Assembly (NCBI GenBank): GCA_034620365.1
Contig: JAQGEQ010000020.1
Span: 992,001 to 1,056,000, forward strand
Reading direction: 5' to 3'
Source of the DNA: Pegea sp. RAD2-039
Lineage: Eukaryota > Chordata > Thaliacea > Salpida > Salpidae
Length of the DNA stretch: 64,000 nucleotides
The translations under genes and the position numbers were made by a program. The notes beneath the pieces are model-generated. The model saw only the letters and a program-made list of their open reading frames with translations. It made no database searches and had not been told where the DNA came from. Within the stretch, counting starts at the first letter, position 1. Each line of letters begins with the position of its first letter. This document shows positions 1 to 64,000 of this stretch, one piece after another.

Positions 1-139
1 CAGAAAATAAGATGTAAATAATTTTACATTTTTGTAGTATATTTTAAATTATGCTTCTTATTATTTGTCAGATCACTTAATTGTTTCAACTGTTGCAAAT
101 TAAATTGTATTAATTATTATTAATTATTAATTAGTGAAG

Positions 140-1561
140 ATGGAAAGCAAAGGTGTGCAGCTACAAAAACGTCTCACCTTACTTAATGGCGTTACAATGA
201 TTATTGGAAACATCATTGGATCTGGTATTTTTTTAACACCGAAAGGAGTTCAAACAGAATGTGGCTCAGCAGGTTTAAGTTTAATTATTTGGGCTGTAAG
301 TGGCATATTCTCATTGATTGGTGCTATTTGTTATGCTGAACTAGGAACAACTATCATTAAATCTGGAGCAAGTTATTCATATATCAAAGAAGCTTTTGGA
401 CCACTGTTAGGTTTTGTCAGAATGTGGATTTCTGTTTTAATCATTGAGCCAACCGTTCAAGCTGCTATTGCTATCACATTTGCTGATTATCTGATAAAAC
501 CTTTTTTTCCAACATGTGATTCACCTTTTATTGCTGTTAGATTACTAGCTGCTGTTTGTTGTTTATTTATTTTAGCAATGAATTGCTACAGTGTAAAATA
601 TGGAACCTTAATACAAGATATCTTCTCTTATGCAAAAATAATTGCATTGATAGTTATTATGATTGCTGGTTTGGTGACTTACATAAATCATGGTACCACT
701 GTAGGATCTTTCGGAGATGTATGGAAGGGAACTACACTTAGCGCTGGAAGTATTACTTTATCTTTATATTCTGGGCTTTACTCTTATGCCGGATGGGATA
801 CTTTGAATTTTATGACTGAAGAATTGAAAGATCCATATAAAAATCTACCACGTGCTATTTATATTTCAATGCCTTTATGTACAGTTGTTTATCTATTGGC
901 TAATTTGGCATATTATGCTGTGTTGACCCCTGAAGAGTTAGTCAGTGCTGATGCTGTTGCTCTAGTTTTTGCAAGTAAGACACTTGGTAATTATGCTTGG
1001 ATCATGTCAATTTTTGTTGCCATGTCAACTTTTGGAGCTTTAAACTCTTCTTTTTATGCTTCTTCAAGACTGTTTTATGTTGCTGCAAGAGAAGGTCACC
1101 TACCACAATATTTTGCCATGGTTAGTCCTACCCATTTGACACCTATTCCAAGTCTGTTTCTGACAGGGTCATTAACTCTAGTGTACCTATGTGTAGAAAA
1201 TGTGTTTGATCTCATCAACTTCTATAGTTTTATGTATTGGCTGACTGTTGGTTTATCTATTCTGGGGCAAGTATATTTGCGTGTTAAAAAGCCGGAAATG
1301 CCCAGACCTATCAAATTTAGTTTGGTTTTTCCCATATTGTTTACTGCTATATGTGTCTTTCTGGTGATTGTTCCTTACTTTACTGAGACCACTGAAAGTT
1401 TGATTGGTACAGCTATTTTGGCCACTGGTTTTCCTTTGTACTTTGCTTTTATTTATCATGGAGGCATTGTCTCTAATTACTTCTATAAAGTAACAAATAA
1501 AGTCACAATTTTCATGCAAAAAGTGATACCTGTTATCCATGAGACCATACCTGATGCATGA
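140..1561 (+). CDS. SLC7-family amino-acid transporter (light subunit of heteromeric transporter), copy A
   Basis: Intronless frame of about 473 codons for a 12-helix APC-superfamily exchanger of the LAT/b0,+AT type, acting in the plasma membrane. The helix-1 substrate motif reads IIGNIIGSGIF, followed by the conserved CYAELGTTI...GASYSYI block of helices 2-3. The Cys in IKPFFPTC (about residue 126) sits where LAT proteins bond by disulfide to the SLC3 heavy chain (4F2hc/rBAT), so a heavy-chain partner is expected. The frame can be read from GTG at 134, but the first ATG is at 140 and is the likely start. Having no intron is unusual here and suggests a retrocopy origin. It is nearly identical in its middle part to the inverted copy at 41410-42840, while both ends differ. 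Substrate cannot be told from sequence; the family assignment is firm. Confidence 0.93.
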   Translation: MESKGVQLQKRLTLLNGVTMIIGNIIGSGIFLTPKGVQTECGSAGLSLIIWAVSGIFSLIGAICYAELGTTIIKSGASYSYIKEAFGPLLGFVRMWISVLIIEPTVQAAIAITFADYLIKPFFPTCDSPFIAVRLLAAVCCLFILAMNCYSVKYGTLIQDIFSYAKIIALIVIMIAGLVTYINHGTTVGSFGDVWKGTTLSAGSITLSLYSGLYSYAGWDTLNFMTEELKDPYKNLPRAIYISMPLCTVVYLLANLAYYAVLTPEELVSADAVALVFASKTLGNYAWIMSIFVAMSTFGALNSSFYASSRLFYVAAREGHLPQYFAMVSPTHLTPIPSLFLTGSLTLVYLCVENVFDLINFYSFMYWLTVGLSILGQVYLRVKKPEMPRPIKFSLVFPILFTAICVFLVIVPYFTETTESLIGTAILATGFPLYFAFIYHGGIVSNYFYKVTNKVTIFMQKVIPVIHETIPDA

Positions 1562-2310
1562 TCAAAGTTCAGCTTACACAAAGTTTCTAGTTTGTAACAA
1601 ATCAAATTTCATGAGGGTTGTTGATAAAATTTTACAGATCTGTTTTTATATTATTTATATAATGTTTTCTTTTGCTAATATCCGCTGCTATAACATTTGG
1701 AATTATAAATATATTTACAGCTTTGATGTTTGTCTGGATCTCTGTTAGTCTGATTTTATGTACATGTTTGATATAGATAAATGATAAAGATCATCTGAAT
1801 TGTGTCTGTAGTTTTGTAGTTTTCACATGTGTCTAACAGTATTTAAATGCTTTAATATATATTGTAATTTTTTAATGTAAAAATATAAAGCTCTTACATA
1901 AATTGATAAGTAATTTGCAAGTATTCAAATCATTATTGCTTTTGTATTAATCAATGATATTTTATTTTGCTGATTGTAGTTTTCATCAAAGTGGGAGAGT
2001 GCTTTGATAATTTTTAGCTAGCTGTAGATAACTATTTTGTAGATAAATAATTCTGATATTATATAAAAGTAATTTTATTAACAGACTAATTTTCTTCAAG
2101 TTTCTGATTATAAAGTATCTCTAAATATGAAATATGAAGCTGCTTCAAACTTTCTCTTCAATTATAAACTAAAAGAATCTTGCACTTAATATAATTGTTG
2201 AATGAATTGAAACATGATTTTTCTTTCTGTTTAAACTTTGGTAAATGTTTAGATTTGAAGGATTTCTAAAGTGAACTTTTCATGAAATCTTAACAAATAA
2301 TAAAACAATC
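1562..2310. other. Intergenic DNA between SLC7 copy A and MPC2
   Basis: AT-rich, with many stops in all frames. It must hold the 3' UTR of the transporter and the 5' region of MPC2. I see no further gene or repeat. Confidence 0.6.
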
Positions 2311-2897
2311 ATGTCAGCTCCCCTTCGCCGAGTTTTGCTGAAATGGGATAGCAAGATTCAGTCAAAACTTTCACCTTCCATGAAGAACAAGTGGAACCAT
2401 CCAGCAGGTTATTGAACATTCTAATTATTCACAACTTAAACTTTAGATTCTTTGATAGTTTTCCTTTTATAATATCTACTTTGTTTTAAAGGTCCAAGAA
2501 CTATTCATTTCTGGTGCCCTGTAGTCAAATGGGTTGGTACATATTTATCTTCTTGATAATAAAATTAATGTTTCAAATGACGAAATCTTTATATCTAGTT
2601 ATAATGTTTTTCATGCAAGTTTTTGCAAATTATTATTAACTCAAACAATCACTTTATAGATAATCAAACTTTAAATTTTAAGTTTCTTCTTTTTAGGGCT
2701 TAGTGTTTGCTGGCTTATCTGATCTCGCCCGTCCTGTGGATAAGCTCAGTCTTAATCAATCTTTGTCTCTTGCTGGTACAGGCTTCATCTGGGCACGTTA
2801 TTGTGTAGTCATCATACCTGTCAACTACTTTTTGTCTTCTTGCAACTTTTTTCTGGGAGTTACTGGTGTATTGCAAACCACACGGATTTTAAAGTAA
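2311..2897 (+). CDS. MPC2: Mitochondrial pyruvate carrier subunit 2 (3 exons)
   Basis: Exons at 2311-2407, 2492-2532 and 2697-2897, joined by GT-AG introns with matching phases, give a protein of about 112 residues, close to the usual MPC2 length. MPC2 pairs with MPC1 in the inner mitochondrial membrane and imports pyruvate into the matrix. Visible family landmarks are NHPAGPRTIHFWCPVVKWG (end of the amphipathic N-terminal helix and first membrane helix), GLSDLARPVDKLS, and TGFIWARYCVVIIPVNYFL, followed by NFFLGVTG. The start ATG begins the first coding exon and gives MSAPLRRVLLKWDSKI, of the expected length. The C-terminus is short, ending soon after the third helix, without the charged tail of vertebrate MPC2. 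No MPC1 is seen in the window. Confidence 0.95.
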
Positions 2898-5800
2898 GCA
2901 CTTTAATTTTGTCGATTGCTCTGAATTATATAGCCATTGAAAAGCCTTGTGGCTCTTTAAAACAACTATCATTCACAATTAATTAGTTTACGTTTATAAA
3001 TATTATTATTTTTGAGATTGTTGCTTCCTATAAAATAATTAGGGTTGTTTTCTGACAGAATGCTACTAATACTTATTAAGGCAAAGTTGATACTCAAAAT
3101 ATTGATTATTCCGTAATCAAACTTATTATAAATTTTTCCTACCAACTTTGTTTCAATTGTTTGTATTTTCCATTTGATCTTATACGAAAGATGTTTTTAC
3201 TGTTTCTTTTAAATAGCTCACTATATTTTACAATTCTTTTTGTTGATAAATCAGGATTAGATAAAAACCAACTTTTACTTATAAATTTATTTCTATTCAC
3301 AAATCTAAAATTATGTATTTTTGTATCACCCTATTAATTAACTGAATTTGTTTGTATTTAAACTAATCCTAAATATTTTTAGGCACAAATACATGTAATT
3401 GTTGAGTTGGAACCCAAGTATTCAATCCTTTCAAATTGAGATTTATTTTGTGAATGAATTGTATACGTATTTCCGATCTTGTAATCCTCTTCAATTAGTC
3501 ACTTTCCAATTATCTGACTGGCTGGCTGGCTGGTCGCCTTTCTTTTATGTAACTTGAAAGTTCTCATTTGTCTATTTGATTTTAATGTTCATACATCTTG
3601 CCAATTATCTTTTACTAATTGTGATTCTTGTTTGAGTTTTCAGCAATTTATCATTTGTAACTTTCTACTATTTAAATTTTAATGCTTTTATTCTTCATTT
3701 TCATTTTTCAAATCTATTTAAGCAATCAAATAAATTATTGGTGAACTGTCTTACTTCTTCTTAAAGTTCATGTATTTCCTTGTTTAGTTTTCTACAGTTT
3801 CAATTTGAGAAGTTTTTAGTCTAAAATGTTTAGTACTTGAAGCACAACTAGATTATTTTCAATAGTAATGTACTTGTTGACTGAGTAAACTAAACAACTC
3901 TACAAATTTGTGGATGTTTCAATACGTGGCAAAATTCGATACAAAAGCTTCAAACAAGTTTCGTTAGTAGTTCTCAAAACAAAATTATTCAACAGTTTAA
4001 GTTGTATAAGTCCTTGATAGTTTATATTTAAAAGTTTATATTAATTTTTTTCTATAAAAAGTAGTCATTAAAATTGATTATTTCTTATTTACCTAACTAC
4101 TAAAATATGAAGATAGGTTTTACAATTAAAATGATAAATTAATCTTTTTAAAGGTTTTAATTCAATTTAATTAAAGTAATTTCACTTTAATCCTAATAAT
4201 TTGAAGAATGTGAAAAACATCGTGTATAAAATTCGGTTTGTTTAATATTTGGTTTTAGACGAAAATATTGAACTTGATTCACAATCTATTTAATAATTCA
4301 AAAATTTATTTTAGTATTTCTCTTCATTTAACAACAAAATGGAACAAATAAATATTTGTGTAAGAAGAGCTTTCGGCTCTTAAATTAAGAAAATTATTCA
4401 GTTCTCTAAAGAAGCTGATTAGATCAAGGTTGTCTAGCTGCTGATGGAGCACAAAAAAGTAAGAATCAGTTAGTTGTAAGCAAGAAGTTGATGTAAAATC
4501 ATCAATTATCATCTGATGAATGATTTTTGGAAATGATTTAATAGCGAAATTATTTATTATCACAAAATTGTGGTTCTAAAAAGATTTGATTTCACGATCA
4601 AATACAAAAAAGCATTTCAGTCGATAAGTAAATGGATTAAAATATCTTTTTATCATTATCTATTAAATTTTGATAACTGACAACAGAAATTTATTTCTGT
4701 TCTTCTTCATCTAATTAAGCTTTCACCTTTCTAATATCAACTATGTTTATTTTAAGCTTCATTAATTTTAAAGATTATTTCTTAAAACTTTGTGTTTATA
4801 AAATTTATTTGATATTTATTGAATATTAATAATAAATCTTTCCTTTTTAATTTGCTAAAAGTAAAAAGTTCATTTGCATGTCAATTTCAAACATTTTCAA
4901 ATATTTCAAAAGAAGTTTATATAACTATTAATAACTTTTCTATAAAATTAATAATTCTTGAAACAAAATAATCAAATGATTTTAACATAAAATCTTCAAT
5001 CAAACATTTTGTCAAATAATCATATTGAGCTGTTCATATATCCACCTCATTTTCCCCCTTATATCAAACAAACAATGAATTGTGGTTTTCTTACAATAAA
5101 AACTAAATGAACTACAAGTTTTCTACAAAAATTTCATTCATAAATAACTCCAAGTATTACAGTTTTAGATTATGTTGTACAAATTTGTAATAATAAATAA
5201 TTGGAAACAGAGATGATTATTTATTTTGCTACCATATAAAATAGAAATTTATTTATCTTATTTCATTACAGAGTAAATTGTACATCAACAAATTCAAGAG
5301 CTATATAAATACTCAAATGGCTTATAATGTTTCAACTTATTGATTGTTATAAGTTTAAACTTGATGTTCAATAATTTTATTAAATTGAATAGCATTCAAA
5401 TATACTATAAGTTTAATAAACCTATCAGATGTCTACATAAAGTCACGTGATAGCCACACAAAAGTGATAGGTGATTAAAAATAAGCTGTCATCACGTGGG
5501 TAGCTAATCTTGTGTTCGCTTACTTCTCCTCGATAGACAAAGTAAAGATTACAGATTTGGAAACTGTATTTTGGCCATAATAGGAAGTACAATTTCTTTT
5601 ACTGAACTATTGATAGATTTTTAAAAATTTTTATCATATTTGTTAGTATATGAAATAAATATTTCACATTAATGTTCAAAGTCAAACTAGGTTTTAGATT
5701 ATTGCTGATAAAAACTTTTTATCAAATATTTAATCTTAACGCTTTTCTGTAAATAAAACAGTCAATCAATTGCATTATGCCGATTAAATAACTACTTATT

Positions 5801-8169
5801 ATTGGAAATTTATTACTTTAAAAACTACTAGATGAATTTCCAAATTCCACTCTTTATAAGAATTCGATATAAAACTATCTGCATTTTTAAGGACAGATTT
5901 TATTAATAACTTAAACTTTTTATAGTCAACAAAATTTGTGATTGTTCTGGGTTATATGCTGAAACCAACAAGCAAATGATACTTCATCAGTTATTTGATT
6001 TATTTGACGATATTTTCTCACTTCTAAAAGTTCAAATAGATATTATATGACTTTGATTTGTTTTTACGTTAAGCCTACAACATACTACCCAAGTTTTAAT
6101 TTCTATTTACATGAGATTGTTATTAAACAGAATATACAGATGCATTAGAAAGTTTGCAATTTTTCTACCTCTTGTTTTTTGAGAATTTTTTTTATAGGCC
6201 AAGACAATTTTATGCCTCCAGTTAATATAGTAATCAGTACGGCTCAAACATATTTATTTCAACTAACAATATTTATTAATCGAGCAAATATCTGGTAATT
6301 ATTCTTGTGATTTTGTAAAGACTTATCAGAATGTAAGCCCAATTAAAGCTTTGGTTACCGTTTTTAAATCACAATAATTTTTCCAACTGTTTTATTTCGG
6401 TCAATTTAGTAATATTCTGTTGCTTATTAAGCTAGCAATTTGATGATATTTAAAATATTTTTTTCCACTTTGATGAATCCATTCCTGATGATATATCTCA
6501 TATAATAAAAGAGATAGAGTTACTCTTATAGTTAACAAAGATAGGAACAACTTACTTGCAAGTGTTCTTTCTTTTTCATTCATTATCCTATCACAATATT
6601 ATGATAAAACATTCATTAAACTAATTCATCAAAATAAATCAATTGGAAAAGTAAGCTTTGTGATTAAACTAATACGTTATTCAAATAAAACAGGTTACGT
6701 CTATAAAAGACCAGAGTAAAAAGGCGTTTTAGTCTGTTTTATGACAACACTTCTAGGAGACACAAGACCGCAAAGCCGGAGTTGGAGCCTCATAGGTATT
6801 TCATCACTGCTAACTGGATGTAATCAGCATGTCTGCTCCGCTGCATAACTTTGTTGGTGTGGAGAGTTGAATCCTGCTGCATGGGCAACAACTGAATATT
6901 CATAATTTTTGCCCTGGCTTACAGTATGGCTGTGTTCGGCCGAGACAGGTCACACTATACAGCTTACATTGTATGTAATGCAAATATTTCCTTAACATCT
7001 TTCGTGAACCAATAACAAAAAAAAGCGTGAAGGAAATATATGTTTCACAGTCACTTAGCAATCTCCTTTACCACATTTTTATAAAATTTGCGGCCGGAAA
7101 TGTATTTTATGTGTTGGCTTATTAAGTGTAGAAAATACTTTCCGAAAAGACAATCAACTGCTATTATATCTTTATTCATTTTTTTCTGGCGCTGTTTTTG
7201 GTGCATATTTTGTAAATACATAATTTTCTGGTATGTCCTATTTCTTATATCTTTGAATCTCTAAGCACTGCCAATATAAAGAATAATGAGTGAATTTTAG
7301 CAGGAGTACTACCCGAAGAAGGTTGAACATAATTGCTTTCTACCTAGTAACTTAGATCTTTTAACAGATCATCATTTGTCAAAATACTAAATCGAAGCGT
7401 TAACTTTTATGAAACTAGTATGTCACAAACAGTAATTAAACGAGACTTACCAATATTTTCAATTAAAGTTGGTATTGTTTGAGAAGAGAGGTACTAAAAT
7501 AAATTAAGTAATTATTTCTGTAAAATAGAAGAATAATCTATATTTTGTATAATATCAATTAATTTTTAGTAATGATAAAAAATAAACTTTCCAAAATAAA
7601 TTCAACCACTAAAAGCGCATAACAACCATCAGCTTCAGTAGCAACAAGTTTTATTAAAGATTGGTAAGATAGTTTATCAACAATAATTCAAAATAGAAAT
7701 ATTGAAATTATGTTTTTTATTTGATCTTTAAGTACTTTTGAAAACTATTATAATATTAAAAACTTACTGTCATACAAATATATAAAACAGAATAAACCTA
7801 ATTTGCTTCCTTTTAAAGTAAGAAATTATAATTGTTAACTAAAATTAATTTTTTGAATATTACTGATAACATTTCACCAACTTTTCTATTTGCTTTTTTA
7901 TTACTTTTTAATTATCTTAAGTTGTTTTTAATATGAAAAATAAATCACAAAACAGCTAAGTTAAAAGGTTTCTTCTGTTTTAATATTAAATTATTTAAAT
8001 GGATTGAACTGATTAATAACCTATTTAATGAATAATATTTTTGATAGATTTTTTTAATAGCACTATTGTAAAACCTTTCTCTTTCAAATCAGATTTCTTA
8101 AAGAAAATAATTATTTTACTTTTTATAAAATAATCTATCTGTTTAATTAATTGTAAGTTGAAGCTTAGA
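2898..8169. other. Long intergenic region with one SINE
   Basis: About 5.3 kb of AT-rich DNA with only short random frames on both strands. Apart from the SINE fragment at about 6690-6965, a short (CTGG)n run near 3520 and a pair of CACGTG sites at 5444 and 5493, I see nothing. UTR sequence of the flanking genes is presumably included. Confidence 0.55.
6690..6965 (+). mobile_element. SINE fragment, 5'-truncated (body only)
   Basis: This stretch matches the body of the SINE at 21738-22125 in the same order: GTCTATAAAA, then AAAGCCGGAGTTGGAGCCTC, then CTGCATGGGCAACA, then a CCCTGGC...GGCCGA...CAGG end. It lacks the tRNA-like head seen in the other copy and has diverged from it by many substitutions and small indels, so it is an old, 5'-truncated insertion. 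It is locally GC-richer than its surroundings. Confidence 0.75.
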
Positions 8170-9851
8170 ATGAGTGGAGCTCAAGCTGATCCCAAAAAAT
8201 GGAACATGTCTGGCTGGAAGACTGAGCCACGGTATAGTGATCAGACCTTAGTTGGAAACTGGCTAGAAAATCGAAAATATGTGAGAAATATTTTAATGTT
8301 TTTTTGTAATTCGATTTTAATTAAGTGGTTTGTGTAATAAACTTAACTTGATCCTCATAAAAATTATGCAAGTATCCTAAACTTTTATAGAATTTATTTA
8401 TTTTTTATTAGAGATTATTAATTTTTTAATAATTGTTATGATTTTAAATATTGGTAAAAGACACTCATTATAAGACATGAGGCTGTATATAGTATCATTA
8501 ACACTTATTATTTATTTTTTCAAGTTCAATAGGGAAAACTTTAAACATACAAGTTCAAATAGAATGGACTACATTCCCTACCCAGATCATAAGCCTGATG
8601 TGAGTAGACGAAGACATGGTGCCATTAGGCATGATGGTTTACCAGAAACTCTTTTTACTAGACACCACGGTGATAAGTAAGAACAAAATTAATTCAACAA
8701 TTTATATTTTAATTCTATTTTTGTTTAATTAAAGAAAGTTTAATTATATTTTTTATTTTAATTAATTCTAAAAATCCATTTTAAATTTTTAAATACTTAA
8801 TATTTCTGATTATAACTTTTTTGATAAAATTACTTTTAAATTAAAAGATTTTTAACAAATTTAGCTTTATCTAAAGAAATTTTTGATATTTTTTATTTTA
8901 CTTTTCATTCAACTAAATTGTTTAAATAAATAACAAGATCTTTTCAAACTAAAATATGAGAACAAAGTCAACATTGTAAACCATAGTTTTTGGTATTTTA
9001 TCATCTATTATTCATTTTGTCATCTAGCATTTCCAATGGTTTAGAAATATAGATTTTTTATTTATTCCTTCAACAAACTAAATTATCATTTAAACGAGTA
9101 GGTTTGCTTTAAGTAGATTCTTTAAACCCTTTTTGCTTTACTTCTACAATTTTATTTTTAAGTTAAAAAGATTGATTTTTTGATTAATCAAATATTTATA
9201 GGTATGACAACCTTCACGTGACTTGGTATGATGAGAATTATAATAAAAGAGCTCGTGTAGGAAGTAATAAGTTACCACCACTAAGAAATTGGAGTCTTCA
9301 TAAACTCGGCTGGTTACCAGAGAGATCAGATCATCCAATACAAGGTTTTATTGCAACATTAAAAAAAAACTTAGGAATTGCTTAAAATGATTGGTTAAAG
9401 TTGATTAAATATTGATGGTTTTAGGAACTCCTACTAGTATTGGATTAACAGAGAAGAAAAGAGAACAATGGAGGAACGAATTGGAAACTTCGAGAGAAAA
9501 TGATTATACTACAAATTATTCGAGTGATTATAAAATCCCATTTCAGTCAGCATTTCCTGAACGTTATGGAGTGGCTCCAAAGATCCTCTCCAGTCATTTC
9601 CATCCTATTACAATAGTAAGAATATTTGTTCTTTTGCAAAATCTTATTTATAAACTTGAATATTTGTAGTAACTACTAAGTTAAAAATTATTGAGTTTAT
9701 TGTTTTTAAAACTCCATTCAGATTTATTTTTTTACAGATTAACAAAAACTTGTCTCTGAGAAATGAGAAGTATAATGCTCCTCAAGAATACTCACCTAAC
9801 ATCCCTAAACCATGTAACACTTACCCTATAGTCCCTCCTCTGCCTTGTTAG
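8170..9851 (+). CDS. CFAP107: Cilia- and flagella-associated protein 107 (5 exons)
   Basis: Exons 8170-8280, 8525-8676, 9202-9344, 9425-9615 and 9738-9851 join in phase into about 236 residues. The product resembles vertebrate CFAP107 (C1orf158), a microtubule inner protein in the doublets of motile cilia. Matching landmarks in order are EPRYSDQTLVGNWLENRKY, MDYIPYPDHKPDVSRR, the GLPETLFTRHH segment, a WYDENYN block, LPPLRNWSLHKLGWLPERSD and PTSIGL. It has no membrane segment or signal peptide. The C-terminus, rich in Pro and Tyr, is longer than the vertebrate tail. An AG lies one base before the ATG (CTTAG at 8164-8168), so the 5' UTR is probably spliced on. This gene argues for a ciliated animal. 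Confidence 0.9.
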
Positions 9852-10856
9852 ATGTTTCAATTTGATGCCCCACGAACAGCTGGTGATTTATATTTGTTAC
9901 TTGAAAATCTAAAAAGTGTTTTTGTCGATATTGTGAACTGTTGTGTGTTTGTAGAAATTTTGTTGTCTGTAATAGTTTTTAACTAAGAAATCGCAAACTG
10001 AATTTAATAACAAGCTTTTCTAATTATACCTGTTACCTTGCTAAATCAAAATAAACTTTGACGTTAACAATCGTTGAGCTGGAATTTGTTTAAAGAGCTT
10101 TTTGTAGTGGAAACAAAGTAAATAATTATAAATTAAATTTCTGAAAAGATATCACTTTTGATTAGAACCTCTGAAGTCAGCCACATCAGAATTTGTTTTG
10201 TCTGATTTGATATCTCGTATTTAGTATCTAAAATGGATTCTTTCCTGGTTGACACGGCTTCGTCACCCGATTAACAATTATATTTTATTTTTATAGAGTT
10301 GTTTTCTAAAAACATTAATAATTACAATTAAGATTATATACAATAATTTAAAATTGAACTAATGTGTAATAGTTACTAAAGAATATTGTCATTTGTAACC
10401 TATAAAGTAAATCTCAACTCAAATCTAACTTCTGAAATTTTTTAACACTGACTAAATCATTGAATTCAATCTGCACTCATAAATGAATGAATAAAATTGA
10501 ATAACTAAGAACCGATCATATCTTTTTATTCAAGAAAAATCAGTCTAACCCACAGCAATAGTTATTTGGAAAAAATAAAACAACAAATTAACAAATGATT
10601 ATGTATAAATAGATAGATAGAAAAACTTGATTTGATTAAGATAAGGGTAAAATAAAAAGTTTTTAAATTCACTTAAAAGTTTGTGATGCTGATTTGACAA
10701 AAATCTAAAATATCCTTTTCAAGTGAAAAGGGTTTAAAATTAGCCTGGTCTTTGAGTATTTTGTACTTTGTTGCATTTATAAAGCAAGTGTCTACATATA
10801 AATATTAATTTCTATATAACTATTTGTGATTTTAATACAACACTTTTGGGGTTACA
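9852..10856. other. Convergent intergenic region
   Basis: This holds the 3' ends of CFAP107 (plus) and the CCP gene (minus). A TTTATT at about 10525-10530 could be the minus-strand poly(A) signal. Nothing else is seen. Confidence 0.5.
10050..10055 (+). promoter_or_regulatory. Poly(A) signal AATAAA of CFAP107
   Basis: Canonical hexamer about 200 bases after the CFAP107 stop, in the expected strand. The next gene is convergent and ends about 800 bases further on, at 10857. Confidence 0.5.
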
Positions 10857-11602
10857 TTATTGACAAGGATATCTACAAATACTTTTAATAACATCACTAG
10901 CAAGATCTTCTGTTAGCTGATTTTGATCTAATGCTTCAAAATGGTCATGATTTTCACTGATTTTACTCAAAGTTGAGTTGAAGTTGATATCTCCAGTATT
11001 AACACTAATGACCTGAAAAATGATAACAACAGAATAATTAGATGTACAAAGAATTTATCTAGCACCTGTATTTGTCTATATCTTAAAAATGGATCGAATT
11101 CTTTCAAAATATTCCTCATTTCTTTGTTCTCGTGAGTAATTACAATTACATAGTCTTTTGCTGCTCTTCGGTTTCCTGGTTGTCGTATGGTAGACATAAA
11201 TAAACTTTCAACTACTTTTCTACTATTGGAACCTTCAAAAGTAAAAAGTTAAAGAAAATCTTCAAAACTTTGTTGACTTCTGTAACTTACCAACTCCTCC
11301 ATAAGGCATAAACTTCAAATGTCGTAGAAAAGTGGCTAAATTAACAGCCTCACCAATTCGTAGCTCATTTTTGAAATCAACTTCTCTATGAAATCTGAGA
11401 ATTCCCGCCATAGCACCATAACGGTTGTAACGAAATTTGATAACAATCTAGGTTTGAATGAACTTACACGAAATGCTTTTGAAGAAATTATTACTTACAT
11501 CTTCAACGAATCTTAAAACACGTTTCCAGTTATCATATCCCATATCAGGATTACTCTCCAATAGGAAGAATAAATCAACGTTTGACATCGAAGGGCATGG
11601 CT
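10857..11602 (-). other. C-terminal von Willebrand A domain with a lost metal site
   Basis: The last four coding exons form a vWA fold: VDLFFLLESNPDMGYDNW (strand 1), RYGAMAGILRFHREVDF (strands 2-3), FMPYGGVGSNSRKVVESL (helix 3), RAAKDYVIVITHENKE (strand 4), RYRQIQVISVNTGDI (strand 5) and a final helix ending in ICRYPCQ. The MIDAS D-x-S-x-S position reads E-S-N-P-D, the T position is G/S, and ITDG has become ITHE. The domain should therefore not bind ligand through a metal. Confidence 0.85.
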
Positions 11603-14600
11603 CTGAAAACGTCTTATTTAAAAACAGTTCAATAAGAGCTTAGTAACCATTGTACAGAGAGTATTTAATCTGTCTCAAAATTTATATAAAGTGTACAAAG
11701 TTTTATTTACAATTATTGAGTACTTTATAGCTCTACATTAATAGCATTCAAGACTTTTAATGACTAATTTGAGCCGCTTACTTGCACAGCAAGGTTTAAT
11801 CTCTGACCAGTCACCAGATTTATCACAATTAATTTTGTTTGCACCGAACATCTCAAGCTTGTGGGAATTTGAATTACAGGAATATCTAAGAAAATCGACA
11901 TCAATAGACATTGTAAGATGTTTTTATGTTGAGTTTTACTATAGCTAGACTGTAGTATCGTTTAAATTTGTTATAGAATACTACTCGCTTGTTTAAGCAC
12001 CCGTGACTTTTCAGCATTAAGGTGGTTATCATTATCAACGCTTATTTTGTCATAAAAAAAGTTTTCATGAATTCAAGATCACTAATTGAACTGAGCTAGC
12101 TTTTGAGTAAACACTAAATTTAGAGAAAATATAAAGCGGGATAACACAAGCAACTTCATTATGCAATTTAAAATAATAATACAATAAGAAAAATGTTGAT
12201 CGATATATTAGTTGACACTTTAATTGATATTTAAATCAAGCTATAATACCTGCAAGTTGAGTTTACAAAACTTGAGTCTGAACATTCGACATTTCCGTTA
12301 TTCAGTTGAAGATAACTTTGATCACAAACTCCTGAAATTTTAATGAAAGATCATTTTTGAACATTAATATTATTATTTAAAGTGCTAAAAATGCTTTTTA
12401 AACAAAATATCATATATTTTTCGTTCTAACTTTTACAAAGTGGCATAGGACCAGACCAAGAGCCGTTCCGTAAGCAAGTAAAGATAGAATCCTTTCTAGA
12501 AACTGTCAACTTGTAACCAACATCACAAGAAATTGCACAGAATGTCCCTGGAAGATAATCTTCTGAGCCAAGAACTTTGAAACAAGCTTTCTTTCCATTA
12601 GTAGTGAGTGGTGTAGGACATGAAATTTCTATGAATTTTAGAGATTATTTAAAAACTTATTTTGTGTAAAATAATCCATAAAACTCACGTTTGCAGTTTG
12701 GTATTGGTTTGGACCACAACTTGTTTATCTGGCATTTTCTAAAGTTTGGTCCTTCTAATCGGAAACCTTCTACACATTGGTAGGTAGCTGTAGATCTGTA
12801 GATAATGTAAAAGTTTTTCAATAACTAGAAGTCAGTAGTAACTTACTCATAATGATTTGAATCAGATAAAGCAAAGTTTGAATTTGGAATATCCAAATCT
12901 TCTACAGGACAAACAATTTCTATAATATCAAAATTAGTTAAGATAATTAAAGAACAATAGATAATTCTCACGTTTGCAATCTGCAATCGACCCAACCCAT
13001 TTACCACTACTGGTACATTGTATCGAAGGAATGATGTTCGAGTCATGAGTGAATCCATTCGCACATTTTGTGTAGCAGTTTGAACGGAAAAAATAGGAGT
13101 CTGAACAATCGATGATTGTATTCTTGGGAACAACAGGTGGTAAGCATTGATTCTCTATATTATCGGTTAAACGAGTTTAGCATAAGAAGCTTTTTACTTC
13201 AAACAATTACTTTCACAAGTTCCTAGTTTTGGTTCTACAACTAATGATCCGTTTACTTCATGACATTTAACTTGACTTGGGCCAACTAAATAAGATCCTC
13301 GTTCACAAACAACAGTACAATTTCCTTCTGTGTCACAAGACACCTTTCCGTAGCTCAACGTCTAGTCACAGGTACGATGAGACATTATGGCCTTTTACAA
13401 AATATACGCTTACCAATGAAGAGCACCCAGTTGTCTTTTTACAAGTCGGAGCAGCTGATGACCAAGAGCCGTAGAAGCAGCAAACTGACAATGGAGATGA
13501 AGACTCCGCCATCATATACCCATCATCACATTTGTAAGTACATCTCGATTTCATTTGATTTTTTCGACTACAAAAAGCTTTACCATTGTCAATCATTAAA
13601 GCACTTTCATCACACTTTCGAACTGAAATATAATGGGTCAGTTTATAAAAAAGTCATTTTTGTTGCTTGTACTTTGGCATCGAGATATGGATCCCTTCCA
13701 ACGAGAGTCTGACTCACACATGACGAAGTTTTTTCTACCAGTGGGTGTCTCGTAACCTGCTTGACATCCAACAAAATAACAAATTGATCTATACCGGTTG
13801 CCATCTAAGCATCTAATAAAGGTGTTTGGAGGTGATTCGAATACCGAGCATTCAATTTCTGAGCAAAATTCAGTTAGAAAGAAAATATTTGACGATTTTT
13901 ATCAAACACACTTTTGCAAGAAGCCATTTTCGGCCACCACGTTCCTTCTGCAGTACATCGAGACCAGGTATAATTACCATCGACTTCAAATCCTTTATCA
14001 CAGATTAGTTTACAAGTTGACTCGTAAGAGTTATCATCATTGCAATCTAAACGCCCGTTGATGACTGATTCCTAAAAAATATGAAAATATTTTTGATGTC
14101 ATCTAAATCAAAGTCTCGTATTTTACCAGATCAAAAACAGGACATTTAATTCTTTTACACTGAGGAACTCTTGAATGATCCCAGCTTCCATCAGATTGAC
14201 ATTCGTAAGAAAAGTAAAGACTCTCGTTGAAGTTGCTCAACTGGAATCCATCTTTGCATTTAAACGTGCATCGAGACTGATATTTAAAATCATCAGAACA
14301 CTGAAGGATTCCATTTTCAAACTGAGATAAAGGTTCCTCCGAGCAAAATATCTCTGATTAAGAAATAAGCGCTTAGACGAAAAATATTTGTCAAAAATTG
14401 TTTGATTTACTCTCACAAATCCCCAAGACTCCAGCCCACTCTCCCGATGCTAGACAAGAGGCTTCAGTCACCTCTCCATAAACCTGATAACCATCTTCAC
14501 ATTCAGCTAAACACGAGGAGCCAGCAAAGAAGTGATTAGAACAAGCCAGCAAAGAGTTAAGACTCGGTTCCAGATCCTCACACGTGATTGCTAAAACCAA

Positions 14601-17600
14601 GTTATAAAATGTTGGCAAGTTTGATTCGAAATATAAAAGAAATATAAAAGTAAAAATAGTTGTAGCAGATAACTAAATAAAAAACTAAAATTTGATTGTA
14701 GTAAAAGGATGGATAAAATATTTCGATTTTCGACTATCAAATAATTGAAATATTATTTTGAAGTATTCATTGGTGAAACAACTTACGATCGCAAAAAGCA
14801 AAGTCACTGCTCCAACTACCATCGCTTAAACACACAACTTTAGAGTTGCCTACTATTTCATATCCAGAGAAGCAATCGAGGACACATTGCGACATGAAGT
14901 TATTGCCATTTGTACAAGTCACTTCCCCATATTGCAGTGCCTAGGTGGTTAAAGCTATATAATTTTTTTAAGGATTTTTAGATTTAGATAATTCTTACTC
15001 TTTCAATATCAAGGCTTTCTGCTGAGCATTTTATCTTTGCACATATTGGCGATGAGCTAGACCAGGACGCATTCAACTGACATGTTGATGTTAACTCGTA
15101 AGACATATACTGAAGACTGAATCCTGGATGACAGGAAAACTTGCAAATAGAGTTTACTGAAGTACCATTAGAGCAATTTGCTTCTCCATTTTCGATATAG
15201 ATGTTTTCTTCTGGACAACCTGAAGCTGAAAGGAAAAAAGGCAAAAAAAGATCAAACTAAGAAATGAGCGTTTATTTTGGATTCAGCCAACTTGTAGCGG
15301 TTTTAAATAACATAACAACAGTACCACCTTCAAATACCTAACGGTAAACTCTCATATAAAGTTGATTCTACTGACCTACACAGCTGGGAAGCACACCACA
15401 CCATTCCCCATCACTTCGACATTCGATGCCCTTAGCGTAATTGTAGCTCAAATCCGGGTCGTTCAGTTCGTATCCAAAGTCACAAAGGACTTTGCAAGTA
15501 GAACGGAACTTGTTGTCATCCGAACAAATAATTCGTGAGTTTTCAGGTGCTTCTAATATCCGACATTCGATTTCTAACGAAATTAGAAGTGAATTTACAG
15601 AATAATTTGATGAAATGAGCTAGATACCTTCACAAACTCCCTGCATCCGGTCCCAAACTCCATCATTTCCACATTTGATGTCTTGATATCGGTTTATTCC
15701 ATCCAAAGCAAAACCATCGATACAAGTAAATCGGCAAGTGGAACCGTATTCAACTCCATCAAGACAAACAGTCTCACCATGAGGATCCGATTCTAACAGT
15801 TTCTTATCACATTCCACTTTGACACATTCAGGAGCTTCTGGAAGATTCCACTTTCCATTCTCGACGCACTTGACAATAGCAGAAGTGGAATCGAAATCAT
15901 CAAAAGGACTGGCAAGACGAAACCCGCTGTTGCACTTCCAGAAACACTCAGATTGGAACTTGTTGGAATCTGTACAGCTGATGATTCCATTAATTAGTTC
16001 CTTCCAACCTTCCAATGGACACACGTTTTCTACAACCACAAAGATAATCAACTAAATCTTGATCGCTGCTAACACTCACTTTCACAAGGCGGAAGATGCA
16101 CTGGTTCTAAGTCCACGACATTATCAGAGAGACATGATACAGGTAAAACGGAAATAGAGTTTCCATGGCTACCACGAGTCACGTGATCCCATGATATATC
16201 TCCCTCCATCTTCATATGGTGTCCCGGAAAACATTTGTAGTAGCAAGTAGATTGGCTACCACCTTCGCAATCCAACAACCCGTTTTGTGGAATGTCAAAA
16301 CTTTTGCATTCTAATGCTGCGATTGATTAGAGATTAGAAGTTGATGGATGTAGAAATTTGTTGGTTACTGTGGCAACGTCCAATCTCATCACTCCATGAT
16401 CCATTCTTATGACAAAAGATTGATTCTTTCCCCAGAATTCTTTCTTTAGATCCACATGAGGCTGAGCATTCCGATCCTACTCGGTTACCTTCTGTACATG
16501 TCACATTTCCTGTTTCATACGCCTACAAGTGATTCAATTATCTACATCTATGACGAAGAATTAGAAAAAAGAGTGGATACCTCGATAAGAGAATCAATAT
16601 TTGTGGGGCATGTGACTGGTTCACAAATAGGTAACGATCGATTCCAATGTCCATCAGGATCGCAGCTGATTTGAATACTATCTGTGACCTCATAGTATTT
16701 TTCGTTGTCGAAAAATCGGAAGTTATCGAAGCAAGTAAAGGAGCAGATGGAGCCAACAAAATTTGAATCACTACATCTCACTGATTCGTAACTAGGATCC
16801 AGATAGCTTGCAGAACAAGTTTTTTCTAAAAAACACGTCTCCTGATTGATAATTGACGAGGACATCTTTCAACTCACTTGTGCAAGTTGGTAAGGGTTTA
16901 CTAAAACTCCCATTTTGCAAACAAACTGATTGAGCAGATCCATTTATTTGGAAACCAACATGGCATTCAAAATTACAAATCGATTTGAACTTGTTTGAGT
17001 TTGTACAAGACATTGCCCCATCTTCTAATTGTTCAAACTCTTCACATCTCACTTCTAATAAAAAATCATTGGTTAAATATAGTTTAAGTATACTTACTCT
17101 TCAACAAACCTTTGCAGTAGCCAATTTTATCCCATTTTAGATTTGAATTGCAAGTAGTTCTGTCAGCACCTTCAACAACTTCAAGTCCAGCTGCGCACCG
17201 AATCTCACAGCTTGAACCAAAGAAGTCTTCATTTGTGCAGTAAACTGAACCGGTATTTCTCGCCTAAATTCAAATAGTGAGTAAAGCAAGTAGACGTTTG
17301 CATAAAACTTACAAGGGAAAATTCCTCTTCGTAGCCACTGCAGACTTCTTTAATACAACGAGGAACTGAATGAGACCAGATATTAGAAGAAGTGCAGTGG
17401 ATGGTAGAAATGTGATTTTCAGTGGATAGTTTAAAGCCAGTATTACAGGTGATATTGCAAACGGAATCGAACAAGTTAGAATCACTGCATTTTACATTTC
17501 CATTCATTACTTCTATTTCATCACATTCTATTTCTGTAGATAAGCATTTGAGTTAAAACCGATTATTTGATGTTGAAATTGTGTTACGTTTACACATTGG

Positions 17601-20600
17601 CTGCTTAGAAGACCATGTTTTGTCTAACTGACATTCAGTAAATAAGTTTCCCTCCAAATAATATCCCGTATTACATTCAAAATAACACTTCGACTCGTAA
17701 ACATAATCAAAAGTACAAACATGATTAAGATTTGCTTCAGTTTGGAGATCAGGGCAAACAATTTCTAGAAAAATAAACCGAAATTACATTTTATTATCTT
17801 GATACCAACGAAATGATGCTTGCAAATATCAATCAATTACTTTGGCAGCTTCCGACTAGTTGATTCCATTCACCAAGAGATGTACAAGTACTCACATCAG
17901 CACCTATAACTTCATAACCAACATCACACTGCAATTCACACATGGACAAATAGTTATCTTCATCAGTACAAGAAAGCCTACTATGCTGTTCCATCTGAGA
18001 TATTTTAGTTTAGATTTTTATGACTTTAAATTTTTGTAATTCACTTTTTGTGTGGTAATATCTTTAAATGAGCATGTCAGCTTGTCACAAGTTGGTTTTG
18101 GCATGGACCAACTGCCGTCTGCTAGGCAAGTCACTGAACTTTCTTCTTGCTTTATCTCATAGCCAACTGTACAATTGTACCGACAAATAGAAGTGAAATA
18201 ATTAGAATCTGTGCATAAAATACTCCCAAACTCATTTTCCAAATAGGACGGATCACATTGCTTTTCTGCAAGTTATCGAACCACGTGACATATTTATTTA
18301 CTAATATACATTACGATCTAACTTACTGGTACAAATTGGTGCTTTTTGGTCAAACAAACCATCTTGTTGACAAACAGAAGCATTATTACCCACAATCTCG
18401 TATCCTTCATTACAAAGAAATTTACAAGTTGATTGAAATTGGTTGTCATTGGTGCAAATAAGTTGACCATTAACTGGTGAGAAAAGAGGAAGGCAAGTTT
18501 TTTCTGAAATATCAACAGTTTGTAAAAACGTATAATGAAACTAGTTTCCACAAATACTTTTACACTGTCCCAGATTATCGGACCACGAGCCACTCAACAG
18601 GCATTTCATTATTGTTGGACCAACAACTTCAAAGCCTGCTCTGCATTGCACTCGACAAATAGAATTAAAGAAGTTGTGATTCGAGCACAAGATTGTTCCG
18701 CTTCCAGACAACTGGATGTAAAATAGTTAGTAAATAGTAATTAAAAGTTTGAAATTTACTTTCATAAGTTTGCTGTAGTTGACAGGGCAAGTGATAATTT
18801 CACAACTGGGTGGGTTGAACAAGTCCCAGTGTCCGTCAGAAGAACATTTAGCTCGACGAGAACTTTCTTTGGTTAGTTGATATCCTGCTTGGCAGAAGAA
18901 AGTGCATTCGGAAGCGAATTTGTTGAAATTTGAACAAATTTTCATCGTATTTTCAAAAATAAGATCATTGCAGATAATTTCTGTTGAAAGATTACAAAGT
19001 TGTAAAAGAGATCTGAAAATAGAAGTTAAACCTTCGCATGTAGGTGGAGGTGATGAGAAAGATCCGTTTCCTTGACAGATGGATTTACTTGTGCCAATTA
19101 ACCTGTATCCATGAATACATCCAAATGAACAGTTTGATTGATAATTATTTTCATCTGTACACCTCATTTTTCCATTAGTAGGCTTTTCTAAAACTTGGCA
19201 ACGCTTTTCTGCAATGAAAGTTGTGATTGACCATTAAAAAATGTAAATTCATTTTCGCTAAACTTACTTTCACATTCTCCTAATATTGTAGACCATTCAG
19301 TAGTATCTTGGCAACTGGTAACTTGTTCACCTTTGATTTCATATCCAGATTCACAAGTTAATTGGCATTTTGACTGATAAAGATTTGAGTCTGTACATTC
19401 CAGCTTTCCATTTTGTTTCGTCTGATGATGTAATTGATTATTTAACAGAAATAAACTTTGACATTTTTTAACACAAAAAGATATAAGTTTAGGTACAACA
19501 AACAAAAATAATTAGGAAATTGTTTTATGTTGAACATTCGGTTATATCATTTTAGAATAAGAAAATCACAAACTTTCAACTTTTGTGAGTCACATGTTTT
19601 CTTCACACATTCCTGGTTTTCTGCTGACCATTCTCCATTTTGACCACAACTTGATGACCACTGGTTTAATCCTTTCTCTTTATCTTTAACATTTATCTCA
19701 AATCCAGGGAGACACTGAAGCTGACATTTAGAGGAAAAATAGTTGAAATCAGAGCAAGAAATCTTGCCATTAACGGCTTTTCTATCATCTGGACATTGGA
19801 TCTCTGCAAAAGTTGGAGTTTCAACAAATTAAGGGAAATATTTTTCTTCTGACATACTGGTACAAGTTGGAAATTCATTTTCAAAAGTTTTGTCCATTTG
19901 GCAGGTTGTTTGCTGCTGACCAGATAACTGGTAACCAAGATTACAAGTGAAAGTACATGTTGATTGAAAGACATTACCATCAGAACATGTTATTACTCCG
20001 TTATCAAAACTTGTTGATAGGGAGCAACGAAGTTCTGTTTGATGAAAATAGTTTGATTGATAAGGAAGTCATTTTGAGCCTCAAGTTGAACTTTACAATT
20101 TTATCGAAAAATATTTCTATTTTTTAATTAAATAGTTTTTGAGGTAAAATGAAATTACTTTGGCAATAGCCAATCACAGGTGTCCATTGTGTTTCTACAG
20201 AGCATTTTGTCACTTCATTTCCAATTAGCTCATACCCATCTTGACACTGAATAGTACAAGAGGACACAAATTGCAGACCAGTTATTTCACATGAAACATT
20301 TCCACTTCTTCGAGCCTAATCAAGAATTTATTTTATTTACTTTTTACAACAAACATGTTTGAGCTAGTTAACCTTGACAATAGAGCCGTCTTGTTGTGAA
20401 CACTGTTTTCGAACACACAACATTTCGGTTTGCATAAAACTCCAGCTTCCGTTTGAAAAACATTCAAAGATCGGATCAAAGAGTTCTGTTGCTTCTTTGG
20501 AGACTTTTACTAGCTCATATCCTACTTCACATTCAAATTCGCATTTACTTCCGTACTTGTAATCTTCAGTGCAAACTGTATGTCCATTTTCAATCGTCAA

Positions 20601-23600
20601 ACTTGGGCAAGAAATTTCTGTTGAGTAATCAGCAGTGATTGAAAAGTTGAGTGTGATCAAGTGATTACTTTCACATCTTGGTGGAACAGAAGACCAATTT
20701 TTATTAGAACTGCATTTTAATGTTTCTGGTCCTTTTAATTGAAATCCTTCATCACAAACAAACTGACAAACAGAACCAAACCAGTTCAAATCACTGCAAG
20801 ATTCGGTTCCATTTTTGATCTGTGTAACTGGTTCACAACGATTTTCTAAAAAATTTATTTTTCTTTTTCTAGCTAGTTTAAATCAAAAATTGATTTTACT
20901 TTGACAGAAACCGATTGAAGAACTCCAATTTCCGTCAGATTTACAATCAACGGTTTCATCTCCATTCACCTCATGCCCAACATCGCACAGCAAACTACAC
21001 ACAGATCCAAACCAGTTAGAGTCAGTGCAAGTAACTTGCCCGCTTTCAGTTGCCTATCAGTAACATCGATAGTATCAAGTAGTTATAAAAGTTTCTTCCA
21101 TCAGCCAACCTTTATATAATCATCTCTTGTAGTTGAACATTTTTGTTTTTCGCAAGTAGGCGAAGTGTAACTCCAACTCTGATCTTTATTACACTCAATT
21201 AAGAATTTGTCTTCATCTCTTAGTTTCTGACTCGATTTTTTTAATTTGAATCCGTTGTTACATTTGTAAGTACATATAGAGCCAACATAGTTGTGATTGG
21301 TGCAAACAACATCACCAAACTCTAACTGCATCTCATCGTCGGAACATTTCAATTCTAACAAAGAAAATCAATCAAGTAATAAATGTAGTTTGTAATTTAC
21401 TTACGAATACAAGTTATATTCCTTGTATCATAAACCCCATCAGATGTACATCTCGTCGAAGAATTCCCAATTAAACCAAAACCCTCATTACAAAAGAAGT
21501 TACAAATTGCCCCGTATTCGTTATTTCCAGTACATTCTATTCTTCCATATTCAGGAGGTTCAGCCTCTGAACATTTTTTTTCTATGCAAGCAAATAAATT
21601 GATTAAAAATGATGAGTATTAAACATAAATAAAAAGAAAATAATAATGCAGCAATTATTGTTAATACAACAGATAGTAGTTTTTAATCAAAATCTCATCA
21701 GCAACGATTTTTTAAACCTTATCTGATGTATTACATCTGGGTAGTGTAATGATTACCGCACCCGCCTAACAAGTGAGAGGTTTTAGATTCGAGCCCAGGT
21801 GGACACATATTTGCAACAAGGAAAAGTCTATAAAAAACCCGGGTAAAAGGGCCCTTTGTAGTTAATAACAGGATTTCTAAGAGATACAAAACTCCAAATT
21901 TAAAGCCGGAGCTGGAGCCTCGTAGGTAGTTCGTCACTGTACTCAGTGAAGTTCTGGCAGCTCCTGCGACACCAGCTAGGCGTAGTTGCATCAGCCGGTC
22001 TCCCCGCTGAATAAGCTTGTTAGCATGAAGAATGGAATCGTGCTGCATGGGCAACATCTGGATAATTACAATTTCTACCCTGGCATATATATGGTCGTTC
22101 TCAGCCGAAGCAGGCCAAATAAATCCAATTTGATTGTGAATAACTTGAAATTACAAAGGTTTTTCAAGATTAAAATACTAAAGCCAGAAACCTTGCAAAA
22201 GGTGCACCTAAGGCACTAACAACCAGGATAAAAATGAATCGTACAAAGCTTAAAAGCAAATAATGTAATCAACTATCTTTAAAGTAGTAGCTTTTCAGTT
22301 ATTAATCAAAATTTCAATTTATATTAACTGACTTTCAACTTTGCGAAATTCTAAGATTCCAAACGACTTTAAGGCAATGACAGTTTGTAGTAATATTCAT
22401 TGACGATAACACAACGAACAAAAATGTTGAAAAGAGCAATAAATTAAAATCTGTTATAATTATTATTGTGTAAAAAACTAAATTTAACTTTATATATGAT
22501 GGCAAGAAACACCCAAACACTGATAATTACAATCTGGGAAAAATTCAAATAATACTATGTAACTAACTTTGACAAGTGGCAAGTTTACTACTCCAGCTTT
22601 CCTGCTGTTTACACTCAACCACGGAAGCTCCTTCACCAACCTCATACCCAGTGTTACAATTTAAACTACAAACAGAACCAACGTTGAGTCCATCCGTGCA
22701 CTGAATGTCAGCATTCTGAATAGAAATTCGGATTAAAACAAATATTTTGTAAACTTTTATCACTTAAAGAAATTCTCTGACCGGTTCTACTAATTTAGAG
22801 CATTTTTTTTGGACACATTTTGGTTTGTAACCAGTCCACTCTAAACTGTTTTGACAGCTTATTTCATATATATCAGTAACAAGCTCCTTGTCATGGAATT
22901 TAAACCCGTTTTTACAACTAATTGTACAAACAGATTCGAACAAGTCACCAGATGTACAAGTCACTAAGGAGTTTTCGACATCCAAGCGCGATTGATCACA
23001 CCTTCCACCTGCAAATGGTCAGTGAGCATCAGATCCAGTTGAAGATCATTTAAATTTGTGCTTACGTTTACAAAAAGGAGCCTCCGAACTCCAAGCGTGA
23101 TCTGACCCGCATTTAGTTGATTGGTTACCAACTAAAAAGAACCCAGAGTCACATCGAAATTGACATTCAGATTGAAAGTAGTTTTTGTTAGAACAGACGA
23201 CTTGGCCATTCTCTAAATCGACCGAAATCGCGCATTGTACTTCTATAATGTGATAGATAAAGTTAGATAATAGAAGAACCGATGGAAGGAGAAAGAGCTA
23301 CTTTTACAGCTTCCGAGATCTCTACTCCAAGTGGAATTGATTGTACAAACCGATCTTGTAAATCCTACCGCTTGAAATCCTTCTAAACATCGAAGGTCGC
23401 AGAGTGACTGGAAGTTGAATGTATTAGTGCAGATGATGTTGGAATTGTTCTGAGAATAAGATCACAATTAAAAAAGAAGACAATTAAAGAAGATAAACAG
23501 ACTCTGATGACTCTGGGACATGTAATAGCGGAGCAAGCTGGTGGTGATGAGCTCCACTCTCCATTTGATTCACATTTTATGGAGATGCTTGAGTCAGATG

Positions 23601-26600
23601 ACTCAGAAAAATGGAAGCCTCGCTGACAAGTGTAGTTGCAGATGGTTCCAAATACATCGGATCCATTACAGACTCTTAATCCATTAAGGATTTGTGTCTC
23701 AGACTCATTACAAGGTTTCGCTGCAAAAAAAAACTCCTTGGAGTAATCCTGATCCAAATCTTAACCTCTTACCTCTGCAGATAAGAGATGGATTGCTCCA
23801 TGATCCTTGATGTGTACATTCTGTGACTGCAGAGGTTACTTCTTCATACCCCTGATCACATCTTCCTACACATTGGGACATGTAGTTAGTGCCCCGGTCG
23901 CAACTTATTTGTCCGTTAATAATTTCACCAATCTCAGGGCAGCTGATTTCTATAAACAAGGTTTTTCAAAGTTTTATTTCCGAAGGTGGTCGCAGTAGAA
24001 TTGAAGTAATGATGATTAAAAGTTGGAAAATGTTTTCGACTTACTTTCACATATTGGCAATCTAAAATCCCATTCTGGTTGAAATTGGCTTCGAACACAT
24101 TTGATAGTGGACTGTGGGTTCCTCATCTTATAGCCTGGTGAGCAAGAAAGGTAACAAGTCGTGCCTATCTCAAGAAAAGAGGAAGAACAGTTCATGAAAA
24201 GATGATCATCATCAGATGAAGGTGCTTCACATGAAGTTACTGCAACAAAATGTTCAAATTTATTGATACCCATCAGCATGAAGTGAATCCTCACAGAGTG
24301 AATGTGTCACTTACATTTGCATGAAAAGCCATCTGGTTGTAATTGGAAATCTACATCACATGAACAAGTTCTTGATCCTTTTATATTTTCACATGTGTGT
24401 TCACAGCCTCCATTTTCAACACTACATTCATCTATATCTGATAAAAAGTATATCAGAAAGCTGAAAAAGAAATTATTATCTATTTACCAATGCAATCATA
24501 CGAATCTTCCAAAATCCAATTTCCAAACTCTGAGCATTTAGCAGTTGGTACAGTTCCATTAAAAACGTAACCAGTCCTACAATAAAAATAAAAATTAGAT
24601 ATTTAAGGTTTATATTTGATAACAACTCACTTGCAAGAAACCTCGCAAATGTGCCCTGGTTTAAACTGTCCTGCATGAATCACTTCTTCATTAACTTGAC
24701 AGTCCAACTCAATTGATTTATTTACTATCTTTATTAATTCACGCCATTCACACAGCTTTTCTGAAAATAAGATTTTGATCGAAAGGTAGAAATGAAGTGA
24801 TGAAATGGTATCAAGCGGATAAAAACTCATCAAACACTCTAACTGATAAATCATAAAAAATAGAGGAATGTTTCACTCACGTTTACAGTAGAGTCTGGGT
24901 ATATTCCAAGAAGCAACGTTTGATTGACAGATCATAGAGCTTGGGCCATCATGTACAAAACCTTTGTCACAAATTGATGTACAAACGGAACCAGTAAACC
25001 AGTTATCTGTGCAGTTCACTCGACCATTTACTACAGGCACGTTTGGCTCCATACAAGTCATACCTACAGATGAATAAATTAAGTCTTTGGCACCTAATCT
25101 CAAAGCTATTGAAAAAAACAACATCGAGATCAAAGTGAAAAGGTGAGAAAACGCAAACTTGCGTGTAACAAGCTCAATTAACATTCAATTTAGTATCAAC
25201 ATCTGAAACTTGCTGCCTTCTCACGTTATTATCATCAATTATGTAACTAAGTTTTGAACTAGTAGCCACTGACTTACGTTTGCAACGAGGCAACCTTCCC
25301 TCTCTAAAAGCTCCGAATTTTTTTACTTGACATCTAGTTATATGTGTTTTCACTTGATGGTACCCTTCATCACATGAATGTTGGCAAATTGTCCCCGGTG
25401 CCCTAAAATCATGTCCATCACAGTCAGTAACGAGCCCGGAAATTTCAGGAAGCTCATCACAATTTTGCTCTTCATTAAATAATTTAAATATTTAATAAAC
25501 TTTTTATGTAAAAACGAAATTCAAATTTTATCATTTTAGACAATTTTTACATCAAAAATAAATTCAAAAGTAATAAAACAGGTGAAACACATGCAGCACC
25601 TTTTAAAGCAATTTTAATTATTTTATGAATCTTGCAGATACCATAAGTTTCCAAAAATTTAAATGATTAAATTTAAGTTGAATTTTTCATATAATTAATA
25701 AACTATGAAGACTTGTTTTGAACATACTTAGACATCGATATAATTCACCCTTCCACTGTAAAACACCTTCAATATTTCGTACACATGAAAGCTGAAAAAG
25801 ATAAGAAGTCAGTTTTCAAGAAATCAAATTTCAAAGATGTATTTACTTTGCTGGAAACATCTTGATCTGGATGCAGTTCAGAGTGGCGACAGGTGATATT
25901 ACACTCACTACCAATGTTGTAATCGTCTGAGCATTGCATCGTCACATTTTTGAAATTGAATTCAGGTAAAGTTTTACAATGATATTCTGTTTTGATAAAA
26001 AGAATTATCAAAATATTTCAAAGGAATTAACGAAATTTACATAACAATGTGACTAACTTTTACAAGTGGGGTAAGATTTGCTCCATGAACCACTTTTTGT
26101 ACATTCAGAAGGTGTATCGTCGGAAACATAATAATCTCCGAGACATGAAAAAGTACAATTTGATTGATAAATGTTTTGGTTAGTACAACGAACAACTAGA
26201 TTTGGATGCTTTGATTCAGGTTTATCACATCGCAGCTCTACAAATACAAAAACAATTTTAAAAATGTTGCAAAATAAGATAAAAAGATGTAAAAGCATCT
26301 AATCTAATTACAACATTTCGAACAGCTTTTTGGGTTTGAAATTATATCAGAATGCTAAGAATTGATCAAATTTAATCTTACTTTTACAAATTGGTAACGG
26401 CCGATCAAATTTTTCGTCTACGCATCTTCTAAACTTCATATCACCTTCACACTTATAACCTGGCTCTGAGCTAAAACTGCAAACTTGGTTCGAATTTCGG
26501 CCAAGTTTGCAACTAGAAGTCAGGCCAACCGCTCCATCTAATATCATCTTACAATCGCGTCCTAAGTAGACTGTCTATAAAAAAACTGACCGCAAAACTT

Positions 26601-29600
26601 AAACTTGACGTACTTATACATCGAGGTTTGGTTCCTGACCACTCAGCTGTTCTCAGGCAAGTTCTTTTAGAAGAGCCTTTAAGTTTTAAATTTCCAAGAC
26701 AAAATATATCACAAATTGATCCGACTTTGTAGCCGTTTGTGCAAACGGTTTTCATCTTTACATCGTCAAGCGGTTCACAGAAAGCTTCTATAAAAGAAGT
26801 ATTGTAAAATAAATGGTTATTATCGGATTTAGATAAGATATTTTGTATGAAGACTTACTTTGACATTGTAAAGTCTTACCAGTCCAAACTCTATTACTAC
26901 GGCAAGTTCTTTTATCAGCAAAGTAACCTGGCTCGTAACCACTACAAGAATGATAAATCAAATTAGATAAAAGAATTTTAAATAGAGCTTGAAATTACTT
27001 GCAACTTACGTAAAGCAAAGTGCTGTGCAAGTTGAGCCGAACTTATTATCGTCTGTGCAATTCACTTTTCCATTCTCAATTACGTTCCTGAGGAGTGGAC
27101 ATCTCGATGCAGCATCATCGTCATCAGAAGATGGTTGGAATATTTTTGGCTTCATCTTATTTTTATTTTGTGGACTTTTGACCTTTGGCTCAGGTGTGAT
27201 TATATGAGATGCTGTGGTTTTACTTAATATAAATAGTTGTTACTATCTTTAAATAAACTGACCTTCCACAGGAATACATTTCGGTGGGGTGAGCAAACTC
27301 CATGTCCGGTCTCTTCTACAAACGCTAAAACTTGTACCAGTTAGTTGATGATCTTCATTATTACACTTCCAAGAACAAACAGAACCAATTTTGTCGCCGT
27401 TTGAACATTTCTTGCTCATTTCTTTCGGTGTTTTTAACTGTCGACCACATCCTATTTTTTGAAAAGAGCAATAAAATCTCCATTAAGTTATTCAAAACAA
27501 ACACAAATATTTTGCCAATGTTTATGATGATAACTAGATGCAAATTTAGATAAATTTTAAAACAAGATTTGTGGTATTATCGAACTAAAAACCTTGTTTT
27601 TACTTAAATACAAAACCGCAACTTACGGGGCTGACAGGCCAACATTTTGTTGCAGAGGTCACTTTTACAAGTACAGGCACAAAGGTCATCCTTAGAACTG
27701 TTCAAAAATTTAGTAATTGATTATTTTAATAAAAGTTCTACTTTTTAATCTAATAACTTTTATGGTCCTAAGGCTTTAATTTAGTTTCGGAATAAAAATC
27801 ATTTTTTCACTAGATTTAGTGGGTGAAGAAAGCACCTATTTGCGTATTTAAGAATCGGAAATTTGATCTTCGGCATTCAGAGAAAAGCTCATTTATAAAT
27901 AACATCGAAATTCATTTTAATCTTCTTACAAACACTTTTAAAGAGTATTATTCAGTTTTATTAAAATTTTATTAAGTTGCTGTGATATAATAAGTCTTCA
28001 AAAACAATTTAAAAAAATTCTACATTAAAACGAAAGAACTTTGTATATGTAAATGTGTTCAGGAAGAATTTTTTTACACTTCAACAAAAAGATTTTCCAA
28101 GAAGAAATCTTATTTTGATGTTTAACCGACATTAAACTGTTTTCAATACTTTTTTTCATATTCTACATTTTTTATCTTTTTGGTAACCATACAATCCTAT
28201 ATTTTCCGTTTTAATTATTGATCATAACAAATTATTTAAGATATAAGTTTAATAAAGTATTAGTTGGCTGTATAGGTTTAGGCTTGTATGCATTTTTTTG
28301 AAACAGAACCCACCGTAACTATTTGCACATTGGCTTATTAGTGGTTATGGTTTCACTTATATTCTAATCTTGTAAGCTTATGTGTAATCAAAGATCGGTT
28401 CTTCTGCTTTAATTATGAGATTACAAGGATTCTTCTTTTGCCAAAATAAGAAAATTGAAAGTGAAGAGATACAAGAAGTTTATCACCTTAAGCATTGTCG
28501 TAGAGATTCAAAGCCTCCTACTGACGCATGTATCTGCCCACAACGCTTCATGATGATGATGTCACTGCTTGGTGTTCGGACTTCATTTAAACAAGCGTTC
28601 TGTCGAAACACTGAGCTTAAATACTTTAGAAATTTCACCAAGTTTATTTTTTAACTGAAAGATTTCGATTTTAACAAGTTACTTGAAGTTTATAAATTGA
28701 TTATTAATTAGTTGAACAGATAACTTACCATGCCTGTTGGACAACTTCGAATGTTCGATTTTTTATTGCATTTGCTGTTTTTATTTTTTGAATTACAAAC
28801 GTAACATCGAAGATTTGTTTTAGCAAGCTTCTCACTAAGTCCTATTTGCTTTCCTAATTTACCAAAGGCCATAATTTGAATCAAATATTGCCTCTGTACA
28901 CAAATAATATAGTTCGTGACAAAAATTGAAATAAATTACCTAGTTTATCATTTATTGAAACCATTTTCATTACTTATTTCGAATAAGAAATTTGTGTAAA
29001 CAGATCTTATTGAAATAATCGTTTGGTATAAAAATATTAGTTTGAATAAAAGTAGTACACAAAAAACGAAATTAATCAACTTTGCTTTGGTAGAAAATTA
29101 ATTTGTTTTTAACTATATAAAAATAGTTTTGAATGATTAGATTAAATATGTTGGTGGAAAATTTATTTAATTTTCTTTAAGGTTGAACTTCTAGTCGCAG
29201 TTTATTTATTTCAAGTTTGTTTGTTTGTTTATATTTTTGTAGGTACAAATCGAAGCTCTTATCACTTTTCTTACAACCAAACGTGACTTCATGTTTAATT
29301 TCTGCTTGTAATAAAAATAATTGCGAGATAGAAATTTAAAAATACAGTAGTCTTTTATAAGCTAATTTCTGTTTAAGGGACTAATTTAGTTGAAAACTCA
29401 CAGCAGGAACAAGTTTATTGATCCGTACTGTTCGTTCATGTTGACCTGCTTCTTTTTCAGAAGTTGGCTCCTCCTGTTCAAAAGTCGAATTGATCCATTC
29501 TTTCGCGTAAATTCTGATAATATAAAAATAAATGAATTTCAAAACTAAGCACGTAAGTTTTGTTATAGTGAAAACAGAAAAACAAGTTTTTCATTAAAGT

Positions 29601-30321
29601 TTTTCAAAAAACCTGTTATTAAGAACACAACTTTATCAGTCGAATACAATTTGGAAAATGTGTCAGTTGTGTAAATAAATCTTAAGAGATCTGATTGAAA
29701 GATCGATAAGATGACTTTACAATGAAGATCTCATTTCGTCTTTACTATTTGAAGTAATTTTAGAGAAACTATAATGCAACTTTAAAAGTTCTTTCTATTT
29801 CTTACGAAATTTTTCTTTAGTAATCAAAACTCGTTTGCTCTCAGAAGTTTCAATTACTGCACATATATTATTTAACAAAAGAAAAACTAGTTTGTGGTAA
29901 GTTTAATAAGTTCATTCGTGAAGGTATTTCTTCAATTTTCAAAGATCAATTATTGTTATTAGAAACAACAAACTATCTTTAACCCTATTATCCAAGCTTC
30001 AAACCTTTGTACAAAACAGTTCATCTTGCCAAAACTGTTGAGTTTTACTTCTATTTAATTAAATTTTTTATTAATTCATCCTCTATTAAATTACGAAAAA
30101 TTGGTATAAAATTTATTTAAGTAAATATAAGTGACCAATAAAAATTGAGCAACTAACTTGTATGTTTTAGCTGATTGAATCGCTGAAAACCCTATTGTAA
30201 TTGCAGTAGCTTCATAATTGACGACATGAATTTCCTGTTTACCCTTTTTCAAAAAACGAGACTCCACAGAAGTAGCAAATGTGATAAAAATCACGCAGAA
30301 AGTAATCTTAATAAACTGCAT
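10857..30321 (-). CDS. Giant secreted/surface mosaic protein: signal peptide, FN3, LU, about 53 sushi (CCP) domains, EGF, vWA
   Basis: A chain of more than 50 short exons reads continuously from ATG at 30321 to TAA at 10857-10859, giving an estimated 3,300-3,600 residues. Every junction I checked at the N-terminus (30158-30321, 29402-29513, 28729-28893, 28487-28599, 27627-27697) has GT-AG borders and matching phase. Domain order is signal peptide, FN3, LU, CCP1-9, Ca-binding EGF, CCP10-53, vWA, stop. CCPs show the family pattern of four cysteines with C-x-x-G-[FY] and W...P-x-C. No transmembrane segment or GPI signal follows the vWA, so secretion or matrix deposition is likely. CCP/vWA/EGF mosaics (SVEP1, complement factors, CR1) act in adhesion and complement-like recognition, but this domain order matches none that I know. 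Function is unknown. A less likely alternative is two adjacent genes. Confidence 0.85.
12972..23722 (-). repeat. Thirteen tandem copies of a three-CCP unit (higher-order repeat within the giant gene)
   Basis: CCP12-CCP50 repeat in the order B-C-A. B is a long domain whose exon also carries the first Cys of the next domain (endings such as VRKQCSQQ, CEPVTCPTN, CAKIKCSAE). C is a short exon starting like ATESGQVTCTDSN. A is a whole-domain exon starting like EIxC. Units begin near 23722, 23010, 21355, 20618, 19800, 18978, 18265, 17532, 16825, 16031, 15225, 14352 and 13623, so a unit is about 0.65-0.8 kb. Unit 2 is lengthened by a SINE. Similar arrays of long homologous repeats are known in complement receptor CR1, where the unit is seven CCPs. 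Confidence 0.85.
21738..22125 (+). mobile_element. tRNA-Val-derived SINE in an intron of the giant CCP gene
   Basis: The first 65 bases resemble tRNA-Val(AAC): GTAGTGTAATGATTACCG (A box), CGCCTAACAAG (anticodon AAC) and GATTCGAGCCC (B box near 21786-21796). They are followed by a GC-rich body shared with 6690-6965 and ending near GCCGAAGCAGGCC. The element lies antisense to the host gene, in the intron between CCP16 and CCP17, and makes that intron unusually long (about 21600-22560). Confidence 0.8.
24315..24437 (-). other. Calcium-binding EGF domain within the CCP protein
   Basis: One symmetrical 41-codon exon starts with DIDECSVENGGCEHTCEN and ends with DGFSC. It has all six EGF cysteines, the D-I-D-E-C calcium motif and the N-x-x-G-S bend. 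It is the only EGF in the protein and separates the irregular CCP block from the regular array. Confidence 0.88.
24490..27452 (-). other. N-terminal block of nine diverged CCP domains
   Basis: Minus-strand exons encode CCP1 (about 27263-27452), CCP2 (split; it starts after a linker containing SSDDDDAAS), CCP3 (about 26.6-26.8 kb), CCP4 (about 26.4-26.55 kb), CCP5 (about 26.07-26.24 kb), CCP6 (25.74-25.99 kb, split), CCP7 (about 25.28-25.47 kb), CCP8 (24.89-25.07 kb) and CCP9 (24.49-24.76 kb, split). They are more diverged from each other than the later domains and do not follow the three-domain order. CCP4 lacks the usual tryptophan. Confidence 0.75.
27627..28815 (-). other. Ly6/uPAR (LU) domain of the giant CCP protein
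   Basis: Three exons (end of 28729-28893, 28487-28599, 27627-27697) encode a Cys-rich three-finger-type domain. It opens with LRCYVCNSKNK, runs through SCPTGMNAC and KRCG, and closes with CACTCKSDLCN. The C-x-x-C start and terminal C-x-x-x-L-C-N are the LU signature. The domain is followed directly by the first CCP exon. Confidence 0.75.
28790..30321 (-). other. Signal peptide and fibronectin type III domain of the giant CCP protein
   Basis: Exon 1 starts with a classical signal peptide, MQFIKITFCVIFITFATSVES, with likely cleavage near residue 21. It is followed by an FN3 fold spread over three exons: EIHVVNYEATAITIGFSA (strands A-B), SAKTYKIYAKEWI (strand C), RTVRINKLVPARQYLIQIMA (strands E-F, with the typical L-x-P and Tyr) and LGKQIGLSEKLAKT (strand G). 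The fold is assigned by pattern, without the usual early Trp, so it is probable rather than certain. Confidence 0.7.
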
Positions 30322-33300
30322 TTCTTAGACACCTGCACTCAATAAATGTTCTACATTTTTTCTTAATTATACTTTTTACATATTTTAAACTATTTCAAAT
30401 ATCTAAATGCTTTTTAAGTAATGTTAATATGATGTGATATTTGAGTAACTTTCAAATATTGTGCTCGAGAAAACAGGCTTCAAACATTTTAATTTTTGGT
30501 CAATCTTTTTCTAATTTCTTTATTTCAAAAGTAATCCTTACCTTACCTTTTTAAATTGTTAGAGTAATAGAATAAGTCTATCAAGCAAAAAAAACTGTTT
30601 TAAATCTATAGTAAATTGTTTTTACGACTTTTTCTAATTATCTTTTTTGGAAAAACATTTTAGTTTATTGAAAAAAATGATTAAAAACAATTTGATGATG
30701 AGACAATTTGTTAGCAAACATGAAGTTGAAAGACATTTTCTTACAAGTTTTTTGTTTTTTTTATTCATAAAATTATTTGAGAAAACTAAAATTCTAATCG
30801 TTGATACCATTGTAAAATAAAATTCCGTATAAAAATAATACTACACTAAGATTTACTCTTCAATAAAACTTATTCTCAAACTTAATATTCAATATGAATT
30901 ATTCTCGATGAATCACAGGAAACATACTGAAGCAATCTCAGCTCACTTAGATTATATCATACGTCGACCTGAAAGTAAATTTACAAAATTTCTTCTGCTT
31001 GTCCAGAAACGCATAGTTATATGTCTTAGTAAACTCACACTATAATAAACAATTCTCAATTCTTTTACAAGTGTAATACCTGCGGCTATTTTAATTTTTC
31101 TCTGTAAGTGTGCTGCAATGAATTTCAAGCACTTGAACGCAAGCCCTGTTGGTTAACCATAAATAAAAAAAGGTTGGTGATCTAACTGGGGTCAAGATTG
31201 AGTCAATCAAATTCAATATTTTTACTAAAAGTAACGATTACATATTAGTTATCACTTTTCCTCTTATTTATATAAACTTATAATCAAACGTTTTGTTTTA
31301 GCTTTCTACTGTCCTTATATAAATAGTCTAACGCTTTAGAAGTAGCGCGTTTACTAAACATATCACGTATTAGTTTGAACTACCTGAAAATTGTACTGGA
31401 AATTAATAACAGCTTGAAGTTACTTACACGCAAATATATCCTACAAAATCAAGTCTTGTAATAGTTTTTCTTGTGATTAAAACATCTGATTATGCTACTG
31501 TTGGTGCAAACCTTTTTCCAATTCTTAAGTTCTATTTAATACAAACAGAAGTAAGTTACCAAAATAAATAGATGTTTCCATTTAAATGGAAGGTTATTTG
31601 AAAAACATTAATTAATCTACAACTACTTTTGAAAATTGTTGACTCCTTTAGTTAACACTAGTTTCTAACCCAAATTAAAACTGTTGGAAAATTTCTTTTA
31701 TTTCTATTTTGGTTGGCAAAATATTTTGATGTTTTAGAAAGAGTTTAAAATCTGCATAATCATAATTCATTTTGGAACATTATATCAATTTTTCAACTTA
31801 ATTCACTTTTTTGATTAAAAAGCTACTGATTTAAATTTGTATAGCAATTTGCAAATTTTTAAAAGTTTAAAGTTATTTATAATGAAAAATAAATGCCACT
31901 ACACATAATTTTTCGGTCAAACAATATATAATCGCTAATTGGCTTGAAATAGTTAACCTTTATATCAAAGTATCTGTTAGAAAATTAAAAGTGAACTGAG
32001 GTACAAGGCTTATGTTTCTGATGTTAATTACTTTTGGAACTTTACCTGAATAAAATATTTGGCAGGAACTGATCAAGTTCAAACGGTTACTGTCTAGAAT
32101 CAATACTTTCATAGCAAATGTTATATATTTCTAAAAATATTTATTATTGTAATTACTCACAAAAAATGTTTCATTTTTTCTTGCATTAGATTTAATTTTA
32201 TATTTAAACAGAAACAACTGTAGTAATAAAGCTAGTCTTCTACTTAAAGTCAACTTAAAATTTAACTTTAAATATCAAAGTACAGATAAAATTGCTATAA
32301 AAGCAAAACAACTAAAAACAAATTCTCACATCTCAAAAATAAAAAATGAAATTATAAGTAGTAGAAAAAAATTTATAAACTAGGTTACATAGATACTTCA
32401 TAATAACGTTTCATTATATGTCTTTTGATATTCTTTTACCTTGCTTTATCACATTTACCTAAAAATACATTCAATTAATTTAGATATTATAATAAGTAAA
32501 AGTTTGATGATAGCAAATTAATATATTTAGAACAAACTTTAAGCTTTTTATAGCTCATTAATCATTTAAGAAATTCATAAATTTGTTTCGATAAAATTAG
32601 TTTCATAAATTGTGAGAGATTTGAATAGATTCTGTATAGATAGAAACGTTCCAATAAAAAGCTTTTACTTAATTGTACTTGTGTTCAAATATTGATTTCT
32701 GTAAATCTTTTTCCAGACGTATTGATTTAGATCATTATTGTCAAACTGTTTTATTTTCGAAGTTAAGATAAATTTACTTTATTACAGATTTCTATACTAG
32801 AAGTTGTTGGTTAATGTGAATTAAGTTTTTCTATTTTGTGATTTTACCATTATTTACAGAAAAACGAAACTAGTTTGCTAGTATGCATTTTGTTTGGAAG
32901 TAAACCAAAAAACATTTATTAAAGTTTGATGACAAAATCTGAGAGCTAGATTCAGCTTTTCACGGTACACAATTTCATGCAGAATATTGTAAATTGATTT
33001 TATTGTAAGAAAACGTACTGACGTGTTGCTATTTCATTTAAAATATTAGAATTTTTGCTTTTTAATTTGTTGTTCAAACAACAACAAAGTGAAAAACAAC
33101 AACAATTTCAATGCAGTTAGTTAAAAACAGCTGATAATGACGTCAAAAGCAAAATAATTACTAAAAAGTGATTTGTGAACGTAATAGAAAGTACAGGTAA
33201 AATTCATTTTTCAAAAACTAGTCGACAATTCTAATATCAGATTTTAGAAGTAGGAGTAAATCCACAAAAAAATAAGAAGTAAATAAAAATTGTGTTTTGC

Positions 33301-33390
33301 ACCACAACAGACTTCAAACACACAAAAATAACAAACAGTAAATGGAATTAGAAGAAAAAGAGAAAGTTAAAATGGTGGTCTGTGAACTTG
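30322..33390. other. Intergenic region upstream of the CCP gene and downstream of NRBP
   Basis: About 3 kb, very AT-rich, without coding potential on either strand. A near-perfect palindrome TTGTTGTTCAAACAACAA at about 33067-33085 lies in the probable NRBP 3' UTR. I see no promoter element that I would name. Confidence 0.5.
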
Positions 33391-36300
33391 TCAACTTTCA
33401 GTGTTTGTAGAAAATTGAGAAGTAGTATCAGTGATACTTGAAACAACATCAGTGATAGCAGTTGACTGTGAAAAAACTGCTGAAACGGAAGTTGTTGATG
33501 ATTGTACATATGTCGGCGGTGGCATCACATCACTTGTGGTGATATGACAAGCATCTGTAGGGGTTGAATTGCTGTTGTTGACATTTAATTGTCGAATTGA
33601 ACTCTCAGTAGTTTTGATATCACCAATATCAGCTGGTGATGTAATTTCAGAGGATTCCAAATTAGCTTGTGGACTAAATGTTTTTGTGAAGAAGTCTCCG
33701 TTACCACCAACTGGTGATTCGTTCACACTATCTCTTCGATTCGATTTTGCTTGATAGAATTCATCAACAGTGAGCCTGGAAGCGACTCCAATAGATTGCA
33801 GAAGAGCATCTTCTATGATTGCTTGCAAAAGATCTTTTTCTTCCTGTTGAAAAGAAGATTAAATCGTTTATGGAATCTTCACAAAACAACTGACATCTCG
33901 AATGAAATTGATGGACACAAGCTCATTGACAAGAGATCCCGGTGTATCTTCGGGGAACGTATCACATCTCAATTGTCGGTTAGTCTTGTCATCCAGTCTC
34001 AGCTGAAGAATGATCTGTTGAAAATGAGATGAGGATGAAACACCCTAACACGTAACATTCTTACATGTCTTCCCTTCTCTTCATCTTCTCGACCCAGGAA
34101 GCAGCATTGAGCTGCAAGGATCTTTCGGGTCTCTAAGTGCTCCTGGGAGATAGGGGCACTTCCGTGACCATGTTGTCCACTTCCTGTTTTGCCTTCTGCT
34201 TCACGCGGACTTTTTGATCTTGCTCTTTGAGGAGGCTTAGGAAGCGCAAAGGTAGTGAGTGGATAGATGCCAACTCTGCAGTCAAATTTTATTAAACCAA
34301 AAACGTTACAGGGGAAGATAGTGTTTCCAGCCTTAAAATTCAAATTAATTTTAGAATTTCTGAAAACGATAACTAATATAGTATTTTTAGCTCTATATTT
34401 GGTCAGAAGCCACCGCGTGATTCTTTGAATTATTTTTATATCTATTGCAGAATAACGTGATGTTTGAGTTTTCCTCTCACTCATGAAGTTCGTGCTTGGT
34501 AATTAGAGAAAAATAATTTGGCAACACTGCAAGTATTACCGGAAATGAGCTTGAAGAAAGCTAAAAGTAATTTTTGTGAGCCAATTAATTTAAATGTTCG
34601 TAAAGTTGCACAGCACTTTGATTAATGAATTTATCGAAGAAATAGATTTTATACAAAGAATGACCTGAATATTCCCTCATTTAAATAATTTCTTATTTCA
34701 AATTGAATGTATTATTTTAATTATTTTACATGTTTATACTACCTACAAAAGTCAAATTTCAATTCTTTCTATTATTTAAAAGTTGCCATTAATTAAGTAA
34801 AAATATTGAATTTTAAAAATGTAAATATAAAAATCTTTAAAAATTAATATTTAACGTCATGTGTTTGATGTCGTTTGTGTTTGGTGAAGATTATATCAAA
34901 TTGATAGAATGTTTTCTCAAAATATCAGTCAGCCTACCTCACATCTTCTAATAATTTATCAATATCAAACGCAGGAAAATCTCCTCTTTTGAGCTCAGAG
35001 TGTTTAGAAGTGAATAAAACTTCAGTTTTGTTACGAATTTTGCCTTTTTGAACATCTAACTGATTTTCAGAGACAATATCTAACAATAAATAAAGATGTT
35101 GAAAATATTACAAGTAAATTGTGTTCAAAAAATGTTGTTATAAATATATTTCAAAAAAAGGGTAGAACATGAAATGAAATTAGGTGAGAAGTGACTTTTT
35201 GTTACCTAAATTTGTAACAAAAGCATGAGCTGCGATTAGTTTAAGAGATGGAACCTCATACAACAGTCGATGAAGCAACAGATCTCTAGCAGTTGGTCTT
35301 TTATCTGGGTTCTTTGAAATACACCACCTAAAAATACCAGATTAAGTTTATTAATAGAATATTTTAAAAAATCTATTTTTAAGTTTAAAAAGTTTGACAA
35401 AGAATCAGTAAAATATTTATTAAAATGAAAAAATATTAGCTTTCTTCTGCTTGCTTTGATAAATTAGGATTTCAAACAAATTACTGAATAAAATTTTGTT
35501 GTTGGGGGTCTTCCAACAAACTGATTGCTTTATTGATATCTTCATCAGAGACCCTTTTATTTTCAGCAGTTGATAGATTGGTCTTTGAAACAGCCATTTC
35601 AAGACAGCAAATACCAAATGAGTAGATATCAACTGCTGGTGTTATATAACCAGGTCCATGAGTATCTAGAAAATAGATAACTTCAAGTTTAAAGATGACA
35701 AAAAAATACAATCTAATCTTTTTTTATCAACTGAATAGTTTAGATTAACAAAAGAGATCTATTTGAAGAAATAAAATTTTTAAAATAGACCTATGTCACA
35801 TAAAAAAGTAATGATAGTAACCAGTGCATTCAGGTGCAAAGTAATGAAGGTTTTTATGAATTTCTCGATAAGTTTTCACGTGATTTCGTATCGCATCAGG
35901 TGCAACTGTAAACAACTTGCTAGAAATATACTTTTTCTCATCAAATATTTTTAATGGTTTTATAGAATACTTCTTTTTTTGATAATTCTAAATTTACATG
36001 AGGAATAATTCAATTAGATCTTAAGACACACCTGATCCAATCTTGAGAAGACCGTTGTGTTGAATGAAGATTGTTTCACAGGTAAGATTACCATGTACAA
36101 TTGGTGGATCACACATATGTAAGTAGCCTAATGCAGATAAAATCTGACGGCACCTTTTAAAAAAAACCAACAAACTTCTTGATCAGCATCTTGCATACTT
36201 TAAAAGATCTTACCATCGTTTCCATGATTTAGTACTTTTCGATTTTTGCACTTCTTTTGTTTTATTTAAAAACTTTTTTACAGATCCAGAACTCATATAT

Positions 36301-37341
36301 TCAGTGATAAAGACAACCTGAAAGAAGATGGAAGATAAAAAAGAGAAAAAAATGTGGGGAAAATTACCCGAGTTTTTTGTGAGTCTTTTTTAGGTGGATC
36401 GACCCAATATCGATGAAACTTGACAATATTTGCATGATCAATTCGAGTTAGGTTATCAAAAACCATGCGGATTTTCTCCTAAAAAATTATCTGATTGTGA
36501 TGGAAGCTAATAAAACATTCAAATTAAATCCAAACTTATTTATAAATTGTAAAACATGAAAGAAAACGAAATATAAAAAAACTGATGAAAGCAATCTAAA
36601 AATATCAATTTTCATTATTTTTATGTTAATTCTAATAGTGAGTAATAAAAAATTCAAAAAAACATTTTGTCAAAAAATTACATTCAGTAAACAACAGATA
36701 TTTAAAAATGAGTACAGATAAAAAAACTGATAAATATATTACACATCAGTTCTCGTTTATCAGAATAAAATGACGAGAAATTTGATTAACTATTAGTCAC
36801 TAAAAACTTATTAAACATAATTTTATAAAATTTAGTCAAAATTAAAACTCAGCTAATTAATAAAGTTTTAAGAGAATTGTAAAAATGTTAAGAAAAAAAT
36901 ATGAAGTTTTTTTCAATAAAATATGAGCAGTACTTCTTGAGCTTTATAACTTTTTCTTTCTGAGAATTGAACTTCATTCCAAACTACCTCTACACCTTCT
37001 TCACAATCCATAGCTAGAAAAGCTCTATCAATACCAGGAACATTTCGTTGAGAAACCTAAATTCAGAATGAATTCAACATAAACAAATTACAACAAAAGT
37101 AGAGGTTGTGTTTAATTGACAATTTATTAATCCATATAGATTAAAAATATATCAAATAATTAAAGTTGTAGCAAAGTAAATTTTCATAAATTTGCAGAAA
37201 AATTACTTCTTCATTTCGTTTCAACCATCTTCCACAAGGACTCTCTTCTAAGACTTCGGATTCATCTTCACTTTCATGATCATCACTTTCATTTTCAGCT
37301 TTCACTTCACTTGCTTCGGCTTTTACCATTTTTTCTACCAT
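33391..37341 (-). CDS. NRBP1: Nuclear receptor-binding protein (NRBP) pseudokinase, about 11 exons
   Basis: Minus-strand exons reconstruct a full NRBP from ATG at 37341 (acidic start MVEKMVKAE...) to a stop at 33391. Landmarks in order are [147 protein letters not shown] and [15 protein letters not shown]. The catalytic-loop HRD is HGN and DFG is GSV, so it is catalytically inactive as in all NRBPs. The family scaffolds Elongin/Cullin substrate recognition and Golgi transport. The last exons (33895-34014, 33391-33843) hold the conserved [13 protein letters not shown] segment and then an unusual Ser/Thr-rich tail of about 120 residues. Vertebrate NRBP1 and NRBP2 cannot be told apart here. Confidence 0.92.
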
Positions 37342-38401
37342 CTTTTTAAATTCAATTAATTTACCATTTGATTTAAAAACACATTTAATTTAATGAAAAA
37401 AATCTTTCTGAGTAATAAATAAAAGTTATAAATTTATCAGAAAAAAATATTCAGAATAAGTAATAAAAAAATAAAAATTTTTTATCATAGTACAATTAAA
37501 TTTAAATATATCTATGTAAATAGTAAAATAAAAAAATCTTAGTATAATAAAAATCTTGATTATTTATTTGTTTAATAAATGAAACAAAATATTTTTATGA
37601 TCTCTTATAATATTTTTTTGAGTCATTTCAGAAGTTTTCAGAAAACTATTAATAAAAATAACTCATACATCATAAAGTTTTGGTAATTTGAATATAGCAA
37701 AGTAGAAATAATAGACTACAAAAACTGAAACTGATAAATTATCATACACCAATCATTGTATGTTTGATATATTAGCTTGTAACTATTGGTAATATTAGCA
37801 AGAATAAACTATAGTTCAAGTTTATTTTAAAAAGTAGTTTTATTAACAAATACAAAATGATTAACTTTATTGACAAATAGATTTTATGATCCAATTAAAA
37901 TGACATAATACTATTCTAAAAATTTTTTGGGGCAAGAATAAAATATCATAAAATGAAATCAATCAGTTGAAATAAAGCATTTAAGAGGTAACCATCAATT
38001 GTAAGTTATAAGACAAAAATATAATAAATTGAATAGTAATTTTTAGTAAATGATTACATAATGATTGTTGTATCAGATTACACATAGAAAGTAAAAGAGG
38101 TATTGTTTAAAATTAACTTTTATAATCACGAAAATATTGTTAATTATTAGATTTTGATTAAAACAGTTTAGATAAATAAATTATAATCTTTAAAAGCTTT
38201 ATTTTTCACAGTTCTAATAAAGATTGCACAACTTAAACACTCAACAATATGATAAAAACATTAAAAAACTAAATACTTTCTAAGTAAATAAGATATAAAA
38301 ATAATATATGCTAAATAAATGTATAATGGATTATACAATTTTGTTTAACCAAGGCAAGTACAAAAAATAATATTCAAATTAGTTTGGTAAGAGACTCAAC
38401 T
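37342..38401. other. Intergenic region between NRBP and the p67phox-like gene
   Basis: AT-rich and noncoding. TTTATT at 38198-38203 is a possible minus-strand poly(A) signal for the p67phox-like gene, about 200 bases after its stop. Confidence 0.45.
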
Positions 38402-40006
38402 TTACATTCTAGTTGGTTTGAGATGTAAGATATTAATTTGTTCAGTTGAAACAAGTTTTTTACTCCAAGATTGTGAGTTTAAGCCAGAAGTATCAAAGTT
38501 TAACTGCATATTGAGATTATCTCCATTCATAAGCCTGGATGTTGTTGTTTGAAGTTGGGCAGACAGAGCTTTAATGAAATTTTCATATGATGTTATTTGA
38601 TTTTCATTAAAATTAAGTGAAAGCTGAAGTAAAACAGGAAATGATTTTATTTCATGATTAGTTTTTATAACCTTAGGGACTGGTTTACATGGTTTTAAAT
38701 AAGGATGATCTGTAAATAAAGTAAGTTCTGGAACAGACCTTGAAGGAGAATTGTTAAAAGCTGATGGCTTAGGAGGTGGGGCATGAGAAGGGGGTGGTGG
38801 TAGAGATGTTGAAAAAGATGATGAAGAAGGTCTTGAAGTAGGTATTAATTGATGAGATGATGATGGTACTGGTGATGAGGACTTAGACTTAGGTTTTGCT
38901 GATGGAGGCAAAGTAGCAAAAGTTGATAGATTTGTAGAAGATGAAGATTTCGATACAGTTTTTGGAGGTAAAGGAGGAAGAATATCTACTTGTGAACTGG
39001 GTCTTGATGTACTTGAAACTGGTGGAAGAGGTAGATTTCTTGGTGAGCTAGGTCTTGATGTACTTGAAACTGGTGGAAGAGGTAGATTTCTTGGTGAGCT
39101 AGGTCTTGATGTACTTGAAACTGGTGGAAGAGGTAGATTTCTTGGTGAATTAGGACTTGATATATTTGAAGGTGGCTTAAAAGCTGAAACTTTTGGTGAA
39201 AACATTGTAGGTGGTATCAATGATAAGCTAAAGTCCTCATTTTTCTTCAATGTTATTTCAGACTTATTACTTTTATTATCATTTTTGTCTACCATCTGTC
39301 TTTTAAGCTTTTCAGGGCCTACAAAGCCAATAAAGTCATATTCTTGATTTACAGCAGATACAACTTGAGAGACACCAGTTTTAATTAAAGGATTACCTTC
39401 AACACCTTCTCTTTTAGCTTTACTTGGTGCAAACACAGCTGTTTTAGGTAAAGTAATCAACCTGTGTACAATTGAATCTCCAAAATAACTAAAATCTTTT
39501 GTTTGAAAAGCTTTAAGTGCAAAACTTATAGGATTATTTATTCCACTTCCTTTATATAAGCAACCAGCTTCTCTGAAATAACCAAAAGCTGTATCACCAT
39601 CACCACTAAACATATACAATAAGCCTAAATTAAACTGGACTTGCCAAGCATATAATCTAGCTTTCATATTTAGTTGTTTATAATCTATAAAATCATTTCC
39701 TCTTAAAGCTTTGAGACACTTTTTGAAATTTTCCCCAGCATCGGAAAACCTTTTAATCAAGCATTGTACAGCAGCTAGTTGAAAAAATCCAGCAGAGTTA
39801 TATTTATCCTTTTGAATACATACAAGAAAACAATTTTCTGCAAGTTCATATTTATTTTCGTTGAGATAACAGCATCCAATGTTATAGATAATATAGGAAG
39901 ATGGAGCATCAATTTTTTGAAAAGTTGAAGCAGCTAAAGAAAACTCATTTCTTTTAAAAGCATCAACACCATTAATATGTAAAATTATATTCTCCTTATT
40001 ATTCAT
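38402..40006 (-). CDS. p67phox/NOXA1-like NADPH oxidase activator, intronless
   Basis: Single exon of about 534 codons. The longer frame begins with TTG at 40030; the first ATG, at 40006, aligns with the p67phox start. Residues 1-150 form TPR repeats, with the conserved LRGNDFIDYK block. Its Arg (residue 102) and Asn match the Rac-contacting R102 and N104 of human p67phox. Residues about 212-232 (SQVVSAVNQEYDFIGF) match the activation domain that switches on the NOX flavoprotein. A Pro/Ser-rich linker then carries three copies of a 17-residue repeat, and the last 80 residues (FPVLLQLSLNFNENQIT...) may be a worn PB1 domain. No SH3 domain is visible, unlike p67phox (two) or NOXA1 (one). It probably acts in the cytosol with Rac on a NOX1/2-type oxidase. 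The intronless form suggests a retrocopy. Confidence 0.82.
   Translation of the reverse strand: MNNKENIILHINGVDAFKRNEFSLAASTFQKIDAPSSYIIYNIGCCYLNENKYELAENCFLVCIQKDKYNSAGFFQLAAVQCLIKRFSDAGENFKKCLKALRGNDFIDYKQLNMKARLYAWQVQFNLGLLYMFSGDGDTAFGYFREAGCLYKGSGINNPISFALKAFQTKDFSYFGDSIVHRLITLPKTAVFAPSKAKREGVEGNPLIKTGVSQVVSAVNQEYDFIGFVGPEKLKRQMVDKNDNKSNKSEITLKKNEDFSLSLIPPTMFSPKVSAFKPPSNISSPNSPRNLPLPPVSSTSRPSSPRNLPLPPVSSTSRPSSPRNLPLPPVSSTSRPSSQVDILPPLPPKTVSKSSSSTNLSTFATLPPSAKPKSKSSSPVPSSSHQLIPTSRPSSSSFSTSLPPPPSHAPPPKPSAFNNSPSRSVPELTLFTDHPYLKPCKPVPKVIKTNHEIKSFPVLLQLSLNFNENQITSYENFIKALSAQLQTTTSRLMNGDNLNMQLNFDTSGLNSQSWSKKLVSTEQINILHLKPTRM
39000..39152 (-). repeat. Coding minisatellite, 51-bp unit x 3
   Basis: Three nearly perfect tandem 51-bp units, plus a decayed edge on each side, inside the p67phox-like gene. 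Each encodes the 17 residues SPRNLPLPPVSSTSRPS. The unit length is a multiple of three, so copy-number change keeps the frame. Confidence 0.92.
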
Positions 40007-40030
40007 TATCCTGGATAAGAAGTTTAACAA

Positions 40031-41409
40031 AATTTGAGAATTAGATATAGAAAAATTTACAAAAAATTCAAGTATACTAAATATAACAAAATTTTACAAA
40101 GATAAATGTACTTTAAAACTGACATATCATGTGTTTTTCTTCTAACAAACAATGTATATCTCAGATAATAAGATAAGTTATACTACATGTCTATGAAGTA
40201 CCAGGTGTATTGATTTATTCATATTTATTATATACCATAATAAATCAAAAAATTTATACCAACCACAAGATATTAATTGAATTAAACATTGGCCTAAATA
40301 AAAAATATTTAAAATTGCTAATAAAAATTTATAACTATAAAAAACAATAACAAAGGCGTAGTTATTAATTGAAGTTGCTCTGGTTAGACAAAGTGGTTAA
40401 ATAAATAATTGTAACTAAACAAAATTCTCTAAGCCAGATATCTACTTATTTCTAATCAGTTACATTTGTATTATGATCAATTATTATTTATATTAAAAAC
40501 TTATAATTGTTTTTCTTGAGCTTAAATTTTTTAAAAAAGTTTATTCAAAACGAATAGTTTGAAAGGATACAACATATCTCATATGATATTAGCAATCTTT
40601 TATTTATTTGTTATCTCCTTACTTGGACGTTTAAACAGAATATATAAAGTTTACTTCTTGATTTAGATCTTACTTTTTACTCTACTAAGTGGTTACGACA
40701 ATTTTAAGTTGCTATAAAAACAATTTTAAGAAAATAATATTTCATTAAAACAAAGACCCTATTTTACGTATCAGTCTGAAATTGTTTAATAAAAATTCCT
40801 TTATGAAAGTGTCTTTTTCAAGTTTTTTTCAACGTTTTTATTCAAAATGAAAATTCTGTTTCTTGTCCATTTGTAATCTTTGTAATAACCTTGCAGCTTT
40901 CTTCTTCCTCTTATAAATGTTTATTTTTTAGCCTTCACCGTTCAATAGTTCTAAAGTCATAAAATTTTTGTATAAATATAATGACATAGGCTCAATATTT
41001 GATGTTTAAAGTGTATTTACAATAAAATAAAACAAAAGTAAACTTGATTTTACTCAAACGTTTTTCTGACTTACCTTGAGCTAAGACATTTTTCAGCCAA
41101 GCTTTTAGGCAGAAGTTAATATTTTAGTTTTTGTAAATATCGAAAAGATGATTTTACTGAGAAACAAAGAAACTAAATAAAAAATAATGTTTAAACTGAA
41201 ACCTTAAGTGAAAAAACAGTTAGATAATAAAAAGTGTGCTAAACAAGTAAAAAAGTTTTAAACAAACAGTAATACTTATTTAAATGCAAATCTTTCGAAA
41301 GGTTTGTGTCTTATAACTAAATTTAAAGAATAATATTGAAAAAATGGTAGATAGACTAATAAAAACTAGCTAACAATAAATATCTAAGCTAAAGCTCTAA
41401 ATGTGGGAA
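40031..41409. other. Intergenic region between the p67phox-like gene and SLC7 copy B
   Basis: AT-rich and noncoding. It should hold the promoter of the p67phox-like gene and the 3' UTR of the transporter. I see no repeat and no RNA gene. Confidence 0.45.
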
Positions 41410-42840
41410 TTATAAATCTTCTTGGACAACAGGTATAAGTTTTTGTAAAAATATTATAAAAGTTTTAACTGCATTAAAAGAGTAACACGGAAAAATATCT
41501 ATATTTTGAAATACTTTTTTTTTAAATAAAAGATACACCGGAAAACCAGTGGCCAAAATAGCTGTACCAATCATACTTTTAATGGTCTCAGTAAAGTAAG
41601 GAACAATCACCAGAAAAACACATACAGCAGTAAACAATATGGGAAAAACCAAACTAAATTTGATAGGTCTGGGCATTTCCGGCTTTTTAACACGCAAATA
41701 TACTTGCCCCAGAATAGATAAACCAACAGTCAGCCAATACATAAAACTATAGAATTTGATGAGATCAAACACATTTTCTACACATAGGTACACCAGAGTT
41801 AATGACCCTGTCAGAAAAAGACTTGGAATAGGTGTCAAATGGGTAGGACTAACCATGGCAAAATATTGTGGTAGGTGACCTTCTCTTGCAGCAACATAAA
41901 ACAGTCTTGAAGAAGCATAAAAAGAAGAGTTTAAAGCTCCAAAAGTTGACATGGCAACAAAAATTGACATGATCCAAGCATAATTACCAAGTGTCTTACT
42001 TGCAAAAACTAGAGCAACAGCATCAGCACTGACTAACTCTTCAGGGGTCAACACAGCATAATATGCCAAATTAGCCAATAGATAAACAACTGTACATAAA
42101 GGCATTGAAATATAAATAGCACGTGGTAGATTTTTATATGGATCTTTCAATTCTTCAGTCATAAAATTCAAAGTATCCCATCCGGCATAGGAGTAAAGCC
42201 CAGAATATAAAGATAAAGTAATACTTCCAGCGCTAAGTGTAGTTCCCTTCCATACATCTCCGAAAGATCCTACAGTGGTACCATGATTTATGTAAGTCAC
42301 CAAACCAGCAATCATAATAACTATCAATGCAATTATTTTTGCATAAGAGAAGAAATCTTGTATTAAGGTTCCATATTTTACACTGTAGCAATTCATTGCT
42401 AAAATAAATAAGCAACAAACAGCAGCTAGTAATCTAACAGCAATAAAAGGTGAATCACATGTTGGAAAAAAAGGTTTTATCAGATAATCAGCAAATGTGA
42501 TAGCAATAGCAGCTTGAACGGTTGGCTCAATGATTAAAACAGAAATCCACATTCTGACAAAACCTAACAGTGGTCCAAAAGCTTCTTTGATATATGAATA
42601 ACTTGCTCCAGATTTAATGATAGTTGTTCCTAGTTCAGCATAACAAATAGCACCTACACAAGATATAATTCCACTTATCGTCCAAACTATTAGGCTGAGT
42701 CCCACTGAACCACTGTGAATTTGGACTCCTTTTGGTGAGAGAAAGATTCCTGAACCAATGATATTTCCAATTATTATTGTAACACCATTACGTAAAGTTA
42801 AATGCCTTTTTAGCTGTATTTTTTGTGTGTTTTCCATCAT
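41410..42840 (-). CDS. SLC7-family amino-acid transporter, copy B
   Basis: Intronless 476-codon frame, a paralog of the gene at 140-1561 in the opposite orientation. It has the same LAT-type landmarks: NIIGSGIFL in helix 1, CYAELGTTIIKSGASYSYI, and FPTC for the disulfide to an SLC3 heavy chain. The first about 63 residues differ at many sites from copy A, the next about 370 differ at only a handful, and the last 35-40 are unrelated, ending in IFLQKLIPVVQEDL. Two ATGs lie together at the start (42840 and 42837). Substrate unknown. Both copies look intact and expressible. Confidence 0.93.
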   Translation of the reverse strand: MMENTQKIQLKRHLTLRNGVTIIIGNIIGSGIFLSPKGVQIHSGSVGLSLIVWTISGIISCVGAICYAELGTTIIKSGASYSYIKEAFGPLLGFVRMWISVLIIEPTVQAAIAITFADYLIKPFFPTCDSPFIAVRLLAAVCCLFILAMNCYSVKYGTLIQDFFSYAKIIALIVIMIAGLVTYINHGTTVGSFGDVWKGTTLSAGSITLSLYSGLYSYAGWDTLNFMTEELKDPYKNLPRAIYISMPLCTVVYLLANLAYYAVLTPEELVSADAVALVFASKTLGNYAWIMSIFVAMSTFGALNSSFYASSRLFYVAAREGHLPQYFAMVSPTHLTPIPSLFLTGSLTLVYLCVENVFDLIKFYSFMYWLTVGLSILGQVYLRVKKPEMPRPIKFSLVFPILFTAVCVFLVIVPYFTETIKSMIGTAILATGFPVYLLFKKKVFQNIDIFPCYSFNAVKTFIIFLQKLIPVVQEDL

Positions 42841-45250
42841 ATTTATTTTATGTTTTGAATTAAATAATATAAAGTTACACGTAAAGTATAACTTTAAAAA
42901 AACTTATTAGACTGTAAACAAAAATGATTATATTACTTTTCACTTAATAGCTAATTCTTTTGAAACTGTAATAGTGTTTGAATACTTGTAAATATTCTTG
43001 TTAGTATTCTGATAAATAACAAGAAAAAACATTGTTATCACTTTCTTTGTAATGTTTAATCAACTTTTGATTGCTGCCTCTTTGACACAAGTTCTATCAC
43101 TGAAGTTTATATTGTCACAGTTGTTAATATAATCGCTTAGTAAACCTAAAAATAAAAATGTAATTTATAGCTAATTAATCAATTGCATTATAGGCTGGCA
43201 TTAGAATTTTAACAGTCTAAAACTTTAAGCAGTATTATTGATGCAATATCAAATTTTTTATCTTTTCGTGTCATACATTATAGCTATTTCAAATATAAAG
43301 TTATCATTTACAAGACAGTTTTGTTATAAAAAATGCTTTCATTAGCAAGTTAATCAGTCATAATTATTTACTAAAATTTATTCTCTATAAAAATCTGGTA
43401 CTTCAACTTAAATAAAAACTTTCATTTACTAAACTAATGCAATTTATGTTACCAACTTATTCTGATTATGACAATAATCTCCATCGTCTTAGTATTAAAA
43501 GGCCAATGTTTGATTTTCTTTCGTAAAATTGCATCAGAATTTATTTTAATTTTACAAAGTCAATTAATTTATTGACTGATCAACGTCTTTGTATACATTA
43601 ATTAGTAAAAGTATTTTATTGGATTTTTTGTTGTAAGAACTTATAACATTAAAATTAATCTATTGTAGGTTTAAACTAAATTTAAGAAATTATTGTTAAA
43701 GTTCTTTAGTCTTACCACTTCAAAATCATTTGTAAAAAATATAGAATTGTATTTTTGTTTAGAAGAAGAATATACAAAAAATGAGTTATAAATATTTTTC
43801 ATTGAAATCAAATATAAAGTAAACTAAAGAAAACGTTTCAACATTTTAAGTTTGTTATTTAATAATCATAAACAACTTAGTGAATTTTTTAGTAAAAATA
43901 AAAAAACGTAATTCGTTATAATCCGTTTATTATAAGAAATAATTACCTAATCTTTTATAAAGCAACTTGTATTTTTCAAAACTGTATTTTATCACTATCC
44001 ATCCAACAACAAAGTTTACAGGATTCACATAAAATTCAGACTATACTTGTAAAATTTTTATAAAAGTTGTGACGAAACATTGCAAGCTCTGTAGTAATAA
44101 CTTTCAGGTAGTAATATACGTTTGTTATATTTCCAATATTTCAAAACTTAATAAAGATGATAGAAAATAACATTAAGGTCTGACTCAATCTGTTAAAGTA
44201 TTAAGTTTAAGTATCTTTTAAGTGTTGTGATATAACTTGATTGAAAATATCATTGTTAAAAATATATACAAAACAAGTTACTTTCCTGTTGTAATCTCAA
44301 TTTTACATTTAAACTTAGTTACTTGAAAGTGTATTTGTGAGAACAACTAAATTAAATAATAAAGACAAATTCTAAATAATATTTTTTGCTCTAAATTTTT
44401 ATTTATTTAAGTTACTTATTGTAAATACTTCACAACAAAAACTTTAGTTCCAATAAGCATTAAATGATCATTCACTTCAACAAACTTTGAAATGAACTTT
44501 GGAATAAGAGACCGACTACGTTATATTGCGTCATTGTGAATTTCTCCTTTTTATTTAGAAACGATCAATGTTTACACATTGGAACTTTACAAGATCGACT
44601 TTTAGAATTGAACCAAATTGAAGAAAAGGTAAATAACAAAATCAAGCAATGTTTCTGGATTGTATTCAAACAAATATTAAATTAATTAAATTTGATGAGT
44701 TTTTCTGTAATTTTTAAAACAAGAAAAGTATTAAAAAAGTTGCTGAAATATTATATATTATTATTTGCTACCAAATTAAAAATAAGAGCTTGCTTAATTT
44801 ACAACAGATAATTTCACACCTATGACCCTAAAAACTAAGTATGAATGAGATATCAGTTCTTTTAGGCAGCAACCTAAAAATGGATATTTATTTAGAAAAT
44901 CATATATTTAACACTTATTTCTCTGTCTTATATTATCAGATTTTTAAAAGTAACTTTAAAACTTATTATTTAAACTTATTAAAATATTTTACTAACTTTA
45001 TTAAGTTCTGTAAAATCGTAATAAATAATAACATATAGTAATAGCATTGCTAGCAATGGCAAACGCCATCAGCCGACCCTATCTCCATTTAAAAGATGCC
45101 CGCAGTCGATATGCAATCGCTTAACTTCAATACCAGTAATTGGAAGGATACCACGGCGGATCGCTCCGAATGGTGTTCTCTACTTTCCAAATAACTGAAG
45201 GAGAAAAAAAAACCGCTTAAAATAAAAAAAGGAAACCTTTAAAGGCTTTT
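42841..45250. other. Intergenic region, mostly featureless
   Basis: AT-rich DNA upstream of SLC7 copy B. The only candidate coding piece is 44559-44628, an open stretch bordered by TTTAG and GTAAAT (reading NDQCLHIGTLQDRLLELNQI). I cannot connect it to a gene. Confidence 0.4.
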
Positions 45251-45254
45251 TATT

Positions 45255-46160
45255 TTAACAAAGTCTGAAGTTATAACATTCTCCCGTAAGCCAGCGGCCA
45301 ACTTCAGCAACCAATACTACATCAATGGATCCATTCTTGAACGAGTATCCTCAGTCATAGACCTCGGCATTACTCTGACATCTGACTTCAAATGGCACAG
45401 TTATGTTTCCAGAATCTTTGGAAAATCTATCAAGCTTGTCCACCTCATCATAAAGACTTTTAATTCTAAAGATCCATGGTTTTTCGTCAACCTTTTCAAA
45501 CTGTACATACGCCCTATTCTTGAATACAATATCAGTGCATGGATGCCATATCAAGTTGGTGATATCAGAAAAATCGAATCTGTTCAGGCAACATTTACGA
45601 GATTGGTTTGCAGGAAACTTAATATCAAATACGAGAGTTATAAGCATCGTCTCAGCTTCTTCAATCTAGATACTTTGGAAATCCGAAGAATTAAATACGA
45701 CCTTATTCTGATTTTTAAAATTATTCACAACCTAATTGATCTTCAGTTTGATGACTTTTTCTCCATTAGTCCCTCCCTCAAGTTATATCAACTTAGAAGA
45801 CATAAATTACATCTTAATAAGCCCACTCCACCAGCTACGTTAACCAGATTAAGTTTTTTCTCATACTGCACAATCAGTACATGGAACAATCTGCCATCAG
45901 AGATTGTCATGTCAAAATCACTTATGCTGTTCAAGAAAAAGCTGAATTGTTATAATATCGCCAACATTGCCATTTCTAAACTGTGAATTTTTCTCTTTTA
46001 CAATACTATGATTCTGTGCAATTCTTCATTGTCATATACTTTTTCGTTTACACGTCAAATAGATCTAATTTGTGAGAATGTGTGTTAGCGAGAGGTGCTC
46101 TTTTTAGGCACCCTCCTTCACATTTATTGTAATAAATAAAAAATAAATAAATAAATTACA
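45255..46160 (+). mobile_element. 5'-truncated LINE: C-terminal part of a reverse transcriptase with 3' hairpin and (TAAA)n tail
   Basis: An open frame from about 45263 to the stop near 45986 (about 240 codons) encodes the thumb/C-terminal region typical of jockey/CR1/L2-like LINE ORF2. Landmarks are VIDLGITLTSDFKWHSY, LFKLYIRPILEYNISAW, IESVQATFTRLVCRKL, YKHRLSFFNLDTLEIRR, FKIIHN and a closing TISTWNNLPSEIV. The upstream catalytic core is missing, as expected of incomplete reverse transcription. A stem-loop at 46090-46115 and a tail of ATAAATAAATAAAT end the copy. The frame is still open, so the insertion is young or recently decayed. Confidence 0.85.
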
Positions 46161-46719
46161 TAACTCAGAGCAATTCCATCAATCAAAGCACATCCCACAT
46201 GGCCGTTCGAAGCAGGTACCTTATACTATTATTGTATTATAAATTGCGTAAAAAACAAACGGTAACTAATGATGAACACTTACGTGGAGTCTTAAAATCT
46301 GTTACACATAGTATCCATGATAAAAAAATTTACATCAGAGTAGAACTTTTCTGCAAAAGATGTTCTTAAAATAAAATCGACGAAAGCTTGTTTCCAGGCA
46401 ACTAAATCTTATACTGAATATCATTTCGCAAGTTTGAAAGTATTCTTATTTAAAGATGATATGTTCAAGTTTTAAAAATAGTGAATAGTTATTGTAGTAT
46501 TCGCGTTGGTGGCTACCTATTCAACTTAGTACATCTAATATCTGATTCAAGATTTTTCACCACATGGCTTGCGACATTTTTTCACTGATGACAAATTTAT
46601 TTTCCCTATTTTTGTGGCGCATACTGAATCAACGCTGAAAAATTGATTTGTCGAGATGGAACATTTTTCGAGTGTAAAGTGAGCTTTAAAAAGACGTAAA
46701 TTTTTATTATTCTACACCA

Positions 46720-46960
46720 TGTGACGACTACCATCCTCCTTACATTACCATTAACAGTAAGATACTCACACTCATTCAGAACTTCAAGTATTTGGGAATT
46801 ATAATATTATTTAACGTTGGTAAGCTGGCAAACACCAACAGAGCTTTTGACGGACTTTATAAAGAACGCAGAGTAACAAACAGCTCAGGATTTGAACCTA
46901 AATCAGCCAGTATAGAGCTGTCATGTATGGATCAGAAGCAACCATCACTTACCAATTATA
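46720..46960 (+). mobile_element. Decayed LINE reverse-transcriptase fragment
   Basis: Short remnant reading ITINSKILTLIQNFKYLGII, the typical strand before the thumb (F-K-Y-L-G). After a frameshift a VMYGSEAT piece near 46920 recalls the L-Y-G-S-E motif of RTE/jockey-like elements. It differs from the element at 45255-46160. Confidence 0.5.
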
Positions 46961-47089
46961 TTTTATACCTTCCTTCCCATCGTTTTTATTCAAGTTTCTT
47001 TTTACAAACACTTATTTTTATTATTTGGTTCATCTCTGCACTAACCTCGGATCTGAAAACTAATTTTTTGAATTTTATACTATAGCAAC

Positions 47090-48422
47090 AGTTTTTAGTA
47101 AAATATTTATTTAGATAAGAATTCCGATATTTCTTTTATGAAAAAAGTCACACTTTATACTAAGATGCATTTGTTAAGTTCTTAAACTTTCTTTGTATAC
47201 CTTAATTTTTTCGAAAAGTTACCTCTTAGCTTTATAGATGACTTCTACAAGTAGTACACCTTGCAAGTACTACATATTACTAATGAAAATAATATTTGTA
47301 AAAATAACTTTTTATAGCCATCAACTTATGAAAAGCATAAAGTTTGGCTTTTATTCTTAAGGATTATTAAAGCGCCATTTTATCGCAGCTGTATGTTTCC
47401 TTTTTACTACGTCAGCTAAGGTCTTTAATGCTAGGCGAACAAATATGGTTCGTTCTAGAATCTACCCTCTATTGTTATTCAAATCATTGGTTTGTTTACT
47501 GCATGACTTGTTTATCTTGTGAATTATTGAGATCAGATTAAGTAATTTTCCAAAATTGTTTAATGGATATTATATTGATTCATGTTTAGTTGTGGTTAAA
47601 ATAAAATTATTTCTGAAAAATCTGATATCATTTTACGCTGTTTATGGTAATTCATAATTTTAACACCCCTAGTAGTATTTTATTGACAATGATTTATGAA
47701 TTATTGTTATTAACTGCTTCATAATTGTAGCTAAATATTGTAAATTGAACTTGTATATTTTTTCTTTTACTTTTTTGGATTAATAAATAATTTTAATCTA
47801 AGTGTTTATGGTCCTACCAATATTCTTATAAGAATATTTAGGTACAATGTAAAAAACATATCTGAAGACAGTGATTTTGGTAGTTCAACTTTCTCATATC
47901 ATTATTAACCATTTATTATCTAAATTCATTCAGTCATTTATTAACCAAATTTGAAAATTCTCAAAATTTGAAAACCTTATAATAAGAGCTAAAAAAAGTT
48001 TTTTGTTTATTAATCATCTGAAATAAATGAAATTTTTTAACATACTTGAGTATGTCTGTAATTAGATATACTATTTTTTACCAGTTGTTTATATGTAATT
48101 ATTTGATATTTGAATATTACCCAAAATTAGTTATAGAAATTTATGAATAACTTTTTATATAAGAGTTTTATATTTATTGATACTTTTTTACTTATCTTTG
48201 CTAAAGCTTAATTATTGCTGATAGCCTTTTGTTTACATTATTCATTATAGCTATTATTAACTAACATAAAAACTGATGTATTTATTGATATTGTTTACTT
48301 GTACTTAAGCATGTAGTGCTTTGATAATCTATTTTTTTGCTTTTTTATTTCCTACTTTATTTTCAAGTAGATCCCAATGCTACTTTGATTTGTAGTCATA
48401 GGCACCTATCAATAAAATTTCA
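47090..48422. other. Intergenic region upstream of the USP gene
   Basis: AT-rich and noncoding. It should include the promoter and 5' UTR of the deubiquitinase. Nothing specific is seen. Confidence 0.45.
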
Positions 48423-54282
<5,860 letters not shown>

Positions 54283-54396
54283 CAGAGTACATCATTTCTT
54301 GTTATTTCTTTATAAGTAAAACCCTCATTAAAAAGCAACTTTGTTTTCTTGAACCATTCTTCATCATATTAATGTTGAGATTTTACTCCAAGTCTA

Positions 54397-54402
54397 AATA
54401 AA
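54397..54402 (+). promoter_or_regulatory. Poly(A) signal AATAAA of the USP gene
   Basis: Canonical hexamer about 115 bases after the stop codon, on the gene's strand. Confidence 0.5.
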
Positions 54403-57400
54403 AAGCGAATATCTCGAATGCATCTCCTCGTGGTCGGCAATTTTTACAATCTTTAATAATTTGAATCGAAGCTCTTTTTATCTGCCATAATTAATCAATA
54501 TTTTATTAATTAGGAAAAATATTTTCCTTTTATAACTTGTTCTTGTTTTTATGACCCGGTTGGTGAGCTTCATATATTGCTTACTAATAAAATCAATATT
54601 TTATTTCAAATATTTCAAATATATATTTTCTATTTCAAAAATTTATTTCTTGTATCACAAGTTTATTGATCAACAAAAATATATTTCAGCAATCAAATTA
54701 ATTATGAATAAAATTCTTCATAACTTTCAACATTTTCTTCTTTTAACCTTTTACATGTGTTCATCAAATAGAAAATTTCACAAATATTCAGTTTGCAAGA
54801 ATGTTTCAAATTAAAACGTCGAGTTATTTGATCTTAACAAATCTTTAATCCATTAACTTGGTAGAGATCAGTCTGTTCTTGTACGCTTTGCCTTACATAA
54901 TACAAAACATTTTCTCAAATATTTACGAGCAAAAAGTTGAACTTTACATTATTTGTTTGCACTTCTTTTTACAGTGTTTCCCTTTAGTTTTCTTTATAAA
55001 TAATAAAATTAATTTTCTTTAAATTTAATAGAATTGTTTACATTAGAGCGAAGAAGATTGCATATCTTCTCTTCACACTTCTATATAAACTTCAATCTCT
55101 TCAACATTTTTCATTTAAAAATTAATTAGGAAGATTTCCACTATAAAAGATTTCCCTCTAAAATATACAAAAGGCTTCAATTCAAATTCCAGCTTATTTA
55201 GAATTTGTTGAAATATGGAACAGGATAACATGAAATTCTGCATTTGTAGTTCACTACTTGGAGACAATTTTACAACTCTAAAATGTTAAGTAGATACTAG
55301 AAGGGGGGTTTGGACTCGATATTCAAATAACTTTTACAACTTTGATATGCTATCGATCATTTTTCATTCATGCTGCATACCAATGAATTTAGCTATTCTT
55401 AGAAACACGGTTTAAATACATATTAAGATTACTTAAAAGGATTGCTCTAGTTATTATGTTAGAAATACTCCTCTACTAGTTTTCAATCAATAAATCGAAT
55501 ATTCTATCTTTAAGTTCACACTAAATTTGCTTGCTCAGTAACCAACTTCTTTCAAATATTTATCTGAAGCTAAAGTTGTGATATTATTCATCAAAATTCT
55601 TGTATACTTTATTTTAACTAAAATAATAAGATGATTTCTCATATCAAACACTTGTACTTTTAATAATCTCTTTTTAAGAACATTTTTATGTGAAGATACT
55701 AACCTGTCTATAGAATAAGTTCAATTTAAAACTTTTTTAGTTTATTTAATAATATGATTTAGGTTTGTAGGTAAAAAGATTGTTATTAAAGTTGCCAGAA
55801 ATTTGATTTTCAAACTGCAAGAAAGTATGATAAGATAGAAATACTTGGTACAATAATTTAGAAATAGTTTAAAGCTGTGACATAGGAAAGGTAGAATATA
55901 TTTTATTAATGAAATGATGGTTTGATATTAAACATTTGTAACCACTAACATCAGTTACTACAGAAGTAGACAATCAATAGAATAGGAGCTTCAGTTACCC
56001 TTGCTTAACTAAAATTGTTTTTCTTGAAAATCAACTGTAAAAATTCAAAGAATATTTGGAATTTATTCTTAACCACTTTTATAAGTTTTAATTTCTGAGA
56101 CTTATTGAATTTAAAACCGCAAATAATTGAGTTATGTTTACAATACTTTTACTTACAAGGCTTTATACCAGCAACTTGTACTTTTTCAACTAATTTAAAA
56201 AGTTCTTTTCATATTCAACTTTACTAAATTCTTTTTATCGAAATTTTCAGTATCGATAGTATTTATTTATATATTTTCTATTTATAGTTAACAAACAGCT
56301 TAAAAATTATAAAATGAATAAAACCTTTTTTTGTTTGTTAGCAAAACAATACTGTAAGATTAATTATACAAATTTTCAAAGGTATTTATAGCATAATCAA
56401 ACTCAAACTTTTTTTAGTATTTATTTGATAAAATCAAGTTAATTCATGGCTATTATGTCACTTTAATTAGTTTATCAATCACCGGCAAATGGGTTCTCTA
56501 TTTTTTGAGAAACAAATTAACCAAAGCGATTAGATAATTTTAATTCCACCTAACAATCTATTTTTGAAGGTAAGTTTTTATGAAAAAAAGTTAAAATATA
56601 ATTTCGTTTTTGAATTTTTATGTTTAAGTTGGAGTTAGTTCCTGATTCACAATCAGAACGTCAATAACTTTAAAAAATTTGTGTCATGATAAAAGTGCCT
56701 CTATTTGACAAATACGCTGCGAATGTTGACAAATCATAACCTGAAACAAGCGCCTTTTCACCGTCCACAATCTTTAATATGATGATTTCAGGTAGTTGTG
56801 TAGCAATCATACACCATCTGATAAAACTCTTGAGGCTTGAAGTGAGTGATCAAGCTAAAATTGATGAACTCAGGAATTGTTATTCCGAGGTCGATGATTC
56901 TGTCAGTTGTGGACCCCTTTCAAGTGTGGGCATCTCAACTACTCCAATCAGTCCTGCAAGATTTGACAAAGGAAGACTAAGCAGCGAGTAGGTTGTTAGC
57001 CAACAAACCTGGTATCAAGAAAGATGGTGTCCCAGGAAGGAAGCTAAAATGAGTCCGCAGCCAATGAACCGTTTACCACCAATAGCTTCTGTTTTGAAGT
57101 CACGCACTTTCGTTTTTGATATAATAATATTTTCGCTGGGTATATTTTGTATTCGCCTTTGATATATTTTGTTTATGTTACAGATTATTGTCAACAGTAG
57201 ATAGTAGATAGTTATTTTTGTTGTGTAACAAAAAGTTTCTTCAGTGAATTATAAGTAGAGAAGATGATTGAAGCTCCTATAAACTAAAATCTTATACTTT
57301 GTTTTATTTTTGCTAAATTTTATTTAATTGACTTTAAACATAAAGTGTGTAATCATCCGGCTGGATATGCAAATTTTGGTTTGAAATGCCAGTGACACTG

Positions 57401-58371
57401 GTTAAAGTCTCATGTCCATGACAAAAGTTAACACAAAAATTCTCTTGGATTCGTTTACTACATTAATTGGGAAAAACCTCCAACCAACAACACAAACTTT
57501 GCTTTGATAACCAGGAGTTTCAGAGAGAGGCGAATTTCTGCATTTTTATCTGCACTTATTTCTAAACTAAAAATCAAATTGAATGTACCTATATTAATAT
57601 ATATGTATATTAGTTATACGAACCTTTTAAAAAATTTTGCAAAAATAAATCCAGAAAAATAAAGCTAGCAGAAACCTTTTAGATAAAGGATTAAAGTGAT
57701 TAATCATGTAATAGTTAGCATAAATGTTTGGTTTTGAACTAGGATGAGAGAAATCTTATGTATATTAGTAAAAAGCAAAGACTTCAGTATGTATTACTTC
57801 TAATACTAGTAAAAGCTAATGCTTAGAAATAATTTTCTTTTTTTTATTTGCTAAATTTTCAAGTTTTCATTTTTATAAATGTACGCTGCTTGTTCTTAGA
57901 TATTCCGTTGATACACTTATCTTAGCTCATGACAGGGTAATACCCGTAAAAGCTAACATAAATTTTAATTATACGATATTATTTATAAAATCTTATAACA
58001 AAAGTTTTTTTTCAGGAATACTTGCCTATTAATCTTTAAAGTTTTATTCTGTTTCAAATATGTGATAAAAACTTATAAATCTTGTAGTTTCCTAGTGGTA
58101 GTTGATAAGTGGTAGTAATATAGTAATATTCTTAGAGTTTGTTTTAACTTATCTTATGTACTTATGGAAAATGTATATTATTTTCTTATTATTTAGAAAT
58201 AGGACGAATCTTTTTATATATAATGATTTTGAAGTTCATCAATTTTTTTCTTCGTTTTAGCTTTTAAAAATCAAAATTTTATAGCTAACATTTAATTGAT
58301 TAACATTTTTATGTTTATTTTAATTTAAAGCTAATTGTATATTTAATCCATCAATAGAAGAGTATTTAAAC
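54403..58371. other. Intergenic region between USP and PEX5
   Basis: About 4 kb of AT-rich DNA. Coding potential appears only at about 56700-57110 (see separate entry). Otherwise I see no gene, RNA or repeat. Confidence 0.45.
56779..57110 (+). pseudogene. Unidentified protein-like remnant
   Basis: A frame at 56779-56991 reads IIHHLIKLLRLEVSDQAKI, ELRNCYSEVDD and SPARFDKGRLSSE, then stops. A neighbouring frame continues with LANKPGIKKDGVPGRKLK and another with SPQPMNRLPPIASV. The composition is more protein-like and less AT-rich than its surroundings, as in a frameshifted, intronless remnant. I do not recognise the parent gene. Confidence 0.35.
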
Positions 58372-61300
58372 ATGTCTTCTGCAAAAGATCTTGTCCAAGG
58401 TTCTTGTGGAACCTCTAATCCACTGATGAAAGCAACAACTCATTTCTCATCAGATCAAGCTTATAGATCATCAAATAATAATCCTGGTAATAATCCTAAT
58501 CTTCTTTAAAATTTATAAGTTTAAGTTGAAGCTTTTTATTGTGAGCTATTTTGAACTGACAATTTATCATTTTTAAAGTAAATGACTTCAAATAAAAGTT
58601 TTTTGCTAAATTTATAAATCTTTTACATTTGTCAAAGAGTTTTAAGATTTTTAAAACTTTATGAATAATTTGTTTTTATTTTTAACTTTGATATCATTTA
58701 ATTATGTTTAAAATTAAATTATAGAAAATGGTGAAGATTTTACAGCAGAATTTTTACAACAAAATCAATTAGTACCTCGTCAGCACAGTTTTCAAATGAA
58801 CCACCTTCTACAGGAAATAAATCAAGCATCCTCACAAAGTTTGAATATTTCTTATATGAAAATAATATAATCATATTTATGAAGATTATTGATTTACAAA
58901 ATTGTTTTATTCTTATGGTGTCTGTTATTTGTATGATTATGATTGGTGTAAAAGTTAAATATTTTTCGTTTGAAAAATTATCTTGTTATATAAAATTGGA
59001 ACAATCACTATTTTAATAATTATCTTATATATCAGATTTAAGCACCTTCCCAAGTGCAACTAATCAATTATACCCTGCCGCTGCTCAAAGTAACTATGCA
59101 AATCAACAATGGGTTGAACAGTTTAATCAGTTTCAATCAAGTGAGTCCATAAATCTGCTTTCATCATTCTTACTGATTTTTTAAACTTATCTGTTGTTTA
59201 TGTTTTAAAAATAAATCTAAAGGTCAATTTTCAACATACTTTTTTAAAATAAAGTTACTACTTTATCAGCTTTCTATATCTATAATCTAAATGTAAATTA
59301 TGTTTTAAAATTTGTGTCAGTGAAAACATTGGCTTTAATGTGATCAATATTTACAGCAAATTAAAACAACAGTAATATTTTACATGTGAAAAAATCTGTT
59401 GTAGATGCTATTAGTTCTCGGTTTCAAGGTTCATCAAGAAGTTTTTCTAGTTTAAAACCTCATGGTACTTCACATTGGACACCGTTTAATCAAAGCTTAT
59501 TCATGCAACCAAGTGAAGATTGTTTATATTGATCCTAATCAATATTTGCTTCAAAATGAGATCGTTTTAAGACTAGTTATTTGTAGGGGAACATTTCGCG
59601 CCGGGTAACATTCTTGCATCCAATCATGAAAGAAGTATGGAAGATTCTTGGTAAGACTTTAACAATCTTCCCTGAAACATATACATCTTACTAAAGCCTC
59701 TTTTAATCTTTTTTAATTTGAGGTATAATTTTACATAAGTATAAGTAACATCATTAGTACGTTTTTAGGAAGGCAGCTACAATGTCAGATACAAAAAATG
59801 AATATTCAGAAGCTGCTGCAAAGGCCGTTGATAATTTAAAAGATGATGAAATTATTTCAGAAACAAATTTTTTCAAATATTTGGAATCTATTTCAAAGTC
59901 TATTCCAAATCAAAAACCTTCTACAACAGAAGTTAGTAGATATTTTATTCTTAGCTTTTATTGGAGCTATCAAAAGCCGATGTAGGTTGCAAATTTTAAG
60001 ATAGGAATTAAGTTGATGATGAAGCGTTGGTGAATGATCTTACTGATATAAGTGTAATCTATCAAAGATGACAATCGATTGAAATAATTTAGAGTTTTTT
60101 GTTTAGATGTAAAATAATTATAATATTTATAGAAAATCAAAGAAATAAAAGACGATTTCGATCAATTTAAAGAATCTCAAATGTTGACTGATGATGAAGA
60201 TTGGGCCTCCCAATTTGAAGAGAATCAAGCTGTGAGTTACATCTGTGCACACGAGATCAACATCAATATGAAGTTGTTTGATTTTACAGTTGAAGAATAC
60301 TTTTTGGGATAACTTTGAAAGAACGTGGACTTCAGAAGCATCAAATACAAATTATTCTTGGTCTCAAGAATTTGAAGATCAAGCAAACTCAGTAAATAAG
60401 TATTTTTATTTAAAGGAAACTTTTTCAATTTCGATGCCATTAATATGAAACTATTCTTCCATATTTTCAGGTATATACATACTCTAGTGAGAATCCATTC
60501 GACGGGATGCAAGACTCATTTGAAGAAGGTGTCCGACGGATGAAGATAGGAGATCTTTCAAACGCCGTACTCTTATTTGAAGCTGATGTACAACAAAATC
60601 CTGAACACGCTGAAGTAATCTTAACTTCTAAATTATTCAGGAAATTTAGATGTTTCAATAATCGTTTTTTTAAACTGTTCAAACCAACTTTCATTTCAAC
60701 TAGAAATGGTTATTTTTTTACATACATAAAATTAATGATTTCTCTTAGGGTTGGTATTATTTGGGACAAGCACACGCTCAGAACGAACAAGAACTGAACG
60801 CAATAAAAGCGCTGAAAAGGTTTCTACTGAAACAAAACAAATAATCACTTAAAAGTAATTTTTGTTCTTCTATTTTGTAGAGCTTTGGATTTAGAACCAG
60901 ATAATCTCGGCGCCATAATGGCGTTAGCTGTGAGTCAAACAAATGAATCGATGCAACATAAAGCTGTAGAAACACTGAAGAGATGGATGGAAGCGAATCC
61001 CAGGTACAATGATTAAGATTTGAAACAATACATCAACATATTCATATTTTTGTAGTTGGTTGATGCTGATACATTTGTTGGGTTAATATTTAACGTTTTC
61101 ATGCTGACAATGATATTTATTTTGTAAATATTTGAACTTCTGTAACTCCGGTTATTGACTTTAAAAGAAAATAATTTTTTATTCAATTGTTAAGGTTCAT
61201 TTTCATTTTACCTGATAAATTTACTGATTTACAAATATTTTAAACAGTTACAGTCACTTAGTAGATGAAATGAAAGGTATGACTGCCGGATCGTCAGACC

Positions 61301-62091
61301 CTCTCACATCTACCTTATCACAAGGGTTAGTTTATATCGAGATGAAAATAATTTCTGAAAAGTTCATGTGAACTTAATTTCAGGATTTTTTTCAAATCAT
61401 TAGAAACCGCGTTTATAAACGCTGCGCGGATGCGTCCATCAAATCCTGATGCAGATATCCAATCGGGTCTTGGCATCCTTTTTCACATATCAGAAGATTT
61501 TGACAAAGCAGTTGACTGTTTCCAAGTAAGATCGATTCTCTACTTGACAAACTCACCAAACAACTTCTTCTTCAAATAACTTTGTAAATTACAGGCTGCT
61601 ATCGCAGTAAGACCTGATGATGCTTTGTTGTGGAATAAACTCGGAGCCACTCTCGCCAATGGAAGCAGAAGTGAAGAGGTTTTTGAGCTTTCATTCAAGT
61701 AATCGATTTGACTTCATATTTTCAATTTACAGGCTGTAGAAGCTTATAGAAGAGCATTAGAACTGAATCCTGGATTCATAAGATCTCGATATAACCTTGG
61801 AATCAGTTGTATCAGCCTACAAGCGCACAGGTAAAAGATCAGCTCTTGTAATCTTCTTGTTACAACTTTACTGATTTCTACAGAGAAGCAATTGAACATT
61901 TTCTAACTGCCCTTGACGGGCAGAGAAGTGCGGTTGGTCCAAATGGGAAATCGGGTGAAATGTCATCTGCTATCTGGAACACATTATCGATGACTGTCAG
62001 CATAATGAAAGATAATAGAGCTTGGGATCTGGTAACTAACCGAGATTTGGATGGACTTCTGCGACATTTTTCTGTTCAGCCAACAACCTAG
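58372..62091 (+). CDS. PEX5: Peroxisomal targeting signal 1 receptor PEX5, about 15 exons
   Basis: PEX5 binds C-terminal SKL-type signals in the cytosol and carries cargo through the peroxisomal membrane. The start at 58372 gives [20 protein letters not shown], with the conserved Cys (residue 12) whose monoubiquitination drives recycling. The middle part is disordered and holds WxxxF-type PEX14-binding motifs: WVEQF (exon near 59040-59140), WASQF (near 60210) and WSQEF (near 60360), with weaker WEHF and WDNF. From 60470 the TPR domain follows: [92 protein letters not shown] and [19 protein letters not shown], then the C-terminal helical bundle ending in [10 protein letters not shown] and TAG at 62089-62091. 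The exon near 59588-59651 is inferred from phase and is the least certain. Confidence 0.93.
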
Positions 62092-64000
62092 CCTAAGTCT
62101 TCTTTATCTTTCTTTAAGTTTCATTTTGAGAAGATCTTTAATTTATCTTTATTTTCTTTTGCTAAAAATTTAAAAGCAGATTTGATGAACTGTTACAACT
62201 ATCTTATTTAATTTGGTTAATGATTTGTGTGATGATATCAGAACTGTTCTCACCTTTGATTATTATTTATTATACAAATTATTACGCTTTTAAATTTAGT
62301 GAATTTTTTGTATTTAATTAAAAATTGGCCTTCGATTCGCCTGGCATCAAATCATAAAGCTGTTTGAGAGTTCTTCTGATGAATTTTCAAACGATTTTCA
62401 ACTTGTCGTTTCAGTGTACTCTATAAGTGATTCATGATATCCAAACCCAGAAATTTAGAGATTCTTTCATGTAATCAAGACTTTGTTTCATGTTTCTTCT
62501 GTAAATTTCAATAATTTTACATTTCAGTAATTGAGATTTATGGATTAAAGTATCACAAGATAATCTCATTTTTAGATAAGAAATTTTAGTTTATTAAATA
62601 CAGATGAACTAATGTGCTTAGAATTAACGTTCCTGTGGAAAATCTACCACATGGCAACCCAAGCTGTCTTATCTTTGCTTCACTGGAATACAAACATAGC
62701 CTGGACTAAACTTAAAGTCTGGAAAATAAAATTTGATTCAATAAAAATTACTTTCACGATTTCCAAGCAACTTTTAGTTTTGCGATTTTATGATTCGAAT
62801 TTTCGGTTTTGGTTTAAGTTAAAAAGATTTACGTGAAACTTACTACCTTAATGTAAATTATCAATAACTGACTGCTTAGAAAAATCAATGGATAAATTTA
62901 TGATTTAATCCAATAGCTTAAAAACGAGGAAGACTTTTCAAGATTTGTTACTGAAGATTTAAAACATTTTTTGACTAAGTCTGAAAAACTCTTAAAGATT
63001 TGTTTAATTTTGCCAAGAAGCTGGTGAAAAGATGTAGTGGTGAAATAACTCTTTAAAATTTCTTAAGAGTCTCACTTCAATGAAAGATTAAAAATATTTC
63101 TTGTTCTTGTTATTTGATTATTTGAATTTTTTTATCGGTCAGATAAATTGAGGTCTTCCTACATTTGATTTAAGGAAAAAGGATTTCGATTAAAATATGA
63201 TAAACAAATGAAAGTCTTTCAAAATATTTCTATTTAAATGTAAGTTTCAAAAAATAGATTTTTAAGTATACTTTTCCAATAATTTGTTTTTATAAAAACA
63301 TAGTATCGTTGAAAGAAAGTATCAGAAAGTTCATGAATATTAATGAAGCCAATAATCTACATTATATATTTGAAAGCATCACAGAAATCTAATGTTTAAA
63401 AAAACTCCATTTAGAAGTAAAATTTTGTCATATAACTTTGATTTATTTTATGAGAATGTTTTATTATCATTAGTAATAAAATCTTCGATTAAAAAACCAA
63501 ACATCAAAAATTAAAAAAAAACAAATAATTTATAACTATTCATACATACGAAAAAAACAATTAGAGAATAATCTTGTTGTAGCAAATAAGCTTGTAACAA
63601 AGTTTTAAGTTCTTCATGTAACTTGAAAGTTTTAACGACCTCATTTATAACATCAAGTTTCACTTTTTCCCCAAAAATACTTTTTAGGTTATTTTCATGT
63701 TAGTCAGAACCAAACTTTTCTACTTTTTTAATTTAAGAAGTAATCTTTTACTGAGAAAGAGTTTTTCCGTCACATTTTGGATTTTCTTAACTTCAGCTTT
63801 AGTCTGATGTTCCATCGTTATGTTAATGTTATGTACAGACAGTTGGCAGAACCGCAGAATAGTTGAATATTAATCGAAACTTCTAAATTTGGAATATAAA
63901 ATAAAATGATTCTTTTGTTGAAAAATGATATTTTAAAAGTGGCTGTAAAGTTTTTTTTCACTTTTATTGCAAGTATCAAGAATAAACTTTTTTAAACTTC
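62092..64000. other. Right-hand intergenic end
   Basis: AT-rich and noncoding; PEX5 3' UTR followed by featureless sequence up to the edge. Confidence 0.45.

Follow-up and report, generated by a model that had tools for sequence, protein, structure and literature searches.

A predicted giant FN3-LU-CCP-EGF-CCP-vWA protein in the salp Pegea sp. and LU-CCPn-vWA loci in the same genome

The giant gene and its predicted protein

The window, a 64,000-nucleotide stretch of contig JAQGEQ010000020.1 (positions 992,001 to 1,056,000, forward strand) of Pegea sp. RAD2-039, assembly GCA_034620365.1, carries on its minus strand a gene running from 30321 to 10857 that we refer to as the giant gene, its product as the giant (Table 1). 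Joined together, the 67 predicted exons yield a single open frame without internal stops (CDS 11,454 nt, 3,817 amino acids). GT-AG borders are found at all 66 introns (the predictor permitted no other type), exon phases are compatible at all 66 junctions of the model, and introns have a median length of 57 nt and a maximum of 986 nt. The protein is predicted to consist of a signal peptide, FN3, LU, nine CCPs, EGF, 44 CCPs and vWA, followed by the stop codon. A sequence-only reading had placed such a gene at these coordinates, on this strand, with this domain order and with consistent phases; the spliced frame, Pfam and the CCP HMM described below agree with it in each respect.

The gene model was obtained by dynamic programming over GT-AG introns and subsequent hand curation. 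Run with no penalty on exons, the predictor returned 173, of which many were noise lying beyond the array, and this version was discarded; penalties of 6 and 9 gave 91 and 69 exons respectively. By hand, two pseudo-exons within the 986-nt intron (22006-21943 and 21827-21757) were removed, exon ends were fixed at 25986 and 25728, the exons beyond 11450 were exchanged for three taken from frames, and 20845-20373 was divided, following the penalty-6 model, at an in-frame intron of 51 nt.

Table 1. Features of the giant gene (window positions) and other LU-CCPn-vWA loci of the genome (contig:position in kb).
Feature	Position	Strand	Basis or remark
Whole coding span, giant gene, 3,817 aa	10857..30321	-	spliced open frame, 66/66 GT-AG introns
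Start codon and signal peptide MQFIKITFCVIFITFATSVES	30261..30321	-	by eye; most hydrophobic 19-residue stretch begins at residue 1
Putative FN3, aa 30-115, three exons	28827..30234	-	Pfam fn3 E 0.001, under cut-off
Predicted LU (Ly-6/uPAR, three-finger), aa ~118-208	27630..28818	-	Pfam QVR and Toxin_TOLIP under cut-offs; alignment to the genome's LU domains; shared first LU intron
CCP 1-9	24488..27451	-	HMM from the gene's own exons
Ser/Asp-rich linker between CCP 1 and CCP 2	in exon 27211-27010	-	
One early ABC unit, two CCPs	26237-25728	-	exon phase string
Single EGF, own exon, phase 1-1	24315..24437	-	Pfam FXa_inhibition 3.9e-13, EGF_CA 2e-6
CCP 10-53, the final one ending P-C-C	11782..24239	-	HMM, Pfam, vWA alignment
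Nine consecutive three-exon, three-CCP ABC units, CCPs 11-37	16369..23949	-	exon phases 1-1, 1-0, 0-1; CCP positions; period-3 identity signal
986-nt intron, the gene's longest	21582..22567	-	apparent repeat with tRNA-like stretch, by eye
Three further ABC units, three CCPs each	15573-13211	-	exon phase string
C-terminal vWA, four exons, metal site lost, end ...SICRYPCQ-stop	10857..11602	-	Pfam VWA E 2.8e-12, above cut-off
LU-CCPn-vWA	C13:318-340k		43 CCPs by HMM; vWA read in part
LU-CCPn-vWA	C13:994k		3 CCPs
LU-CCPn-vWA	C116:175k		2 CCPs
LU-CCPn-vWA	C18:1092k		1 CCP
LU-CCPn-vWA	C38:495k		3 CCPs in first piece, 4 in second; 535 bases between unread
LU-CCPn-vWA	C38:506k		7 CCPs
LU-CCPn-vWA	C8:1812k		10 CCPs

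The giant contains 341 cysteines (8.9%) and 43 N-glycosylation sequons. Its hydrophobicity (19-residue mean) peaks at 1.76 at residue 1 and is ≤ 1.1 beyond residue 30; with nothing comparable past that point, the protein looks secreted and not membrane-anchored.

The sequence-only reading had named one EGF, one FN3, one LU and one vWA and had suggested a Pfam search of the spliced product. When short pieces of the giant were searched, EGF, Sushi and VWA families scored above their cut-offs, which upholds the EGF (it lies between CCP 9 and CCP 10) and the vWA, whereas FN3 and LU remained sub-threshold: FN3 (PF00041) gave E 0.001 and 19.6 bits (cut-off 25), QVR (PF17064, an LU family) E 3.7e-5 and 25.1 bits (cut-off 27.3), and the LU families Toxin_TOLIP (7e-4) and UPAR_LY6 (0.013) were also below their cut-offs. 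With the protein searched as two long pieces at E 0.01, only Sushi, FXa_inhibition, EGF_CA and VWA were listed and the FN3 and LU families were absent. The LU assignment is supported by alignment to six LU domains elsewhere in the genome, with 30-35% identity and 17 invariant columns. For FN3 the one Pfam match is the whole of the evidence, and the assignment is weak.

By eye, the repeat in the 986-nt intron gave the impression of a tRNA-derived SINE, its tRNA-like stretch being on the plus strand, and similar translated letters were seen near the C116 locus. ARAGORN called no tRNA in the window, this intron included, and the SINE assignment was dropped. Elsewhere the window holds two long amino-acid permease frames, at 131-1558 (+) and 41413-42903 (-), as well as frames of TPR type at 38405-40093 (-) and of ubiquitin hydrolase type at 53519-54097 (+).

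Repeat anatomy of the CCP array

CCPs were counted with an HMM built from nine exons of the giant gene itself, so the resulting number is partly circular: there are 54 matches, one of which is the EGF, leaving 53 CCPs. About 53 had been counted in the sequence-only reading; Pfam Sushi alone finds 42 stretches (19 + 23 in the two pieces). As a control, the HMM gave 49 CCP matches in open frames of the gene's minus strand and none on its plus strand, none in the remaining window on both strands and none in reversed sequence on either strand.

The giant's CCPs are mostly of the six-cysteine type. Cysteine occupies all six consensus columns in 22 of the 53; in 29 more, the column or columns without cysteine result solely from end-clipping of the local alignment, and two (starting at aa 439 and aa 3446) have another residue at a consensus cysteine column. 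The six cysteines are invariant in all 31 aligned exons (34 had been picked for length and at least six cysteines, and three were omitted).

Exon phases within the array repeat in units of three, and so does sequence similarity: in the 27-CCP core, pairs in the same register are more identical than other pairs by 0.025, a value that none of 2000 permutations equalled. These data suggest that the array grew, at least partly, by duplication of three-CCP units. The units have diverged, and these duplications appear to be old.

LU-CCPn-vWA loci elsewhere in the genome

Seven other loci show LU, a run of between 1 and about 43 CCPs, and vWA, in this order (labelled by contig and position in kb, e.g. 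C13:318k; Table 1). Their gene models are automatic, and several are incomplete or partly wrong. At C8, C18, C38:495k and C13:318k the LU domain comes straight after what by eye appears to be a signal peptide, with no FN3 between, and no EGF match is present in any of the seven models, incomplete as several are. FN3 before LU, EGF inside the array and the array length are seen in the giant only.

In all six sequences aligned (giant, C8, C18, C38:495k, C13:994k and C116) a CC pair precedes the vWA and the protein ends in C-x-x-P/S-C. The phase-1 intron preceding the vWA and the phase-0 last vWA intron are common to the giant, C8, C18 and C38. Within LU, the first intron, of phase 0, lies at the same place in the giant, C18 and C8, the C8 model having extra pieces there. 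A phase-1 intron in the middle of the vWA is found in the giant and C8; it is present in the C38 model, which skips residues, and absent from C18. Not shared are the second LU intron and the intron found where the first vWA helix ends (phase 0 versus 2). Searches with the giant's own FN3-LU and vWA sequences gave only weak matches outside the gene (best E 0.022 and 9.7e-4 respectively), so its membership of the family rests mainly on domain order, end motifs and introns. Support for LU in the other loci is weak in Pfam, where an LU family scores above a cut-off in one of five sequences and is listed at E 0.01 for none of three proteins; a sequence search with the LU of C18 found no good match (BMPR2 at 0.08-0.14, three-finger toxins at 0.4-0.9).

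C13:318-340k holds a second giant gene, in which five units of ~ 1.7 kb are 95.5-97.7% identical and a sixth is 81-82% identical. Growth by unit duplication would be recent at C13, in contrast to the old duplications in the window's gene. The window's giant looks like the longest LU-CCPn-vWA member in the genome. Searches confined to the literature yielded no description of the LU-CCPn-vWA order; LU joined to a long CCP array had been a combination unfamiliar to the sequence-only reading, and to that extent the judgement holds, but the seven further loci show that the giant is not unique. It would appear less isolated than first thought, as one of a family from which FN3, EGF, length, three-CCP units and the lost metal site set it apart.

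We take D-x-S-x-S, T and D to be the vWA metal-site motif. Alignment shows these residues kept in C8, C38:495k, C13:994k and C18; the giant has ESNPD, GSNS and THE at these places and has lost them. C116 has NSSKS and TYD, and the vWA of C13:318k reads DASSD and FTTG. The short C38:506k has DSSSS, yet also ITFG, which extends the loss beyond the giants, although the number of cases is small. By sequence, the giant's vWA has its nearest PDB matches, all weak, in collagen VI and integrins; for the vWA of C8 a mussel thread matrix protein joins these two. Since four relatives keep the metal-binding residues that the giant has lost, we suggest that its vWA is probably a metal-independent docking or assembly domain.

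Further LU and vWA sequences were encountered in the genome. LU and one CCP occur within the 2.6-kb piece examined at C13:988k; an EGF-rich mosaic at C14:174.3-171.0k (minus strand, C14 at 172k) has LU adjoining vWA with no CCPs seen; and additional LU matches lie on C14 and C264. At C46:700.8-678.9k (minus strand) a vWA, CCPs and a second vWA with a collagen-like GPPGIPGKPG stretch form either one two-vWA gene or two genes. Fifteen matches to the first part of a vWA lie on one contig at C58:265-414k, five of them in a row ~ 5.1 kb apart. Many vWA matches are also found at C262:1510-1560k, some in open frames of up to 2,060 amino acids, unlike the intron-rich genes described here.

Other observations concern the animal itself. 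Fusion of CesA and GH6 is a mark of tunicates. A GH6 match at C14:74494-74718 is barely above its cut-off (27.5 bits versus 27, E 1.2e-4), and frames upstream of it on the same strand (C14:71.3-74.7k) contain QRSRW and by eye resemble cellulose synthase; this CesA-GH6-like gene points to a tunicate. The homeodomains of the genome include, by eye, Hox4-like, Cdx-like and posterior-Hox-like ones and look bilaterian, and a sponge was rejected on these grounds. A rotifer was rejected because no rotifer spliced leader turned up at up to one mismatch; COX1 gave no match.

Relation to known proteins and proposed role

The giant resembles SVEP1/polydom in being a secreted mosaic in which EGF and a single vWA accompany a long array of CCPs. 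Human polydom, as set out in passages of PMC12549020, begins with the vWA and continues through an ephrin-receptor motif, Sushi, HYR, EGF and pentraxin to a tail made up of 28 Sushi and three EGF domains; the N-terminal vWA is as the sequence-only reading gave it for SVEP1. The giant ends with its vWA, and Pfam (E 0.01, whole protein in two pieces) lists neither HYR nor pentraxin nor an ephrin-receptor domain for it. We therefore rejected membership of the polydom family.

In complement factor B and C2, CCPs are followed by vWA, an order the giant shares, and in factor B a protease comes after the vWA. For the giant no trypsin family is listed (Pfam, E 0.01) and the stop codon at 10857 follows directly on the vWA, whose nearest matches by sequence are collagen VI and integrins. 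With no serine protease past the vWA, membership of factor B/C2 was rejected. Selectin CCPs have six cysteines, as most of the giant's do, and E-selectin is among the 60 PDB matches listed for a four-CCP, 250-residue stretch of the giant, the best being CR1, CR2 and factor H. The giant differs from selectins in its 53 CCPs and its vWA; no C-type lectin family is listed for it (Pfam, E 0.01) and no hydrophobic transmembrane tail is seen, so neither the head nor the tail of a selectin is in evidence.

Among secreted matrix proteins of tunicates, the oikosins of the Oikopleura house are similar in that some carry CCP and one, oik35, carries vWA, according to passages of PMC3390340; 'ly6' does not occur in the text of that paper. 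A search of PMC7344649 for terms of this kind found none. As far as the passages used here go, LU-CCPn-vWA occurs in none of vCRL1, fester, the complement-type proteins and the oikosins.

The open frame, the domain order, the six-cysteine CCPs, the three-CCP units, the seven further loci and the lack of a second strongly hydrophobic stretch were obtained by computation; the function of the giant is read from its domain types only, and recognition or adhesion outside the cell is a plausible role. We rather favour, with moderate confidence, a reading in which the giant is one secreted, non-membrane tunicate protein, the longest LU-CCPn-vWA member seen, acting as a multivalent adhesion or recognition rod. 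The 53 CCPs would form a long, disulphide-stiffened rod that separates an N-terminal FN3-LU head from the C-terminal vWA, and one molecule could bridge partners or surfaces through many weak contacts, with the vWA probably serving in metal-independent docking or assembly. Adhesion or recognition in the tunic, the blood or the egg coat are candidate settings. The array would have grown by tandem duplication of multi-CCP units, long ago here and recently in the second giant on C13.

Could the giant instead be a polymorphic molecule of self/non-self or gamete recognition, as proposed for Ciona vCRL1 and Botryllus fester? We consider this unlikely. Fester carries Sushi and functions in allorecognition, but it is a membrane Ig-Sushi protein for which passages of PMC12065747 do not name LU or vWA; vCRL1 is a variable Sushi protein, but was later reported to be inactive in self/non-self recognition (passages of PMC8849226). 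Growth by near-identical units, as at C13, is the type of change that yields length alleles, whereas the units of the window's gene are old and diverged.

Slightly less likely again is a regulator or receptor of complement type, comparable to CR1 or factor H, with a CCP array that would bind C3-like fragments. The four-CCP stretch does find its best PDB matches in CR1, CR2 and factor H, but any long array of CCPs would be expected to do so. CR1 and factor H have CCPs of the four-cysteine type, in contrast to the giant's mostly six-cysteine ones; to our knowledge neither protein contains LU or vWA, and no membrane anchor is seen in the giant. Tunicates do possess Bf and CCP proteins of complement type (passages of PMC5465252).

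Least probable is a row of two or more adjoining genes (e.g. FN3-LU, CCP arrays and CCP-vWA), with gene ends concealed in the 986-nt, the 789-nt or other introns of at least 500 nt: phases agree at all 66 junctions, the 986-nt intron falls between two three-CCP units, the 789-nt intron interrupts the LU domain itself, and the other loci hold LU and vWA around one array. Because LU opens the array and a C-terminal vWA closes it at seven other loci, and because some LU and vWA intron positions are common to the giant and some of them, the joining of these domains in one protein, as the sequence-only reading had it, is supported, and the giant is most likely one gene.

Returning to the multivalent rod, we speculate that it belongs to a tunicate family, so far undescribed, of secreted recognition rods: the ends are fixed, the array (n from 1 to 53) evolves in length as multi-CCP units duplicate in tandem, and the longest members trade metal-dependent vWA binding for multivalency. 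Such a family might serve recognition that is specific to the individual or the species in an animal that lacks adaptive immunity. This extended proposal is a tentative one that we regard as doubtful, if less so than the alternatives above. The seven loci resemble the giant in having LU first, then CCPs, then vWA (the five aligned share its CC and CxxP/SC end) and differ in having fewer CCPs and, in four cases, in keeping the metal-site residues.

Tunicates, the sister group of vertebrates, use complement-type domains as building blocks of recognition and matrix proteins. With its ends fixed and 1 to 53 CCPs between them, such a family would show growth by domain duplication in clean form, and the use of array length in recognition can be tested on it. 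Confirmation of the order LU-CCPn-vWA in other tunicates would add an extracellular family that is neither polydom nor complement.
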